DNA from: Acidiphilium iwatense
GTDB taxonomy: Bacteria; Pseudomonadota; Alphaproteobacteria; Acetobacterales; Acetobacteraceae
Direction of reading: 5' to 3'
Length of the DNA stretch: 64,000 nucleotides
Assembly: GCF_021556475.1 (NCBI RefSeq)
Contig: NZ_JAKGBZ010000015.1
Span: 1 to 64,000, forward strand
Shown here: positions 1 to 64,000 of the stretch, in pieces
How positions within the stretch are numbered: position 1 is the stretch's first letter
Layout: every line of letters begins with the position of its first letter
Program-made: the position numbers and the translations under genes
Notes under the pieces: generated by a model
What the model saw: only the letters and a program-made list of their open reading frames with translations
The model's database searches: none
Told to the model about the DNA's origin: nothing

Positions 1-624
1 ATCCAGCTGCGCCAGACGGGCGATCGACTTGTCCAGGATCGTCACGTCCGCACCCATCCCCATCGCGATCCGCGCCGCGTTGGTCCCCACCACCCCGCCG
101 CCCAGGATCGCCACCCGCGCCGGCGGAACCCCAGGAACCCCAGCCAGCAACACGCCAAACCCGCCCTGCGCCTTCTGCAGCGACACCGCACCCACCTGCA
201 CCGCCATCCGGCCCGCAACCTCGCTCATCGGCGCCAGCAGCGGCAGCCGCCCGCGCTCGTCGGTCACCGTCTCATAGGCGATCGCCACCGCGCCCGACGC
301 CATCAGCAGCCGCGCCTGCTCAGGATCGGGCGCCAGATGCAGATAGGTGAACAGAATCTGCCCCGGCCGCAGACGCTTGCACTCCACCGGCTGCGGCTCC
401 TTCACCTTCACGATCATCTCGGCACGCGCAAACACAGCCTCCGCATCCGGCGCAATCTCCGCCCCAGCCTTCACATAGGCCGCATCGTCCATCCCGATCC
501 CCTCGCCCGCACCGCTCTCCACCAAAACCGAATGCCCATGCGCCCGCAACTCCCGTACCGACGCAGGCGTCAGCCCAACACGATACTCATGGTTCTTGAT
601 CTCCCGAGATACGCCTACATGCAT
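1..624 (-). CDS. ald: Alanine dehydrogenase (3' part cut off by window edge)
   Basis: The minus-strand frame from the ATG at 624 is open to position 1 (208 codons); the family is about 370 residues, so the C-terminal 40% lies outside the window. The N-terminus (MHVGVSREIKNHEYRVGLTP) and the start of the NAD-binding fold (VAILGGGVVGTNAARIA, near residue 180) are typical of Ald, which catalyses reversible NAD-dependent deamination of L-alanine to pyruvate and ammonium. The family's substrate-binding segment with K and H (VKVKEP, TYLHLAPD) is visible. In taurine dissimilation by taurine:pyruvate aminotransferase, Ald regenerates pyruvate, which would fit the sulfonate genes nearby; that link is inference, since ald is also a general catabolic gene. 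Confidence 0.9.
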   Translation of the reverse strand, partial: MHVGVSREIKNHEYRVGLTPASVRELRAHGHSVLVESGAGEGIGMDDAAYVKAGAEIAPDAEAVFARAEMIVKVKEPQPVECKRLRPGQILFTYLHLAPDPEQARLLMASGAVAIAYETVTDERGRLPLLAPMSEVAGRMAVQVGAVSLQKAQGGFGVLLAGVPGVPPARVAILGGGVVGTNAARIAMGMGADVTILDKSIARLAQLD

Positions 625-660
625 TGGACTTCTCACTGCAATTGATTATTCCAGAGGTAT

Positions 661-816
661 ATGAAACCTATGGACCTTGTTCATCTAGCCGCTGCCCGCA
701 AGGCCACTCAACAGACTTCAATGGGTCCAGTTTCGGTCGCGACCGAAGCGGCAAGGCTGGCTCCATCGTCTGGCGGATGTGGGCCTATCGCATCGCTTTC
801 AGTGCTTCTAAAATAA
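661..816 (+). CDS. Possible 51-residue small protein
   Basis: This ORF lies in the 297-base gap between ald and the DUF3311 gene. ATG at 661 is preceded by AGAGG at 653-657, and the frame runs 51 codons to TAA. The product is Ala/Ser rich and contains one Cys; I recognise no family. The gap must also hold the ald promoter (reading leftwards) and the promoter of the symporter operon (reading rightwards), so this may be non-coding. Confidence 0.2.
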   Translation: MKPMDLVHLAAARKATQQTSMGPVSVATEAARLAPSSGGCGPIASLSVLLK

Positions 817-921
817 TAACGGCTCTCTATCCGAATCGACACCGAGGCACAGCGGGACAAGCCTGCCTCCAATAACCAGGGAACACCGGACGCACCCTAA
901 AATCTGCAAGGAGGTTGATCC

Positions 922-1119
922 ATGCTCAGAGTCATCATTGGTCTGGGAATCCCGTTCACGGCGATCGTTGTCCTGCTTCCCGTCATCAATCTCGTTCAGT
1001 TCACGATCTGGAACATCCCGTTTCTCTATTTATGGTTGTTCGCCTGGTTCGTGCTGACATCGGTCTGCCTTGCCATCTGCTGGTTTAGCTTCGACCAGCA
1101 CCGCAACGAAAATTCGTGA
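922..1119 (+). CDS. DUF3311-type small membrane protein, symporter partner
   Basis: A 65-residue protein with two hydrophobic segments (about residues 5-27 and 33-55) separated by a short NIPF turn and ending in a charged tail. This is the layout of the DUF3311 family, whose members are usually encoded directly upstream of a sodium:solute symporter, as here (12-base gap to the next start). A strong ribosome binding site (AAGGAGG, 908-914) fixes the start. Its role is probably as a small accessory subunit or assembly factor for the symporter; this is inferred from gene context only. Confidence 0.75.
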   Translation: MLRVIIGLGIPFTAIVVLLPVINLVQFTIWNIPFLYLWLFAWFVLTSVCLAICWFSFDQHRNENS

Positions 1120-1131
1120 GGGAGATACTCG

Positions 1132-2535
1132 ATGGCAACCGCGGTCTTCGGCCTCCTGATCCTGTTTTCCCTCATCGTCGCGTTCGCCGCCAAACGCGGC
1201 CACAATGTCCGCGACCTGCACGAGTATTTCATCGCATCCCGGCAATTCGGCAGCTATCTCCTGTTCTTTCTGGCCGCCGGCGAAATCTACAGCATCGGCA
1301 CGATGATCGGCTTTCCCGGCGGAATCTACGCCAATGGCCCGACCTACGGAATCTGGTTTCTTGGTTATATTCTGCTGGCCTACCCGGTCGGCTATTTTCT
1401 CAACCCGTGGATCTGGCGCGCCGGGCAGGTCTATGATGCCGTGACGTTACCCGACCTGTTCAAAGGTCACTTCAACAGCCGCGCGCTTGAACTGACGGTC
1501 ACGATCACCGCGATCATCTTCCTGATTCCCTGGGGAGAGCTGCAATTCACCGGATTGATCGTCGCGCTGAACGGGCTGGGCTGGCATTTCGACCCGCTCG
1601 TCCTTTCTCTGATCGCGGCAGGGCTGGCCTTCGCCTATATCGCCGCTTCGGGTATCCGTGCACCCGCCATGGTATCCATCGTCAAGGACACGCTCCTCGT
1701 TCTCGCCCTGATCGTCACCGGCGTGGCCGCCGCGTCGGCGACCGGGCTCGCGCATGTTTTCCAGGCGGCCAGCACGCATGTACATAACCACATGACCCCA
1801 ACCGGAGAACGCTTCGCGATCAGCACGATCGTGTTTCAGGCGCTTGGATTCTACATGTTTCCCTTCGCCATCCCGAATATCTTTACCGCGCGGAACGAAC
1901 AGACGATCCGGCGGACTCAGATCTTCATGCCGCTCTACATGCTGATGTATCCGTTTCTCGTCGTCGCCGCCTATTATGCGCTCGATCAGCACTTCAAGCT
2001 GGCGTCCCCGAACGATGCGTTCATGGCGGCGGCGGTCAATTTGCTGCCCGGCTGGCTGCTCGGTCTGGTCGCGGCCGGCGCATCGCTGTCCGGCCTCGTC
2101 GTGCTGGCCGGCCTCAGCCTCGCGATCGGGCCTCTGGTGTCGCGGAATTTACTGCCTCATCTGTCGGAGCAACGCCAGCGCTCCGGTGCTCAGATCGTGA
2201 TCGTCGTCTATCTCGCCCTTTCGATCCTGTTCACCCTGGCGACACCGTCCTTGATGCTGACCTTGATCAACACGGCGTATTTCGGGATCACTCAGTTCCT
2301 GCCCGGCATTCTGGCGATCATCTTTTTCCGCCGCGTCGATGCGCGCGCCGTGATGGCGGGAATCATCGTCGCGGACGCGCTCGCGATCGGTCTCTATCTC
2401 ATGAACGTCTCGCTCGATGGCTGGAATCTCGGTTTCGCCTGCCTGCTTCTGAATATCGCCATTGTCGTCCTGGGAAGTATTCCAGCGCGCCGCCGAACCG
2501 ACCTGATCCCCGTCGCTGAACGGATGCCGCAATGA
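1132..2535 (+). CDS. Sodium:solute symporter (SSS family)
   Basis: A 467-residue polytopic protein, hydrophobic throughout with about 12-13 membrane segments. It carries SSS hallmarks: a scaffold start with DLHEYFIASRQFGSY, the GFPGGIYANG stretch near residue 62, and the conserved FPFAIPNIFTARNE segment near residue 245. A GAGGGAG ribosome binding site sits upstream of the ATG. It would import a small organic solute with Na+. Its stop overlaps the start of the amidohydrolase gene (ATGA), so the imported substrate is probably the amidohydrolase substrate. The substrate cannot be read from the sequence. Confidence 0.85.
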   Translation: MATAVFGLLILFSLIVAFAAKRGHNVRDLHEYFIASRQFGSYLLFFLAAGEIYSIGTMIGFPGGIYANGPTYGIWFLGYILLAYPVGYFLNPWIWRAGQVYDAVTLPDLFKGHFNSRALELTVTITAIIFLIPWGELQFTGLIVALNGLGWHFDPLVLSLIAAGLAFAYIAASGIRAPAMVSIVKDTLLVLALIVTGVAAASATGLAHVFQAASTHVHNHMTPTGERFAISTIVFQALGFYMFPFAIPNIFTARNEQTIRRTQIFMPLYMLMYPFLVVAAYYALDQHFKLASPNDAFMAAAVNLLPGWLLGLVAAGASLSGLVVLAGLSLAIGPLVSRNLLPHLSEQRQRSGAQIVIVVYLALSILFTLATPSLMLTLINTAYFGITQFLPGILAIIFFRRVDARAVMAGIIVADALAIGLYLMNVSLDGWNLGFACLLLNIAIVVLGSIPARRRTDLIPVAERMPQ

Positions 2536-4178
2536 ACCCGAAGACCGAAACGATCATCCTGCGCGCGCGGCGCATCGTCACGATGGACCCTGCCAATCCC
2601 GTTGCAACCCATGCCGCCATCCGCGACGGCCGGATTCTCTCGGTCGGCGATCTCGACCGGGTACGCCGCTATGGCGATGCGCCGGTGGATGAACGTTTCG
2701 CCGATAAGGTGCTGATGCCCGGCCTCGTCGAAGGCCATTGCCATGTCATGGAGGGCGGGGTCTGGGCTTATCCCTATGTCGGTTATTACGACCGGGTCGA
2801 CCCCGCCGGCAAAACCTGGCCCGGATTGCGCGACATCGGCGGCGTGATCGAACGGTTGCGCGCGGCGGAGCGAGGGCTCCCTCCGGGAAAACCACTGCTG
2901 GCCTGGGGCTTCGACCCGATTTTTCTCGGCGCGCGGCGGATGAATGCCGCCGACCTTGATGCAGTCTCGCCGGACCGGCCGATCCTGGTGATGCATGCGA
3001 GCTTCCATGTGCTGAACGTCAACTCCGGGTTGATGGCGCGCGCCGGTATCGGGCCGGATACCCAGGTCCACGGCGTTCTGCGCGACGCCGCCGGGCAGCC
3101 TACCGGAGAGTTGCAGGAAATGGCCGCCAAATTCATGGCGCTCCGGGTCGCCGGGACGGAGTTCTGGCGGGCCGCGACCATGCCCGGCGCGCTCGACCGC
3201 TTCGCCGCCTCGGCGGTGCGCGCGGGCGTGACCACGGTCACCGATCTCTATAACGAGCTTCCTGATGAAACCGTCGATGCCTATCGCACGGCGACAGCAG
3301 ACCCCGCGTTTCCCGTTCGCCTGGTGCCCGCCTATAATCCCTCCGGGCTTGCGCCGGAACAAGCGGTGCAGAGGCTTGCCGAGCTGCGCACGCATAATAC
3401 CGAGCGGCTGCGCTTCGGTCTGGTGAAGCTGATGACCGATGGATCGATCCAGGGCTTTACCGCCCGGCTGAAATGGCCGCATTATTTCAACGGACGACCG
3501 AACGGTTTGTGGAATCTCACCCCGGACATGCTGTATTCCTATCTTTCGGCTTTCCATCGGGCTGGATTTCAGGTCCACACCCACGCCAATGGCGACGAGG
3601 CCTCCGAGGTCACGCTTGAAGCGCTGGAGCGGGTTCTCGCGGAAGCGCCGCGCTTCGGCCATCGGCACACCATCCAGCACTGTCAGATGGCAGACGCCGC
3701 GCAATTTCGCAAAATGGCCGAACTCGGCGTCTGCGCCAATCTGTTTTCCAACCACATCTATTACTGGGGCGACGCGCACTACACGGAAACCATGGGGCCG
3801 GACCGGGCGGAGGCGATGGATGCGGTTGGCACCGCCCTCGCCGCCGGCGTTGCCGCCGCGATCCATTCCGATGCGCCGATCACGCCGCTCGCCCCGCTCT
3901 TCACGGCGTGGTGCGCGATGGAGCGCCGCACCGCGTCCGGGCGCGTTCTCGGAGCGAACAACCGCATCAGCCGTCAGCAGGCACTCGCTGCGATCACCCT
4001 CGGCGCTGCCTATACGTTGAAGCTCGATCATGACATCGGCAGCATCCAGACCGGCAAGCAGGCGGATTTCGCGGTGCTGGAAGACGACCCGACGGACGAT
4101 TCGCTGCCCCTGAAGGAGGTGCGGGTCGCAGGCACCATAATCGGCGGCCGATACCACTCTGCCCCCGCCACCGGATGA
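2532..4178 (+). CDS. Metal-dependent amidohydrolase (YtcJ-like)
   Basis: 548 residues of the amidohydrolase superfamily, YtcJ/exoenzyme-regulatory-protein type. Visible metal-site motifs in order: EGHCHV (HxH on the first strand, about residue 67), VKLMTDGSIQG (about residue 295), HTHANGD (about residue 344), RHTIQHC (about residue 375) and HSDAPITPL (about residue 445). Hydrolysis of an amide, carbamate or related bond is expected in the cytoplasm. The start overlaps the symporter stop and the end overlaps the next gene, both by 4 bases, so the three products are translationally coupled. Given the adjacent sulfonate genes, an N-acyl sulfonate or other amide precursor is a possible substrate, but this is a guess. 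Confidence 0.85.
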   Translation: MNPKTETIILRARRIVTMDPANPVATHAAIRDGRILSVGDLDRVRRYGDAPVDERFADKVLMPGLVEGHCHVMEGGVWAYPYVGYYDRVDPAGKTWPGLRDIGGVIERLRAAERGLPPGKPLLAWGFDPIFLGARRMNAADLDAVSPDRPILVMHASFHVLNVNSGLMARAGIGPDTQVHGVLRDAAGQPTGELQEMAAKFMALRVAGTEFWRAATMPGALDRFAASAVRAGVTTVTDLYNELPDETVDAYRTATADPAFPVRLVPAYNPSGLAPEQAVQRLAELRTHNTERLRFGLVKLMTDGSIQGFTARLKWPHYFNGRPNGLWNLTPDMLYSYLSAFHRAGFQVHTHANGDEASEVTLEALERVLAEAPRFGHRHTIQHCQMADAAQFRKMAELGVCANLFSNHIYYWGDAHYTETMGPDRAEAMDAVGTALAAGVAAAIHSDAPITPLAPLFTAWCAMERRTASGRVLGANNRISRQQALAAITLGAAYTLKLDHDIGSIQTGKQADFAVLEDDPTDDSLPLKEVRVAGTIIGGRYHSAPATG

Positions 4179-5122
4179 CTGCGATGCCGCCCATCGGCGT
4201 CACGTTGATCGGCGGATTTCTTGGCGCCGGCAAGACCACGCTGGTCAACCATATCCTGCGGCACGATCCGCGCCGGAGGATCGGCGTGCTCGTCAATGAT
4301 TTCGGCGCCATCAACATCGATGCCGATCTGATCGCATCGCGCGACGGCGATGCGATCCGGCTGACCAATGGCTGCCTCTGCTGCGGCATCGGCGACAGCC
4401 TGTCGCGCGCACTGATCGACATGCTCGCGCAACCCATTCGCCCCGACCATCTGCTGATCGAGGCGAGCGGCGTCGCCGAACCCTGGCGGATCGCCGAGCT
4501 GATTTGCGCGGCCCCTGAGTTCGCTCCGCCGATGACGCTGGTGGTGGTGGACGGGTCGCGAATTCAAACCCAGCTCGCCGACCGCTATATCGGCGATCTC
4601 GCGCTCAGCCAGATCGAATCAGCCGACCTGCTGATTCTGAACAAGATGGATCTGGTGCCCGCACAAGGAGATCTTATCGCGTGGATGCGAGAAACCTGGC
4701 TGGGAAAGCGCTTCGCTATTAGCGAACACGGTGCGATCGATCCTGAATTGCTCAGCGCTGACCACAACCCATCCCGATTCCGCGCCGTGCGCGCACCGGC
4801 CCCGGCCGCCGCGGATCGCTTCGTCGGTCTGCGCTTCGTCACAGACGTGCCTTTCGACGCAGGGCGTTTGCACGCCGCGATGGCGGCGATGCCGCCCTGG
4901 ATTCTCCGGTTGAAGGGGATCGTCACTCTCGCCGGCGAGGTTGCGCCGCAAAGCCTGCAATTCACCCCAGGCCGATGGAGCATGACGACGCTTCATGATC
5001 GGGCGGCACCCGCCGGCAGCCGGATCGTCGCAATCGGCCATCGCGATCGCGCCGATGCGAGCGCGCTGGACCGCCTGCTGACCGATGCATTGCAAACCGC
5101 CGATCTACAAACTTCTCGTTAG
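4175..5122 (+). CDS. G3E-family GTPase (CobW/YjiA type), candidate metallochaperone
   Basis: 315 residues. Walker A GGFLGAGKTT near residue 13, the zinc/metal-binding CLCC motif in LTNGCLCCGIG near residue 63, EASGVAEP near residue 93, and guanine specificity NKMD near residue 154, followed by a C-terminal CobW_C-like domain. COG0523 GTPases deliver metal ions to target enzymes. The ATGA overlap with a metal-dependent amidohydrolase suggests that enzyme as the client; this is inference. It lies convergent with the MocR gene, only 15 bases away. Confidence 0.88.
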   Translation: MTAMPPIGVTLIGGFLGAGKTTLVNHILRHDPRRRIGVLVNDFGAINIDADLIASRDGDAIRLTNGCLCCGIGDSLSRALIDMLAQPIRPDHLLIEASGVAEPWRIAELICAAPEFAPPMTLVVVDGSRIQTQLADRYIGDLALSQIESADLLILNKMDLVPAQGDLIAWMRETWLGKRFAISEHGAIDPELLSADHNPSRFRAVRAPAPAAADRFVGLRFVTDVPFDAGRLHAAMAAMPPWILRLKGIVTLAGEVAPQSLQFTPGRWSMTTLHDRAAPAGSRIVAIGHRDRADASALDRLLTDALQTADLQTSR

Positions 5123-5137
5123 TTTCTTGTCAACGCG

Positions 5138-6727
5138 CTACGCATGGAGCAGGGCGGCCAGCTTGCGGATTCCCGTATCGATCTGGTTTGCCGCGATTGA
5201 GGAATAGCCGAGCCGGAAGAACGGGCACGGTGCGGGCGGCGTATCGAAGAAAACATCGCCCGGCTCGATCAGAACGCCTGCCCGCCGTGCCGCCTCGGCG
5301 AGCCGCCGCGTATCCAGTCCCTCCGGTCCCTCGATCCACAGACTCGAGCCGCCTCGCGGCTGTTGAAAGCGCAATTCGGGCACGTGTCTGGCAAGTGCCG
5401 CCGCAAGAACCGCCGCGCGCTCCGCCAGCACGGCTGTCAGCCTGCGGATCAGCGCGTCGTGATGTCCAAGGGCGAGAAACAGAGCGGCGGCACGCTGATT
5501 ATTCGCGGGCGGATGCCGGACCATGAGCCGGCGCAGCGCGCGGCATTCGGTGATCAATTCGGGCGCACCGACGACATAGCCGATTCGCAAGCCGGGAGCC
5601 AGGCTCTTCGACAGACTGCCCACATAGACGACCCGATCCGACCGATCGAGGCTTTTCAAGGCCGGCGTCGGAGAGCCGTCGAATTTCAATTCGCTCTCAT
5701 AATCGTCTTCAATGATGATCATGTCGTGGCGTTCGGCATGATCGAGCAGAGCCTCGCGCGTGGCGAGGGGCAAGGTCGACGATGTCGGGCATTGATGGCT
5801 TGGCGTGAGATACACCAGCCCGCAATCGGCCAGACTCTCATCGATGGCGATCCCGTCCCGCGTCAAAGGCAATGCGCGAAGAGCCGCACCGCGCATCGTG
5901 AAAATATTGCGCGCATCCGGGTAGCCCGGATTTTCGATGCCGACGATCTTTCCGGGCCGGACCAGCAGCTCGGCGAGCATATAGAGCGCATGCTGCGCAC
6001 CGATCGTAATCATGATCTGATCGGCCGCGACAAAAATACCCCGCCTTGGCAGGATGCGCTGCTGGAGTTGTTCGATCAGCATCGCGTCATCGCCGTCGAT
6101 CATGTCGGCGGACCAGTCGCGGATCGCCAGTACTGCCAGCGCGTTCCGGCTGCATTCGCGCCAGTCCGCCGTTGGAAACAACGCGGGATCGGATTGGCCA
6201 TAGATGAACGGATACGGATAGGTATACCAGTCGGGCGGCTTCTGAATATTACGCTGATCGATAAAATGACCGCTCAGCTTCGTCGACCAATTTGGCCGGA
6301 CGGAAGAAGCGGCGGTATTGTCTTGCCGCAACGATGCCTTGGCGATTATTCGGTCGGCAACATCGCTGGATACGACATAACCGCTCCGCGCATGGGCGAC
6401 GATGAACCCCTCGTCGACCAGTTGCCGGTAGGCCAGCGTGACTGTGTTGCGCGCGACACCGAGATGTCTGGACAATGCGCGGCTGGACGGCAATCGCGTC
6501 GCCGCGCGCAAATGTTTGTCCAGGATCGCGGTCACCAGCGAACGCCGGATCTGCAGCTGGAGCGAAGCATCATCGCGTGGGTCGAGCGCGAATAGCGGGT
6601 GCCAGAGTATCTGCCGGGGTTTGGGCCTGGGAGAGCCATCGTCGATCGGCGGCGATCGCTTCCTCGAATGCATAGGATGGTTCTCCCGACTTGCCCGCAT
6701 ATCGCGATCAAGCAAAATAGGTGCCAT
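5138..6727 (-). CDS. MocR/TauR-like PLP-dependent GntR regulator
   Basis: 529 residues. The N-terminal winged helix (about residues 48-115, LPSSRALSRHLGVARNTVTL) is GntR-like; the rest is a fold-type I aminotransferase domain with the PLP-binding lysine motif VVYVGSLSKSLAPGLRIGY (about residue 370). This is the MocR subfamily, which includes TauR, the activator of taurine genes that responds to taurine and PLP. It is the last gene of the xsc operon, with 9 bases after the MFS gene and a GAGGAG ribosome site overlapping that gene's end. A role in sensing a sulfonate or amino-sulfonate is likely but unproven; other MocR proteins control vitamin B6 or GABA genes. Confidence 0.85.
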   Translation of the reverse strand: MAPILLDRDMRASRENHPMHSRKRSPPIDDGSPRPKPRQILWHPLFALDPRDDASLQLQIRRSLVTAILDKHLRAATRLPSSRALSRHLGVARNTVTLAYRQLVDEGFIVAHARSGYVVSSDVADRIIAKASLRQDNTAASSVRPNWSTKLSGHFIDQRNIQKPPDWYTYPYPFIYGQSDPALFPTADWRECSRNALAVLAIRDWSADMIDGDDAMLIEQLQQRILPRRGIFVAADQIMITIGAQHALYMLAELLVRPGKIVGIENPGYPDARNIFTMRGAALRALPLTRDGIAIDESLADCGLVYLTPSHQCPTSSTLPLATREALLDHAERHDMIIIEDDYESELKFDGSPTPALKSLDRSDRVVYVGSLSKSLAPGLRIGYVVGAPELITECRALRRLMVRHPPANNQRAAALFLALGHHDALIRRLTAVLAERAAVLAAALARHVPELRFQQPRGGSSLWIEGPEGLDTRRLAEAARRAGVLIEPGDVFFDTPPAPCPFFRLGYSSIAANQIDTGIRKLAALLHA

Positions 6728-6736
6728 CTGCGCTCC

Positions 6737-8179
6737 TCAAACCACGTTGCGCGGATTATTCGCGACACCAGCACCGGCCGACGAAGCAACGACGTTATGT
6801 TCCAGCTCTTCCAGAGTCTTGCCACGCGTCTCCACCGTCGAGGTCAATTCGACGGCCACGCCGATGAACGCGACAACGGCAATGATGATGAAACTGGTCG
6901 CCAGACCATAGCGATGCAGCAGCACGGGCAATGCGTAAACACCCACCACGCCACCGAAAAACCGCGATACCGCCTCGACAGTCGCGGCCCCGGTTGCCCG
7001 CAATTCGATCGGATACTGCTCGGCCAGGGACATTTTGAGTGCCGGAAAGGCACCCGTGCCAAAGAACGACATGACGCAGGCATAAAACACCGTTCCGATG
7101 ATTGAACCGGGGATGCCGAACAGCAAAGCCCCGGTCCCGGCGGCGCCCATGAAAATCACATAGGCAGCGCGCCGGCCCAGCCGTTCGGCAACCCAGCCAT
7201 TCGCCAGCTTGCCCGGAATCGCCGCGCCGGTAATGATCGCCGTGAAAATGAGAGAAGTCGCGAACTTGTAGCCGTGGGCGACGAAAATCGTCGGCATGTA
7301 GCTCATCACGACATAAAACATGAAAAACACGCCGGTGGCCGAAACGCAGCGGGCAATCGTGCGTCCGATCAGGCGCGGACCGAACAATTGCGCAAAACCG
7401 GCCGCGCGGCCTGCCGGCAAAGTCATGCCGGTTTGCGCCACCGGGGCAGGTAATTGTTTGCCGGTCAGCCTTATCGCTTCGGCCTCCATCGTCGCCACGA
7501 TCGTCTCGGCTTCCGCCATGCGCCCCTTGCGCGCGAGCCAGCGCGGGCTTTCCGGCAACAGCCAATAGACGAACCAGGCATAGATGATCGGGCTTGCCGC
7601 GATCATGAAAAATATCCGCCAGGACACCGTCGGGCTGAAATGGGGAAACACGACGAAACCAAGCAGAGGCGCCACGAAATAACCTACCGAAAGGCAGGCA
7701 TCCATGAAGCCGTTGAACATGGTGCGATGGTTTTTGCGGACAAATTCACCGACGATCGCATATGGCAGGGGAAAAATCGCACCCATGCCCAATCCGGCAA
7801 GAAACCGGACGCCGAGAAGAACGTCGTAGCTGGGCGCCAATCCGCAAAGGAAGGTAAACAGACTATACCAGATGATCCCCCCGATCAGGATTCGCTTGCG
7901 TCCGAACCTGTCGGCGAGGCGGCCCGCGGGGATCAGGCCGATCACCACACCGAATGTCTGGAAGGCGACCAGGGCGCCGACATCGCCCGGAGTCAGATGC
8001 AATGTCGCGCGCAGCGCCGGAAGCGATACGCCGAGCGAGCCGATGCTGAGCGCCTCGGTAAACCAGGCGAGCCCGGCGACGATCACGATGCGCCAGGTCA
8101 GCCAGGTGACCGGCAACCGTTCGAGGCGCGATGCGATCGTTTCCTGAGCGGCGATTTTGTCTGCGACGTTTATGGTCAT
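6737..8179 (-). CDS. MFS transporter, candidate sulfoacetate permease (SauU-like role)
   Basis: 480 residues, 12 predicted membrane helices. The loop 2-3 signature GRLADRFGRKRILIGG is present (about residue 83), and its pseudo-repeat NGWVAERLGRRAAYV follows in the second half. The start has a near-perfect ribosome site (GAGGAGGGA). The gene sits between the SucD-like ligase subunit and the MocR regulator in the operon, so it probably imports the operon's substrate. In Cupriavidus necator the sulfoacetate operon also uses an MFS carrier (SauU). Substrate assignment rests on context; the sequence alone only shows a sugar/organic-acid type MFS carrier. Confidence 0.82.
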   Translation of the reverse strand: MTINVADKIAAQETIASRLERLPVTWLTWRIVIVAGLAWFTEALSIGSLGVSLPALRATLHLTPGDVGALVAFQTFGVVIGLIPAGRLADRFGRKRILIGGIIWYSLFTFLCGLAPSYDVLLGVRFLAGLGMGAIFPLPYAIVGEFVRKNHRTMFNGFMDACLSVGYFVAPLLGFVVFPHFSPTVSWRIFFMIAASPIIYAWFVYWLLPESPRWLARKGRMAEAETIVATMEAEAIRLTGKQLPAPVAQTGMTLPAGRAAGFAQLFGPRLIGRTIARCVSATGVFFMFYVVMSYMPTIFVAHGYKFATSLIFTAIITGAAIPGKLANGWVAERLGRRAAYVIFMGAAGTGALLFGIPGSIIGTVFYACVMSFFGTGAFPALKMSLAEQYPIELRATGAATVEAVSRFFGGVVGVYALPVLLHRYGLATSFIIIAVVAFIGVAVELTSTVETRGKTLEELEHNVVASSAGAGVANNPRNVV

Positions 8180-8225
8180 TGTCGTTCCCTCCTCAAAACC
8201 CCGGCTGAGAGCCGCGAGTTACGCG

Positions 8226-9128
8226 CTACGCGGTATCGTGAGCGTATATCGGCAGCCGAGCGGACAAAGCGTCGGCGATAACCCGTGGCGTATCGACAAC
8301 GGTGACGCCGGCTGCCTCCAGGGCGGCGCGCTTGCCGGCATAGCTTCCGGCATTGCCCGCGACGATCGCGCCGGCATGGCCCATGCGTTTGCCTTCCGGC
8401 GCGGCGCGACCGGCGATGAACGAGACGACCGGCTTCGTCATCGTAGCCGCATAGGTCGCGGCGGTTTCCTCCATCGATCCGCCGATCTCGCCGACCAGAA
8501 CGACGGCATCGGTGCGGGGATCTTGGTCGAGGGCGCGCAATGCATCCTCGGTCGTCGTGCCGATCATCGGGTCGCCGCCGATGCCGATGAAGCTCGACTG
8601 ACCGAATCCCGCACGCGTCAGATTGAGGCAGATCAGCGTGCCGAGACTGCCACTTCTTGAGATCACGCCGATCCGGCCCGGCTGGAAAACATTCGTGTTG
8701 TGGCCAGGCATGATGCCGACAAAAGCTTCTCCGGGCGTCACCAGGCCGGCGGTGTTCGGCCCGACGATGCGGCAATCGGCTGCTGCCGCGCGCGCAAAAA
8801 TCGTCAGCATGTCGTGCGTCGGCACATGCTCGGTGAGAACGACAAGTCCGCGCACACCCGCTTCGATCGCGTCGAGCGCCGCGTCACGCACGGCGGCGGG
8901 TGGAATGAACATCACCGCGATATCGACCGGCATCCCCGCGAGTGCGGCTCGCGCCGAGGCAAAGATCGGCAGGCCGAGATGGGTTTCGCCGGCGCGCTTC
9001 GGGCTGACGCCCGCGACGATTTGCGTGCCCGTTTCCAGCATCCGCTCGGTCCAGAAACTGCCCTGGCTTCCGGTCAGGCCCTGAACCAAAATCCGGTCGG
9101 TTCGGCGAATGATGGGAAACATCGTCAT
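8226..9128 (-). CDS. SucD-like alpha subunit of ADP-forming acyl-CoA ligase (candidate sulfoacetate-CoA ligase)
   Basis: 300 residues from the ATG at 9128, which overlaps the stop of the beta subunit (ATGA). The N-terminal CoA-binding Rossmann domain has [10 protein letters not shown], and the C-terminal ligase domain carries the phosphohistidine motif GHAGAIVAG (about residue 247), the catalytic histidine of succinyl-CoA synthetase alpha. With the beta subunit it would activate a carboxylate with ATP and CoA. Placement between a CoA-acylating aldehyde dehydrogenase and xsc argues for sulfoacetate rather than succinate: two-subunit ADP-forming sulfoacetate-CoA ligases (SauCD, SqwKL types) are known. 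Malate-CoA ligase is the main alternative. Confidence 0.85.
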
Positions 9129-10252
9129 TGTGCCGCCTCGATTGCCGCGCACACGGCATCTTCCATGAAATCGAAAGGATCGACCCCCAGCTCCCGCCGG
9201 ACCAGGGCAACGGCTTCGTCTTCGCCGGTGCCGTGAACCGAGAAAAACACCGGCACGTCCGGCTTGAGCCGGTTCCAGGCTTCGGCGACGCCGCGCGCCA
9301 TAACATCGGTCCGCGCGAAGGCACCGCAGAAATTGACGACGAGCGCCCGAACGCGCGGGTTTTTCAGCAACAGCGCAAGCGCCGGTTCGGCTTTCGTGTA
9401 GGCGTCGCCGCCGATTTCCAGAAAATTCGCCGGTCTGCCGCCATAATGCCGCACGACATCCATGGTGGTCATGGTCAGGCCGGCGCCGTTGGCCAGAATG
9501 CCGACCGATCCATCAAGTTCGATGTATTTGAGCCCGAGCGCCGCGCCTTCGGTTTCCAAAGATGTTGCCGGGTCCGCTTGCGCCACCGCGGCAAGCGATG
9601 TCTGCCGGAACGCAGCGGCATCGTCGAGGGTGAATTTACAATCGAGCGCCACCAGCTTCCCGTCATTCAACTGAGCCAGAGGATTGATCTCGATCAGTTC
9701 CGCATCCGTCTCGCGATAACGCCGATACAGCCTGACCAGAATATCGGCGATCGCAGGAGCGGCGTCGCCGAGTTCCAGGCCGTCGAGCATGGCGGTTGCA
9801 TCGGCGGTATCGAACCGATCGGGAGACGTGACCAGATGGCGCCTGATCGCGTCCGGCCGCGTCGCGGCAAGTTCCTCGATATCCATGCCGCCCTCGGCCG
9901 CGAACAGAACGAGCGATGCCCGTTCGCGCGGCGCATGCAGAATTGCGGCATAGAACTCGCGCGCAATGGGTGCACAGGTCTCGACCAGCACCGCCCCCAC
10001 GCGGTGGCCGGAAATCGCCATGCCGAGGATCGACTGCGCAACCTCTCTGGCCTGTGCGGGCGACTCCGCCACGCGAATGCCGCCTGCCTTGCCGCGCTTG
10101 CCTGTTGGCACCTGGGCCTTGATCACGCTCGGCCCGAGTCGCTCCACCGCAATCGCCGCTTCATCCGCATCCCGGCACAACACGCTATCGAGCAGCTTAA
10201 TTCCAGCGGGACCGAGAATGAGGGTTTTCGCATCATGTTCGAGGAGATTCAT
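9125..10252 (-). CDS. SucC-like beta subunit (ATP-grasp) of ADP-forming acyl-CoA ligase
   Basis: 375 residues from the ATG at 10252. The frame is open 25 codons further, but that extension would overlap the dehydrogenase gene, so the internal ATG 11 bases after that gene is preferred. An ATP-grasp domain (VIKAQVPTGKRGKAGG near residue 44; ELIEINPLA, metal-binding, near residue 190) precedes the CoA-ligase domain with GILANGAGLTMTTMD (near residue 250) and GGRPANFLEIGG, all typical of SucC. It forms the carboxylate-CoA ligase with the SucD-like partner. Specificity for sulfoacetate is inferred from the operon. Confidence 0.85.
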   Translation of the reverse strand: MNLLEHDAKTLILGPAGIKLLDSVLCRDADEAAIAVERLGPSVIKAQVPTGKRGKAGGIRVAESPAQAREVAQSILGMAISGHRVGAVLVETCAPIAREFYAAILHAPRERASLVLFAAEGGMDIEELAATRPDAIRRHLVTSPDRFDTADATAMLDGLELGDAAPAIADILVRLYRRYRETDAELIEINPLAQLNDGKLVALDCKFTLDDAAAFRQTSLAAVAQADPATSLETEGAALGLKYIELDGSVGILANGAGLTMTTMDVVRHYGGRPANFLEIGGDAYTKAEPALALLLKNPRVRALVVNFCGAFARTDVMARGVAEAWNRLKPDVPVFFSVHGTGEDEAVALVRRELGVDPFDFMEDAVCAAIEAAQ

Positions 10253-10262
10253 GATTGGAACC

Positions 10263-11687
10263 TCATCGCCCGTACCGTGCCCAATATTTGCCGAACAGAT
10301 CGGCCTCGGACGGTCTGTCCTCGGCAATCGGCGTAACCAGATGGGTGATATTCAGAAAATGGCGATAGTTCAGATTCTCGCTGATCGAATTCTTCTGCCA
10401 CGATCCGCACCCCATGCTGAGGGTGAAATTCAGCCCGCTGTCGAACCCGCCGCCATTACCGAAAGTATGCCCGAAATTGACCAGAACCCTTACCACATCA
10501 AGAGATTCGGCAAGCCGCGTTGCCCGTTTCAAGTCCTTGGTGTGAATGCCGCAGGAATGCCCGCGTCCCTGATAGTCGAGGATACGGCGGACGGTGCTCA
10601 TCGCCTGCCCGATATCACTCGCCCGATAAACCGCGAGGACGAGCGATAGTTTCTCGCCGGAAAACGGATGCTCCGGTCCCCATCCGGTTTCCTCGACCAT
10701 GAAAAACCGGGCCTGCCGCGCTTCCTCGGGAAGGTCGAATTCGCGTGCGAGAATTTCGGCATCGCGCGCGATCAACGAGCGATTGAGTTTGCCGTTCCGC
10801 CACAAAATCGATTGAATCCGGGCAGCTTCCTTCGTCGTACACAAATACCCCCCTGCGCGACGAAGCGCCGCCAGGGCCTGGTCATAAACCGCGTCCACGA
10901 TGATCAGGGCATTTTCCGACGAACAGGACGTGGAATTATCGAATGTCTTCGAAGCGGTGATCTTGCGGGCCGCATCGTCAAGATCGGCGGTCTCATCGAC
11001 AATGACCGGAACATTGCCCGCACCGACGCCGATCGCCGGCGTGCCGCTGCGATAGGCACGCCGGACATTGTCCTGAGAGCCGGTGACGACCACGAGGTCG
11101 GCCGCCTCCATCAGGGTCTGGGTCATCTGTTTGGAGGCCGGCGCCGGCAGCACCTGAACCAGGTCGGGCGGAGCACCGATCCGTGCCAGTTCGGCACGCA
11201 TGGCGGCGACCGTCTCCGTCGTCGTCACCAGCCCGGTCGGCGATGGCGCGATGATGATCGCGTTGCGGCCTTTGATCGCCATCATCGCCTTGTTCACCGC
11301 CGTCGCGGATGGATTGGTCGATGGAGTCACCGCGGCGACGACACCGATCGGCTTGGCGAACTTGACGATGCCGAGCGTCTTGTCCTCCTCGATCATGCCG
11401 ACCGATTTCGCCCGCAGCAGGTCGCGCAGCGTGCCGAACGTCTTGCGCTGGTTCTTGATGATCTTGTCGGCAACGTTGCCGATCCCGGTATCGCGTACCG
11501 CCAACTTGGCCAAGGTTTCGGCCCGATCCGGCCGATAGAGCGACCAGGCAACGGCGATGACGAACTCGTCGGTGCGATCCTGATCGGCGCCGGCGATCGC
11601 CGCCATCGCACGGCGTGCATTGGCGACCAAGTGTTCGACGAGCCCCGTCACGCCGTCTGTTTCGATATTCGCTGCAACTTGATCCAT
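10263..11687 (-). CDS. sauS: CoA-acylating aldehyde dehydrogenase, probable sulfoacetaldehyde dehydrogenase
   Basis: 474 residues of the acylating aldehyde dehydrogenase branch (EutE/AdhE N-domain/SauS). The catalytic cysteine is C255 in NSTSCSSENALI; the segment VTPSTNPSATAVNKAM (about residues 120-135) is characteristic of CoA-dependent enzymes. In context it would reduce sulfoacetyl-CoA to sulfoacetaldehyde with NAD(P)H, linking the CoA ligase to Xsc. Acetaldehyde dehydrogenase is an alternative activity of this fold, but no alcohol dehydrogenase or ethanolamine genes are nearby. The gene lies 31 bases after pta and 10 bases before the ligase beta subunit. Confidence 0.85.
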   Translation of the reverse strand: MDQVAANIETDGVTGLVEHLVANARRAMAAIAGADQDRTDEFVIAVAWSLYRPDRAETLAKLAVRDTGIGNVADKIIKNQRKTFGTLRDLLRAKSVGMIEEDKTLGIVKFAKPIGVVAAVTPSTNPSATAVNKAMMAIKGRNAIIIAPSPTGLVTTTETVAAMRAELARIGAPPDLVQVLPAPASKQMTQTLMEAADLVVVTGSQDNVRRAYRSGTPAIGVGAGNVPVIVDETADLDDAARKITASKTFDNSTSCSSENALIIVDAVYDQALAALRRAGGYLCTTKEAARIQSILWRNGKLNRSLIARDAEILAREFDLPEEARQARFFMVEETGWGPEHPFSGEKLSLVLAVYRASDIGQAMSTVRRILDYQGRGHSCGIHTKDLKRATRLAESLDVVRVLVNFGHTFGNGGGFDSGLNFTLSMGCGSWQKNSISENLNYRHFLNITHLVTPIAEDRPSEADLFGKYWARYGR

Positions 11688-11718
11688 TCCTTGCGTTTCC
11701 CCGGTCGTTGAATTCGCG

Positions 11719-12711
11719 TCAGGCAGGCGCGGGTGGCATGGCGGTAACGATGCGGGCCAGCGCGATCGAGGCGAGTTTCGCCTCCACCGGATCGGCCCGC
11801 GAGGTTAGAACGATCGGCACGGTCGCACCCAGAACGAGTCCCGCGGCCGTTGCATTCAGCAAATGAACCAGCGCCTTGAACAGCGCGTTGCCGGTCTCGA
11901 TATTTGGCACGACCAGAATATCCGCCCGCCCGGCAACCGCGTCGTGCTCCAGTCCCTTGAGCGAAGCGGATGCCGCCGACAGAGCGACATCGAGCGCAAG
12001 CGGCCCGGCAATGCTGCACCCCGAAGCCTCCGCCTCGTCGCGGAAGCTGGCGACGAAATCACCGGCCGCCACGGAGGACGGCATTGCCGGGTTGATCACC
12101 TCGCTCGCGGACAGCATCGCAATGCGCGGATGCGCGATGCCAAGGGCGCGGGCGACGCGAATCGCATGGCGGACGATCTGCACGGTCGTTTTGCGATCGG
12201 GTGCAACGTTGAGCGCCGCGTCGGTAATCAGCAAATCGCGCGCCCTGCCTGGCCAGCGCATGGCGAACACATGAGAGAGCCGGTCGCCACGCCGCAATCC
12301 CGTCACCGGATCGAGAACCGCGCGCATCAACGCGTCGGTATGCAAATGCCCCTTCATCAGGATTTGGGCGGTGCCTTCAGCGACCAGGGCAACCGCGATG
12401 CGGGCGGCCTCGGCCTCGTCCGCGGCCGGCACGATGCGGCAATTGGCAAGGGAAAGCCCGTGGCGCGGCATCGCCGTGGTAAGCCAGCCGGCATCGCCGA
12501 CCAGGATCGGCTCGATCAGATCGAACGCTGCCGCCCAGGCGACGCTTTGCAGCACGTGCTCGGCATGGGCGGCGGCAATCGCCATCGGGGCAGGCCCCAG
12601 CGTTTTGGCGTGCAGCAGAAGCGCCGGCGAACAGAGATATCCGCCCGCAAGGGGAACCGGCGGGGCATCGCCGGTTGGCGTGGAGAACGGTTCTGTCGAA
12701 TGCGAATCCAT
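11719..12711 (-). CDS. pta: Phosphate acetyltransferase
   Basis: 330 residues, the length of the short Pta form without a regulatory N-domain. Recognisable family segments include EPILVGDAGWL (about residue 67), ILMKGHLHTDALM (about residue 116), LITDAALNVAPD (about residue 159) and the C-terminal GLVLGATVPIVLTSRAD (about residue 290). It converts acetyl phosphate plus CoA into acetyl-CoA and phosphate. The gene directly follows xsc (23-base gap), and in sulfonate degraders pta often accompanies xsc because Xsc releases acetyl phosphate. Confidence 0.9.
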   Translation of the reverse strand: MDSHSTEPFSTPTGDAPPVPLAGGYLCSPALLLHAKTLGPAPMAIAAAHAEHVLQSVAWAAAFDLIEPILVGDAGWLTTAMPRHGLSLANCRIVPAADEAEAARIAVALVAEGTAQILMKGHLHTDALMRAVLDPVTGLRRGDRLSHVFAMRWPGRARDLLITDAALNVAPDRKTTVQIVRHAIRVARALGIAHPRIAMLSASEVINPAMPSSVAAGDFVASFRDEAEASGCSIAGPLALDVALSAASASLKGLEHDAVAGRADILVVPNIETGNALFKALVHLLNATAAGLVLGATVPIVLTSRADPVEAKLASIALARIVTAMPPAPA

Positions 12712-12734
12712 GCTCCGTATGCCCCGCCGCTCGG

Positions 12735-14486
12735 TCAGGCCACCGTGTATTCGGAGTATTTCTCAAGCATCCGCTTCGGCTTCGACAGCGCATCACGACG
12801 GAACGGATCGCCAAGCTCCTGCGTGACCATCATTTCCAGGATCGTCGTCTTGCCGTCGCGCTGCGCCCGGCAGGCCGCTTCCAGCGCACCGCCGACATCG
12901 GAAACCCGGTCGATCACCTGACCCTCGGCACCCATCGCGCGCGCGATCGCGGCGAAGCTCGGGTTCTTCAGATCGGTGCCGACGAAGCGGCACGCATAGA
13001 AATCGACCTGGTTCTTCTTCTCGGCACCCCATTGACCATTGTTGAAAACCACAGCGGTCACTGGCAGGTTTTCCCGCAAGGCGGTGAGAATTTCGCCGAA
13101 GCTCATGGTCCACGCGCCATCCCCGGCATAGGCGATCGCCGGGCGCTCCGGTGCGGCCGCCTTGGCGCCAATAGCAACCGGGAACGCATAGCCGCAATTG
13201 CCGAAGCTCATCGCCGCGAGCATGCTGCGCGGACGATCGAAGCGCAGATAGCTGTTCGAGACCGAGCAGATATTGCCGATATCGGTGGACACCATTGCAT
13301 CCTTCGGCATCGCATGTTCGAGTTCGCGCAGCATCTGGCGTGGATGCATCCGCGAACCATCGCTGCCGACATCGCGGCTGAAATCGTCGGTCTCCTGGGT
13401 CCAGCGCGTCAGTTCATCCTCCCAGGCCGCCTTCTCGTCACGAATCGTCGCGAGCCGCTGCTCACGCGACTTACTGCCGGCCAGAGACCGATTGCCAAGC
13501 GCCTCGGTCAGCGCTTCCGTGACCTCACCGGCATCACCGCACAGCCCGACCGAGATTTTCTTGACCAGGCCGAGCATTTTCGGATCGGCGTCGATCTGGA
13601 TGATCTTCGCGTTGCGCGGCCAGTAGTCGAGACCGTGTTGCGGCAACGTGCCGAACGGCCCGAGGCGGGTGCCGAGCGCCAGCACGACATCGGCGCGGGC
13701 GATCAGCTTCATCCCGGCTTTCGAGCCCTGATAGCCCAGCGAACCGGCCCAGAGCGGATGGCTCGCCGGGAAGCTGTCGTTATGCAGGTAGCTCGTCACC
13801 ACCGGCGCACCGAGCAGTTCGGCAAGTGCGATGCACGCTTCGGCACCATCCGCCGCGATCACACCACCGCCCGCGACGATAACCGGGAATTTCGCCTGCG
13901 CCAGCAACTCGGCTGCCTGCGTCAGGCTCGCCCGGCCGCCCGCGCCGCGCTCGATCCTGATCGGCTCGGGAATGTCGTAGTCGTGATTGGCATAAAAATA
14001 ATCGCGTGGGATGTTGAGCTGGGTCGGCCCAAGATCCAGCATCGCGCGATCGAAGCAGCGCGCGGTGATTTCCGCCATGCGGCGCGGATGATTCACATGG
14101 CCCTGGTATTTGGTGATTTTCGAGAACACCGGAAGCTGATCGGTTTCCTGAAAACCGCCAAGCCCCATCGACAGTGTTCCCGATTCCGGCGTGATCGCGA
14201 CCACCGGGCTATGCGCCCAGTAGGCGGCGGCGATGCCGGTCACGAAATTGGTGATGCCCGGCCCGTTCTGCCCGATGCACACGCCATGCTTGCCGCTGAT
14301 TCGCGCATAGCCATCGGCCATGTGCGCGGCACCTTGTTCATGAACCGTCGGCAGGAAGCGAATTCCAGCCGCGGGAAACAAGTCGAGTGCGTCCATGAAG
14401 GCCGACCCGACAATGCCGAATACATTTTTGACCCCCTGAGCAACCAGGGTTTCAACAAAAGCCTCGCTTGACGTCATTTCCGTCAT
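12735..14486 (-). CDS. xsc: Sulfoacetaldehyde acetyltransferase
   Basis: 583 residues, a thiamine-diphosphate enzyme of the acetolactate synthase superfamily. The N-terminal PYR domain has the catalytic glutamate region LPTVHEQGAAHMADGYAR (about residues 43-60) and IGQNGPGITN; the C-terminal PP domain has the metal/TPP motif AYAGDGAWTMSFGE (about residues 458-471) followed by NNGQWGAEKKNQVDFY, close to known Xsc proteins. Reaction: sulfoacetaldehyde + phosphate -> acetyl phosphate + sulfite, the desulfonation step shared by taurine, isethionate and sulfoacetate degradation. It is the first gene of the minus-strand operon, with GGAGAC as ribosome site. No sulfite oxidase or exporter gene is in the window. 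Confidence 0.93.
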   Translation of the reverse strand: MTEMTSSEAFVETLVAQGVKNVFGIVGSAFMDALDLFPAAGIRFLPTVHEQGAAHMADGYARISGKHGVCIGQNGPGITNFVTGIAAAYWAHSPVVAITPESGTLSMGLGGFQETDQLPVFSKITKYQGHVNHPRRMAEITARCFDRAMLDLGPTQLNIPRDYFYANHDYDIPEPIRIERGAGGRASLTQAAELLAQAKFPVIVAGGGVIAADGAEACIALAELLGAPVVTSYLHNDSFPASHPLWAGSLGYQGSKAGMKLIARADVVLALGTRLGPFGTLPQHGLDYWPRNAKIIQIDADPKMLGLVKKISVGLCGDAGEVTEALTEALGNRSLAGSKSREQRLATIRDEKAAWEDELTRWTQETDDFSRDVGSDGSRMHPRQMLRELEHAMPKDAMVSTDIGNICSVSNSYLRFDRPRSMLAAMSFGNCGYAFPVAIGAKAAAPERPAIAYAGDGAWTMSFGEILTALRENLPVTAVVFNNGQWGAEKKNQVDFYACRFVGTDLKNPSFAAIARAMGAEGQVIDRVSDVGGALEAACRAQRDGKTTILEMMVTQELGDPFRRDALSKPKRMLEKYSEYTVA

Positions 14487-14541
14487 TTGGTGTCTCCGTT
14501 AGTGCCGCCCATCCACTGGTCCGGCATCGATAAAGCCATGG

Positions 14542-15423
14542 TCAATCGAAGGTGAAACTTTCCCCTAGCGCCCGCGCCGCAACCAGCAACGCACCGCGAT
14601 GGCGATAGGCATCCGTGCTCGGCATCCGGGCGGCGGGCGCCTGAATGGCGATGCCCGCGGTGATTTCCCGTCGGGCGTTGAAGATCGGCGCCGCAAGACA
14701 GACCACGCCGAGCAGATATTCCTCGCGATCGACCGACAATCCTTCCCGGCGGATGCTGTCGATTTCCGCTTCAAGTCCCGAAAGCGTCGTGATCGTGTGG
14801 GGCGTGACGGGTTGCAGATCGAGCCGCGAAAGCATCGATGCGCGTTGGCGTTCGGGCAGGAAGGCGAGAAACAATTTGCCGATCGCCGTGCAATAGAGCG
14901 GCACGCGCGAGCCGATGTGGAAATGCAGGCGAAGCGGCCAATGCGTCGCTTCGACGCGATCGAAATAGACGATCTCGCTCCCCTCGAGCGTGCCGATATT
15001 GCAGGTCTCGCCAATCTCACTGACCAGCGCATTCAGAATCAGGCGACGGGGGCCATATTGCACCGAACTCCTCAGGATATCGAACGCGAAATCGGCAAGG
15101 CGCGGCCCGATCGCGATGCCTTTGGAACTGAACCGCCGATGCAGAAGGCCCTGAGCCTCGAACTGCTCGATCATGCGGTAGACCGTGGGTTTCGGAAGAT
15201 CGAGATGTTCGGCGATATCGGCCGGCGTCACCGGCCGCCCCGCGCGCACGACATATTCCAGCACCGCGAAGGACCGCTGAAAAACCCCGAGTTTTTCGGA
15301 AGATTCGACCTGATCGTCCTCCAGCATCGCACGCGCCGGAACGGCCGCTTCGGCCGGCTTCGGCTTGCGCTGTGTCTCGTCAGGCTTGATGGGGCTGATC
15401 ACTTTCGGCAATTTTCCATTCAT
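14542..15423 (-). CDS. IclR-family regulator (candidate IseR/SauR-type)
   Basis: 293 residues. After a Pro/Lys-rich N-terminal tail comes the IclR winged helix (about residues 48-110; VTPADIAEHLDLPKPTVYRM), then the effector-binding domain with GSRVPLYCTAIGKLFLAF (about residue 172) and REEYLLGVVCLAAPIF. The gene lies between xsc (same strand) and the divergent MHS transporter. IclR regulators accompany isethionate clusters (IseR) in proteobacteria. It probably binds the intergenic region 15424-15566, where an inverted repeat is visible. Confidence 0.88.
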   Translation of the reverse strand: MNGKLPKVISPIKPDETQRKPKPAEAAVPARAMLEDDQVESSEKLGVFQRSFAVLEYVVRAGRPVTPADIAEHLDLPKPTVYRMIEQFEAQGLLHRRFSSKGIAIGPRLADFAFDILRSSVQYGPRRLILNALVSEIGETCNIGTLEGSEIVYFDRVEATHWPLRLHFHIGSRVPLYCTAIGKLFLAFLPERQRASMLSRLDLQPVTPHTITTLSGLEAEIDSIRREGLSVDREEYLLGVVCLAAPIFNARREITAGIAIQAPAARMPSTDAYRHRGALLVAARALGESFTFD

Positions 15424-15488
15424 TGGTCATTTCCATCTTGAATAATGATACGAACTCCGATAGCTGTCAACTCGATTCCGCTGGTCGA

Positions 15489-15514
15489 GACAAATTTTAT
15501 CAGAAATCTTTGTC
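15489..15514. promoter_or_regulatory. Candidate IclR operator between divergent genes
   Basis: An imperfect inverted repeat GACAAA-N14-TTTGTC (arms 15489-15494 and 15509-15514) lies in the 143-base divergent intergenic region between the IclR gene and the transporter gene. The region is AT-richer than its surroundings, and the transporter's ribosome site AGGAGGA follows at 15556. Function as an operator is inferred from symmetry and position. Confidence 0.4.
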
Positions 15515-15566
15515 AAAGTCGGCGGCCGACCGAGCCAAGAGCAAAACCGAACTCAGGAGGAACATC

Positions 15567-16925
15567 ATGACGCAGGATTCGGCCATAGCCCACGAGGAAA
15601 CGCGGCTTCGGCGGATCGCGCTGGCCAGCGCGATCGGCACCACCATCGAATGGTATGATTTCTTCCTCTACGGCGTATTGGCGACCCTCGTGCTCAATCG
15701 CGTGTTCTTCCCAGGCTTCAGCCCGCTGCTCGGCACTCTGCTATCCTACACCACCTTCGCGATCGGCTTCGTCGCCCGCCCGGTGGGCGGCATTATTTTC
15801 GGCCATTTCGGCGACCGGATCGGCCGCAAGACGGTGCTGATCCTGACTCTGCTGATCATGGGAATTTCGACCTTCCTGATCGGCCTTTTGCCGGGCTATG
15901 CAACGCTCGGCGTCGCGGCGCCGATTTTGCTGCTGCTGCTGAGAATCATCCAGGGCATCGGCATCGGCGGCGAATGGGGTGGTGCCGTGGTTCTCGCCAT
16001 CGAGCACGCCCCGGCCGGCCGCCGCGGCTATTTCGGCGCCTACCCGCAAATCGGCGTGCCGGCAGGGCTGATGTCGAGTGCGGCGGTTGTGGCGATTCTC
16101 ACGCAATTGCCCGATGGGCAATTCATGCTGTGGGGTTGGCGCATCGCATTTCTGTTGAGTGCCCTTCTCGTCGCCGTCGGCCTGTTCATCCGGCTGAAAA
16201 TCATGGAGACGCCGGAATTCCTGGCGGTGCAGGCGACCAAAACGGAATCCCGCGTGCCGTTATTCGACATGTTCCGCTTCTATCCGCGCGCCATTCTGCT
16301 CACCCTCGGCGCACGCTATATCGAAGGTGCCTGCTTCAACATGTTCGGCGTCTTCATCATCTCCTATGCGGTCGGAACGCTGCATCTCTCGCGCGGGTTT
16401 ACCCTGGGCGGCGTCATCATCGCTTCGGCGGTAATGATCCCCTTCATCCTGATCTTCGGTGCCTTGGCCGACCGGATCGGCCTGAAGCGCATGTTCGGCA
16501 CCGGCGCCCTGATCGTCGCACTAACGTCGGTCGGCGCCTTCGCGGTCATGCAGACCTACGGCGCCGTCCATCCGATCCTGGTCTGGGTGTCGATCATCGT
16601 GCCGCTGTCGCTCGCCTACCCGATGGTCTACGGCCCGGAATCATCGCTGTTCGCAAGCCAGTTCGAAACCAGGGTGCGCTACACCGGCGTCTCCTTCGCA
16701 TACCAATTCTCCGGTATTTTCGCGAGCGGGTTGACGCCGATCGTCGCGACGCTTCTGCTCGCCGCCGATCACGGCAGACCCTGGTATATCGCATGGTATA
16801 TGGTCGCGGTCGGCCTGATCAGCTTCGTTTCGGTTACCGCGATGCGCATCCCGGAAACCGCGGCGGCGCATGAAGCGGCGTCTCCGATCATGCAGGCGGC
16901 AACTCAGGGGCTGGAGTCCAATTGA
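15567..16925 (+). CDS. MHS-type MFS transporter, candidate isethionate permease (IseU-like role)
   Basis: 452 residues from the ATG at 15567, chosen because AGGAGG lies 6 bases upstream. The signature TTIEWYDFFLYG near residue 25 is diagnostic of the metabolite:H+ symporter (MHS) group, and the loop 2-3 motif GGIIFGHFGDRIGRKTVL follows. Twelve membrane segments are expected. It imports a small organic acid with protons. Its stop overlaps the start of the GMC flavoprotein gene (TGATG), so the two are coupled. An IclR regulator + MHS carrier + GMC dehydrogenase is the gene set reported for isethionate use. Confidence 0.85.
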   Translation: MTQDSAIAHEETRLRRIALASAIGTTIEWYDFFLYGVLATLVLNRVFFPGFSPLLGTLLSYTTFAIGFVARPVGGIIFGHFGDRIGRKTVLILTLLIMGISTFLIGLLPGYATLGVAAPILLLLLRIIQGIGIGGEWGGAVVLAIEHAPAGRRGYFGAYPQIGVPAGLMSSAAVVAILTQLPDGQFMLWGWRIAFLLSALLVAVGLFIRLKIMETPEFLAVQATKTESRVPLFDMFRFYPRAILLTLGARYIEGACFNMFGVFIISYAVGTLHLSRGFTLGGVIIASAVMIPFILIFGALADRIGLKRMFGTGALIVALTSVGAFAVMQTYGAVHPILVWVSIIVPLSLAYPMVYGPESSLFASQFETRVRYTGVSFAYQFSGIFASGLTPIVATLLLAADHGRPWYIAWYMVAVGLISFVSVTAMRIPETAAAHEAASPIMQAATQGLESN

Positions 16926-18556
16926 TGATGGCTGATTTCGCCAACGTCTCGTTCGATTACATCGTGGTGGGGGCCGGTTCGGCGGGCTGCGCGCTGGCCA
17001 ACCGGCTGTCGGCGGATGCGCGCAACAAGGTTCTGTTGCTCGAAGCCGGCCCGCCGGACACCTATCCATGGATTCATATTCCCGTCGGCTATTTCAAGAC
17101 GATGCATAATCCGCGCACCGACTGGTGCCTGCGCACCGAACCCGATCCGGGCTTGGCGGGGCGCAGTCTCGCCTGGCCGCGCGGCCGCGTGCTCGGCGGA
17201 TCGAGCGCGATCAACGGGCTGCTCTATATTCGCGGCCAGCCCGCCGATTACGACCAGTGGCGCCAGCTCGGCTGCGCCGGCTGGGCGTTCGACGATGTGC
17301 TGCCCTATTTCAAACACGCAGAAGATCAGGAACGCGGCGCCGATGCGTTTCATGGTACGGGCGGCCCGCTCGCGGTGTCGGACATGCGGGTCCGGCGCGA
17401 CATCTGCGATGCCTATATCGAAGCGGCGGCGGCACTCGGCATTCCGCGCAACGACGATTTCAACGGCGCGACGCAGGAAGGTGCCGGTTATTTTCAGCTA
17501 ACCGCCCGCAACGGGCGGCGCTGCAGCGCCGCCGTCGCCTATCTCAGACCTGTGCGGAATCGCCCTAACCTCGCCATCGTGACCGGCGCGCTGGTGCATC
17601 GCGTGCTGATCGAAAAACGGCGCGCCAAAGGCGTCCTCTTCGAGGCGGGCGGCACGCTGCACCAGGCGTCTGCGCACGGCGAAGTCATTCTCGCCGCCGG
17701 CGCGGTCCATTCTCCCCATCTTCTGGCGCTCTCCGGCATCGGGCCGGGTGCGCGCCTCGCCCGCGCCGGAATCGAGATCGTGCATGATCTGCAAGGCGTC
17801 GGCGAAAATCTCCAGGACCATCTGCAGGCGCGCGCGGTTTACGCCTGCACCAGGCCGACCCTCAACAACGAGGTCAACAATCCGTTCCTCAAGCTGAAAA
17901 TCGGCCTCGACTACATCCTGTTCCGGCGCGGCCCGATGACCATGGGCGCCAGCCAGGTCGCGATCTTCGCGCGCTCCGAACCCGCGCTGGATACACCGGA
18001 TATCCAGTTCCACATCCAGCCGCTGTCCAGCGACGAGCCGGGCAAGGGTCTGCACCGCTATCCGGCGTTCACCGCCTCGGTCTGCCAGCTCCGGCCCGAG
18101 AGTCGCGGCCGGATCGAAACCGTATCGCCCGATCCGTCTCGCCCGCCCGTGATCCACCCGAATTATCTCTCAACGCCCAAGGACCGGCAGGTGATCGTCG
18201 CCGGCATGCGCCTCTCGCGCCGGCTTTGCGAAACCGCGCCGCTGCGCGATTTCGTCAAGGCCGAACTGGTGCCCGGTCCCGACGTGCGGACCGACGCAGA
18301 CTTCCTCGCCAATGCGCAACAGACCGCGACGACGATCTATCACCCCGCCGGCACCTGCAGGATGGGGATCGATCCGCTCGCTGTGGTCGATCCGCGCTTG
18401 CGGGTGATCGGGATCGACGGGCTGCGGGTCGCCGATGCGTCGATCATGCCGACCCTGGTATCCGGCAATACCAATGCACCGGCGATCATGATCGGCGAAA
18501 AGGCGTCGGCCATGATCCTAGAGGATTGCGCCACCGGCCTGGTGCGCGCGGCTTAG
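16925..18556 (+). CDS. GMC flavoprotein oxidoreductase, candidate isethionate dehydrogenase (IseJ-like role)
   Basis: About 543 residues. The FAD-binding start is FDYIVVGAGSAGCALANRLS (about residues 8-27); GMC signature 1 is GSSAINGLLYIRGQPADYDQW (about residue 95), signature 2 is GAVHSPHLLALSGIGPG, and the catalytic histidine lies in TIYHPAGTCRMG with the partner region SGNTNAPAIMIGEKAS near the C-terminus. Choline dehydrogenase is the best-known relative, but no betaine genes are near. Coupling to an MHS carrier and closeness to xsc suggest oxidation of the alcohol group of isethionate to sulfoacetaldehyde. The start may be ATG 16925 or 16928. Confidence 0.85.
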   Translation: MMADFANVSFDYIVVGAGSAGCALANRLSADARNKVLLLEAGPPDTYPWIHIPVGYFKTMHNPRTDWCLRTEPDPGLAGRSLAWPRGRVLGGSSAINGLLYIRGQPADYDQWRQLGCAGWAFDDVLPYFKHAEDQERGADAFHGTGGPLAVSDMRVRRDICDAYIEAAAALGIPRNDDFNGATQEGAGYFQLTARNGRRCSAAVAYLRPVRNRPNLAIVTGALVHRVLIEKRRAKGVLFEAGGTLHQASAHGEVILAAGAVHSPHLLALSGIGPGARLARAGIEIVHDLQGVGENLQDHLQARAVYACTRPTLNNEVNNPFLKLKIGLDYILFRRGPMTMGASQVAIFARSEPALDTPDIQFHIQPLSSDEPGKGLHRYPAFTASVCQLRPESRGRIETVSPDPSRPPVIHPNYLSTPKDRQVIVAGMRLSRRLCETAPLRDFVKAELVPGPDVRTDADFLANAQQTATTIYHPAGTCRMGIDPLAVVDPRLRVIGIDGLRVADASIMPTLVSGNTNAPAIMIGEKASAMILEDCATGLVRAA

Positions 18557-18557
18557 G

Positions 18558-19025
18558 TTAGTCAGGCAGCGGCAGCCCGCGCAACGGCACGGGCGTCGAC
18601 TGCACGATGGATGTCGTGGTCTGCCCATGGGCGAGGAACTGATCCAGCACCTCGTCGAGCCGGTCGAGCGCCGGCAGATGGATCTTGAGCACGAAGCAAT
18701 CGTCGCCGGTCACCCGATGGCACTCCACCACCTGCGGCAGCCTGCGCGCGAGCTCGGCCACCTTCGGCAATTGGCCCGGCGCCGGGCGCACCCGCACATA
18801 GGCGCACACGGGATACCCGAGCGCGGCCGGGTTCAGCTCCAGCCGGTAGCCGACGATGATTCCGGCCTCCTCCAGCCGCATCACCCGCTCGCGCACCGCC
18901 GGCGCGGACATCCCCACCCGCCGGGCCAGCTCGGCCGTGCCCATGCGCGGATCGTCGCGCAGCAGGCTCAGCAGCTCGACATTCCGCCGATCGCGCAGTA
19001 ATTCCGATTGAAGGCCAATTGGCAT
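18558..19025 (-). CDS. Lrp/AsnC-family regulator
   Basis: 155 residues: an N-terminal HTH (MGTAELARRVGMSAPAVRER, about residues 28-47) and a C-terminal RAM/ACT-like domain with the conserved VVECHRVTGDDCFVLKIHL segment (about residues 97-115). Such small Lrp proteins usually control a neighbouring amino-acid transporter. It is divergent from the truncated EamA exporter gene, with 86 bases between, and converges with the GMC gene (1 base apart). Confidence 0.88.
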   Translation of the reverse strand: MPIGLQSELLRDRRNVELLSLLRDDPRMGTAELARRVGMSAPAVRERVMRLEEAGIIVGYRLELNPAALGYPVCAYVRVRPAPGQLPKVAELARRLPQVVECHRVTGDDCFVLKIHLPALDRLDEVLDQFLAHGQTTTSIVQSTPVPLRGLPLPD

Positions 19026-19111
19026 TTTCTCTTTTTAACCTGAATTCAAAACCATAATACTACCTTCCATTCGATATTCATAGAGCTGGATAGACATGCG
19101 ATCATACCGGC

Positions 19112-19984
19112 ATGGCGACCAACGTTCATGCTCCGGTGGAGAGCCGCGCACCCGCGCTCGCCGACCAGTTGCCCCCGTATGCCTGGTTCCTGGCCAGCGC
19201 GGTCTTCCACTATCTCGGTCCGTCCTTCGCCGTGCTCCTGTTCGCACGCATCGCGCCCTCCGGTGTCGCGTGGCTGCGCATCGCAAGCGCCGGCCTGGTG
19301 TTCGCACTCTGGCTGCGACCCTGGCGGTTCCTCGCCGCACTGCCGCGGCGGGACCAGGGTATTGTCGTGGCGCTCGGCGTGGTTCTGGCGGTCATGAACA
19401 TGGTTTTCTACGAGGCCATCGCGCGTCTGCCGCTCGCCACCGTCGGCGCCATCGAGTTCCTCGGCCCCATCGCCGTCGCCGCCGCGGGCGCGCGCACCCG
19501 GCGCAACCTTGCCGCCCTCGTCCTGGCGATCGCCGGCGTCCATGTGCTCACCGAAATTCGCCTTGCCGGCGAGATGCTCGGATATGTCTTCGCCTTCGCC
19601 AATTGCGCGCTGTTCGTGCTCTACATCCTGCTCGGCCACCGCATCGCGTCGAGCCGGGCGGGCGCGTCCGGGATAGACCGGCTGGCGGCTTCCATGCTGA
19701 TCGCATCGCTGGCCGCGCTGCCGATCGGCATCCGCGCCGCCCTGCCCGCGTTCGACCACCCGGAGCTTCTGCTCGCGGCGTTCGGGGTGGGCGTATCCTC
19801 CTCGGTGATCCCCTATGTCTGCGACCAGCTCGCCATGCGGCGTCTGCCCCGCGCGAGCTTCGCGCTGCTGCTTTCGTTGCTGCCGGCAACCGCGGCAATC
19901 GTCGGTTTCCTCGTTCTGGATCAGGTGCCGACGCAGGCGGAACTGCTGGGCATCGCCCGATCCCGGAATGACGCTGGGCGTTCA
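19112..19984 (+). pseudogene. EamA/RhtA-type exporter, 3'-truncated
   Basis: The first 280 or so residues are a normal drug/metabolite transporter of the threonine/homoserine exporter type: nine hydrophobic segments, with IARLPLATVGAIEFLGPI near residue 110 and RLPRASFALLLSLLPATA near residue 245. Homology stops near 19955 where a repeat begins that is also found at 24061-24089. No in-frame stop follows, so the frame runs on antisense through the P-type ATPase gene to 22399 (1095 codons in all). The last membrane helix is missing. Most likely the exporter was cut when the metal operon arrived. Lrp divergence suggests it was an amino-acid exporter. Confidence 0.7.
19955..19983 (+). repeat. 29-bp junction repeat, copy 1
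   Basis: This segment is repeated at 24061-24089 with one mismatch. Copy 1 marks where homology of the EamA exporter ends and the metal operon begins. It contains CCGGAATGACGC, like a dispersed intergenic repeat, so it may have served as a recombination site. Confidence 0.7.
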
Positions 19985-22444
19985 CGCTGCCGCCTCCGCT
20001 CGCAGCGCCGCCGTCTCCACGGGATGTCCGACGCTCATGACCGCGTTGAAGAACAGGCGCGGCCGTCCCCAGAGCGAGTTGAGGAAAATCGCCGTGACGC
20101 TGACCGCCATCGCGACCATTGCCCAGACCGGGTAGATCAGCCCGGTCGCCGCGACCGGGATGCCGATCCCGTTGAACAGAAAGGCCAGGGAGATGTTCTG
20201 CAGCATCTTGCGGTAGCTGTTCCGGCTGATCATCCGGGCGACCGGAAGCGCGTCGATCCGATTGGAGAGGAGGATGATGTCGGCGGACTCGATGGCGATG
20301 TCGGTGCCGCCGCCCATCGCGATCCCGACATCCGCCTGCATCAGTGCCGGCGCATCGTTGATGCCGTCGCCCACCATCGCAACCCTGCTCCGGTCGGCCT
20401 GCAGGCGGCGCACGATTTCCGCCTTGCCGTCGGGCAGTATTCCCGCATGCACCTCGTCAATGCCGAGATCGCTGGCGACGCGGCGAGCCGCGCGCGCATT
20501 GTCGCCGGTGACCATGATCGGCACCATTCCCGCCTTGCGCAGCGCCTGGATCGCCCCGCTAGCCTCGGACCGGATGGTGTCGCCCAAAGCCAGGCAGCCG
20601 AGAGCACGCCCGTTGCGCGCCACCGCGATCACCGTCCGCCCGGCCTCTTCAAGCGAACGGATACGCTCGGCCAGCGCTGTCAGGTCAACGCCGCGCTCCG
20701 TCAGAAAGCGCGGATTGCCAACCAGCACGTCGTATCCTTCAATGCGCGCGACCACGCCCTTGCCGGGCATCGCATCGAAGGAGTCAACCTCGGGCGGGAC
20801 GGCGCCGCGCTCGAACGCCGCCTTGACCACCGCCTGCGCGAGCGGATGTTCCGAGGACGCCTCGGCAGCGGCGGTAAAAGCGAGAAGCTCGTCCGCCCCG
20901 ATCCCATCGAGTGTCTCGACCTCGTGCAGGACAGGACGGCCCTCGGTGAGGGTACCAGTCTTGTCGAGGACGATCTTGCGGACCAGGCGGAAGCCTTGGA
21001 ATGCCTCGCCGGTGCGCATCAGGATGCCCTGTTCGGCGGCCTCGCCGGCGCCGCGCACGATGGAGAGCGGCGCGGAGATGCCGACGGCGCACGGATAGCC
21101 CATGACCAGCACGCTCAAGCCGGCGAATACCGCCCGCTCCACATCGATGTGCCCAGTGCCGAGCCAGGAGCCGATGAGCCAGCCCACGAAGGCCGTCATC
21201 GCGACGAGCAGCACCGTCGGGGTATAGACGCGCAACACGCGGTCAACCAGGTGCAGCAGACCCGGCTTGAGTGCCCGCGAATCCTCGACCTCGCGGATGA
21301 CCTTGTTCAGGAAGCTGGCCTCGCCGACCGCCGTGACCTGCACCAGCAGCGTGCCGGTGCCGTTGATCGAGCCGCCGATGACGGCGGCGCCTTCCGCTTT
21401 CTCGACCGGGATTGGTTCCCCGGTCACGAGGGATTGGTCAACACCGGAGCGACCGCTCACGACAACGCCGTCCACGGGCACGCGCTCGCCGGGGCGAACC
21501 CGCACCAGATCGCCAACTTTCACCTCCGCGAGCGGCACCTCGATTTCGATCTCACCCCGCAGGATGCGGGCCGTCTCCGGCTGCAGGTCGAGCAGCTTCT
21601 TCACTGCCTGCGAGCTGCGCGTCTTGACGATGAGCGACAGCCACTCCGAGAAGATGTGATAGGTCATGACCATCACCGAGACGGCGAAGAACGGCGCGGT
21701 CGGGTAACCCGGCTGCTTCAGCACGAGTCCGATGATGCCGCCGGCCATGCCCGCAAAAGCACCGATTTCGAGCAGCACATGCTGGTTGAGGATGCCGCGC
21801 CGCAGTGCCTGATACGCCATCACCAGGATGTGCTGACCGATGCCGAAGACCAGGACCAGGGCCAGCGCGGCGACAATCCAGGGCGTTGCTCCGACAACCC
21901 AACCAAGCTGCCGCGCGAGGAGCAGCGCGACCACCGCACCGGCCCGCACCGCGGTGCCGAGAATCGCCGGGGCGAGGCCACGCGCGCGCAATACGAGGAA
22001 GACCAAACCAAGCAGACTCGCGAACACGGCGACGCTGAGCGTGATCGCGGCCGAACCGTTGGCCGGGTTCGCGATCAACGCGATCGCCAGCAGGCTGAAC
22101 GCCGTCGCGGTGAGAAAGCGCCGCCCCTCGCGGACCAGGTCGCGCTCCTCGTCCTCGAAGGGGCGCAGCTTGCGCGGGTCGGAGACGGTATAGCCGATCT
22201 CGCGCAATATCTGGAGCAGTTGGTCAGGGCGCGCGACACCCGGATCGTATTCGACGAGAGCCTGCTCATGGGTGAGGCTGACCGACACCTTATCGACACC
22301 CGGCTGGCGCCCGAGCGCCTTCTCGATGGTTCCGGTGCAGAGCGAGCAGTGCAAGCCACCGATCCGGGCGCGGATCTTGCGCCGGTCGGGCCGGTTTGAC
22401 GGTTCTTCGGTCCAGAACGCTTCAGTAGAAATTGTTTCTGACAT
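19982..22444 (-). CDS. P1B-type heavy-metal ATPase with YPC motif
   Basis: 820 residues. N-terminal HMA domain with C33-S-L-C36 (GLHCSLCTGTIEKAL), then membrane helices, actuator TGEP (341-344), the transmembrane metal motif Y450-P-C-A (GYPCAVGIS) in place of the usual CPC, phosphorylation site DKTGTLT (494-500), SSEHPLAQAV in the nucleotide domain, and GDGINDAP hinge motif near residue 705. It exports a soft metal cation with ATP. It is the last gene of a merR-led operon, 3 bases after the CcdA-like gene. The YPC motif and control by a Hg-type MerR make the metal uncertain: Hg(II), Cu(I), Ag(I) or another thiophilic ion. Confidence 0.9.
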   Translation of the reverse strand: MSETISTEAFWTEEPSNRPDRRKIRARIGGLHCSLCTGTIEKALGRQPGVDKVSVSLTHEQALVEYDPGVARPDQLLQILREIGYTVSDPRKLRPFEDEERDLVREGRRFLTATAFSLLAIALIANPANGSAAITLSVAVFASLLGLVFLVLRARGLAPAILGTAVRAGAVVALLLARQLGWVVGATPWIVAALALVLVFGIGQHILVMAYQALRRGILNQHVLLEIGAFAGMAGGIIGLVLKQPGYPTAPFFAVSVMVMTYHIFSEWLSLIVKTRSSQAVKKLLDLQPETARILRGEIEIEVPLAEVKVGDLVRVRPGERVPVDGVVVSGRSGVDQSLVTGEPIPVEKAEGAAVIGGSINGTGTLLVQVTAVGEASFLNKVIREVEDSRALKPGLLHLVDRVLRVYTPTVLLVAMTAFVGWLIGSWLGTGHIDVERAVFAGLSVLVMGYPCAVGISAPLSIVRGAGEAAEQGILMRTGEAFQGFRLVRKIVLDKTGTLTEGRPVLHEVETLDGIGADELLAFTAAAEASSEHPLAQAVVKAAFERGAVPPEVDSFDAMPGKGVVARIEGYDVLVGNPRFLTERGVDLTALAERIRSLEEAGRTVIAVARNGRALGCLALGDTIRSEASGAIQALRKAGMVPIMVTGDNARAARRVASDLGIDEVHAGILPDGKAEIVRRLQADRSRVAMVGDGINDAPALMQADVGIAMGGGTDIAIESADIILLSNRIDALPVARMISRNSYRKMLQNISLAFLFNGIGIPVAATGLIYPVWAMVAMAVSVTAIFLNSLWGRPRLFFNAVMSVGHPVETAALRAEAAA

Positions 22445-22447
22445 TTT

Positions 22448-23158
22448 CTATCCTCTCATTCCCGGCATTCCCATTCCGGGCATCGGGTGGCGGATCGAGA
22501 CGAACAATCCGAACCAGATCGACCAGAGGCCAACGGCAATCAGGACCAGTCCCGTGATGATCGGCATGCGGCGCGACAGGCCGCCCAGCCAATCGATCGC
22601 CCGGCGCGCCGGCGCGAACAGCACCGCGACGACGAGCGGCAGCGACAGCACCAGGCCGAACAGCGCGAGCGAAAGAAATCCCACGGCGAGCGGCCTGCCG
22701 TCCGCACCACCCGCCGCGACCGTGCCAAGCAGGGCAAGGACAAGAGGCGCCGCGCAGGAAGGAATGTTAAAGCCGAACAGCACGCCCAGGCCGAGCGATC
22801 CACGCAGGTTCGACAGACGGGCGAGGCTGGGACCGAGCGCGACCATCAGACGTCCTGTCTGGCCGGTAAGAACAAGTAGGCCGAGAATGGCATAAAGGCT
22901 GCCCAGGGCGATCCAGACATCTTTTTGCACACCGAGGAACAGACTTCCCAGGAACGCCGCGAGCATGCCGAACAGGCCGATCGTCACGGCGCGGGTCAGG
23001 GCAAACCCGATCGTCTCGACCAGCTTGCGTCGGGCACTCTTGCTTTCGAGAAATCCGACGAACACCAGCGTAGTGCCCAGCGTGCAGGGTTCGACGAAAC
23101 CCAGCAGACCGAGCCCGATCGGCAGCAGAACGGTCGTGACAGCGACATTCGGCGTCAT
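22448..23158 (-). CDS. CcdA/DsbD-like membrane thiol-transport protein
   Basis: 236 residues, six membrane segments. Two cysteines in the CcdA/DsbD positions are visible: C25 in GFVEPCTLGTT and C135 in NIPSCAAP, the pair that shuttles reducing equivalents across the membrane. The C-terminal tail RHPMPGMGMPGMRG is rich in Met, Gly and His and could bind a soft metal. It overlaps merP by the ATGA motif. In this operon it may keep periplasmic or metal-site cysteines reduced; that is inference. Confidence 0.8.
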   Translation of the reverse strand: MTPNVAVTTVLLPIGLGLLGFVEPCTLGTTLVFVGFLESKSARRKLVETIGFALTRAVTIGLFGMLAAFLGSLFLGVQKDVWIALGSLYAILGLLVLTGQTGRLMVALGPSLARLSNLRGSLGLGVLFGFNIPSCAAPLVLALLGTVAAGGADGRPLAVGFLSLALFGLVLSLPLVVAVLFAPARRAIDWLGGLSRRMPIITGLVLIAVGLWSIWFGLFVSIRHPMPGMGMPGMRG

Positions 23159-23370
23159 TGTCGGGCCGTGACCCGGTAGCCTGGGCGTTCGATGGTCGCT
23201 GCGAGACGATCTTCCGTGACGATTCCTGGATCATACAAAACGCGAGCCTCGCCGCTTGCGAACGAGACCGAAACCGCCTTCACGCCCGGCTCCTTGTCCA
23301 GCAATACCTTGATGGTGCTGGCGCACCCGTCGCAGCGCAGACCCTCGATCCTGAAAATCGTGTTCTTCAT
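23155..23370 (-). CDS. merP: MerP/CopZ-like HMA metal-binding protein
   Basis: 71 residues, a single HMA fold with the metal ligands C13 and C16 (GLRCDGCAST) and the usual EPGVKAVSVSFASGEARV strand region. It has no signal peptide, so unlike classic periplasmic MerP it would stay in the cytoplasm and act as a metal chaperone for the ATPase. It overlaps both neighbours by 4 bases. The symbol is used loosely for the fold. Confidence 0.8.
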   Translation of the reverse strand: MKNTIFRIEGLRCDGCASTIKVLLDKEPGVKAVSVSFASGEARVLYDPGIVTEDRLAATIERPGYRVTARQ

Positions 23371-23861
23371 CGCGTGTTCTCTTTTTTATGCTTTGTGCAG
23401 GACGATTTTCTCGGGTTGGTGTGCTGGCGCCTCCCATTCTCGGCGCACCCGCCGGAGCGAGGCGTCAGGGCGTCCATGATCGAGCACGCCTGTAAGGCGC
23501 CTTGGCCGGGGCAGGCCGCAATCAGCCGCTCCAGCGCGGCGCCGATATCCTGGAGCCGCTGGATCTTCCGCCGCACGTCAGCACGTTTCGCTACAGCCTG
23601 CTCCCGGACTTCCGAGCAGTCGGTAGCGGGATCGGCCCGCAGGGCCAGCAGTTCGTGGATCTCGCGCAGCGAGAAGCCGAGCTCCTGGGCTTCCTTGATG
23701 AACCGGATGCGCCCGACCGTATCGGCGGAATAGCGCCGCGCGCCCGAACCGTCCGGCTTCGGCGGCTGTCGGACCAGATGCTGCCGCTCATAGAAGCGGA
23801 TCGTCTCGACGCCGACACCCGCCGCCCGCGCGGCCATCCCAATGGTCAAATCTGCTCTCAT
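23367..23861 (-). CDS. merR: MerR-family regulator with mercury-type cysteines
   Basis: 164 residues. The HTH is at the N-terminus (GMAARAAGVGVETIRFYERQ, residues 8-27), followed by the dimerisation helix. Three cysteines stand at 82, 117 and 126, the same numbers and spacing as the Hg(II) ligands of Tn501 MerR (C82, C117, C126). The tail after residue 135 is about 20 residues longer than classic MerR and adds two cysteines. It is the first gene of the operon and lies directly downstream of a mer-type operator, so it is expected to regulate its own operon. Confidence 0.9.
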   Translation of the reverse strand: MRADLTIGMAARAAGVGVETIRFYERQHLVRQPPKPDGSGARRYSADTVGRIRFIKEAQELGFSLREIHELLALRADPATDCSEVREQAVAKRADVRRKIQRLQDIGAALERLIAACPGQGALQACSIMDALTPRSGGCAENGRRQHTNPRKSSCTKHKKENTR

Positions 23862-23879
23862 CTCACCACCTCGTGCCCA

Positions 23880-23910
23880 CTATGGCATCCGTACCATAGT
23901 ACGGAGTCAA
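23880..23910 (-). promoter_or_regulatory. mer-type promoter/operator
   Basis: Read on the minus strand: -35 TTGACT (23910-23905), then the dyad CCGTAC-TATG-GTACGG (23904-23889), whose arms match the classical mer operator, then CATAGT as a possible -10 with a long 20-base spacer. Over-long spacers are the hallmark of MerR-controlled promoters. The merR ATG is only 18 bases further on. An 11-base G run (C on the minus strand) abuts the -35. Confidence 0.75.
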
Positions 23911-23981
23911 GGGGGGGGGGGAATTCGCAAGGATCGCGCCATGGGAGATTGCGTCTCCCGTTCTCTCTACTAGGCCGGGAT

Positions 23982-24052
23982 TTTACTCCGGCCCCGAAGC
24001 GTCCATGCGCCCCGGCGCCGCAGCACGGCAACGTAATAGATCCCGGCGTCGC
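23982..24052 (-). pseudogene. Fragment: 3' end of an APC permease gene
   Basis: About 71 bases aligned with 29272-29344, the end of the intact APC permease gene. Read on the minus strand it encodes the same tail with small changes (GIYYVAVLRRRGAWTLRG versus GIYYLAVLRRRGAWTLRG) and a stop at the same place. The rest of the gene is absent. It lies in the non-coding stretch upstream of merR and marks a rearrangement. Confidence 0.8.
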
Positions 24053-24060
24053 CCTGCACC

Positions 24061-24089
24061 GCCCGATACCGGAATGACGCTGGGCGTTC
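24061..24089 (+). repeat. 29-bp junction repeat, copy 2
   Basis: Matches 19955-19983 with one mismatch. It lies 8 bases after the APC permease fragment and is followed, as in copy 1, by the end of a P-type ATPase gene. Confidence 0.7.
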
Positions 24090-24115
24090 GGCGCTTCGTT
24101 CACGTTGTTCTTCTC

Positions 24116-24176
24116 ACGCCGCCGTCGCGGGCTGCCCGACGCTCATGACCGCGTCGAAGAACAGGCGCGAGTGTCC
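24116..24176 (-). pseudogene. Fragment: 3' end of a P1B-type ATPase gene
   Basis: About 61 bases resembling 20005-20066 of the intact ATPase gene. Read on the minus strand it gives RLFFDAVMSVGQPATAA and a stop, against RLFFNAVMSVGHPVETAA in the intact copy. The divergence means it comes from a related but not identical cassette. Between it and the response regulator (24181-24386) I see no gene; a GGAG ribosome site for the regulator is at 24375. Confidence 0.75.
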
Positions 24177-24386
24177 TTCGAGCAAAATATGCTCGAAAAT
24201 TACCTATCCGAGCCCCGGACACCGTTGCGGTTAATAGGGGTCTTCTCGACCTGCTGAGCAGGCAAGGTATTTTCCGAGTCTATGCCGCTCGACGCACGCC
24301 TTCTATGATCCCGTGTTTGATCCAAAACCGTCCGTCTCATCGGCGCGGCCCAAAGTAGCGCCCGTCCAGAACTTGGAGACTCGAGC

Positions 24387-24842
24387 GTGAGCGAAATGAA
24401 CGCGCTGCGAATTATGATCGTCGATGACGATGCGATGATCACGTCGCTACTTGCGATGATGCTGACCGATATGGGTCACGAGGTCTGCGCGGTCGAAGGC
24501 TCCGAAGAAGGCGCCGTTGCCGCCGCGGCCCGCTGCCGGCCGGACCTGATGATCGTCGATGCGCGGTTGGGCAGAGGCAGCGGCGTCAGTGCGGTCGACG
24601 CGATTCTGCGGACTGGACCTGTCGCCTACGTGTTGACCAGCGGCGGCCGTATCCATGCGGCTCAGACTGACGCGGCCATGAGAGCCGCTTCATTCAAGGC
24701 CGAACACATGGCTGCACCCGACCAAATGTCATCCCGAAAGAAAGCTCTTGCCAAAACGGCGCCGTCCACACATGTCTTTCCATCGGCTGACGCCGATGGA
24801 AAGACAGCGGAGGTAATCCATTTTTCCACAGCACGGCATTGA
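24387..24842 (+). CDS. Single-domain response regulator, tail replaced by repeat
   Basis: 151 codons from GTG 24387 (GGAG upstream; ATG 24396 is an alternative). Receiver features: acidic DDD at residues 13-15, phospho-acceptor D58 in LMIVDARLG, and T84 in YVLTSGG. The expected Lys-Pro motif near residue 104 is not visible, and from about residue 112 the frame runs into a hairpin repeat, so the last receiver helix has probably been replaced. No output domain. It is divergent from the broken hybrid kinase gene, its likely former partner. Function is doubtful. Confidence 0.65.
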   Translation: MSEMNALRIMIVDDDAMITSLLAMMLTDMGHEVCAVEGSEEGAVAAAARCRPDLMIVDARLGRGSGVSAVDAILRTGPVAYVLTSGGRIHAAQTDAAMRAASFKAEHMAAPDQMSSRKKALAKTAPSTHVFPSADADGKTAEVIHFSTARH

Positions 24843-24890
24843 ACAAATGGATTGCTTCCGCCTCGCAAGCTCGCCGTCGCAATGACGATC
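24773..24890. repeat. Dispersed intergenic repeat with perfect hairpin
   Basis: A perfect 15-bp stem with a TGAC loop (24773-24806) is followed by a segment (about 24810-24890) that resembles 32870-33000: both carry AATCC/G-ATTTTTCCA, CAGCAC, AAATGGATT and a CGCAATGACG end. This looks like one family of mobile-looking palindromic repeats. Copy 1 overlaps the 3' end of the response regulator gene. Confidence 0.65.
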
Positions 24891-24961
24891 CAGGCTCAGC
24901 TACGGGTTAAAATTCAGGCCGGCTGGTATCATATCAAAAAAACTGACCCGCAAGTGGGCCA

Positions 24962-27900
24962 TCACGGCCTGCCCGTCCCGGGTTCGGCGAACGGCGTGTC
25001 GTCTCCGGTCCACGTGGCGGCGAGCGCCAGCCTTGCCAGCGCCGGGAGCGACGCCGCGCCCGTCTTGTCCATGATCGCGGCGCGATGGGCCTCGACCGTG
25101 CGCTGGCTGATGCCGAGATCGGCAGCGATGTTTTTGTTCGGATACCCGGCGAGGATCATCTCCATGATCTCGCGCTACCGCGCCGTCAGGCCGGCGATGC
25201 GCCGCGCCGCGTCCTCCCGCCAGGCGGAACGTTTGGTCGCGTTGCTCATCTGTTCGAGCGCGTGGTCGATGCTGGCGAGCAGGTCGCCGCTTCCGATCGG
25301 TTTTTCGATGAAATCCAGCGCCCCCGCCTTCATCGCCCGAACCGCCGTCGGCACGTCGCTGCTGCCGGTCATCATGATGACCGGCAGCCGATACCCCGCC
25401 TCGTGAAGGTGCGCCAGCAGATCGAGCCCGCTCATGCCGGGCAGGTAGGCGTCCAGCAGAAGGCAGACGGCACCGCCCGAATGGTAGGCATCGAGGAACG
25501 CTTCGCAACTGGCATAGGTTTTGACGGTCCTGCCCTCGCGTTCGAGAGCCGCGCGAAGTGCCTCACGGACGCCGGGGTTATCGTCCACGATACAGATGGG
25601 TGGGGCTGATCCGGCACCGGCCGCCACGGGTGGCGATTGTGGTGCCGGCCGCGGCGCGGCGAGCAGACGCTGGATGGCGCTGGTCAGTGCGGTCAGTCGC
25701 ACCGGCTTGTGGAGCGCCACGCAGTCCTCGCCGGCAATGTTGCGCAGGGCGTCGGTCGAGATATCGCCGGTCAGGAGAATTGCCGGCACCGGGCGGCGCA
25801 GCCGCTGCCGCAGCGTGGCCGCAAGCTGCAAGCCGTTGACGTTGCCGGGCAGGTTGTAGTCGGTGAGGATGAGGTCCGGCTGGAGCCGTTCGCGCGCCAC
25901 CAGGGCGAGGGCGGCAGCGCCGTCTCGCGCGGCCGCCGTACGGTGTCCAGCCTCGGTGAGAAACAGGTCGAGCAGGGAGCGAATCTTGGGATCGTCCTCG
26001 ACGATCAGGATCGTGCCGGTGTGGCTGTCCGATGCGGCGATATCTCCCGCTTTCTGCCGGCGCGCGTGTTGCGGTAGCGTCTCGTACGGCGGCAATGCGA
26101 CCTCGATGGCGAAGACCGAGCCTTTGCCGGGGCGGGACCGCACCTGTACCCGATGTCCCAGCAGGTCCGCCAGCCGCTGCACGATCGACAAACCAAGGCC
26201 GAGACCCCGGCTGTATTCCCGCGCCGCATTGTCGATCTGGTGGTATTCCTGGAAAATCGCCGAGAGTTCGGCTTCGGGAATGCCGATACCCGCGTCCCAG
26301 ATCTCGATACGCAGCGTTCCGCCGTGCCGGCGGCACCCGAGCAGGATTTTACCGTGCCTGGTATATTTCAGCGCGTTCGACAGCAGGTTGCGGACCATCT
26401 GTTCAAGCAGATGCGGATCGCTTCGGATCGAAAGACCGCACGGCACCACGCGCAGAGTCAGCCCTTGCGCCTTCGCCAGATAGGCGAACTCGTCGTCCAG
26501 CCGTCCGAGCAGACCGCCGATCGGGAAATCGACCAGGTCGGCATGCACGGCGCCCGCCTCGATCTGGTTGATATCGAGCAGGGTGTTCAACATGCTCAGC
26601 ATCGCGTCCAGGGTCTGGCCCAGCTTTGTGGTAAGGTCCCGCGGAATGTCGCCCTGCCCCTGTTTCTCCAGCATGCCCTGGATCAGAACCAGGGTCTGCA
26701 GCGGCTGGCGCAGATCATGGCTGGCGGCGGCGAGAAATCGCGACTTCGCGCGATTGGCGAGTTCGGCTTGGTGCTTGGCCGCCGCCAGCGCATCCGCCAC
26801 ATGCCGGCGCTCGGTAATATCGGTGAAGGTGATCACCACGCCCCCCACCCCGCCATCATGGGTGCGATACGGCAATATCCGGCGGTTGAACCACGCGCCT
26901 TGCCGCGCCTCGATCTCGCGCTCGATCGGCGTCAGGCTGTCCAGCACGGAAGTCGCGTCGCCCAGAAGGGTATTGTCGTTGGTGAGCGATCGCAGATCGG
27001 CCAGCTTGCGCCCGATATCGCCTGGGATCACGTTGAACAGCGCCTTCGTGGCAGGGGTGAAGAAGCGGATGTTCAGATCGCGATCGAGAAACAGGGTCGC
27101 GATGTCCGTGCTGTAGAGCACGTTCTGCAGATCGTCCGAAATGATGCGCTGGCGTTCCAGGGTTTCCTGCAACTGGCCGTTGAGCGCGGTCAGTTCCTCG
27201 TTGAGCGACTGCAACTCCTCCTTCGAGGTCAGCAATTCCTCATTGGTGGACTGGAATTCCTCGTTGGCGGACAACGCCTCTTCGTGGATGGCCTTCTGGT
27301 CCTGCGAGGCGAGTTCCAGATTGCGGATCGCGCCGCGAAGCTCGGCCTGGGTCGCGGCCAGTTCATGTTCCAACTCGGCGACGCGCGGATCGGCGGACGA
27401 TCCGGGGGGCGCGGTTTTCTCGCGTGCCCGCGCCGGCGCCTCGACGAAGCAGACCAGAAATAGTGGCTCACCCTCGTTCGGCACCGGCTGCACATCGATG
27501 TCGAACGCCACCTTGCTGCCGTTCGCCGCGAAACTGCCTCCGGCGATGACGATGCGGGCATTGTGTTCCATCGCCCGGTGGATTGCCGAGCGTAGCTTGG
27601 TGCGCATGCCCTGCCCCGTCATCGCCAGCAGATCATGGGAGGGATGGCCGGGTGCGATCCGCAGATAGCGGTCGATCGGGCCCAGCGAATACAGGGTTTC
27701 ATTCTTTTGGTTGATCAGCACCGCCGCGGGTGCGTGGGTTTCCAGCACCAGGCGCCGGCACAATTCGGCGAAGCCGGCCTGGCGGGTCGGCGAGCGTTCC
27801 TGTGCCTGTCCATGTCCGTGGCCCGGCTGGGTCAGCGCGCGTGCGCCAGGGCCGAAGCCGATCGAAAAATCGATCTCGCCCGGCCGCCTGCGCCCGACAT

Positions 27901-28994
27901 GCCGATACAGCCGCTCCGGCTTCGAAATCACCTCGAACCGCTGGTCGGCGCCGTTGATCGTTTCCGAACGGCCGAGCAGAAGGACCCCGCCTTCGCGCAG
28001 CCCGAAATGGAACATCGAAATCACCTTCGCCTGTGCTTCCGGGCGCAGATAGATCAGCAGGTTGCGGCACGATATCAGATCGAGGCGCGAAAACGGCGGG
28101 GTCGCGGAAAAAACTGGTGACGTTGATCAGCAAGTCGCGGGCCAGCAGATCGAGTTCGGTCTTGTCGGTCTGCAATCGCTGGAGGTAGCGCCCGCTGTCG
28201 GCGGGCTTGATCGCCGCCAGGGCCATCCGCCGCTCGATCCTGCGCTGCAGCGTGCCCGGCTTGTAGAGGGTAAAATCATGCGCCGTCCTGCTGCGCAGAA
28301 GTCCGATGATGTCGGCAAGCCAGGGCGCCGGCGCGGCGTGCGGCTGTGCCTTCGGGGCCGACTCACCTTCCGGCTCGCTTGGCGGGACGGGATGGGTGCG
28401 CAGCCGGGCCAGCGCCGCGGGAATTTTCGCCACCGCGAGCACCTGATCGACCACGCCGGCGGTGATGGCGCTTCGCGGCATGCCGTCATAGGCGGCTTCC
28501 TCGGGGGCCTGCGCGATGACCCGCCCACCCTTCATCCGTATTTGCTTGGCCCCGGCGCAGCCATCGCTGCCGGTTCCCGACAGGATGACGCATACCGCGC
28601 GGGCGCCGTATGCATCCGCCATCGATTGCAGCAGATGGTCGAACGGCAACCGTGCCCCATGGCGCGCCTGCGGGCGTGACAGATGCACCACGCCGCCACC
28701 GACCGTCAGATAAGCGCCGGGCGGAATCACGTAAAGCTTGTCTGGTTCGACCGCCATGCCGTCGGTCGCCTGACGCACCTGCATCGCGGTATGGCTGGCC
28801 AGGAGCTCGACCAGCATGCTCTCATGGGTGGGGTCGAGATGCTGGACCAGAATCAACGCCATGCCGTGACCGGCGGGCAGTGCGTCGAGCAGTTTGCGGC
28901 ACGCATCCAGGCCGCCGGCCGACGCCCCGATGCCGACCACGGGGAAGCCGGCGTCGTCTCGCCCGCCTTCAGGTGTGCTGGCCGACGCGATCAT
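24962..28994 (-). pseudogene. Giant CheB-CheR-PAS-histidine kinase-REC-REC-HTH hybrid, doubly broken
   Basis: From ATG 28994: CheB methylesterase (VGIGASAGG, VQHLDP, LSGTGSDG), then the CheR N-terminus ending at VTSFFRDPAVF near 28100. There the frame breaks and jumps to PPFSRLDLISCRNLLIYL in another frame (28090), so the SAM-binding core of CheR is missing. The new frame (to 25175) holds the CheR end, a long coiled-coil, PAS, HisKA (AASHDLRQPLQ), HATPase (GLGLGLSIVQRLADLLGH), a receiver (ILTDYNLPG) and a second FixJ-like receiver (LLLDAYLPGMSG). A TAG at 25177-25175 then interrupts the frame; beyond it the LuxR-type HTH (NIAADLGISQRTVEAHR) continues in frame to 24962. The ancestor would sense, phosphorylate and bind DNA in one chain. 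The piece 25175-28024 might still be translated. Confidence 0.85.
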
Positions 28995-29119
28995 GACGAA
29001 GCTATCCGAGTTTAGAACATGAAGGCATTCGACATCAAAATAATCGCTTTCGACAAGAAAATTAATCGATATGACGATTATGGCGGCGAAGCAAACCGAA
29101 ACGGCGCCGGTTACCGGGG

Positions 29120-29219
29120 GCTGGCACACCCATCGCGCCGCAGACCCTCGATTCTGAAAATCGCATTCTTCGAGCCCCGCCGCGGCGAAGCGCCCGTGCG
29201 TCCATGATCGAGCATGCCG
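29120..29219 (-). pseudogene. Fragments of merP (5' end) and merR (3' end)
   Basis: 29120-29170 aligns with 23317-23367 (start of merP; about 7 mismatches in 51), reading KNAIFRIEGLRRDGCAS, with the first metal cysteine changed to Arg and no start codon. 29199-29219 aligns with 23471-23491, the part of merR encoding ACSIMDAL, with one mismatch. The middle of merR is missing. These fragments lie between the broken hybrid kinase and the APC permease, and with the fragments at 23982-24176 they outline a second, eroded metal cassette. The rest of 28995-29271 has no gene. Confidence 0.75.
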
Positions 29220-29271
29220 ACAGCCGCCCTGTTCAGAGCGGCTGTCTCATCTATCTACGTCAGCCCCATAT

Positions 29272-30678
29272 TTATTCGGGCCCCCGCAGCGTCCAAGCGC
29301 CGCGGCGGCGCAGCACGGCCAGGTAATAGATTCCGGCGGCGACCGCGATGCCGATCGTGGTCAGCAGGCTCGGCCGCCCGATCACCGGGTCGAGATAATT
29401 GGCATAGATCACGTAGCCCAGCACCAGCAGCGCCGCGACGGGAGCGAGCGGGAAGAACGGCATTTTATAATGGGCGTGCGCCGTGCTGCCGCGCATCCGT
29501 CCGAGGATCGCCGCGATGCAGAGCGATCCATAGACGAAGATGATCCCGGTGCCGGTGACGACGAACAGGACGTTCTCGTTCACGAAGCACGCCGCCACCG
29601 AAAAACCGCCGCAGATCAGCGTCGCGATCCAGGGCGAATGGAATTTCAGGTGGATTTTGCTCAGGGCGCGGTCGATGGCCGGCGCCCACACCGAATCGCG
29701 GCCGGTGCTGAACAGGATACGCGCGGATTGCAGCGTGGTGGCGATGACCGCGTTGAAAATCGCCAGGGCAACGCCAAGGCTGATGATGGTATTGATCTCG
29801 CTGCCGCCCCTGCTGACGATGAAATCCCCGAACATGTTCGATGAGCCAAGCAGCGCCTTGAGGTCGGGCGCACCCAGAAGAACCGCGGTCAGCGGCACCA
29901 GCTCCGCGAGAACGGTGATGACGAGCGCCCAGAGGATCGCACGGGCGATGTGCCGTGGCGCATCGTGGGTTTCCTCGCCGAAATACACCGCGGACCCGTA
30001 GCCGTTATAAGCGAAGATCGCGATCGAGGTTGCCATGCCGATGCTGGCGAGCGGCGCTGCGATCAGATGCCCATGGCTCAACAGCACAGGATGCGTGATG
30101 AGGCTGGCGAGCGGCCGGCTGACATGCAGGAATCCCAGCACGACCAGAACGATCAGCGCCAATATTTCCAGCAGCAGGAACAGTCCGGTAATCACCGCGT
30201 TGGTGCGGATATTCAGAATCGCGATGATTGTGGTCGAAACAATGGTGGCAACGGCGGTCCAGACCACCGACAGATGGGGAAACAGAACGCTCAGATAGGT
30301 GCTGACGCCGAGCGCCAGAACCGCCGGAATCAAAATGCTGCCGACGAGCAGGATACCCAGAACGATGAAGCCGGCGAACGGGCCGACCACCCGTCCGACG
30401 ATCGCATACTCGCCGCCCGTCAACGGAAACGCCGAAGACAGCTCGGCGTAAACAAGAGCCATGAAAACCCCGACAATCGCGGCGAGAACCATGCTCAGAA
30501 ACGCGCCGGAACCGCTCGTCTGCATGATGCCCGGCACGATGATGAAGACAGAGGATGCCGGGGTCACCGAAGACAGGGTGATGAACAGCACCCCCAGAAC
30601 CTTCATGCCGCGCTTCAGGTTTCCAGCAGGCACCCATGCGGGTGCATCCTTGTCGATCGCGTCTTCGATCAAAGCCAT
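29272..30678 (-). CDS. APC-family amino acid permease
   Basis: 468 residues, 12 membrane helices, with the APC consensus near the N-terminus (SSVTPASSVFIIVPGIMQTSGSG, helix 1 unwound region) and FPLTGGEYAIVGRVVGPFAG in helix 3. The start follows GGGAGGT. It imports or exchanges amino acids or amines. It is on the same strand as, and 61 bases downstream of, the DmpA-type peptidase, so it might move amino acids released from peptides, or the peptides' beta-amino acids. Substrate not determinable. Confidence 0.88.
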   Translation of the reverse strand: MALIEDAIDKDAPAWVPAGNLKRGMKVLGVLFITLSSVTPASSVFIIVPGIMQTSGSGAFLSMVLAAIVGVFMALVYAELSSAFPLTGGEYAIVGRVVGPFAGFIVLGILLVGSILIPAVLALGVSTYLSVLFPHLSVVWTAVATIVSTTIIAILNIRTNAVITGLFLLLEILALIVLVVLGFLHVSRPLASLITHPVLLSHGHLIAAPLASIGMATSIAIFAYNGYGSAVYFGEETHDAPRHIARAILWALVITVLAELVPLTAVLLGAPDLKALLGSSNMFGDFIVSRGGSEINTIISLGVALAIFNAVIATTLQSARILFSTGRDSVWAPAIDRALSKIHLKFHSPWIATLICGGFSVAACFVNENVLFVVTGTGIIFVYGSLCIAAILGRMRGSTAHAHYKMPFFPLAPVAALLVLGYVIYANYLDPVIGRPSLLTTIGIAVAAGIYYLAVLRRRGAWTLRGPE

Positions 30679-30739
30679 TTTTACCTCCCGTTGGATAGTC
30701 TTTTAGTCTTTTATCTGTCGTCCGTTCTAACGGTTCGTT

Positions 30740-31843
30740 TCAATGCGCCCCGGCCGTCGGACCGCGCTGCATCAAGACACACGAAGCCAATCGATCGGGA
30801 TCGATCGCGTGCACCACGCGCCCGTCTTTTCCAGTCATGGTTTCGGCGGCGAGCAGCGCATTGAGAATCGCTTCATCGACGCTCTCGACCGTCGCGATGA
30901 AAAGCCCGTCCAGATCGTCATTGGCGATCGCATCGAACCGCAGCAGCGCCGGCTCCGGCACTTCGCCGGGATCGTTCGCCGTCGAAAAGGCGATGAATAT
31001 ATCGCCGGAATTGTTGCCGGACGGCGTGCCGCCGCGGCCGATCCCCAATGAGGCGCGTCGCGCCAGACGCTGGAGCTGCGTCGGCAGCAGCGGCGCATCC
31101 GTCGCGATCGCGACGATGATGGAGCCGCGTTCGGCGGACCAGAAACTGTTCTCCGGCAGCATCTCCCCGACCGGCACGCCACAAACGTTGAGCCAGGGCC
31201 GCAATCCGTGATTCGCCTGCACCAGCACGCCGAGCCGGTAGGTCCCTGCCCTGGTCGTCACGACCCGCGACGCCGTGCCGGTACCCGCCTTGAACTCGTA
31301 CGCGATCATTCCGGTGCCGCCGCCGACATTGCCTTCCGCCACCGGCCCGGATGCCGCCGTATCGATCGCCCGGAGCACATGCTCCTCGCGCAGATGAAGC
31401 CCGGCGATATCGTTCAGCCATCCGTCGAAGGTCTCGCCGACGACCGGCAGCGGCCAATGGGTATTGCCGACTTTCTCGGGAAAATGCCGCACGAGCCAGC
31501 GCAGCGTGGCATGGTGCGCGATGCCGAGCGAAAACGTATTGGTGATGGTGATCGGCCCGGTGAACCACCCGGCCTCCTTGATCCAATGGCAGCCGGTCAG
31601 TTCCCCGTTGCCGTTCATGGCGAAAGTCCCGGCCCAGACCGGATGCAAAAGCGCGTCGCGCTGGCGCGGCAAGATCGCGGTCACGCCGGTCCTGATACCG
31701 GCATCGTCGTTGATCAGCGTGGTGAAGCCGACGGAAACGCCGGGAATGTCGGTAATGGCATTCAACCGTCCGGGTGTGCCCGGCAGCGGCAAACCGATGT
31801 CCCGTGCGCGCCGGCACGGGGCGGGAGATAATAAACTTGACAT
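30740..31843 (-). CDS. P1-family (DmpA/BapA-type) beta-aminopeptidase
   Basis: 367 residues of the Ntn-like DmpA family, which self-cleave before a nucleophilic serine. The cleavage site is visible in TPSGNNSGDIFIAF (about residue 275), with the serine after NN. Other family segments: ITDIPGVSVGFTTL near residue 30 and GNVGGGTGMIAYEFKAGTGTAS near residue 175. Members release N-terminal D-amino acids or beta-amino acids from small peptides. No signal peptide is obvious. An omega-amino acid aminotransferase nearby (35842-37167) would suit beta-alanine released by this enzyme. Confidence 0.88.
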   Translation of the reverse strand: MSSLLSPAPCRRARDIGLPLPGTPGRLNAITDIPGVSVGFTTLINDDAGIRTGVTAILPRQRDALLHPVWAGTFAMNGNGELTGCHWIKEAGWFTGPITITNTFSLGIAHHATLRWLVRHFPEKVGNTHWPLPVVGETFDGWLNDIAGLHLREEHVLRAIDTAASGPVAEGNVGGGTGMIAYEFKAGTGTASRVVTTRAGTYRLGVLVQANHGLRPWLNVCGVPVGEMLPENSFWSAERGSIIVAIATDAPLLPTQLQRLARRASLGIGRGGTPSGNNSGDIFIAFSTANDPGEVPEPALLRFDAIANDDLDGLFIATVESVDEAILNALLAAETMTGKDGRVVHAIDPDRLASCVLMQRGPTAGAH

Positions 31844-31943
31844 GCCTTCTTTTCAGTCCTCGCTTTTGTCATTACTTCCAGCAAGCTTGGCACTTTGACG
31901 ATGCGCAATGATATTCCCAAAAAGAGGTATCGCGCGATCGCCC

Positions 31944-31965
31944 TTATACCTATTGGAGGGTATAA
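31944..31965. promoter_or_regulatory. Inverted repeat over the LuxR-gene ribosome site
   Basis: TTATACC (31944-31950) and GGTATAA (31959-31965) are perfect arms around an 8-base centre, 3 bases before the ATG at 31969. The Shine-Dalgarno GGAGGG (31955-31960) lies in the loop and right arm. It could be an operator for autoregulation or an RNA hairpin that hides the ribosome site. Confidence 0.45.
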
Positions 31966-31968
31966 TCG

Positions 31969-32763
31969 ATGATGCTGCCGGTGACGGATTTGGCGTTTCA
32001 CCAACGCCTGGGACATCTCGTGGAGCGTCTCGACTCCGGCCAGTTCTGGCCGTCCCTCGCGACCTTCCTGCGCAAGCTGGTCCCGTTCGATTCCTGGGTT
32101 GCCGTGATCTTCCGCGGCGGCTACCCGCCGATCGTGCTTTACGAAGGCGGCGCGGACGAGACCGAGGATACGCTATTCATCGAGTACGTGAACAGCCTCT
32201 ATGTCCTCGACCCGTTCTATCAGTTTTCCCTGACCCGGTTCACGCCCGGATTGTTCCGAATCGACGATGTCGCGCCGGAACATTTCCGGGAGACCGAGTA
32301 TTTTCGCCATTATTTCGTCCATAATGTCGTCGCCGACGAGATCCAGTTTCTGCTTCCCTTGCCCGATCTCGGCGTTTTGTCGCTCTCCCTCGGCGGCCAG
32401 GCGCGATTTACCGATGCCGAAATCGGCGCGCTGTGCCTCTACACGCCATGGCTGCTGCCGCTGATGCGCCAGGCCACATACGCCGACGGCAACGGCGCGC
32501 TGAAATCCTCAAGATTGCAGAACGATCCCGACCAGCTCGTCCGCCTGGAGGATTGGCTGCGCGAGAAAGCCAGGCCGCCGCTGACCGACCGGGAGGTTCA
32601 GACCACCCTGCTCATTCTCGGCGGGCATTCGGCAAAAAGCATTGCCGGCCAGATGGGAATTTCCCCGGAAACGGTAAAAATCCACAAGCGCAATCTCTAC
32701 CGGAAACTGGGCGTATCGTCTCAGGGCGGCATCTTCGCCCAGTTCATCAAGCGATTGGCATAG
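31969..32763 (+). CDS. LuxR-family regulator
   Basis: 264 residues. The first 180 residues form a GAF/autoinducer-like sensor region without clear acyl-homoserine-lactone ligands; the C-terminal 60 residues are a LuxR HTH (LTDREVQTTLLILGGHSAKS then IAGQMGISPETVKIHKRNLY). It is divergent from the peptidase gene, with 125 bases between, and is the obvious candidate to regulate the peptidase-permease pair. Start ATG 31969 or 31972. Confidence 0.82.
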   Translation: MMLPVTDLAFHQRLGHLVERLDSGQFWPSLATFLRKLVPFDSWVAVIFRGGYPPIVLYEGGADETEDTLFIEYVNSLYVLDPFYQFSLTRFTPGLFRIDDVAPEHFRETEYFRHYFVHNVVADEIQFLLPLPDLGVLSLSLGGQARFTDAEIGALCLYTPWLLPLMRQATYADGNGALKSSRLQNDPDQLVRLEDWLREKARPPLTDREVQTTLLILGGHSAKSIAGQMGISPETVKIHKRNLYRKLGVSSQGGIFAQFIKRLA

Positions 32764-32809
32764 ACCACGGCTTATACCAACCGCCGTAGCCTACGACTCA
32801 CGACTGACG

Positions 32810-33005
32810 CTAACTCGTCATTGCGACACCGAGCGTCACGCGAAGGCGTGCATTCGCGTGACGCGAGGGGGAAGCAATCGATTTTTCCATGCACAGCACT
32901 GCAACAAAATGGATTACCTCCGCGTCGTTCCAGCAATCCCTTGGATTGCCGGAACCTTCGACGCTCCGCCACGCCGGCTGCGCCGGCTCGCAATGACGGG
33001 GGGGG
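32810..33005. repeat. Dispersed intergenic repeat, copy 2
   Basis: Starts with TCGTCATTGCGA, then a 12-bp stem (32833-32844 with 32853-32864, loop of 8), then the AATCGATTTTTCCA ... AACAAAATGGATTAC segment shared with 24810-24890, and ends in CTCGCAATGACGG. It fills most of the 269-base gap between the LuxR gene and the ABC ATPase gene, which otherwise holds nothing I recognise. Confidence 0.65.
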
Positions 33006-33032
33006 ATGGGTCATTGTCCAGGCCGGTTGGCT

Positions 33033-33767
33033 TTACGCCGCGAGAATCGCCATCGCCTGCCGCTTGAGATCGAGAAATTCCGGGTCGAGCGTCATGTCCC
33101 AATGGCGCGGGCGCGCCAGCGGCACAACCCGTTCCAGGGCCACCCTGCCCGGCCGCGCGCTCATCACGATCAGCCGGTCGCCGAGCAGGATGGCTTCGTC
33201 GATGTCGTGCGTGATGAACACCACGGTCGCGCGAATCCGCTCCCACAGCCCGAGCAGGAATTGCTGCATGGTATGCCGGGTCTGGGCATCGAGCGCGCCG
33301 AACGGTTCGTCCATCAGCAAAACCCGTGGCCGCATCACCAGCGCGCGCGCGATGGCGACGCGCTGCTGCATTCCCCCCGAAAGTTCGTAGGTGCGATGGT
33401 TCTCGAATCCTTTCAGGCCCATGACCTCGATCAGCTCATCGACCCGCGCCCAATCGATCGATCGCGCGGACTTCATGCGCAGGCCGAAGGCGATATTGTC
33501 GCGCAGCGACAGCCACGGATAGAGCCCCGCCTGCTGAAACACCACCACGCGATCCGGCCCCGGCCTGGTGACATTCGAACCGTCCAGCGTCAGCCGGCCG
33601 GCACTGGGCGGCGTCAATCCCGCCAGCATGTTCAGCAGCGTCGATTTGCCGCATCCCGAAGAGCCGAGAATGGTCACGAAGGTGGCATCCTCGATCGTCA
33701 GCGACACATCGTCGAGCACGCGCAACGGGCCGAAATCCTTGCAGACGCGATCAACCAGAATTGGCAT
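33033..33767 (-). CDS. ABC transporter ATPase, TauB/SsuB type
   Basis: 244 residues. Walker A GSSGCGKSTLL (about residues 35-45), Q-loop VVFQQAGLYPW, signature LSGGMQQRVAIARAL (about residues 128-142), Walker B VLLMDEPFGALD, and switch histidine FITHDIDEA. This is the nitrate/sulfonate/taurine class. Third gene of a permease - binding protein - ATPase operon, 11 bases after the binding protein gene. Confidence 0.9.
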   Translation of the reverse strand: MPILVDRVCKDFGPLRVLDDVSLTIEDATFVTILGSSGCGKSTLLNMLAGLTPPSAGRLTLDGSNVTRPGPDRVVVFQQAGLYPWLSLRDNIAFGLRMKSARSIDWARVDELIEVMGLKGFENHRTYELSGGMQQRVAIARALVMRPRVLLMDEPFGALDAQTRHTMQQFLLGLWERIRATVVFITHDIDEAILLGDRLIVMSARPGRVALERVVPLARPRHWDMTLDPEFLDLKRQAMAILAA

Positions 33768-33778
33768 CGGCGCCGCCC

Positions 33779-34789
33779 CTACTGCGCCGCCGCGGCGAAG
33801 CGCGGCTCGACCGCTTCGGCCGGGTTTTTCGGCAGAGACGTGATCCGGCCGATCTTCAGCAGGACCTTGGCGGTATTCTCAAGCGTCTTGGTCGTGGCCG
33901 AATTAGCAACATTGCTGCCGGAGCCGAGCACATTCTGGGTCGTCTGATCCTTGGCGGAGAAAATCTGATATCCCGCCAGCTCGGATTTCGCGACCGGCAG
34001 GGTAACGCCCGCGGCTTTCGCCATGATCGCCAGCGCCTTCTTGGGATGCTGCTTCGTATAGGTCACGCCCTGATCGAGCGCGCGAACGAAATCGGTGGCC
34101 AGCTTCGGATGTGCCGCAACCCATTTGGTGTCGGCGATGCAGATATTGTAGGATGAGGCATCGGGCGGCAACTCGGCATCGGTCTTGAGCACGCGCCCGC
34201 CGAGCCCGCGCAGCGCGTCGAAAACCGGGTCCCAGACGATCGCGGCATCGATGCTTTTGGTGGTCCAGGCGACGCGCATTTCCGGCGGCGACATGTTGAG
34301 CTGGCGCACGCTGCCGAACGGCACACCGGCTTCGGCCAGAAACGTCGCCAGTTCGAACGAGGATTGCGAGCCCTCGGCGATCGCGATCTTCCTGCCCTTC
34401 AGATCGGCGACAGTCTTGATCCCCTTTCCCGGCCGCACGACGATTCCCGCCGCCGTCGTATAGCGCTCCTGATTGAACACGATGGCGAGCGGCAGGCCCT
34501 GCGAAATTCCCGCGACGAACGGCGGCACGCCGAGCCCGCACATGAATTGCAGGCTGTTCGACGCCAGGGCGCTCATCGCCGCCGGGCCGGACGCGAAGAA
34601 TTTCAATGTCACGTTTGCCGGAATCGTCTTCTGGAACAGGCCGAGCGACTGGGTCACCATGTAGGGATCGGCGCCGTTATTCTCATAACCGATGACCACG
34701 CGCGGTTTCGCCGCATAGGCGGCTCCCAACCCGCCGATCATTGTCGCCGCCGTCAGGCTTGCAAGGAGAATTTTACGCGATGCCGTCAT
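33779..34789 (-). CDS. ABC transporter substrate-binding protein, TauA/SsuA type
   Basis: 336 residues with a signal peptide (about residues 1-26, ending AAYA-AKP). The fold is NMT1/TauA-like: VVIGYENNGADPYMVTQSLG at the start of the mature chain, DLKGRKIAIAEGSQSSF near residue 135 and LNMSPPEMRVAWTTKSIDAA near residue 170. It binds the ligand in the periplasm. TauA resemblance and the sulfonate genes elsewhere in the window favour taurine or an alkanesulfonate; nitrile, pyrimidine or thiamine precursors are possible for this family. AGGAGA precedes the ATG. Confidence 0.85.
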   Translation of the reverse strand: MTASRKILLASLTAATMIGGLGAAYAAKPRVVIGYENNGADPYMVTQSLGLFQKTIPANVTLKFFASGPAAMSALASNSLQFMCGLGVPPFVAGISQGLPLAIVFNQERYTTAAGIVVRPGKGIKTVADLKGRKIAIAEGSQSSFELATFLAEAGVPFGSVRQLNMSPPEMRVAWTTKSIDAAIVWDPVFDALRGLGGRVLKTDAELPPDASSYNICIADTKWVAAHPKLATDFVRALDQGVTYTKQHPKKALAIMAKAAGVTLPVAKSELAGYQIFSAKDQTTQNVLGSGSNVANSATTKTLENTAKVLLKIGRITSLPKNPAEAVEPRFAAAAQ

Positions 34790-34804
34790 GATGATCTCCT
34801 ATTG

Positions 34805-35689
34805 TTACGCGTGACCACGCCACGGAACGGCGCGGCGCTCGAAAACCCGGATCAGCAGTTCCATCGCATAGCCGATGACGCCGATGACGATGATCCCGAC
34901 GATGACGATCGAAACCTGCAATGCCTGTCCGGCATATTGCACGAGCCACCCGAGCCCCTGATCCGCCGCGATCAGCTCGGCGGCGACCAGGCAGGTCCAG
35001 GCAACGCCGATACCGACGCGCATGGCGGTGAAAATCTCGGGCAAGGCGGAAGGCAGAATCACATAGCGAAAGATCTGGCTTTCCGAGGCGCCGAGCGTGC
35101 GCGCGACGGAAAGCCGCAACGACGGCGTGCCCCTGACGCCCGAGATCGTGCCGATGATGATGACCGGAACCGTGCCGATCAGAATCAGGAGAATCTTCGG
35201 CAGTTCGCCGATGCCGAACCAGACCACCAGAAGCGGAATATAGGCGAGCGGCGGCACCGGGCGAACGAATTGCAGGAACGGATCGATGATTCGAAAGATC
35301 AGATCGCTCCGCGCCATCAGCAGTCCGGTCGGCACGCCGAGCACGATCGCCCCGATAAAGCCGATCGCGATGCGCACCGAACTGATCCAGATGTCGTCGA
35401 GCAGAGAATGGCCGCCATAGCCCTGCACCAGCAGCAGCACGAGCGCGTGCCAGACCGCGACCGGCGACGGCAGGGCGACCGGTGGGAAAATATGCAGAAC
35501 CGAAACAAGTTCCCACAGGACAAGGGCCACGCACAACGCCGTCGCCGTCGCGAACCGGGACACGTGCCGCCACCGCAGGGGGAACTGCGCAACCGGCGGG
35601 GGGCGATCAGCTCCGAGTGCCGGAGCCGGAGCCTCGGGCAATGCGTCGGCCGGCGCCGTGTTTTCCTGAACGATTATCTCTTCCTGCAA
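34805..35689 (-). CDS. ABC transporter permease, TauC/SsuC type
   Basis: 294 residues, six or so membrane helices after a polar 55-residue N-terminal region. The BPD_transp_1 ATPase-contact loop is visible as ARTLGASESQIFRYVILPSALPEIF (about residues 188-212). The start is TTG at 35689, supported by GAGGAGG upstream and no nearby ATG. First gene of the three-gene importer operon; the order permease - binding protein - ATPase differs from E. coli tauABC. Confidence 0.87.
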   Translation of the reverse strand: MQEEIIVQENTAPADALPEAPAPALGADRPPPVAQFPLRWRHVSRFATATALCVALVLWELVSVLHIFPPVALPSPVAVWHALVLLLVQGYGGHSLLDDIWISSVRIAIGFIGAIVLGVPTGLLMARSDLIFRIIDPFLQFVRPVPPLAYIPLLVVWFGIGELPKILLILIGTVPVIIIGTISGVRGTPSLRLSVARTLGASESQIFRYVILPSALPEIFTAMRVGIGVAWTCLVAAELIAADQGLGWLVQYAGQALQVSIVIVGIIVIGVIGYAMELLIRVFERRAVPWRGHA

Positions 35690-35715
35690 CGCACCCTTCC
35701 TCCTCGTGTCCTGCT

Positions 35716-35742
35716 CCTGAAGTTCCCTGCATGAACTTCAGG
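35716..35742. promoter_or_regulatory. Inverted repeat upstream of the ABC operon
   Basis: CCTGAAGTT and AACTTCAGG form perfect 9-bp arms around 9 bases, 27 bases upstream of the permease start. There is no T-run after it in either direction, so an operator is more likely than a terminator. Confidence 0.35.
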
Positions 35743-35841
35743 GATAAGCAGGCCACTCATTTATCGATTCTCGTGCCGGGGTTTTTTCGGATTGTTCTAT
35801 TCTTCTGAAATCATCTCCCGAAACCCGGCCAAACGCTCATC

Positions 35842-37167
35842 CTACGCCGCGGCGCGCTGTTCGGCCGCAAGAACATCATGCAGAATATCGCGCATCTGAT
35901 CGATCTCGCCGCCATTAACCGTGAACGGCGGCGCGAGAATGATCGTATCTCCGGTGATCTTCACATGAAGCCCGGCATCGAACAAGCGCTTTTGCATCAT
36001 ATAGCCACCCGCGCCCGGCCCGGTGCCTGCCGCGAGATCGATCCCGGCGAGCATTCCATACCCACGGATATCGGTGACAGAAGGCAGATCGCGCAGCCCG
36101 GCGACCGTGTCGAGAAAATAGGCCGACATCTGCGCCGCCCGCTCGAACAGATTCTCTTCCTCGTAGATGTCGAGGGCCGCCAGCGCCGCGGCGCACGCGG
36201 CCGGATGCGCGGAAGCGGTATAGCCGTGCATGAACTCGATCGCGTTTTCCGGCGCCGCCGCCATGATCGTGTCCTGGATATTCTGCCGCACCGCGACCGC
36301 TCCCATCGGCAGCGCCCCGTTGGTGAGCGCCTTGGCCATGGTGATGATATCGGGCGTCACGCCGAAGCTCTGCGCGCCGAACGCCTTGCCGGTGCGGCCG
36401 AAGCCGCAGATGACTTCGTCGAAGACGAGCAGAATACCATGCCGGTCGCAGATCGCGCGCAGCCTCTGGAGATAGCCGCGCGGCGGCACCAGAACGCCGG
36501 TCGATCCGGCGATCGGCTCGACCACGCAGGCCGCGATGCTGTCGGCGCCATAGGTATCGACCATGCGCTGCAGATCGTCGGCAAGCTCGGCGCCCTGGGC
36601 GGGCTCGCCCAACACGAACCGATGTTCCGGCAGCCCGGTGTGGCGCATATGGACGATGCCCGGCAGCCCCGTGCCGAAGCCGAGACGGTTGCGCACCATG
36701 CCCGCGAGCGACAGGCCACCGAAGTTCATGCCGTGATACGCGCGCTCCCGCGAGACGAACATCTTGCGGTCGCCGTCGCCCCGCGCCGCGTGGTAGGCAA
36801 GACAGATCTTCATCGCGGTATCGACCGATTCCGACCCCGAATTGACGAAGAAGATCCGGTCGATCCCCGGCGGCAGCATCGCGGCAAGCCGGTCGGCCAG
36901 CCGGAACGAGGGCTCATGGCCGCGGGTGAAGCTCGAAATGTAATCGAGTTCGATCATCTGCCGATGCACCGCGTCGGCGATGCGCTTGCGCCCGTGGCCG
37001 GCGGGGGTGGTGAACAGGCCGGAGCTGCCGTCGAGAATCTTCCGCCCGTCCGCGCCGGTCAGCCAGATTCCTTCGGCGCCGTAGACCATTTTCGGGTCGG
37101 CCTTGAAGTCGCGATTGTTGGTAAACGGCATCCAATGATGCTGGAGCGACAGGTCGGAGCTTGACAT
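35842..37167 (-). CDS. Omega-amino acid (beta-alanine/taurine):pyruvate aminotransferase
   Basis: 441 residues, class III PLP aminotransferase. The start at 37167 is chosen because GAGGGA lies upstream and the family begins with HHWMPFTNNRDFKADP, here residues 10-25; the frame is open 21 codons further. Motifs: FFVNSGSESVDTAMK (PLP phosphate site), LVFDEVICGFGRTGKAF, and the PLP lysine in IITMAKALTNGALPMG (about residue 270). The N-terminal motif matches beta-alanine:pyruvate aminotransferases. Such enzymes can accept taurine, giving sulfoacetaldehyde for Xsc, and would make alanine for Ald. Beta-alanine is the safer call. Confidence 0.85.
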   Translation of the reverse strand: MSSSDLSLQHHWMPFTNNRDFKADPKMVYGAEGIWLTGADGRKILDGSSGLFTTPAGHGRKRIADAVHRQMIELDYISSFTRGHEPSFRLADRLAAMLPPGIDRIFFVNSGSESVDTAMKICLAYHAARGDGDRKMFVSRERAYHGMNFGGLSLAGMVRNRLGFGTGLPGIVHMRHTGLPEHRFVLGEPAQGAELADDLQRMVDTYGADSIAACVVEPIAGSTGVLVPPRGYLQRLRAICDRHGILLVFDEVICGFGRTGKAFGAQSFGVTPDIITMAKALTNGALPMGAVAVRQNIQDTIMAAAPENAIEFMHGYTASAHPAACAAALAALDIYEEENLFERAAQMSAYFLDTVAGLRDLPSVTDIRGYGMLAGIDLAAGTGPGAGGYMMQKRLFDAGLHVKITGDTIILAPPFTVNGGEIDQMRDILHDVLAAEQRAAA

Positions 37168-37303
37168 CTCATGATCCCTCAGCCGGTGAACCGGAGAGCG
37201 ATGTCTCCGGTTTCGTTCAGATGAAATCATTGTTTATCGGCGGGATGTCCGGCCAGACAATCACAAATCATGGTGCCAGTTTGTCGCTGGCCTCAACCTA
37301 TCC

Positions 37304-38899
37304 TCAGCCCATCTTGGTGATCGCCCATTTGACCTGTTGCGGTCCGTCTGGCTGGCCGGTGAGCACGATCTGTTCGGCGCGGCGCGGTTCGGTGCCGCCG
37401 AAATAGATGCTCTCCTCCACGCTGAGCACCGCACCGCCGGCACGCAGCCGCCATCCCTGGCCGGAGGGCAGGCGCAGCAGCGCGGCCTCGCCGTCCTGCT
37501 GCAGGCTGGCGGTGACGTTGGGGTGCAGATGGAAACGCAGCGTGAAGGGCTGCGGTTCGTCAGCCTCGATACTGTCCTCGCCGCGCAAATCCTCGCCGCT
37601 TTCGGCGAGGTACAGGCGGCGGCGATGGACCGCGCCAAACAGTTTCTTCCAGCCGTCGTGGCTGGCTTCCAGCCAGTGTGCGCCATTGGCCTCCTGGCGC
37701 TGCAGCTCGACCGCGACCGGCCGGCGGCCGAGGCCGTCAGGCCTGATCTCGGCCGAGGAAACATCGGCGATCACCATGGTCGAGTGGGCAGCGGTGGCGC
37801 GCAGCGCGTCGCGCCAATCGGTGGCGGAAGCCGGCGCCGCACCGCAATTGACGATCAGCCGTTCCCGCCCGGCGGAAAACTCGAAGGACAGCGTGCCGGC
37901 ATGGGCGTTGCGGTCGAGCCCGGCGGCGGGCGGCGGGCCGGCATCGACGATCGCGACGCTTTTGCCGGCGGCCAGCCGGTGAAAACCGGGATAGGCGAGC
38001 GACGCGGTGCTGCGCCCGGTCCGTCCCGCCTGGCTCAGCACGAGGTCGATCAGATTGGGCCAGTCCTCGCGCGTGCCGTTGAACAGCGCGAGCCCGCCAT
38101 CGCCATGGCGCAGCGCGCGCAGCGCGACCGCCATGCGCTCGATCGCCCCCGGCAGCTGCGCAGGCTGTTCGGCGCGCGCGACCTGAAGCAGCGCGCGGAT
38201 TTCGGTCAGATCCTGCAAGGCGGCGAGATGCGCCGCCGGGCTGCGCTCGACATGCGCGCCGTCCGGCAGGATCTGGCGCTCGATCTCGGGCGCCAGAAAG
38301 CGCAGCGCGCGCGGCAGGAACGCCGCGTGTTCGGGTAGCGCGACCGAGGCGGCGATCAATCCCTTGATCGCGGTAAACGCCCTGCCGTCGCGCACCTCGG
38401 CGGGCAGCGAAGCGGCAAGAAGGCGCGCATCGGCGACCAGTTTCGCCATCAGCATCTGACGGAAATCGTCATCGGCGGAAGCGGCGAAGAAATCGTAATG
38501 GCCGAGCCACGCGGCGAGCCGCGCGCCGGTCACCGGCGGGCTGGCGGCCAGGGACGGCAGCGCCTCGGTATCGATCCAGTCTTCGATCAGCGCCCGCGCC
38601 CGGCTCCGCGCGGCATCGGTGCCCAGGGCCCGCAAATCGCGCAGCCAGGAAAATTCGTGGATATGAGCGAGCATCGGCGCCGACGCGTCGCCGGAGGTGA
38701 ACCCGCCCGGCCGCAGCGGCCTGACCACGCCGAGATATTCGATCTCGCCCTTGATGATTCGCGCGCCACGCGCCGGCTCGCCGGGCCAGGGGTCGCGCAC
38801 CGGCAGCGAGGGCGCATCCGGCACGCTGGCGCCGCGCAGGGAAGCGAGTTTCGCCATCCATTGCCGCGCGCCGCGCATTACCGGGCCGCGCTCGGTCAC
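37304..38899 (-). CDS. Heparinase II/III family protein
   Basis: 531 residues. The N-terminal half is an all-helical alginate-lyase-like toroid ([14 protein letters not shown] near residue 78, [13 protein letters not shown] near residue 126), and the C-terminal half the beta-sandwich heparinase II/III domain ([20 protein letters not shown] near residue 350, [16 protein letters not shown] near residue 372). A polysaccharide lyase role is expected for the fold. Alphaproteobacteria commonly carry it in a housekeeping setting, so cell-envelope turnover is more likely than plant or animal glycan use. It overlaps rpe by 4 bases. Confidence 0.82.
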
Positions 38900-39567
38900 G
38901 ATCCCGGCTTCAGCGCCGCGATCGCCACGGCGTAATCCGGCTTGCCGAAAATCGAGCTGCCGGCGATCAGCACGTCCGCCCCGGCTTCGATCGCCGCCGG
39001 CGCGGTCGCCTTGTCGATCCCGCCATCGACCTCGATGCGAATCTCCCGCCCGCTCGCCGTCGCCATGCGGCGCAGTTCGGCGATTTTCGGCAACTGGCTG
39101 TCGAGAAAGCGCTGGCCGCCGAATCCCGGATTGACCGTCATGACATTGATGATGTCGACCAGATCGAGCACATGCGCGACCGCATCCGCCGGGGTCGCCG
39201 GGTTGAGCGCAACCCCGGCCCGCTTGCCCAGCCCGCGAATCGTCTGCAGCGAACGGTGCAGATGCGGCCCGGCCTCGGCATGGACGGTGATGTGATCCGC
39301 TCCGGCCTCCGCGAACTCGGCGAGATACGGGTCGGCCGGCGCGATCATCAGATGCACGTCGAACGGCAGATTGCTCCGCTTGCGCAGCGCCCTCAGAACC
39401 AGCGCGCCGAAGCTGATATTCGGCACGAAATGCCCGTCCATCACGTCGAGATGCAGCCAGTCCGCGCCGGATCGTTCCACCGCGGCGACCTCGTCGGCAA
39501 GCCGGCCGAAATCGGCGGCGAGCAGGCTGGGTGCGATGACAAGCGGCGATCCGGGCGTTGCTTTCAT
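38896..39567 (-). CDS. rpe: Ribulose-phosphate 3-epimerase
   Basis: 223 residues from ATG 39567 (a TTG 18 bases upstream is also open). A TIM barrel with Rpe signatures: [13 protein letters not shown] at the start, [16 protein letters not shown] (about residues 40-55; metal histidine and catalytic aspartate), [12 protein letters not shown] (about residue 147) and EVDGGI (about residue 180). It interconverts ribulose 5-phosphate and xylulose 5-phosphate in the pentose phosphate pathway. Confidence 0.95.
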
Positions 39568-39637
39568 CCTTCCACGTTTAGCCAACAGCGCCGCGACTTC
39601 ACAAGCGCCGCGCGAAGGCCAGGCGCCCGATCGGCCA

Positions 39638-40162
39638 TCATTCGGTGGGAAACGGGTCCGCCGGCGCCAGGGATTTGATCAGCTCGAACATCCGCTTGCG
39701 CACCGTCGGCTCGCTGATCCGGTAATAGGCGCGCACCAGTTCGAGGGTTTCGCGCTTGGTCAACTGATCGTCGAGCCCGACGCCGAACGGCTCCTGCGCC
39801 TCGGCAAAACCATGGCTGCGCCCACGCGGGCCGGACATCGGCGTTTCGTTCATCCCTTCGGGCATGTCGTCGAAGAAGAAGCTGATCGGCACGTCCAGCA
39901 CCCGCGAAATGTCGAACAGGCGCGAGGCTCCCACCCGGTTCACCCCGCGCTCGTATTTCTGCACCTGCTGAAACGTCAGCCCCAGCGCGTCGCCCAGTTT
40001 CTCCTGCGACATCCCGAGCAGAGTGCGGCGCAGCCGGATGCGCGAGCCAACATGAACATCGATCGGGCTCGGCCTGCCGTCCCGATCCGTGCGATCCATC
40101 ATCTCATTTGCGATCATCGACGCCTCCGGCGCTCCGGCGGATCGTTCGTCACCGCCCGACAC
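39638..40162 (-). CDS. XRE-family transcriptional regulator
   Basis: 174 codons from a GTG at 40162; ATG at 40117 or 40105 could be the true start. The Cro/C1 HTH is clear ([20 protein letters not shown] then [20 protein letters not shown], about residues 40-80), followed by [19 protein letters not shown]. Alphaproteobacterial genomes have several close copies of this regulator type. It is preceded by an unusually AT-rich region (40235-40430). Confidence 0.85.
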
Positions 40163-40234
40163 ATTGGTTTCCAGAACGATTCAGCAACGACCCCCCGGCT
40201 CCCCCGCGCCTGGGGTCAACATCTCCTGAAAATC

Positions 40235-40430
40235 GGCGAGACAATTCATCACATTCATTTGGTGTCATATGTCATAATTCTGTCATCAAACACAATGATA
40301 CTGTCGAAAAACAAAATTATCATTTCATAATCTTTCTACCGCAGATATTTGGTATAGCACTCATCTTACCACCAGCGATAGCAAAATTTTAAATTTTCTA
40401 CAAGAGTGAACAATTTTTAAGACGAGCTGC
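40235..40430. other. AT-rich intergenic region with inverted repeat
   Basis: This 196-base gap is strikingly AT-rich for this genome. It holds three TGTCAT copies (40263-40285) and an inverted repeat AATGATA-N17-TATCATT (40294-40324). It lies upstream of the XRE gene and downstream of lnt. Promoters and an operator for the XRE regulator are plausible; I see no gene. Confidence 0.5.
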
Positions 40431-41972
40431 TTAGCGCCTTTCAGTGCGCAACGTGACCGAGACGATCAAAAAAATCAGCCCCAAAACAACGCAATAGAGG
40501 CTGAGAATCCCGGCCATCGTCAGCCCGAACCGCCCATAAGGGGTTACCGGCAATGCAACCGGAAGTCTATGCGCCAAAACCCCGCGCCGATCGAGTCCTA
40601 ATTTCGCCACGACCCGCCCGTGCGGCCCGATCACCGCCGAAATGCCGGAATTGGTGTCGATCACCAGCGGCAGCCCCTCCTCCACCGCGCGCAGCCGCGT
40701 GGTCGCGAAATCCTGGCGCGGGCCGGTGGTGTCGCCGAACCAGGCATTGTCGCTGATGTTCAGCAGCCACGCCGGCCGGTCGCTTTTATCGACGATTTCG
40801 CCGGAAAAGATCGATTCGTAGCAGATCAGCGGCCCGACCGGCGGAATCCCCTTCACATGGAGCGTCCGCGGCCCCGGACCGGGCGAAAAACCGCCGCCCG
40901 GCGTGATCTTGAGCGGGATCCATTTCGGCGTGTACTCGCCGAACGGCACCAGCTTCCATTTGTCGTACCACGCCGCCGCCGGCCCCGCGCCCTCGACCGC
41001 GACCAGAGAATTGCGCGGCCGCCCATCGCGCGCATAGCGGAACGACCCCGCCAGCACCGGGGTATTGCCGGCGACACTCGCGATCGCGCCGCGCGCCGAT
41101 GCATCGGTCTGCAGCAAGGCCGGGCTCGCGGTCTCCGGCCAGACCACCACTTTCGGTCCTGCCCCGGCGGCCTGCAGCGCCTGCTGCGTCATCGCGAGAT
41201 CGCGGTGCCAGCGCGCGATCAGTGCCGGTCGCGTGAAACTGCCCGGCACCGCGAAATCCGGCTGGATCATCGCGACGGTCAGATTGTGGTCCGGCGCCGG
41301 GCCGGCATCGGTGCGCCACACGCCGAATCCCGCCCAGACCGCCAGCACGGCACCCGCCGCCGCCCAACCGCGCGGGCCGAGCAGTGGCAGCCCGGCAACG
41401 ATCGCGGTCAGCAAGGTCAGCAGATAAATGCCGCCGACCGAAGCCGGCTGCATCATCACCACACCCGCGATGCCCGGCAGCGCCCAATCCGCGCCCCAGT
41501 AATTCCACGGAAACCCGGTGAACAGGAATTGCTGCGCCAGATTCGCCATCGCCAGCGCGCCGGCGAACAGGAAAATCATCGCAAGGCGGGACAAGGCCGT
41601 CACCGGCCTGATCCAGTAGCTCGCGGCCGCGGGCAGCATCATGTAGCACGCCACCGCCGCCGCGAGCCCCGGCGCGGCGAACGGCACCGCCCACCAGAAT
41701 TGCCGTGCCATGATCAGCATCGGCTCGGTCACCCAGAACAGCCCGAGCAGGTTGAAGCCGAACCCGAAACACCAGCCGAGCCAGATCGCCCGCCGCCAGC
41801 CCCCCGCGCGCGCCAGCAGGCGCAGCAGGCCCGGCACCACGATCCACAGCAGCGGCAGCAGAAAGAACGGCGGCAGCGCCAAAGCGGCGAGCAGTCCGAG
41901 GCCGAAGGCGCGCCACGGGCCGGATTTGAGCGGGGCCGGGACGCGCGCGGCCCACCGTTCCAGCAGGGTCAT
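40431..41972 (-). CDS. lnt: Apolipoprotein N-acyltransferase
   Basis: 513 residues from ATG 41972, which directly follows mtnC (11-base gap); the longer open frame would overlap mtnC fully. Membrane helices fill the first 220 residues, then a nitrilase-like periplasmic domain carries the catalytic triad E280 (VVWPETASP), K338 (YDKWKLVPFGEYTP) and C384 (PLICYESIF), and a last helix anchors the C-terminus. It adds the N-acyl chain to lipoprotein cysteines in the inner membrane. Confidence 0.94.
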   Translation of the reverse strand: MTLLERWAARVPAPLKSGPWRAFGLGLLAALALPPFFLLPLLWIVVPGLLRLLARAGGWRRAIWLGWCFGFGFNLLGLFWVTEPMLIMARQFWWAVPFAAPGLAAAVACYMMLPAAASYWIRPVTALSRLAMIFLFAGALAMANLAQQFLFTGFPWNYWGADWALPGIAGVVMMQPASVGGIYLLTLLTAIVAGLPLLGPRGWAAAGAVLAVWAGFGVWRTDAGPAPDHNLTVAMIQPDFAVPGSFTRPALIARWHRDLAMTQQALQAAGAGPKVVVWPETASPALLQTDASARGAIASVAGNTPVLAGSFRYARDGRPRNSLVAVEGAGPAAAWYDKWKLVPFGEYTPKWIPLKITPGGGFSPGPGPRTLHVKGIPPVGPLICYESIFSGEIVDKSDRPAWLLNISDNAWFGDTTGPRQDFATTRLRAVEEGLPLVIDTNSGISAVIGPHGRVVAKLGLDRRGVLAHRLPVALPVTPYGRFGLTMAGILSLYCVVLGLIFLIVSVTLRTERR

Positions 41973-41983
41973 CGAGAACTCCG

Positions 41984-42691
41984 TTATGAGGGCTGAGGCA
42001 GGCCAAACCGCGCCGCGACCGACGCGAGATCGGGCGCGTGAGGATGCGCCGCCGAAGGCGCGGTGCCGTCTTCCGCCCGTACGAGCTGGCAGACCATGAG
42101 CCCGGCCTTGGCGGCGGCGGCAAGCTCCGCCTCGGCATCCGACAGGAACAGAATCGCCGCCGGCTGCCGTCCCAGCGCACGCGCGATCGCGGCATAGCTC
42201 GCCGCCTCGCGCTTGCCGCCGATCCGCGTGTCGAAAAACCCGACGAACAGCGGCGTCAGATCGCCCGCTTCGGTATGGCCGAACAGCAGGCGCTGCGCCT
42301 CCTCCGAGCCGGAGGAATAGACCGCGAGCGCCAGCCCCGCCGCGTGCCACGCAAGCAGCACCGGCGCGACCTCGGGATAGAACCGGCCGCTCAGCGCGCC
42401 GGCGGCGAAACCCTCCGCCCAGATCCGCCCCTGGATCAGCTTCAGCGGCCCGACCTTGGCGTCCCGGTCCATCAGCGCGTGCAGCGTCTGCACCGGCTGC
42501 GCGCCGGGCGTCATGTCGTCGAGTTCCGCCAGCGCCGCCGCGATGTCGGGCTCGCCGCTATGGGAAGCGATGAACGCGCCCAGCCTTGCTCGCGCATAGG
42601 GAAACAGCACGTCATGGACGAAGCTGATCGGCGACACCGTGCCCTCGATATCGAGCAGCACCACGGATGGCGGCACGGTCTCGCCGGACAT
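41984..42691 (-). CDS. mtnC: Acireductone synthase (enolase-phosphatase E1)
   Basis: 235 residues from ATG 42691. A HAD-superfamily fold with motif I VVLLDIEGTVSPISFVHDVL (residues 9-28), motif II YSSGSEEAQ (about residue 130) and the acidic motif III region FLSDAEAE. It converts diketo-methylthiopentyl phosphate to acireductone in methionine salvage. It sits 7 bases after mtnD in an mtnB-mtnD-mtnC operon. Confidence 0.93.
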   Translation of the reverse strand: MSGETVPPSVVLLDIEGTVSPISFVHDVLFPYARARLGAFIASHSGEPDIAAALAELDDMTPGAQPVQTLHALMDRDAKVGPLKLIQGRIWAEGFAAGALSGRFYPEVAPVLLAWHAAGLALAVYSSGSEEAQRLLFGHTEAGDLTPLFVGFFDTRIGGKREAASYAAIARALGRQPAAILFLSDAEAELAAAAKAGLMVCQLVRAEDGTAPSAAHPHAPDLASVAARFGLPQPS

Positions 42692-42698
42692 GATCGGT

Positions 42699-43238
42699 TC
42701 AGGCGACCGGAAATTGCGCGCTGATCGCATCCCCGGTGAAATGCGCGACCCAGCCGGACTGATCGGTGAAGACCCGCAGTGCGATGAAATCCGGCTTCGC
42801 CCCCGCATCGAACCAGTGGCGGATATTCGCCGGCACCGAAATCAGATCGCCCTGCGTGCACAGCGCGTCATAGACCCGTCCGCTGGTATGCAGCACGAAA
42901 TGCCCCGATCCGCGCACGAAAAACCGAATTTCGTCCTCGGTGTGGATGTGCTCGTTCAGGAATTTCTCGCGCAGCGCCCCGGCCTGCGGATGATCCGGCG
43001 TCATCTTGATCACGTCCGCCGAACCCGCCCCGGTCTCGCCCATCAGCCGGTCGAGATAAGGCTGGTAGGCCGCCAGAATCGCCTCCGGCTCGGCATCGTC
43101 ATCGAGCGTCACCGGGCTGTCCCAGCGCTCGAACCGCACGCCGATCGCGCCGAGTTCGCGCGCGATCGCGGCTGGATCCCCGGTATCGAGCATCGGCGCG
43201 CCTGGCGCGTTCTCGTCGAAAATTCTCAGGCCGCTCAT
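42699..43238 (-). CDS. mtnD: Acireductone dioxygenase
   Basis: 179 residues, a cupin with the metal ligands H97, H99, E103 and H141 (EHIHTEDEIRFF and RHWFD), matching the family. Depending on bound Fe or Ni it yields the methionine precursor keto acid or the off-pathway CO-releasing products. The start overlaps the stop of mtnB (ATGA). Confidence 0.95.
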   Translation of the reverse strand: MSGLRIFDENAPGAPMLDTGDPAAIARELGAIGVRFERWDSPVTLDDDAEPEAILAAYQPYLDRLMGETGAGSADVIKMTPDHPQAGALREKFLNEHIHTEDEIRFFVRGSGHFVLHTSGRVYDALCTQGDLISVPANIRHWFDAGAKPDFIALRVFTDQSGWVAHFTGDAISAQFPVA

Positions 43239-43831
43239 CGTATCCGCCTCCGTTCGAGTTCGCAGCGGAGCAGGAATTCCAGCGCCTCCAGGCGCCAGAA
43301 GCAGCGCTCCACGTCCGGCCCCCAGGCATACACGCCATGGCCGCGCAGAATATAGCCGATCGGCTCCGCATCAAGCGCCGGCGCGATCACATCGGCGAGC
43401 CGCGCCATGTCCTGATCGTTGTCGAAAACCGGCAGCGCGACCCGCGTGTCATGGGTGACGATGCCGCGAAACGCCTTCAGGATCTCGTAGCCTTCCAGCA
43501 CCAGCGCATCGCCCGGCACCGCCATCGACAGCACCGTCGCGGCAACCGAATGCCCGTGCAGCACCGCGCCGGTTTCGGGAAACCGCGCATAGAGCTGGCA
43601 ATGCAGCTTCGTCTCCGCGCTCGGCTTGTCGCCCGCGCGAAGCGCCACGCCGTCCAGCCCGACTTCGATGATATCCGCCTCGGTCAGCCTGCCCTTGTGA
43701 ACTCCGCTGCGGGTGATCGCGATGGCGGTATCGCCGAGCCTCGCGGAAAGATTGCCGGACGATCCGGGCACCCAGCCCAGCCGGTCCATCCGCGCGCCGA
43801 CCGCGACAAGATCGCGCGCGGCCTCCGCCAT
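43235..43831 (-). CDS. mtnB: Methylthioribulose-1-phosphate dehydratase
   Basis: 198 residues from ATG 43831; the longer open frame would run into tatA. A class II aldolase/adducin fold with GSSGNLSARL near residue 23, ITRSGVHKGRL near residue 40, the zinc histidines in AVLHGHSVAATVL near residue 87, and RGHGVYAWG near residue 164. It dehydrates methylthioribulose 1-phosphate. Start of the mtnB-D-C operon, 22 bases after the second tatA. Confidence 0.93.
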   Translation of the reverse strand: MAEAARDLVAVGARMDRLGWVPGSSGNLSARLGDTAIAITRSGVHKGRLTEADIIEVGLDGVALRAGDKPSAETKLHCQLYARFPETGAVLHGHSVAATVLSMAVPGDALVLEGYEILKAFRGIVTHDTRVALPVFDNDQDMARLADVIAPALDAEPIGYILRGHGVYAWGPDVERCFWRLEALEFLLRCELERRRIR

Positions 43832-43853
43832 CGCCTCGTGCCGCCCGCGCGGC

Positions 43854-44120
43854 TCAGGATCGCGGAGAATCGTCGGTGCGCACCGTCTCGGGCGCGCTTT
43901 TCGCGGCATCGGGCGGTATTGTGCCCTCGGCAACCCGATTCTGCACCTGCGGCGGTGCTGCCGGTTGCGCCGGCTTGGCCGAATCGTCGCCCAGATTCTG
44001 CTTGAACGCCTTGATGCCCTTGCCGAGCTCGCCCATCAGATTGCCGACGCGCGAGCCGCCGAACAGCAGCGCCACCACCAGGATGACGATGAGCCAATGA
44101 ACCGGCGAATCGAAACCCAC
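43854..44120 (-). CDS. tatA: Twin-arginine translocase subunit TatA/E, copy 1
   Basis: 88 residues: an N-terminal membrane helix (HWLIVILVVALLFGG) with the conserved FG hinge, then the amphipathic helix VGNLMGELGKGIKAFKQNL and a Pro/Ala-rich acidic tail. It forms or supports the Tat protein-conducting pore. It follows the other tatA by 3 bases; no tatB or tatC is in the window. Confidence 0.88.
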   Translation of the reverse strand: MGFDSPVHWLIVILVVALLFGGSRVGNLMGELGKGIKAFKQNLGDDSAKPAQPAAPPQVQNRVAEGTIPPDAAKSAPETVRTDDSPRS

Positions 44121-44123
44121 GGC

Positions 44124-44354
44124 TCAGCCCCGGTTCCGCTCGGTCGTCGTTGTCGAGCCGGCCTGCGCCGCCGGCGCCTGCACGTGCTGTTCCAGCATCG
44201 ACGCATCCTTGGGCTGATCGTCGGCAAGGTTGTTCCTGAACGATTTCATCCCCTTGCCGAGTTCGCCCATCAGATTGCCGACGCGCCCGGTGCCGAACAG
44301 GATCAGCACGACCGCGAGCACGATCAGCCAATGCCAGATGCTCAAACCACCCAT
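44124..44354 (-). CDS. tatA: Twin-arginine translocase subunit TatA/E, copy 2
   Basis: 76 residues: IWHWLIVLAVVLILFGTG, FG hinge, amphipathic VGNLMGELGKGMKSFRNNL, then a short polar tail. The amphipathic helix is nearly identical to copy 1 while the tails differ. First gene of the tatA-tatA-mtnBDC run. Its upstream gap (44355-44589) shows no gene or known riboswitch that I can recognise. Confidence 0.88.
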   Translation of the reverse strand: MGGLSIWHWLIVLAVVLILFGTGRVGNLMGELGKGMKSFRNNLADDQPKDASMLEQHVQAPAAQAGSTTTTERNRG

Positions 44355-44589
44355 GATCCAAATCCTTCCTCAGCGGGATACGTATCTCGGCACATCGGTA
44401 TGGCCGAGCCACCCGACAATGGCCGCGGTCCCGAGCCTTCTGCATAGCCCAACCGGCCGGCCGCGCCAATGGCGCGCCCGGTTTCGGCCGGACCGACATG
44501 CCGGGGCGTTGCCGCGCAACCGGCCCAGCCCTTGGAAACCCGGCTCCGACACCTCATCTGACCTCTACAAAACGTGAACGGAGCGCCCG

Positions 44590-44742
44590 ATGCGGCTTCT
44601 GCTGATCGTCCTGCTGATCCTGTTGGTGCTTGGTGGCGGCTTCGGCCTGCATGGCGGGTTGTTCATCGGCCCGCACGGTATCTGGTATGGCGGCGGCCTC
44701 GGCCTCGTTCTCGTGGTCGTCCTGATCCTGCTGATCCTCTGA
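44590..44742 (+). CDS. DUF3309-like 50-residue membrane protein
   Basis: 50 residues: a hydrophobic helix (MRLLLIVLLILLVLGGG), a Gly/His/Trp loop (GPHGIWYGGG) and a second hydrophobic helix. The layout matches DUF3309 proteins, which are about this size. A CGGAGC ribosome site lies 6 bases upstream. Function unknown. Confidence 0.65.
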   Translation: MRLLLIVLLILLVLGGGFGLHGGLFIGPHGIWYGGGLGLVLVVVLILLIL

Positions 44743-44789
44743 CCCGCCCCGCGCCCAATCCGTTCATCGGCATTTGCGCCGTCTCAATC

Positions 44790-44819
44790 TTAGGGTGTGT
44801 CCCCAATAGCGGTGTGGCC
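44790..44819 (+). repeat. 30-bp direct repeat, left copy
   Basis: Matches 45398-45427 with two mismatches; begins TTAGGGTGTGT and ends GGTGTGGCC. The two copies bracket the cupin gene. Confidence 0.75.
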
Positions 44820-44962
44820 TTTGATTCTCAAATTCCTAAAATTGCCGCCGCAAACGAATAGGAATTTCAGAATCTCCACACTAGCGACATGCTAAATTAC
44901 CGCCGAACCTGATTGACCATCATGCATCGGTAGAACGCCCGGATGCGCAGAGGAGAACTCGC

Positions 44963-45358
44963 ATGGAAGTAAGACGAAGCGGCTCGCAGCCTTCTGGCAA
45001 GGGACCGGCAGACTGGTTCACCGGAACGGTTCGGATCGACCCGCTGTTCAGCCCACCCGATCCGGCCCGCGTTGCTGGCGCCCTGGTTACCTTCGAGCCC
45101 GGCGCGCGCACGGCATGGCACACCCATCCACTCGGTCAGACCCTGATCGTCACGTCCGGCTGCGGCTGGGTTCAGCGCGATGGCGGGCCGGTCGAGGAAA
45201 TCCGGCCGGGTGATGTGGTTTGGTTTCCGCCCGGTGAAAAGCATTGGCACGGCGCTACGCCCACCACCGCCATGAGTCATATCGCCATTCAGGAGAAACT
45301 TAACGGCTCGCCCGTCGACTGGATGGAAAAGGTGAGTGACGCGCAATACCGGCGCTGA
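44963..45358 (+). CDS. Cupin protein resembling manganese-dependent hydroxynitrile lyases
   Basis: 131 residues, a single cupin barrel. Metal ligands H53, H55, Q59 and H94 ([10 protein letters not shown] and GEKHWHG), plus H96, stand at the same positions as in the cupin (R)-hydroxynitrile lyase of Granulicella tundricola, and overall resemblance to that protein is strong as I recall it. Such enzymes cleave or form cyanohydrins; many relatives are annotated only as cupins and the natural substrate is unknown. AGGAGA precedes the ATG. The gene lies alone between 30-bp direct repeats. Confidence 0.85.
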
Positions 45359-45397
45359 GACAAGTCATGACGCAAGGTATTAAGGACAAAGTCTTCG

Positions 45398-45427
45398 TTA
45401 GGGTGTGTACCCAATGGCGGTGTGGCC
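45398..45427 (+). repeat. 30-bp direct repeat, right copy
   Basis: Second copy of the repeat at 44790-44819. The following 198 bases up to satP contain no recognisable gene. Confidence 0.75.
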
Positions 45428-45625
45428 GGCGAATGCAGACAAGCCGCTGACCCGTAGGACACGAGATATCCGCAATTTGGCATGCTCAACGCGAAACGCG
45501 CAGAACGGTTCGCGGGTCTTGTGCCGTTTCACTCCGGCATCTCGGACAACGTGGCGCGAGCATGGTTCCGCGCGCCGGCACAGCCGGCCGGCGGCGGATG
45601 ACGTCACCGCCGGCCGGCCGGTTGC

Positions 45626-46180
45626 TCAGGCCGCTTTCGCCCCGACCGGCAGGATCGTCCTGCCATGGGTCGCGTTGATCACATCGGCCGCAGCCAGATA
45701 AGCCGCGAACAAGGCGGTGAGCAGCCCGGTATAGCCCCCGGCATGGGTCAGCGCCGGCGCGCCCAGCCAGATCCCGAAGGCGAGCAGCACGAAGGTGATC
45801 CACAGCGCCAGAAAAATCAGGAACACTGCCCGGTTCAGCGCGAAACTCGCGATCCACATCGCGAAGGTGAACACGCCCCAGACGAACAGATACCAGCCGA
45901 CGAAATCGCCGGGCACGCCCTTCGCGAACAGCTCGACGAACAGCGCGAAACTCCACCAGAATGCGCCATAGGAGCAGAACGCGACGAAGCCGAACGTGTT
46001 GCCGTTGCGAACCTCCATCAGGCCGGCGGCGAATTGTGCGGTGCCGCCGAACGCGATCGCCATGGCGAGAACCATCGGCACCGAGGTTCCGGGAAACAGC
46101 CCGGCATTGATCATGCTGAGCAGCCAGGTGGTGGTGGCGAAGCCGAACAGCCCGAGCGGGGCGGGATTGGTAACGGGCAT
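45626..46180 (-). CDS. satP: Acetate/succinate uptake protein (GPR1/FUN34/YaaH family)
   Basis: 184 residues, six membrane helices. The family signature NPAPLGLFGFATTTWLLS is at residues 5-22, and FGGTAQFAAGLMEVRNGNTFG near residue 48 is also typical. It moves acetate or other short monocarboxylates across the inner membrane. AGGAG lies 6-10 bases upstream. It stands alone. Confidence 0.9.
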   Translation of the reverse strand: MPVTNPAPLGLFGFATTTWLLSMINAGLFPGTSVPMVLAMAIAFGGTAQFAAGLMEVRNGNTFGFVAFCSYGAFWWSFALFVELFAKGVPGDFVGWYLFVWGVFTFAMWIASFALNRAVFLIFLALWITFVLLAFGIWLGAPALTHAGGYTGLLTALFAAYLAAADVINATHGRTILPVGAKAA

Positions 46181-46321
46181 AACTCCTCCAAATATTTTTT
46201 GAGCGGCGCAAGCGAATCAGGCCGCGCCGCCGACTATCGCGTCCCGATCGTTCGATAGCAACATATTTCAATATTTGGAATGAATGCCGCGCCGCCGCGC
46301 GGCGGAAACACTGACCCCCGG

Positions 46322-46918
46322 TCAGGAATGCCCGCCGAAGCCAAGAAATCCCGCCGCCGGGTTGGGCACGCCCGGCTGATCGGGGCTCGCCGGCGCCCGC
46401 ACCGGCTGGCTATGCGCCGGTCGCGGCCGGCTCCGCGCCGCCTGGAAAACCGGGGTCCGGGCCGAAGGCCGCACCGCCACCGGCAGCGGCGCCGCATTGC
46501 CGCCGCTGCCGGGGCCTTCTTCCTGGCGCACCGACAGCAGCATGAAGGTGATGTCGTTGCGATTCAGCTCGACCGACATCTCGATCGGCGTCTCGCCCAG
46601 CGCGTTGCGCGCGTCGAGATTGGCGCCGCGGCTCACCGCCGCGCGGGCTTCGGTATAATTGCCGTGATTGATCGCGGAAAACAGCAGCTTGGTCGGGTCC
46701 TCCCCGGCGGTCGCGATCGGGCCGGCCGAAACATCGCCCGAATTGGCAGCTCCCGGCAGCGCGGGCGGCGGAACCTGTTCCTCGCGCGGCTGCGGATGAA
46801 TCGCCGGGCCCGCCATCGGCGCACCGGGCGTCGGCATCTGCGCCGCGGCCGTCCCGGTCAGGGCGAATGCCGACAGCAAGGCGACGGCGGCGGCAAGGGC
46901 AGGCTTGGAAACGGTCAT
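46322..46918 (-). CDS. Secreted ankyrin-repeat protein
   Basis: 198 residues with a clear signal peptide (about residues 1-26, ending TAAA-QMP). A Pro-rich linker is followed by about two ankyrin repeats (TKLLFSAINHGNYTEARAAV, then SRGANLDARNALGETPIEMS) and a long disordered Pro/Arg-rich tail. Probably a periplasmic protein-protein interaction module. No partner is evident from context. Confidence 0.78.
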   Translation of the reverse strand: MTVSKPALAAAVALLSAFALTGTAAAQMPTPGAPMAGPAIHPQPREEQVPPPALPGAANSGDVSAGPIATAGEDPTKLLFSAINHGNYTEARAAVSRGANLDARNALGETPIEMSVELNRNDITFMLLSVRQEEGPGSGGNAAPLPVAVRPSARTPVFQAARSRPRPAHSQPVRAPASPDQPGVPNPAAGFLGFGGHS

Positions 46919-46960
46919 GGCGGCGGCAATCCTGTATTGCGGATCGTGCTTTTTAGCCCA

Positions 46961-47419
46961 TCATCGGTTCAGCCACCAGAACCCGGCATTCAGATAGGTC
47001 GCGAAAATCCCCCAGGCCAGATAGGGCACCAGAAGCCACGCCGCCATCCGGTCGATCCGGCGGAACGCGGCGATGGTCAGAGCGACCAGTATATTCATCG
47101 CAATCATCGCGATCAGGGCGATGCCCGGCCGGTGCAGGCCGAAAAACACCGGCGCCCAGACCGCATTGGCCCCGAGCTGCCACCCCCACAGAACCAGCGC
47201 GCGCCGGTTGTCGATCAGCAGGTCGCCGCGCAGCCAGACCCGCCAGGCGGCAACCGCCATGACGATATAGAGCACGGTCCAGACCGGGGCGAACAGCCAG
47301 TCCGGCGGCGAGGCCGGCGGATGCGGCAGCACCGCGTACCAGGGTCTGACCGAAGGCGCCGCCGCCATCCCCCCAACCAGCGCGACCAGCAGCGTGAGCG
47401 CGACGAATCCCGCCAGCAC
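46961..47419 (-). CDS. tspO: TspO/MBR family protein
   Basis: 152 residues, five membrane helices. Family landmarks: WYAVLPHPPASPPDWLFAPV near residue 27 (WxxxLxKPxxxPPxxxF type), VWTVLYIVMAVAAW, LVLWGWQLGANAVWAPVFFG and the final AWGIFATYLNAGFWWLN. It binds porphyrins or cholesterol-like ligands in the membrane. The start is GTG at 47419. Confidence 0.88.
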   Translation of the reverse strand: MLAGFVALTLLVALVGGMAAAPSVRPWYAVLPHPPASPPDWLFAPVWTVLYIVMAVAAWRVWLRGDLLIDNRRALVLWGWQLGANAVWAPVFFGLHRPGIALIAMIAMNILVALTIAAFRRIDRMAAWLLVPYLAWGIFATYLNAGFWWLNR

Positions 47420-47560
47420 CCAGAACTGGGCGCCTTGCGTGCGGTTCTGTTCGGGTCGCTCGGGAGGGCGGAAGACACGATCTCCTTTGAGAACAAACTT
47501 AGGCTTGCATCACCCCGCTGAAAAGATGTGCCGCGCCGATCTTCAGGCAGATTGTTAGGG

Positions 47561-47935
47561 TTATTTCGCACCGGAAGCCGCCACCGCCCCGGTCAGCGCC
47601 GCAAGCGCTCCGGCGCCGGCCTCGGCCGAGGCGGTCTGCAGGTTCCGATACGCGTCGAGCACCGCATCGCCGAGCGGCGTGAGCTGCGCGCCGCCGCCCG
47701 CGACCCCGCCTTTCACGGCCAGGATCACCGGGCCGCGAAACGTCGCGTTCAGTGTTTCAGCCAACTGCCAGGCGCGCTTGTAGCTCATGCCCATGCGCCG
47801 CCCCGCCGCCGCGATCGAGCCGGTCTCGCGAATGCCTTCGAGCAGATCGGCCCGACCCGGCCCGATGATCAGCCCGTCGCCGAGCACCACGCGGATGCGC
47901 AGCCCCGCCGTCTCGGGATGCCGGACCTTCACCAT
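47561..47935 (-). CDS. ModE N-terminal-type (LysR-like HTH) regulator
   Basis: 124 residues from ATG 47935. A ModE-type winged helix with DLLEGIRETGSIAAAGRRMG (about residues 30-49) and MSYKRAWQLAETLNATFRGP. No C-terminal molybdate-binding (mop) domains, so it is the short ModE form. It is divergent from a molybdate/tungstate binding-protein gene and probably controls it through the palindrome at 47968-47991. Confidence 0.87.
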   Translation of the reverse strand: MVKVRHPETAGLRIRVVLGDGLIIGPGRADLLEGIRETGSIAAAGRRMGMSYKRAWQLAETLNATFRGPVILAVKGGVAGGGAQLTPLGDAVLDAYRNLQTASAEAGAGALAALTGAVAASGAK

Positions 47936-47967
47936 GACGCAACACAATCACGAAATCGCGCGATTGA

Positions 47968-47991
47968 CGATATAGCCAATTAGCCATATCG
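47968..47991. promoter_or_regulatory. Candidate ModE box
   Basis: CGATATAGC-N6-GCCATATCG: 9-base arms with one mismatch around CAATTA, in the 82-base divergent region. The CG-ATAT-rich arms resemble known ModE operators (CGnTATAT type). The position between the regulator and its likely target supports the call. Confidence 0.65.
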
Positions 47992-48017
47992 CTACGGCCG
48001 AAACGATGGAGGACTTC

Positions 48018-48935
48018 ATGGCAATCAATCGGCGGACCTTCGGAATCGGCGCGGGCGCGGCGCTCGCCCTCCCCGCGCTGGCCAAGGCGGCATCAGGCAC
48101 GATCACGGTGGCCTATGCCGGATCGATGGGCGTGCTGATGAACCGGGGCCTCGGACCGGAATTCGAAAAACAGACGCACATCACCTATCGCGGCATCGGC
48201 CAGGGCGCCTTCGCGCTCGCCCGCCTGATCGCCGGCAAGACCATGCATGCCGACGTGTTCGTCTCGATCACGCCAGGGCCGATCCGCGTGCTGCAGAAGG
48301 CCGGTCTGGTCGGCCACGCCGTGCCGGTTGCGAGCACCGCCATGGTCATCGCCTACAGCCCGAAATCGCGCTTCGCGCCGCAGCTCGAAGCGGCGGCTTC
48401 GGGCAAAACCAAGTGGTATGACGTGCTGGAGAGCAAGGGCCTGCGCTTCGGCCGCACCGATCCGCGCACCGACCCGCAGGGCCGCAACATCCTGTTCACC
48501 TTCGATCTCGCCGAGAAATTCTACCATCAGCCCGGCCTGGCCAAACGCGTGCTTGGCGCGCCGATCAACCCGCGCCAGATTTTTACCGAACCCTCGCTGC
48601 TCGCCCGGCTCGACGCCGGCGAACTCGACGCGACATCGGGTTACGAAAGCGCGGTGAAATCGCTGAAACTGCCGTTCATCCCGCTGCCGAAGGAAATCAA
48701 TCTCAGCGATCCCGCCATGGTCGAGCCATGGTATTCCAAGGCGGCGGTCACGCTCGACCTGAAAGGCAAAACCAAGGTCTTGCACACCGAGCCTCTGGTC
48801 TTCTATGCCTGCGTGCCGAAGGACGCGCCGAACCCGGATGCCGGCCGCGCCTTCATCGCACTCATGCAAAGCAAGGCGGGTCAGGATTTGTTCGCGCGCT
48901 ACGGCTACAATCCTCCGCAAGGCGGCGCCATCTGA
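48018..48935 (+). CDS. Molybdate/tungstate ABC transporter binding protein (WtpA/ModA-like)
   Basis: 305 residues from ATG 48018, whose GGAGG lies 6 bases upstream; the ATG 12 bases earlier overlaps that site. A Tat-like signal is visible at the N-terminus (NRRTFGIGAGAALALPALAKA). Mature-chain motifs TITVAYAGSMGVLMNRGLGP and HADVFVSITPGPIRVLQKAG are of the WtpA/extracellular tungstate-binding type. It captures the oxyanion in the periplasm. It is coupled to the permease by overlapping stop and start. Confidence 0.85.
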   Translation: MAINRRTFGIGAGAALALPALAKAASGTITVAYAGSMGVLMNRGLGPEFEKQTHITYRGIGQGAFALARLIAGKTMHADVFVSITPGPIRVLQKAGLVGHAVPVASTAMVIAYSPKSRFAPQLEAAASGKTKWYDVLESKGLRFGRTDPRTDPQGRNILFTFDLAEKFYHQPGLAKRVLGAPINPRQIFTEPSLLARLDAGELDATSGYESAVKSLKLPFIPLPKEINLSDPAMVEPWYSKAAVTLDLKGKTKVLHTEPLVFYACVPKDAPNPDAGRAFIALMQSKAGQDLFARYGYNPPQGGAI

Positions 48936-49672
48936 CCAAGGCGATCACCGGCGCATTCGTTCTCGCCCTTCTGGCCGCGCCATTCGTCGGGCTGGCGCTG
49001 CTGACCGACTGGGCGCGGTTCGATCTGACCCGCAGCGATGCTTCGGCGATCGCCACTTCGGTGCTCTACGGTCTCGCGACCCTCGCGGTCATCGCCCTGC
49101 TCGGCACGCCGCTGGCGCTCTGGCTCGCCACGGCGAAGAGCAGGTCGCGCCATGCCGCGCAGGTGTTCCTGCTGCTGCCTCTGCTCACCCCGCCGCTCGC
49201 GCTGGGCATTCTTCTGGCGGCGTTCTACGGCCCGATCGGGCCGGTCGGCGCGCTGATCGGGAAATTCGGCCTGATCATCACCAACAATCCCGCCGCCTTC
49301 CTGATCGCCGGCATTTATGCCGGTATGCCGACCTATGTGGTCGCGGCGCGGACCGCCTTCGCCGATATCCCGCCGGAATTCGCCGAATCCGCCCTTACCC
49401 TGGGCGTTTCGCGGCAAAAGATCTTTCGCCACATCACCCTGCCGATGGCGCGCGACGGACTGGGCGCGGCACTCGCCCTCGCCTGGGTACGCGGGGTGGG
49501 CGAACTCGGCATCGTGCTGATCTTCGCTTATTTTCCGCAAGGCATGCCGATCCGGCTCTGGGTCGATCTGGAGGATCGCGGGCTGGACGCCACGTTTCCG
49601 CTGCTGTGGATTTTTCTTGCCGCTGCTCTGCCGCTGCCACTATGGCTGCTGCGGCGCGGCTCGAAACGCTGA
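48932..49672 (+). CDS. Molybdate/tungstate ABC transporter permease, apparent CTG start
   Basis: 246 residues, about six membrane helices, with the ATPase-contact loop ESALTLGVSRQKIFRHITLP (about residues 155-174). The reading frame opens far upstream inside the binding-protein gene, and no ATG, GTG or TTG lies near the expected start. The CTG at 48932, overlapping the upstream stop as CTGA with AAGGCGG before it, is the best candidate. The ATPase subunit is not encoded nearby, so one must be shared. Confidence 0.8.
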   Translation: MTKAITGAFVLALLAAPFVGLALLTDWARFDLTRSDASAIATSVLYGLATLAVIALLGTPLALWLATAKSRSRHAAQVFLLLPLLTPPLALGILLAAFYGPIGPVGALIGKFGLIITNNPAAFLIAGIYAGMPTYVVAARTAFADIPPEFAESALTLGVSRQKIFRHITLPMARDGLGAALALAWVRGVGELGIVLIFAYFPQGMPIRLWVDLEDRGLDATFPLLWIFLAAALPLPLWLLRRGSKR

Positions 49673-49681
49673 GGAAATGCC

Positions 49682-50221
49682 ATGAAACGCCTGCTCGCCG
49701 CTGTTCTGCTGGCCACCACCGGCATCGCCCAGGCCGGCAATTTCACCATCTCCTCGGCATCCTTCGCCAATGGCGGGACCATTCCGCTGGCGCAGGTGTT
49801 CGACCAGCATGGCTGCGCCGGCCGGAATGTCAGCCCGGCGGTGGCGTGGTCGGGCGCGCCGGCGGGAACGCGCGGCTTCGCGGTGACGCTGTTCGATTCC
49901 GATGCCCGCGCGGGCAAGGGGTTCTGGCACTGGATCGTCGCGGATATCCCCGCCTCGGCAACCCATCTCACCGCCGGCGGGGCTCTGCCGAACGGCGCCA
50001 AGCCGGGCAAGACGGACTGGGGGTTCGCCCATTATGGCGGCCCCTGCCCGCCGGTTGGCGACGCACCGCACCACTACCATCTCACCGTCTATGCGCTGCG
50101 CGTCACGAAACTTCCCGCTGCCGCGCTGCGTTCCCACGCGGCGCTCGCAGCCGCTCTCGCCCATGATTCGCTTGCGTCAGCCTCGATCGTCGGGCGCTAC
50201 GGGCGGGCGAAACCGAACTAA
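49682..50221 (+). CDS. YbhB/YbcL-type phosphatidylethanolamine-binding (PEBP) protein
   Basis: 179 residues with a signal peptide (residues 1-19, ending AQA-GNF). PEBP landmarks: FTISSASFANGGTIPLAQVF, CAGRNVSPAVAWSGAPAGTR (about residues 45-64), the ligand-site DSDARAGKGFWHWIVADIP (about residues 76-94), and GPCPPVGDAPHHYHLTVYAL. The family's role is unclear; it may bind phospho-head groups. It follows the permease by 9 bases and so is probably in the same transcript. Confidence 0.88.
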   Translation: MKRLLAAVLLATTGIAQAGNFTISSASFANGGTIPLAQVFDQHGCAGRNVSPAVAWSGAPAGTRGFAVTLFDSDARAGKGFWHWIVADIPASATHLTAGGALPNGAKPGKTDWGFAHYGGPCPPVGDAPHHYHLTVYALRVTKLPAAALRSHAALAAALAHDSLASASIVGRYGRAKPN

Positions 50222-50282
50222 CGTATAATTAACAATAATAACTGTCCTTTGTTTCACGCGAAACAAAGGCACCAGACCGGAC

Positions 50283-50513
50283 CTAAATTGGGATCGCCGA
50301 AGCGGCCCGTCCCGCATCCAGTTCCGCCGTGACGAGGTCGTCGAACCGGTCACGCTCGTCGGGCGCAAATCGACCCTCAACGATGCGTTTGCGGATCAAA
50401 CGCGCCAACTCGCCCAGGCGCCGCGCCGACAGGGTCGCGCGATCGGGCGGGCTCGCCGGCGGCGCTGCGTCATTCGGCTCCGCTGGTGATTGAATTTGCA
50501 TAAACTCGGTCAT
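50283..50513 (-). CDS. Hypothetical protein, 76 residues
   Basis: A Pro/Ala-rich start followed by a charged helical part (RRLGELARLIRKRIVEGRF, APDERDRFDDLVTAELDAG). The start overlaps the end of the upstream small ORF by 4 bases (ATGA), which favours a real coupled pair. No family recognised. Confidence 0.35.
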   Translation of the reverse strand: MTEFMQIQSPAEPNDAAPPASPPDRATLSARRLGELARLIRKRIVEGRFAPDERDRFDDLVTAELDAGRAASAIPI

Positions 50514-50761
50514 TGCCGCCTTCCGCCGGGGTGGAACTCATGGTCGCCGGATTGCCGCCGCGGCTTTGCGCGGTTCGAGCGATCCATCTCCGCGCGCCCG
50601 ACCGGAGACCATTGAATGGTCGAGACGCCATTGGCCGTGGTGGCGGCGACCCTCGCGATCGGTTTGCCAGGCAATAGAGAGAAGATCAGCAGGATTGCCG
50701 TCCAGACCATGAAGCCGCCCGGCGTGGCGGCATCCCGATCCGCTGAGCGAACTGGTTGCAT
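50510..50761 (-). CDS. Hypothetical small membrane protein, 83 residues
   Basis: One hydrophobic segment (GGFMVWTAILLIFSLLPG, about residues 15-32) and a polar, Arg/Gly-rich tail. 29 bases downstream of the CsbD gene on the same strand and coupled to the next small ORF. The ribosome site is weak. Not recognised. Confidence 0.3.
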   Translation of the reverse strand: MQPVRSADRDAATPGGFMVWTAILLIFSLLPGKPIARVAATTANGVSTIQWSPVGRAEMDRSNRAKPRRQSGDHEFHPGGRRQ

Positions 50762-50790
50762 TTTGGAAAATCCCGAATAGCGCCGAAGGC

Positions 50791-50973
50791 TTACTTTCCG
50801 AGCTTTTCGCGCACGCTGTCCTTCACGCCGCCGACGGTGCTCTGTGCCTTCCCGGCGGCTTTCTCGGCTGCGCCTTCGGTCTGCGTCCTGGTGTCGCCGG
50901 TGACTTTGCCGACGGCTTCCTTGACGGAACCCTTCACCTGTTTGGCGCTGCCCTTGATCCGATCCTTGTCCAT
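50791..50973 (-). CDS. CsbD-family stress protein
   Basis: 60 residues from ATG 50973 (AGGAG 6 bases upstream). The repeated KGSAKQVKGSVKEAVGKVTG and EGAAEKAAGKAQSTVG pattern is that of CsbD/YjbJ proteins, small highly expressed general-stress proteins of unknown mechanism. Lys- and Ala-rich, probably intrinsically flexible. Confidence 0.88.
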   Translation of the reverse strand: MDKDRIKGSAKQVKGSVKEAVGKVTGDTRTQTEGAAEKAAGKAQSTVGGVKDSVREKLGK

Positions 50974-51091
50974 TTTTCGCTCCTGTGTCGGGGTGTAACC
51001 TGGAGCGATACTGGTAAAATTGCTGCGAAATTGCACGCGCTATATATTTTCAGGCTGGTGCGGCCATACCAGTGAGCATGAGCCGTGAAAA

Positions 51092-52570
51092 CTAATCGGC
51101 GCCGGTCACGCCGCGCTCGCGCGCCCAGATGATCAGTTTCGCCCGGCTGGAAACCCCGGTCTTGCGATACAGGCTGGCGACGTGGTTGCGCACTGTGTTG
51201 CGCGACAGGCTGAGCTGGGTCGCGATCGCCGCGTCGTCCTGCCCCTGGCAGACCAGCCCCAGAATCTCGCGCGCACGGGGCGGCAATTCGGCGAGGCCGG
51301 CGGTTTTGGCCGGGCTTGCGGTCTCGGGGCGGCGCAGGCGAACCAGTTTTTCCAGCACGGCGCCGGTAAACCAGGTGGTGTCCTTCATCACCGCCTCGAT
51401 CGCATGGGCGACCTCGACCTGGGTACGGTTGCGATCGGAAATATTCTGCGCGACCAGAAGAACGCAGGACTGGTCGCGAATTTCCACCGCCTCGGCGGAG
51501 ACCAGGCAGTCGAGCGTATCGCCGGATTTGGTGCGCAGGCGCAGGTCAAGGCCGCGGACGCGGCCATCCTTGCGCAGCAGCCGCTCCAGTTCGGCGCCCG
51601 CGCCGGAATCGGCCCAGAGCGGCAATTCGGCGGCGTCGCGATCGACGACATCCTGCTGTTCGTAGCCGGTTTCGCGGGTGAAGGCATCGTTGACCAGAAG
51701 AAACCGGCACCCCTTGCGCAGCGCGATCGCGGTGGGAACCGGGGCGAGGCGGAAGGCGATTTCGAAGCGTTCCTCGCTCTGGGCGAGCGCCGCCTCGGCC
51801 TGCCTGCGGCCATCGAGATCGGCGAAGGTGAACAACATGCAGCGTGCTTCGCCGATCTCGATCGGCTGGCCGGCCACGACGACGCATTTTTCGCCGCCGG
51901 TGGGGAGTTGCAGGAACGCTTCCATTTGCGGGATGGTGCGGCCCTCCTGGAGCCGTTCGATCGCGAGTTCGCGGCGCGCCGAGCCCTCCAGAACGTCGAT
52001 TTCGTAGATCGAGCGGCCGATGACGTCCTCCTCGCGATAGCCGGTCATTTCGAGAAAACCCCGATTGGCCCGGACATGGCGCAGATCGTCCAGGCACAGA
52101 ATGAGCGCGGGCGCGGGATTGGCGCTGAAGGCGCGCTCGAAGCGATCCTCGGCGTTGTAGCGCTCGGTTTCGTCGTCGATGACCAGGACAAGGAGATCGG
52201 GCAATCCGTCGTCATCGACCAGAACGAGGCTGCGGATGCGATGGGTCCAGGTCGTATCGCTGGCGTCGGCGGCCGCGACCTCGACCACGACCTCGTCGAA
52301 CACCTCGCCGGCCAGCACGCGCTCCATCGGGTACTGCCCCTCGGCGAGGCGATGGTTGTTGCGATAGCGCAACTCGAAACGCTCGCGATACTCCGAGACG
52401 GTGACGCCCAAGTCCTCGACGGTTTCGACGCCGTGCAGCGCGAGGGCGCGGTCGTTGGCCCAGATGATGGTCTGGTCGGTCGCGATCAGGATCACGCCGT
52501 CGCTGACCCCGGCGACGATCTGGCGAAGGTGGCGAAGGCCGGCGTGCTGGCGCGGGAGGGGTTCTGACAT
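51092..52570 (-). CDS. Multi-PAS sensor with LuxR-type DNA-binding domain
   Basis: 492 residues. Three PAS domains in series (GVSDGVILIATDQTIIWAND near residue 20; PAPALILCLDDLRHVRANRG near 150; PVPTAIALRKGCRFLLVND near 277) followed by a C-terminal LuxR HTH (LPPRAREILGLVCQGQDDAA then IATQLSLSRNTVRNHVASLY). A soluble one-protein sensor-regulator; no haem or flavin ligand can be assigned by eye. It stands alone. Confidence 0.85.
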   Translation of the reverse strand: MSEPLPRQHAGLRHLRQIVAGVSDGVILIATDQTIIWANDRALALHGVETVEDLGVTVSEYRERFELRYRNNHRLAEGQYPMERVLAGEVFDEVVVEVAAADASDTTWTHRIRSLVLVDDDGLPDLLVLVIDDETERYNAEDRFERAFSANPAPALILCLDDLRHVRANRGFLEMTGYREEDVIGRSIYEIDVLEGSARRELAIERLQEGRTIPQMEAFLQLPTGGEKCVVVAGQPIEIGEARCMLFTFADLDGRRQAEAALAQSEERFEIAFRLAPVPTAIALRKGCRFLLVNDAFTRETGYEQQDVVDRDAAELPLWADSGAGAELERLLRKDGRVRGLDLRLRTKSGDTLDCLVSAEAVEIRDQSCVLLVAQNISDRNRTQVEVAHAIEAVMKDTTWFTGAVLEKLVRLRRPETASPAKTAGLAELPPRAREILGLVCQGQDDAAIATQLSLSRNTVRNHVASLYRKTGVSSRAKLIIWARERGVTGAD

Positions 52571-52646
52571 GGTTGGGTTTTAGGCGCGGCAGGCGGGGAT
52601 GGGAAAGAGCGTTCGAACATTGCGCGATTGTATGGGATTCGCTAAT

Positions 52647-52665
52647 CTAGCCAGATAGCTAGCCA
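52647..52665. promoter_or_regulatory. Candidate Phd operator
   Basis: CTAGCCA occurs twice, 12 bases apart (52647-52653 and 52659-52665), 13 bases before the antitoxin start. The core contains the palindrome TAGCTA. Phd/YefM antitoxins repress themselves through paired sites like this. Confidence 0.4.
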
Positions 52666-52677
52666 TGAGAAGCGGTC

Positions 52678-52947
52678 ATGCACAGCGTAGGTGTTTTCGA
52701 GGCGAAAAACCGGCTGACGTCCCTGCTCGATGAAGTCGAAAACGGCGGCGAAATCCTGATTACCCGGCGCGGCAAGCCGGTTGCCCGGCTGGTGGCCGCC
52801 GAGGCCGGATTCGATCGCGCGAAGGCGCGGCGCGTGGCCGATAGGCTGCGGGAGGCGAGCAAAGGCGTTGTGCTGGCCGGCCTCTCGATCAGGGAATTGA
52901 TCGGCGAAGGCAGGCGGATCGATAGCCATCTCGTCCCATCGGGGTGA
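52678..52947 (+). CDS. Phd/YefM-type antitoxin without an adjacent toxin
   Basis: 89 residues. The N-terminal Phd fold is clear (VGVFEAKNRLTSLLDEVENG then GEILITRRGKPVARLV, residues 4-39); the C-terminal part would neutralise a PIN or RelE toxin. No toxin follows: the next gene starts 95 bases downstream and is a restriction-methylation gene. Either an orphan or the toxin was lost. Confidence 0.85.
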   Translation: MHSVGVFEAKNRLTSLLDEVENGGEILITRRGKPVARLVAAEAGFDRAKARRVADRLREASKGVVLAGLSIRELIGEGRRIDSHLVPSG

Positions 52948-53042
52948 CGAAGCGCCGCTTGAACATTCATCGGCGCTCTCTGCCGCCTGTTTGGCTCCCC
53001 AGGATTTTCGTGCAACATTCCTGAACGCTAACGACAGGGGGA

Positions 53043-55627
53043 ATGATGACGGCGATCGACCACGGTTTTCAAACCTATCTGGATGCGCTGCGCCGCATCC
53101 CGCTTGACCAGAAGACCGAGCATACCGATCGCGCCGCCCTGGAAACCCTGCTGACATCGTTCGCGCCATCCGGCGTCACCGTTCAGCACGAACCCAAGCG
53201 CCAGGACGACAAAGGCTCGCCCGACTTCAAAATCACCGCGCGCGGCGCCGTGCTCGGCTATGTCGAGGTCAAAACCATCGGCGAAAATCTCGACGCCGTC
53301 CTGAAATCCGCGCAAATCAAAAAATATCGTTTTCTCTCCGATAACATCCTGCTCACCGACTATCTGCATGTCATCTGGATCGGCCCGCACGGCATCGAGC
53401 GCGAAACCCTCGCCTACCCGGACGATCTTGAGAGCCGCAAGCACAAGCTCAACCCCGATCGCGCCGCCAGCGTCGCCCGGCTGTTGCGGGGATTTTTCTC
53501 GGCCGCCCCCACCGGCATCGCCCGTGCGCAGGATCTCGCCGCGGCGCTGGCCGCCCGCTCGCACCTGCTGCGCGACGGCCTGACCGAAGCCCTCGCACAC
53601 CAGGCCGCCCACAACCAGCAAGGCCGCCTGTTCGGCCTGTATAACGCTTTCCGGGCCCAGGTGTTTCACGAACTCGAACTCGGCGAATTCGCCGACGCCT
53701 TCGCGCAGATGCTCGCCTACGGATTGTTTCTGGCGCGGTTGAATACCGAGGAGACGATCACGCTGGACAATGCGCGGCAATTCGTCCCCGGCGCGTTCCC
53801 GCTGATCCGCGAACTGATCGACTTCATCGGCGAACTCCGCGCGCCGGATTACGCGCCGATCCGCTGGCTGGTCGAGGAAATCCTGTCGATCATGAACGGA
53901 CTCGACCTCGCCGCGATCCGCGCCGATCTCAGCTTCTCGAACCGGAAGGCGATCCGCCGGACGGTGCGCGCGGGGTCGGAGGAAGAACACCGGCTGTTCG
54001 AGCGCGACCCGTTCGTCTATTTCTACGAGGATTTCCTGGCGAAGTACGACGCGAAACTGCGCAAATCGCGCGGCGTTTATTACACGCCGCCGCCGGTGGT
54101 GAATTTCATCATCCGCGCCGTCGATGATCTGCTGCGCTCGGAATTTGGCATCGCCGACGGGCTGGCCGATCACCGGCGGGTCACGCTGCTCGATTTCGCG
54201 ACCGGCACCGGCACGTTCCTGCTCGAAGCGCTGGAGCGGATGTTCGAGACGATTGGCGATAGCGAGGCCAAGCGCGCGCTGCTGGTGCGCGAGCATGTGC
54301 TGCGCAACGTGTTCGGCTTTGAATATCTGATCGCGCCCTACACCATCGCGCATCTGAAACTCTCGCAATATCTGAAGGACAAAGGCATCGGACTCCAGGG
54401 CGCCGAGCGCCTGCGCATCTACCTCACCAACACCCTCGAACCGATCGCCCGCAACCCAATTTTCTACTCCCTGCGCTCAGCGCCGAAGCCGAAGCCGCGC
54501 AATCGGTCAAAGACCAACCCATCCTGGTGATCACCGGCAACCCGCCTTATTCGGGTCATTCCCGCAACAAGGGAAATTGGATCACCAGGGCGATCGACGC
54601 CTATAAAATCGTCGATGGCAAACCGCTCGGCGAGAAAAACCCGAAATGGCTGAACGATGATTATGTGAAGTTCATCCGCTTCGCCCAGATGAAAATCGAC
54701 GCGGTGCCGGAAGGCATTGTCGGCATCATCACCAACCATTCGTTTCTCGACAACCCGACCTTTCGCGGGATGCGCCAATCCCTGATGGCGAGCTTCGACC
54801 GGATTTACCTGCTCGACCTGCACGGCAACGCCAAGAAGAAGGAACACGCGCCGGACGGCGGCAAGGACGAAAACGTTTTCGATATCGAGCAGGGCGTTGC
54901 CGTTTCCCTGTTCGTCAAGACGCGCGATCCGAAAGATCGGAAGGTTTTCCGTGCCGATATTTTTGGCCCGCGCCTTGCCAAGTACGAAACCTGCGCCCGC
55001 ACCAGTTTTGCCGCCGTCGATTGGCGCGAGGTGAAGCCGGCCACGCCGTTCTATTTGTTCGAGACCGGCGATGCCGTGTTGGAAGTAGAATATCGGCGCT
55101 TCATTGCCGTCGGCGACATCTTCCCGGTCAACAGCGTCGGTATCGTAACCGCGCGGGATGATCTTGCAATCCAATTCTCCCGCGAGGATGTCATGCGCGT
55201 GGTGCGGGATTTTTCTGAGCGGGACGTAGAAAATGCACGGGAGCATTATCACCTCGGCAAGGATGTGCGGGACTGGCGGGTGGGATGGGCACAGCGTGAC
55301 GTGATTGCTTCAGGACCAGAATCAGCCTGTGCCAAGCCGGTGTTGTATCGGCCATTTGATACACGTTGGACCTATTATACCGGCCGTTCCCGCGGCTTTC
55401 ATTGTTATCCCCGGCATGACGTCATGCGGCATATGTTGCAAGATAATGTCGGCCTACTAACATGCCGACAAGTGACTTCAGACGATTGGCAACATGCGTT
55501 CGCCACCGAAAATATCACTGACGACTCTCTCGTATCGAATCGAACGAAAGAACGCGGCTATCTCTTCCCCCTCTACCTTTTATGGGGTGGGTCAAGAACC
55601 GCGTTTCCGGGGAAGGACGACGGCTGA
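53043..55627 (+). pseudogene. Type ISP-like restriction-methylation enzyme, frameshifted and 3'-truncated
   Basis: Part 1 (53043-54530) has an N-terminal PD-(D/E)XK nuclease (SPDFKI with D61, then YVEVK with E75 and K77), a helical region, GVYYTPPPVVNF and the methyltransferase SAM motif LLDFATGTGTFLLEAL near residue 382. The frame is lost near 54460: reading frame 3 bases-offset gives ALSAEAEAAQ and leads without a stop into part 2 (to 55627), which begins with the catalytic ITGNPPYSGHS. One missing base near 54460 explains it. Part 2 ends abruptly after GYLFPLYLLWG, about where the target-recognition region should continue, close to an IS110 element. Family members are about 1000 residues or more; about 850 remain. 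Confidence 0.85.
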
Positions 55628-57255
55628 ACGGCCCCCGCCTGTATCCAAGGCGCGCACGATCGGCGCCGGCGAAGCCGGCGTGATGGCGTTGGCAACCGAC
55701 CGGGGCAGAGCGTCCTGCACAAAGCTGGCGTCTGGCCAACTCACCTTTTATCCGGTTCGAGTTCCTGCGGTCGGCAGGCCTCGCGACCATAATCCCGTTT
55801 GCTGCGGGCTCGACGCTCCAGGGGATGGGACCCATCTCTAATGACGGCGTTTTTCAGCCAGTCAGAGGGCCGGTCACACATCCTCCCGGTTCTCCCCTGT
55901 CGGGCAGGGGATCTGGAGAACTCAGGCGATGATGGCGCCGGTCGGCACAAGGCCGGCCGTCGCATAACGCCAGAGCGCAACGAGGAGCTTGCGTGCGAGC
56001 GCCACGATCATGACCCGCCGGACTCGACCGGCCGCGCCGTTCGTCCGCTCGTTGAACCACTGGGACAGCCTGCTTTGCGGCTGATGATGAAGCCAGCGCC
56101 AGGCGATCTGCAGCATGTGCGAGCGGAAGATGGCGGGACCGGTCTTTGCGATGCCCTGGTCCCAGCTGACTGTTCCGCTCGCCCAGGGCATCGGCGCCAG
56201 TCCGCTCCATGCGGCAAGCTCACGTCGGTTGTTGAACTTGCGCCAGAAGGCCTCGCGCACGAGCACCGATGCGTCGTTCGGGCCGACGCCTTTGATCCGG
56301 GCGAGCGACGCGATCATCGCAGCATCGGCATCGGCCGAGCCCTGATCGCGGTGCGGGGTCTCGATCGTCTTCCCGAGAGCGATGGCGTCGCGCTCCGCAC
56401 TCACGTCCTTCAGCTGCTCGAGGACAACACGAAGGCGGCCGATCTCGCGTCGCATCTCGTCTTTCAGCCGCGGTCCGAGCGAGCGACCATCACCGGTGAC
56501 AAGTTCGTCGAGCTGCCGCTCAGCGCCGCTGGCGCGCGGGTCGAAGCCAACGATCCCTTGTGTCAGCAGGAGTCCCCGAATGCGGTTGGTATGCGCGGTG
56601 CAGTCGTAAACCAAGCTCTGTCGTTCCCGTACGAGCCGACGGTGGTCCTCCTGCTCCACACTAGGAACGTTGACGGCGCTGAGCACCTGGTCCTCGCCCC
56701 TGTTGTAGGCCATCAGCGCACGGATCATCGCCTTCGCGTCGATCCGATCCGTCTTCGCGCGCTTGGCGCGTCGGTTGACCAGCAGGCTGGAAGGGTCGAT
56801 CACCAAGACACGGAGCCCGGCGGCGGCGAGCCGGCGGTAAAGCCAGAAGCCTTCGTACCCGGCTTCGTAACAGCACAGGACCGGCACGTCCGCGATGCCG
56901 ACGACGTCGGCGGCACGAGATCGAAGCCGCTCGACGAGAGCCAGCAAGGCGGCCGCGTCGCCCCATTCGACGGTATGAATGCCCACCTTGCTCGACGTGG
57001 GAATGTGAGTACCCACGACCCACTTCGACCGGCTCATCTCGATCGCGACGAAGATCGGATCGGTATTGATGGACGGAGCTGGGGCAGCGACTTCCTTCTC
57101 GGCAAACATGTTGAATCCTTCCAGAGATGAACCCCCCGCGTAGCCCGGTATGGCCGCGCTGCGCTCATCCCCATAGGATCTCTGTTCCGGTCGTAAAGCC
57201 GGAAAGCAGGAGAAGCGGGACTGCGCCTGCGCGGATTTACGGAAACGACCCGGCG
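55628..57255 (-). mobile_element. IS110-family insertion sequence (approximate limits)
   Basis: The element includes the transposase gene and both flanking non-coding parts: about 145 bases before the transposase start and up to about 300 bases after its end. Exact ends are not visible; the left one probably lies at 55580-55600, where homology of the restriction gene stops. The left non-coding part has a perfect hairpin (55664-55680, 7-bp stem, GAA loop). IS110-family elements encode a bridge RNA in such a region. Confidence 0.6.
55922..57109 (-). CDS. IS110-family transposase/recombinase
   Basis: 395 residues from ATG 57109 (the frame is open to GTG 57259). The N-terminal RuvC-like DEDD domain has FVAIEMSRSKW (Glu where most members have the first Asp), CCYEAGYEGFWLY and RAKTDRIDAKAM (paired Asp). 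The C-terminal Transposase_20 domain has LARIKGVGPNDASVLVREAF, then LAAWSGLAPMPWASG with the expected catalytic serine region. It catalyses RNA-guided recombination in the studied members. No frameshift, so it may be active. Confidence 0.88.
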   Translation of the reverse strand: MFAEKEVAAPAPSINTDPIFVAIEMSRSKWVVGTHIPTSSKVGIHTVEWGDAAALLALVERLRSRAADVVGIADVPVLCCYEAGYEGFWLYRRLAAAGLRVLVIDPSSLLVNRRAKRAKTDRIDAKAMIRALMAYNRGEDQVLSAVNVPSVEQEDHRRLVRERQSLVYDCTAHTNRIRGLLLTQGIVGFDPRASGAERQLDELVTGDGRSLGPRLKDEMRREIGRLRVVLEQLKDVSAERDAIALGKTIETPHRDQGSADADAAMIASLARIKGVGPNDASVLVREAFWRKFNNRRELAAWSGLAPMPWASGTVSWDQGIAKTGPAIFRSHMLQIAWRWLHHQPQSRLSQWFNERTNGAAGRVRRVMIVALARKLLVALWRYATAGLVPTGAIIA

Positions 57256-58221
57256 TCACGCCGCCGCCGCCACGTCTTCAACATCGTCGCGGGAGGCTGC
57301 GGCGACGAGCTGGTCGATTGCCGGTGCGAAGCCGAGCAGGAAGTCCGCTGACTTGCTCGCCTGAGATGCGGCACGGACAATGGCGCGGTTGTCTTCACGC
57401 AGAACCTCGGCCCAGGAGCCGATGTAGTCGGCGTGCCGCACGGTCGGCACGATGCCGAGGGCCGCGCAGCAGAACGCCGCCGAGATTTCCGCGACCAACT
57501 CCTCGAAGGCGTACTTCTTCGAGCCGAAAGAGCCTGATAGGTCGCGGTTCAGGCGATGCGGCGCCCCGCTGGCGTGCCCACATTCGTGAAGGGCGGTTCG
57601 ATGCCAATTGATCGGCTCGAAGAACGCTTGGGGCGGCGGCACCTGCACGAAGTCCTGCGCGGGCACGTAGAAGGCGCGATCACCTCCGATGCGAAAGTCG
57701 ATGCCGCTCGCCTTGATAAGCGCCGCCACCTTGGGCTCGATCAGGCCCGGCTCGGACGGTGGAGCGGCGACCGCGACCTTGTCGGGAAGCCCCTCGCACT
57801 GCGAAGCGTTGAAGACCGTGAAGCGCTTCAGGAACGGAATGGCCTGTGCATCCTCGCCGGTCTCGCCAGCGCGTCGCTTCTCGTCGTCGGGGATGAAGCG
57901 GTCGGCATAGACGACAGTGGTGCCGTGTTCGCCACGCCGTACATGGCCACCGAGCGCCAGCGCTTGGCGGAAGGTCAGCCAGCTCTGGCAGAGATAACCA
58001 TGCTGGACGACAGCGCCCCAGAGAATGAGCACGTTGATGCCGGAATAGCCGCGCCCCGTGGCGGCATTCTTCGGCATGGCGAGCGGCGCCTTCGCCGCGG
58101 CCGTACCCCAGGGCTGGACCCAGGGCAGCCGCCCAGCCTCCAACTCGCTGATGATCTTGGTGGTGATTTCGTCGTACAGGCTGGCGCGGCCGGGGCCGGC
58201 TTCGTGGTGGTGCTTGGACAT
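57256..58221 (-). CDS. ArdC-type anti-restriction protein (ssDNA-binding/zincin metallopeptidase)
   Basis: 321 residues. The N-terminal DUF1738 single-stranded-DNA-binding domain (LYDEITTKIISELEAGRLPW; GRGYSGINVLILW) is followed by a zincin-like domain with the zinc motif HECGH (about residue 215) and third ligand region FEELVAEISAAF. ArdC proteins travel on plasmids and integrative elements and protect incoming DNA from restriction. Its presence next to a broken restriction gene and an IS points to imported mobile DNA. Confidence 0.87.
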   Translation of the reverse strand: MSKHHHEAGPGRASLYDEITTKIISELEAGRLPWVQPWGTAAAKAPLAMPKNAATGRGYSGINVLILWGAVVQHGYLCQSWLTFRQALALGGHVRRGEHGTTVVYADRFIPDDEKRRAGETGEDAQAIPFLKRFTVFNASQCEGLPDKVAVAAPPSEPGLIEPKVAALIKASGIDFRIGGDRAFYVPAQDFVQVPPPQAFFEPINWHRTALHECGHASGAPHRLNRDLSGSFGSKKYAFEELVAEISAAFCCAALGIVPTVRHADYIGSWAEVLREDNRAIVRAASQASKSADFLLGFAPAIDQLVAAASRDDVEDVAAAA

Positions 58222-58413
58222 CGCGGGTCTCCGCGACGGGCGCCGGAGGCCTCCCCTCCAGCCCTCAACCCGTCACGGCAAACCCGGTCCGCACTCTCAC
58301 TCTAAACGGGGGCGTTGCGGGGTTCTCCCCGCAGAAGGGGGTGCGCCGGCGACCATGGCGCCGGCCAGGGGGAAGGCTTTCCCCTTCCGGCTCCTAGATG
58401 GCGATCCTAAAAC

Positions 58414-58465
58414 TTCCAATCAGCGGACCATTGACTTCCAATTAGCCGACATCTACGGTTCCAAT
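58414..58465 (+). repeat. Three phased TTCCAAT repeats upstream of the AAA_14 gene
   Basis: TTCCAATCAGC (58414), TTCCAATTAGC (58436) and TTCCAATCGTC (58459), spaced 22 and 23 bases, that is about two helical turns. They end 21 bases before the ATPase start. Probably a binding array for a regulator, possibly the ATPase itself. The remainder of the 265-base gap (58222-58413) has no recognisable feature. Confidence 0.6.
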
Positions 58466-58486
58466 CGTCCGGGACGCGGGGATGGC

Positions 58487-59707
58487 ATGTTCGAGCGGTT
58501 TGTGGAGCGGCGGGCGAAGGAAGCCCTTTCGGATACGCCAGTGGTCCTGGTGGTCGGGCCGCGACGGGCCGGCAAGACCACACTCGTTCGTAAAATGGGA
58601 GAAGCTGGACGAAGCTATATCACGCTTGACGACCAGACCGTCCTAGAGGCTGCCCAGTCCGATCCCGTCGGCTTCATCCGGGGCCTGGATATGGCCATCA
58701 TCGACGAAATCCAGCGCGCGCCCGACCTGCTGCTCGCGATCAAGAAGACGGTCGATGAGGACTATCGGCCGGGTCGTTTTCTGCTCACGGGCTCGGCGAA
58801 TGTGCTGACCTTGCCGCGGATCGCCGACAGCCTCGCTGGCCGGATGGAGACCATCCAGATGTTGCCGCTGGCGAAGGCCGAGGTCGAGGGCCAAACGCCG
58901 ACTTTTCTAGAGCGCCTCTTCGACGGGAAGTTACAAAGCCAACGGAACGCGATCGTCGGCGATGATCTCGTCCAGCTCGTGCTGCTCGGGGGCTTCCCCG
59001 AAGCGATCAGTCGTGACAATGAGCGGCGCCGGCAGGACTGGGCACGCTCCTATCTCACGTCGATTCTGACCCGTGATCTGCGGGACATCGCCGACGTCGA
59101 GAAACTGACCGAACTTCCGAAATTCGTGCGGCTGCTGGCGGAGCATTCCGGTCAGTTGGTCAACTATTCGCAATTTGGCGGCGCCATCAACGTCAGTCAC
59201 AAGACAGGGCAGCGCTATGTGGGCCTGCTCGAGCAGGTGTTCCTGATCGCGACGGTACAGCCCTGGTTCACCAATGCGCTGAAGCGGATCGTCAAGACAC
59301 CCAAGCTGCATTTCCTCGATTCCGGCGTGCTGGCGGCCGCGCGCGGGCTCACCTCCGACAGGGTCCGCGCGGATCGCGGGACATTCGGCGCGCTGCTGGA
59401 GAGCTTTGTGTTCTCCGAGGTGCTGAAGCTGCTGACGGCCTCAGACCTGCGGCTGACGCCTCATCATTTTCGGGATCGGGACATGCGCGAGGTAGACGTC
59501 TTGCTGGAGCGTGATGACGGGATGATCGCCGGCATCGAGGTGAAGGCGAGCGCCACCGTCAAGGCCGGCGACTTCGCCGGCCTGCGCGCCCTGGCGGAGG
59601 CCTGTGGAGACCGCTTCGCCTTCGGTGTCGTGCTCTATGACAGTACAGATGTCGTGCCGTTCGGCGACCGCCTAGCTGCGGCACCGCTATCGTGTTTGTG
59701 GGGGTAA
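58487..59707 (+). CDS. AAA_14/DUF4143 ATPase
   Basis: 406 residues from ATG 58487; the open frame extends 143 codons upstream but that part is non-coding in appearance. Walker A VVGPRRAGKTTLV (about residues 22-34), Walker B MAIIDEIQRAPDLL, sensor LLTGSAN, then the DUF4143 region (LTELPKFVRLLAEHSGQLVN) and a C-terminal restriction-endonuclease-like part REVDVLLERDDGMIAGIEVK (about residues 337-356), which has D, E and K. Family function is unknown. It directly precedes a giant helicase on the same strand (169-base gap without a gene). Confidence 0.87.
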   Translation: MFERFVERRAKEALSDTPVVLVVGPRRAGKTTLVRKMGEAGRSYITLDDQTVLEAAQSDPVGFIRGLDMAIIDEIQRAPDLLLAIKKTVDEDYRPGRFLLTGSANVLTLPRIADSLAGRMETIQMLPLAKAEVEGQTPTFLERLFDGKLQSQRNAIVGDDLVQLVLLGGFPEAISRDNERRRQDWARSYLTSILTRDLRDIADVEKLTELPKFVRLLAEHSGQLVNYSQFGGAINVSHKTGQRYVGLLEQVFLIATVQPWFTNALKRIVKTPKLHFLDSGVLAAARGLTSDRVRADRGTFGALLESFVFSEVLKLLTASDLRLTPHHFRDRDMREVDVLLERDDGMIAGIEVKASATVKAGDFAGLRALAEACGDRFAFGVVLYDSTDVVPFGDRLAAAPLSCLWG

Positions 59708-59876
59708 GCGCCATGAAGCCGGACGAAGGAGCGTTAAGAGCCCGGTTTGCAGCGCCGTCCGACGAGGGGCGACGCTCCCCATGTAAGGGCTCTGATCATT
59801 CACGGCAGCCAACCGCTGAGGTCAGTCAAGATAGCAATTATGGCATAATAAAAAACATTGGGGAGCGAGGCCGGCA

Positions 59877-62800
59877 ATGAAAGCGTTCGAATTTGACCAC
59901 CGCCTCATCGATTCTTATGCCCGCTTCTCACGGTCGTTCAGCACTGTTCGTTCTGATGACTTAAAGGCCGAGATAAACCGCCAGTACGATGCGGGGCGTT
60001 TCTGGCCGGACTCGCTTCTGTCCCTAAACCCTCAATATCTCAAAGGGCCGACCGTCGACGCTCTCGTCGCCTCCGGCGATCTGGACGAAGCGACCGGAAG
60101 AATATTCCGGTTTGGAGCCACGCCCGTACAATTTCACCGCCACCAGGCGCAGTCGATCGCGAAGGCTCGGGCAGGCCAGAGCTACGTGGTCACCACCGGA
60201 ACTGGGTCGGGCAAGTCGCTCTGCTTCTTTGTGCCGGTCGTCGATGCAATTGTCCGCGCACGGAAGGCTGGGAGGCCACGCAGAACCAGCGCGATCATTG
60301 TTTATCCGATGAACGCACTGGCCAACAGCCAGATCAAGGAGATCGAAAGGTTCATCTCCCAGTCCGGCCTGCCCAATGAGATAAAGCCGATCGTACGCCG
60401 CTACACGGGCCAGGAAAGCCAGGAGGACCGGCAGCGGATTGCGGACGACCCGCCTGACATTCTGCTGACCAACTTCATGATGGCTGAGCTGCTTCTGACG
60501 CGGCAGGACAGCCTCGACACCAAGGTCATAGAGAACGCTAGCGGACTGGACTTTATCGTCCTCGACGAGTTGCACACCTATCGCGGTCGGCAGGGCGCCG
60601 ATGTCGCGATCCTCGTTCGTCGCCTTCGCAACCGCTGCACGCCGGACAAGGCGCCAATCTGCATCGGAACCTCGGCCACCATGGCGAGCGAAGGATCAGA
60701 TGCAAACCGCGCGCAGGCCGTGGCGGACGTTGCGTCCCGCCTTTTCGGCACGTCCATCGGGCCGGAATCGGTCATCGACGAGTCGCTTCGACGGGCGACG
60801 GATGATCGGTTGAAACTCGAGGATGCGCGGCCGAAGCTCGCATCTGTGCTGACATCTGCAATTCCAGATGATCTGACAGACGAGGTTCTGAAAGAACACC
60901 CCCTGGCGGTGTGGGCCGAACTGGCGATCGGGCTGGAGGACGCGCAGGAACTCAAGCGCAAGAAGCCGATTGATTTTGGAAAGGCCGTAGCGCTGCTGTC
61001 AAAGGACAGCGGCGTAGAGTTCGAAACCTGCCGAAGCAGTCTTGAGACTTTTCTGACCCGCATCAGCCTCCCGGAAACAGAACGGGGTGGTTTGGGGACA
61101 GGTGCATTTCTGGCGTTCAAGCTCCATCAGTTTATCTCCGGCGCCGGCGAGGTTTTCACCACGCTGACCGAGAAGCCCAGAAATGTTCTGTTCGAAGGTC
61201 AGCTCGAAGACCCCAGCGCGCCCGGCCATCGCCTCTATCCAACCCGTTTCTGTCGGGAATGCGGACATGAGGTTCATGTCGTCGCCAAGACTGAGGACGC
61301 TGAAGGCGCCCTGTTCCTGCCAAGGAACATCGATGACGCGCCGCTCGATGATCAGGAGGGAGACGCTGCGGGCTATCTTACCCCCACGGGCGACGGAGAC
61401 CCCGATTACGCCTTCACGAGCGAGATCGAATCCTATCCCGAGGATTGGCGAGAGGAGCGCAATGGCGTCGAACGGCTCCGCGCGAATCGGAAACGGCGAG
61501 CGCCTCAGATGGTCGCGGTCGCCCCGGACGGGCGCTACGGCTCATCGGGGAAGAACTTCTGGTTCATACCTGGCAAATTCGGCTTCTGCCCGTGCTGTCT
61601 CGACCAACCGCATCCCAGCATGCGCGAGCGCACAAAGCTGGCGGGCCTGTCGGGCGAGGGCCGAAGCTCGGCCACGACGCTTCTCGTGGCGACAGCTCTC
61701 GAATGGATGAACAGGCGCAACAGCGGCGTTCCCACGGACAAGCGCAAGCTGCTCGGCTTTACGGACAATCGTCAGGACGCCGCCCTTCAGGCGGGGCACT
61801 TCAACGATTTTCTGTTCGTCAGCCTCCTGCGCGGAGCGATCCTGCGGGCCGTCCTGGACGCAGGCGACGATGGCTTGACCGAGGACGAGTTCGGTCTGCG
61901 GATCGTGAGGGCGCTCGGCTTCACTGCCGCCAACCGGGATGCGCGCATCCACTGGATGCTGGACCCCGAGGCAGGAGCCGTGATCCGCGAGGACGCTCAA
62001 CGCTCCCTTCAAAAGGTCCTCGCACATCGGCTTTGGACGGACCTGCGCAGGGGATGGCGCTACACCAATCCGAGCCTCTCCGTTCTCAGGCTCATAGATG
62101 TCGAGTTCATCGGCCTCGACGACATCGTGGAAGATACCGAGCGCCTGACCGCCATCCGGCCGGAATTCGGGGCACTCGATGCGCCCGCGCGAAAGGTGAT
62201 GCTGAAGAAACTCCTCGGCGCGATGCTCGACGGCCTGGCCGTCGGGACGGAAGCGCTCGACCCGACCGTTCTCGAAGGCGTCGCACAGAAGTCCCGTAAC
62301 CTGCTGCGCGCCCCGTGGACCATCGATATCAAGGAGACGCCCCGAAGCCGAACGACCCTGTTCCTGCAGGCCCCGGGCAAGGATCAGGTAGGCCTGCGGG
62401 AGGAACAGACGATCGTCCGCGCCGGCCATAATTCCCGTATCGGACGCCTCATCAATCGCAAGAGCGTCATCGGGATCAAGCTCGGGAAGAATGACTACCT
62501 GACGGTCATGACCGGCCTGATGGACCTCCTGGCGCGGGAGGGATTGGTCTCGCGCGTCGATCTGGAGAAGGATCTGCAAGGGTGGCGCCTGTCGCCATCA
62601 GCTGTCCGTGTCGTGCCCGGTGAAGCCATTCGGAGCGGCGCAGCGCAGGGCAACCGCTACTTTCACGATCTCTACAACGAAATCGCCGCCGATCTAAAAG
62701 CTGGTCAGAGCAGCTTTTGGGGTCTCGAAGGCCGTGAACACACGGCTCAGGTGTCCCAGAGACAACGCGAATGGCGCGAGTGGCGCTTCCGACATGAGAA

Positions 62801-64000
62801 GGAGGACCGGGAGAACCTTGCGAGAAGCGCCGCTGACCTTAGGGCGGCAGGGGAGTCGGAGCAGTTTCTGCCCGCCCTGTTCTGTTCGCCGACCATGGAA
62901 CTCGGCGTCGATATTTCGGCGCTCAACGCCGTCTATCTGCGAAATGTGCCGCCGACGCCGGCCAACTACGCGCAACGCGCCGGCCGTGCGGGTCGCTCCG
63001 GACAGGCCGCCGTCATCGTGACCTATTGCGCGGCCCAATCGCCTCACGACCAGTACTTCTTTGAACGGCGCGACGAGATGGTGGCCGGCGTCGTTCGCCC
63101 TCCTGCCCTCGACATCACCAATGAAGAGCTCGTCCGTTCGCACCTACACGCCGTCTGGCTTGCCGAGGCGAAGCTCGCCCTGTCTCCGGACATCCCGGAA
63201 ATCCTCGACCTGACGCAGACGGGATACCCGCTGAAGGCGGAGATCGGCGAGGTGGTTGACCGACCTGAACTGTCGACTGCGTCGCGCGCGCCGATGAAGC
63301 GCGTTCTCGATCAGATTCTTGCTTCGGTGGATGGCCGCAAGCCGGTCTGGATGAGTGAACCGGATGACTTTGTTTCCTCGGTCGCCCAGCGTGCGCCGCA
63401 GGATTTCGATCGCGCCTTCGATCGATGGCGAGAGCTTTACAACTCCGCCCGAACACAGCTGATCGAGGCCAATGCGCGCTCCGAGATCACAGGCCTCTCG
63501 GCTGCGGACCGTCGCCGCATCAAGGCCTCGCAGATGCAGGCGAGCGACCAGATCGCCATTCTCGAACAGGGCAAGGCCTCGAACGGCTCGGATTTCTACT
63601 CCTACCGCTATCTCGCGACCGAAGGCTTCCTGCCGGGCTACAATTTCCCCCGATTGCCGCTCTACGCCTTCATTCCCGGCGAGGGGAAAACCGGCTCCTT
63701 CCTCCAGCGCGCGCGTTTCCTGGCAATTTCGGAGTTCGGTCCGCGTAGCCTGATCTATCACGAAGGCCGCGCTTACCGGGTCATGAAAGCGAAGCTGCCG
63801 CCGGAAGTGCGAACCGGTGACGGGTCGGAACTCGCTACCAGGGACATTTTCATCTGCTCGAACTGTGGCGCGTGCCACGACGGCGAGGTTGAGCGCTGCC
63901 ACGCCTGCAACAGCCCGATGGCCGGTGAGACGCCCGTGCAGCGGACGCTCAGGATCGACAACGTCGAGGCCGCGCCGGCCGAGCGGATCACGGCGAATGA
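59877..64000 (+). CDS. Giant DEAH-box helicase with zinc-binding C-terminal region (3' end outside window)
   Basis: Open from ATG 59877 to the window end: 1374 codons and still coding. Motifs: Walker A TTGTGSGKS (107-114), Ia YPMNALANSQ, DELH box (230-233), GTSATMAS (264-271), a Cys cluster RFCRECGHEV and FCPCCL in the middle, FTDNRQDAALQAGHFNDF, then FCSPTMELGVDI and QRAGRAGRSGQ (motif VI). Near the edge FICSNCGACHDGEVERCHAC starts a DUF1998-type zinc-binding region. Giant helicases with this design occur in defence systems such as Druantia (DruE) and relatives, and in others not yet named. It follows the AAA_14 gene; the downstream partners lie outside. Confidence 0.85.
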   Translation, partial: MKAFEFDHRLIDSYARFSRSFSTVRSDDLKAEINRQYDAGRFWPDSLLSLNPQYLKGPTVDALVASGDLDEATGRIFRFGATPVQFHRHQAQSIAKARAGQSYVVTTGTGSGKSLCFFVPVVDAIVRARKAGRPRRTSAIIVYPMNALANSQIKEIERFISQSGLPNEIKPIVRRYTGQESQEDRQRIADDPPDILLTNFMMAELLLTRQDSLDTKVIENASGLDFIVLDELHTYRGRQGADVAILVRRLRNRCTPDKAPICIGTSATMASEGSDANRAQAVADVASRLFGTSIGPESVIDESLRRATDDRLKLEDARPKLASVLTSAIPDDLTDEVLKEHPLAVWAELAIGLEDAQELKRKKPIDFGKAVALLSKDSGVEFETCRSSLETFLTRISLPETERGGLGTGAFLAFKLHQFISGAGEVFTTLTEKPRNVLFEGQLEDPSAPGHRLYPTRFCRECGHEVHVVAKTEDAEGALFLPRNIDDAPLDDQEGDAAGYLTPTGDGDPDYAFTSEIESYPEDWREERNGVERLRANRKRRAPQMVAVAPDGRYGSSGKNFWFIPGKFGFCPCCLDQPHPSMRERTKLAGLSGEGRSSATTLLVATALEWMNRRNSGVPTDKRKLLGFTDNRQDAALQAGHFNDFLFVSLLRGAILRAVLDAGDDGLTEDEFGLRIVRALGFTAANRDARIHWMLDPEAGAVIREDAQRSLQKVLAHRLWTDLRRGWRYTNPSLSVLRLIDVEFIGLDDIVEDTERLTAIRPEFGALDAPARKVMLKKLLGAMLDGLAVGTEALDPTVLEGVAQKSRNLLRAPWTIDIKETPRSRTTLFLQAPGKDQVGLREEQTIVRAGHNSRIGRLINRKSVIGIKLGKNDYLTVMTGLMDLLAREGLVSRVDLEKDLQGWRLSPSAVRVVPGEAIRSGAAQGNRYFHDLYNEIAADLKAGQSSFWGLEGREHTAQVSQRQREWREWRFRHEKEDRENLARSAADLRAAGESEQFLPALFCSPTMELGVDISALNAVYLRNVPPTPANYAQRAGRAGRSGQAAVIVTYCAAQSPHDQYFFERRDEMVAGVVRPPALDITNEELVRSHLHAVWLAEAKLALSPDIPEILDLTQTGYPLKAEIGEVVDRPELSTASRAPMKRVLDQILASVDGRKPVWMSEPDDFVSSVAQRAPQDFDRAFDRWRELYNSARTQLIEANARSEITGLSAADRRRIKASQMQASDQIAILEQGKASNGSDFYSYRYLATEGFLPGYNFPRLPLYAFIPGEGKTGSFLQRARFLAISEFGPRSLIYHEGRAYRVMKAKLPPEVRTGDGSELATRDIFICSNCGACHDGEVERCHACNSPMAGETPVQRTLRIDNVEAAPAERITAN

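Follow-up and report, generated by a model that had tools for sequence, protein, structure and literature searches.

Eight adjacent genes form a unit on the minus strand of the window, the 64,000-nucleotide stretch of Acidiphilium iwatense contig NZ_JAKGBZ010000015.1 analysed here, running from 15423 to 5138 (Table 1). In the order of transcription they encode an IclR-family regulator, Xsc, Pta, SauS, a SucC/SucD-like pair, an MFS carrier and a MocR-type regulator, separated by successive gaps of 55, 23, 31, 10, -4, 46 and 9 nt, and all eight are presumably transcribed as one unit. A preliminary description of this DNA had named xsc, pta, the dehydrogenase, both ligase subunits, the MFS carrier and the MocR regulator on one strand with gaps of 47 bases or fewer. 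Each of these genes is indeed found at or beside the positions given there, and every gap from Xsc to MocR lies within that bound; the range of 6737-14486 assigned to the group encloses the genes from xsc through the MFS carrier and leaves the MocR gene outside. The IclR gene, which went unmentioned, belongs to the unit as well. Between positions 5000 and 15700 there is one sigma-70-type match, against a mean of 2.8 in shuffles.

Table 1. Positions and supporting matches of the features discussed in the text.
Feature	Coordinates	Strand	Evidence
IclR-family regulator, first gene	14542..15423	-	Pfam IclR_C 147 bits and HTH_IclR; 55 nt upstream of xsc
xsc, sulfoacetaldehyde acetyltransferase	12735..14486	-	TIGR03457 928.2 bits vs cut-off 676.4
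pta, phosphate acetyltransferase	11719..12711	-	PF01515 130 bits; NF006045 297.8 vs cut-off 282 (subfamily model carrying the name of a bifunctional protein; Pta covers only model positions 166-458 of 467)
sauS, CoA-acylating sulfoacetaldehyde dehydrogenase	10263..11687	-	NF047625 786.9 bits vs cut-off 600
sauC-type beta subunit (ATP-grasp_2 and Ligase_CoA), predicted ADP-forming acyl-CoA ligase	9125..10252	-	PF08442 144 bits
sauD-type alpha subunit (CoA_binding and Succ_CoA_lig)	8226..9128	-	PF02629, PF13607; phosphohistidine position His251
MFS carrier	6737..8179	-	PF07690 171 bits
MocR-type regulator (GntR and aminotransferase)	5138..6727	-	PF00392 and PF00155; 9 nt after MFS gene
Promoter-like site TTGACA-17-CATTAT	15442..15470	-	upstream of IclR gene; judged by place only; weak
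SsuA/TauC-like ABC transporter and omega-aminotransferase	33033..37230		aminotransferase: AptA model 589.5 vs 500

Xsc and SauS both score above the cut-offs of their own families, and xsc is the sole match above the TIGR03457 cut-off within its genome. The ligase genes overlap in an ATGA, and the likely start of the beta subunit is the ATG at 10252; a TTG at 10327 falls within the dehydrogenase gene. For the MFS carrier, no cut-off is reached among the 25 NCBIfam rows shown. The MocR regulator passes the MocR-like PdxR model NF052282 (353.8 bits vs cut-off 320); its place in the unit, both here and in a genome from another genus of the family (G034), suggests a sulfonate-related role rather than that of PdxR.

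To place the ligase, we compared it with family models and relatives. Its beta subunit falls below the cut-offs of both SucC models (293.8 vs 375.55 and 331.6 vs 370) and of the MtkA model (233.9 vs 604), while the alpha subunit passes the SucD model NF004230 (340.3 vs 336) and misses TIGR01019 (337.8 vs 353.2). In a beta-subunit tree of 121 rows, made by a quick method with SH-aLRT as the only support value, the window's subunit lies in a clade of 90 rows that is separate from 27 SucC-type and 4 MtkA rows (one change, SH-aLRT 100); 41 of the 116 inner branches in this tree are open, and a long-branch warning applies to L134, L080, L130 and L092, among others. The SucC-type label is residual, covering SucC-family rows outside the window's clade and outside the four MtkA rows, and many rows so labelled have an annotated MtkA rather than E. 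coli SucC as best match (51-56%) and yet do not join the MtkA group in the tree. The MtkA label of L095 and L096 comes from 66% similarity, and L134 is without annotation. Second genome copies (L093, L094, L142, L143, L151 and L152) were dropped from the tree and the residue counts, with L149, L148, L003 and L004 kept in their place, and the identical pairs L009/L145 and L047/L144 were retained. Identity of the window ligase to 80 loci of its own kind is 51-73%, compared with 33-39% between its beta subunit and full-length SucC-type matches in 59 other genomes of the family. The sequence check put forward with the preliminary description, run here for the beta subunit, thus places it with neither SucC-type nor MtkA rows. 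Judged from sequence, the SucCD-like two-subunit architecture with its phosphohistidine and catalytic glutamates is present, and we class the enzyme as a predicted SauCD-type ligase, ADP-forming by family, which is likened to SauCD and SqwKL by description rather than by sequence.

Catalytic positions are kept throughout (alpha N125, S159, E214 and H251 in 84/84 rows; beta E188, G281 and G282 in 90/90), the alpha counts covering 113 of the 121 rows in the beta tree. According to the available text of PMC11489063, a Tyr together with a Gly-Ile-Val type motif holds the C4 carboxylate of succinate. Both elements are changed in the window ligase, Tyr to Thr164 and Gly-Ile-Val to Ala311-Phe312-Ala313, leaving it without the succinate-type motif. 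Alpha 164 is Thr in 78 of 84 window-type rows (Val in 4, Ala in 2) and Tyr in 25/25 SucD-type and 4/4 MtkB rows; in the beta subunit, Ala311 and Ala313 occur in 90/90 window-type rows and Phe312 in 85/90, and the counterpart is Gly-Ile in 27/27 SucC-type and 4/4 MtkA rows. Among 13 loci fetched later, 12 of them new (L164 matches L017 without a difference over 4119 nt of DNA), the beta motif is found in 13 and the alpha Thr in 12. Further ligases could be searched for by this signature, alpha Thr for Tyr and beta Gly-Ala-Phe-Ala for Gly-Gly-Ile-Val/Met/Ala. On the tree and these residues, we rejected true SucCD and MtkAB identities.

Gene neighbourhoods tie this ligase type to SauS. Of 80 related loci, 76 have the dehydrogenase gene directly upstream of the ligase, and no SauS match was found in 31 SucC/MtkA-type loci, most of which were seen with flanks of about 1.5 kb. 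In a sample of 385 genomes of the class, counted irrespective of kinship, 14 carry a window-type ligase and 371 do not. All 14 have SauS directly upstream of it; SauS matches over the cut-off occur in 14/14 ligase-bearing genomes vs 10/371 others, so that the ligase type is present in 14 of the 24 genomes with such a match. Xsc (E up to 1e-150) is found in 12/14 genomes with the ligase, one of these counts (G407) being a piece at a contig end and below the cut-off, vs 36/371 without it. Together, the SauS adjacency and the Xsc excess support a role in converting sulfoacetate to sulfoacetaldehyde. The xsc gene lies within 5 kb of the ligase on the same contig in 8 of the 12 genomes with both. 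Points against this role are that, of 35 relatives fetched with full flanks, only 18 have xsc within the locus, that xsc is about 20 kb from sauC in a congener (G238), and that Xsc is absent from two ligase-bearing genomes, which are 70% (G545) and 100% (G652) complete.

Parts of the unit recur elsewhere. G034 has the order IclR-Xsc-Pta-SauS-SauC-SauD-MocR, its MocR relative after sauD being 62% identical, and an IclR gene also stands upstream of the sau genes in L003, L004, L006-L009 and L047; in L004, sauD is followed by an MFS relative that is 83% identical. On plasmids of Azospirillum and Indioceanicola, a single run holds sauSCD together with pta, a TTT carrier gene and SoeABC-like genes, joined in Azospirillum by xsc. 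Several plasmid relatives of the ligase bear the annotation sucC or succinate-CoA ligase, and the trait is therefore partly hidden in public records.

In the genome as a whole, the search for housekeeping-type SucC or SucD gave no full-length copy. Four contig ends do bear the ends of housekeeping sucC and sucD, 123 nt being common to the two members of each pair, and a 2-oxoglutarate dehydrogenase E1 gene follows one sucD end; given this shared sequence and the E1 neighbour, the complete genes are most likely missing because of an assembly gap, and we rejected the idea of a genome without TCA-cycle SucCD. SoeA/B/C-like genes (64/72/50% identity) lie in a row elsewhere in the genome and probably encode a sulfite-oxidising set. 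The single TauE-family match over the cut-off is uninformative, since each of 14 control genomes has one too.

Taken together, we consider it highly probable that the unit serves sulfoacetate degradation via an ADP-forming SauCD-type ligase, SauS, Xsc and Pta. The MFS carrier, a probable sulfoacetate importer by its gene position only, would bring the substrate into the cell, where the two-subunit ligase would form sulfoacetyl-CoA; by analogy with succinyl-CoA synthetase, ATP would phosphorylate alpha His251, and an acyl phosphate and then the CoA thioester would follow. SauS would reduce sulfoacetyl-CoA to sulfoacetaldehyde, which Xsc and phosphate would split into sulfite and acetyl phosphate, the latter being converted by Pta to acetyl-CoA. 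Sulfite would then probably be oxidised by the SoeABC-like complex, and expression may be controlled by IclR, perhaps also by MocR. ADP-forming sulfoacetate breakdown, as put forward in the preliminary description, is supported at the level of sequence by the beta tree, the altered far-carboxylate pocket in both subunits, the SauS adjacency and the Xsc excess. Its statement that every step to acetyl-CoA is encoded in one operon is right, with the likely sulfite-oxidising set encoded elsewhere.

Other assignments of the ligase have to be weighed against this reading. One is a succinyl-CoA (or malyl-CoA) synthetase, either the housekeeping enzyme or a paralogue, placed by chance in an xsc operon. 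It would accord with SucC/SucD family membership, the passed SucD model, the sucC annotations of plasmid relatives and the lack of a second full-length SucC in the genome, but the separate beta clade, the low identity to SucC-type sequences and the altered distal-carboxylate site speak against it, and the sucC/sucD pieces at contig ends account for the missing genes, making this very unlikely. The same low standing falls to a related short acid as substrate, such as malonate or 3-sulfopropionate, for which SauS would have matching specificity. A precedent exists in HpfYZ, an ADP-forming ligase that acts specifically on 3-sulfopropionate and not on sulfoacetate, whose putative signature is His in HpfZ and Gly-Ile-Asn in HpfY (available text of PMC11489063). 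HpfYZ identity was rejected, as the window ligase has Thr and Ala-Phe-Ala instead, and more broadly SauS passes a sulfoacetaldehyde equivalog and Xsc its own model, so that we regard another acid as highly improbable.

The direction of flow could also differ. Run in reverse, the ligase and SauS would turn sulfoacetaldehyde from taurine or another sulfonate into sulfoacetyl-CoA and exported sulfoacetate, yielding ATP, with Xsc as a branch. This direction is reported for SqwD/SqwKL in the available text of PMC12890257 and PMC11659671, and the related HpfXYZ system was shown, in that of PMC11489063, to be reversible; in the window, the ABC transporter and omega-aminotransferase could form sulfoacetaldehyde from taurine. 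The three ABC genes nevertheless score below the taurine and sulfonate cut-offs shown, Xsc and Pta share one unit with the ligase here and in G034, and the Azospirillum cluster, which joins sauSCD to TTT genes, SoeABC-like genes and xsc, fits consumption, so we judge reversed operation quite improbable. Also unlikely is a two-way valve at sulfoacetaldehyde, in which sulfoacetate as food would feed Xsc by way of the ligase and SauS, sulfoacetaldehyde formed from taurine-like amines by the aminotransferase and the sulfonate-like ABC genes, which lie about 19 kb from the unit, would drive both enzymes backwards with ATP made and sulfoacetate excreted, and the two inputs would be sensed by IclR and MocR.

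Sulfoacetate degradation through a SauCD-type ligase can be set beside several known systems. The sauST/SauU route of Cupriavidus necator H16 (Weinitschke et al. 2010), compared by description, is alike in SauS and an MFS carrier. An IclR regulator, Xsc and Pta are further features in common. Activation there relies on a single-gene AMP-forming SauT, whereas the window has a SauCD-type pair, ADP-forming by family. ADP-forming ligases spend one phosphate bond and AMP-forming ligases two; if the proposed pathway is true, some xsc-carrying bacteria activate sulfoacetate more cheaply than by the Cupriavidus route. For strain H16, the available text of PMC12625764 lists sauS, sauT and the MFS carrier SauU.

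The closest parallels to the ligase, again by description, come from other lineages. In Bilophila wadsworthia, an ADP-forming SauCD ligase is followed by SauS (Liu et al. 2023, as relayed in the available text of PMC12890257 and PMC12625764); from there, however, these sources have sulfoacetaldehyde reduced to isethionate, which a glycyl radical enzyme cleaves, with a TTT carrier, where the window has Xsc, Pta and an MFS carrier. The SqwD/SqwKL system likewise pairs an acylating dehydrogenase with an ADP-forming sulfoacetate-CoA ligase (Chu et al. 2023, as relayed in excerpts of PMC12890257 and PMC11659671), but there in the oxidative, sulfoacetate-excreting direction within a sulfoglycolytic pathway, in contrast to the consumption proposed here. 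An Arctic sponge symbiont MAG (OTU3) has a predicted sauSCD with xsc and pta in its genome, both that prediction and ours being genome-based; the accessible portion of PMC12625764 gives it a TTT carrier and does not place xsc or pta in the sauSCD cluster, whereas the window has an MFS carrier and all genes in one unit. With SauCD reported from Bilophila and sauSCD predicted in the sponge symbiont, the unit of the window is a hybrid of already known parts.

The window carries a compact minus-strand run of eight genes (see the table) that, judging by gene content, most likely channels sulfoacetate to acetyl-CoA. Sulfoacetate would be converted to sulfoacetyl-CoA and then to sulfoacetaldehyde, which would yield acetyl phosphate and sulfite; acetyl phosphate would in turn give acetyl-CoA. 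Xsc and SauS score above their family cut-offs (928.2 bits against 676.4, TIGR03457; 786.9 against 600, NF047625). The preliminary description, which placed ligase, dehydrogenase, Xsc and Pta in one sulfoacetate operon, is borne out in its gene positions, and an IclR regulator gene that it lacked joins the unit. The gaps measure 55, 23, 31, 10, -4, 46 and 9 nt in order from IclR through MocR, a close spacing from which we infer a single transcript. One promoter-like match lies directly upstream of the IclR gene; it is backed by position alone, because shuffled sequences average 2.8 matches over the region. Divergent from IclR, another MFS carrier is encoded (of the metabolite/H+ symporter type, though under its cut-off) together with a GMC oxidoreductase; the carrier gene probably starts at an in-frame ATG at 15567 behind an AGGAGG site. 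At the far end of the window, DNA methylase parts with a type-ISP domain, an IS110-type transposase, an AAA/DUF4143 protein and a helicase look like a mobile or defence region.

Features of the window, with positions in nucleotides
Feature	Positions	Strand	Remark
IclR regulator	14542-15423	-	first gene of the unit
xsc	12735-14486	-	
pta	11719-12711	-	
sauS	10263-11687	-	
Ligase beta subunit	9125-10252	-	
Ligase alpha subunit	8226-9128	-	
MFS carrier	6737-8179	-	
MocR regulator	5138-6727	-	
Second MFS carrier, GMC oxidoreductase	15423-18556	+	
ABC transporter, omega-aminotransferase	33033-37230	-	
Methylase, transposase and helicase region	53043-64000		

The beta subunit of the ligase is set apart from SucC and MtkA homologs by scores and phylogeny, and both subunits differ from their SucCD- and MtkAB-type counterparts in distal-site residues. 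Its beta subunit falls below both SucC cut-offs (293.8 against 375.55 and 331.6 against 370) and below that of MtkA (233.9 against 604), whereas for SucD the alpha subunit is short of one cut-off (337.8 against 353.2) and barely over another (340.3 against 336), so that the curated models do not decide its family. In a midpoint-rooted beta-subunit tree of 121 rows, of which 119 are different (quick IQ-TREE search with SH-aLRT support only), the 90 window-type rows require one change and are separated at 100 from 27 SucC-type and 4 MtkA rows; the SucC-type rows require two, because MtkA is nested among them. Nearest to the window are three loci of relatives, L004, L002 and L003, the last from a MAG named Acidiphilium sp. 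37-60-79. The window-type ligase conserves the residues that serve phosphate, magnesium and the reacting carboxylate but not those of the distal site. In the pig succinyl-CoA synthetase, the C4 carboxylate is described as contacting the Tyr167 hydroxyl and the backbone amides of Gly-Ile-Val (PMC11489063). With beta positions mapped through an alignment to pig beta and E. coli, and the alpha position through an E. coli alignment plus the spacing stated for HpfZ, the window equivalents are Thr164 (alpha) and Ala311-Phe312-Ala313 (beta). The alpha position is Thr in 78 of 84 window-type rows versus Tyr in all 25 SucD-type and all 4 MtkB rows. Position 311 is Ala in 90/90 window-type rows versus Gly in 27/27 SucC-type and 4/4 MtkA rows, position 312 is Phe in 85/90 versus Ile in the same 27/27 and 4/4, and position 313 is Ala in 90/90, being mixed in the SucC type (Met 19, Ala 6, Val 1, Thr 1). 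Thirteen later loci, one of them a repeat of an earlier locus, carry the beta motif in 13 cases and the alpha Thr in 12.

Gene neighborhoods link this ligase to SauS. A scan of genome contigs with the window's ligase gave 124 relatives, of which the best 80 (51-73% identity) carry names that are mainly alphaproteobacterial, in some cases beta- or gammaproteobacterial, and for one MAG acidobacterial. Among these best 80, SauS lies directly upstream on the same strand at 76; it is on the opposite strand at L034 and was not seen at L031, L073 and L044, the contig of the last starting 54 nt before the ligase gene. No SauS match occurs at the 31 SucC- or MtkA-type loci, whose flanks are mostly about 1.5 kb. 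Among the 35 loci that span 19 kb or more, xsc is present at 18, pta at 12, IclR at 20, TctA at 15, and an MFS gene resembling the references at 6. MocR is present at just one of the best 80 loci; it is nevertheless tied to the unit because a genome from another genus of the family, G034, shows the order IclR-Xsc-Pta-SauS-SauC-SauD-MocR. In another genome, G058, a TTT carrier occupies the MFS position, and neither pta nor IclR is labelled at the locus. Plasmids of Indioceanicola and Azospirillum carry IclR, pta, a TTT carrier, sauS, sauC and sauD followed by SoeABC-like genes, with xsc downstream of these in Azospirillum, where the unannotated SoeA was called by script. A Rhodococcus plasmid holds xsc, an MFS gene, sauS (804.6 against the cut-off of 600), sauC, sauD, IclR and TauE within 17 kb. 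On these three plasmids (L130, L131, L132), the SauC-type genes are named sucC or succinate-CoA ligase in public records. The same ligase pairs with either of two types of Xsc, which share about 46-48% identity: one in the window, L004, L015, the Rhodococcus plasmid, G034 and G058, the other at Acidocella and Azospirillum loci (compared: L007, L009, L013, L018-L023, L047 and others).

The association extends to whole genomes. The ligase occurs in 8 of 299 genomes of the order (E <=1e-80; 3 of 65 genera) and in 2 of the 7 listed for the genus; Xsc exceeds its cut-off in 9/9 tested ligase-bearing genomes of the family versus 1/5 congeners without the ligase. A class sample of 385 genomes (E <=1e-80 for the ligase, <=1e-150 for Xsc and SauS) contained the ligase in 14, Xsc in 48 (46 over cut-off) and SauS in 34 (24 over cut-off). 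SauS over cut-off accompanied the ligase in 14/14 genomes versus 10/371 without it (Fisher p about 1e-19, kinship ignored), and Xsc in 12/14 versus 36/371 (p about 3e-10, likewise ignoring kinship), one of the 12, G407, through a below-cut-off fragment at a contig end. The SauS match stops 7-179 nt ahead of the ligase match in all 14; in 8 of the 12 Xsc is on the same contig, no more than 5 kb away, and in the other 4 it is on a different contig. Of the ten SauS genomes without this ligase, nine also carry Xsc; these may use SauT instead.

Flow in the opposite direction, from taurine to excreted sulfoacetate, is an unlikely alternative; in its favor, an SsuA/TauC-like ABC transporter and an omega-aminotransferase are encoded in the window. 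The three transporter genes, of the sulfonate/taurine kind, are all below the cut-offs shown, and the adjacent aminotransferase exceeds that of AptA; together they could supply sulfoacetaldehyde from taurine, or a different aldehyde from beta-alanine. In the whole assembly (4.16 Mb, 156 contigs, the window on C57), the Xsc of the window is the single one over cut-off. Consecutive genes elsewhere resemble those for SoeA, SoeB and SoeC (64, 72 and 50% identity to the sauD neighbors of Indioceanicola), SoeABC being a sulfite dehydrogenase; of the A and C genes scanned against NCBIfam, none exceeded an equivalog cut-off. Beyond the window's beta subunit, no full-length SucC was found in the assembly. 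Two contigs that share their final 123 nt break off after the first 35 residues of a sucC, and two others that share their initial 123 nt open with the end of a sucD (L083, L084, L089 and L090); one sucD end precedes the beginning of a 2-oxoglutarate dehydrogenase E1 gene (439 bits over the initial section of the model). The simplest reading is that two near-identical sucCD copies fell into assembly gaps, and we infer that the organism possesses a housekeeping SucCD.

The component parts are already known. SauCD and SauS of Bilophila, as well as SqwD/SqwKL, are described in PMC12890257 and PMC11659671, and co-presence in one genome is also published: a sponge symbiont MAG has a predicted sauSCD cluster with a TTT carrier, and its genome contains xsc and pta as well (PMC12625764). 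In the literature covered on sulfoacetate CoA ligases, sulfoacetyl-CoA, SauCD, SauS, xsc in Alphaproteobacteria and Acidiphilium, with subscription papers mostly outside it, no description of the unit was found. This analysis adds the joining of xsc and pta with an MFS carrier in a single unit, the signature residues, and a broader set of relatives on plasmids and in MAGs. The window's ligase type is also distinct from HpfYZ, the 3-sulfopropionate-CoA ligase, because the latter is reported to have His and Gly-Ile-Asn (PMC11489063) where the window type has Thr and Ala-Phe-Ala.
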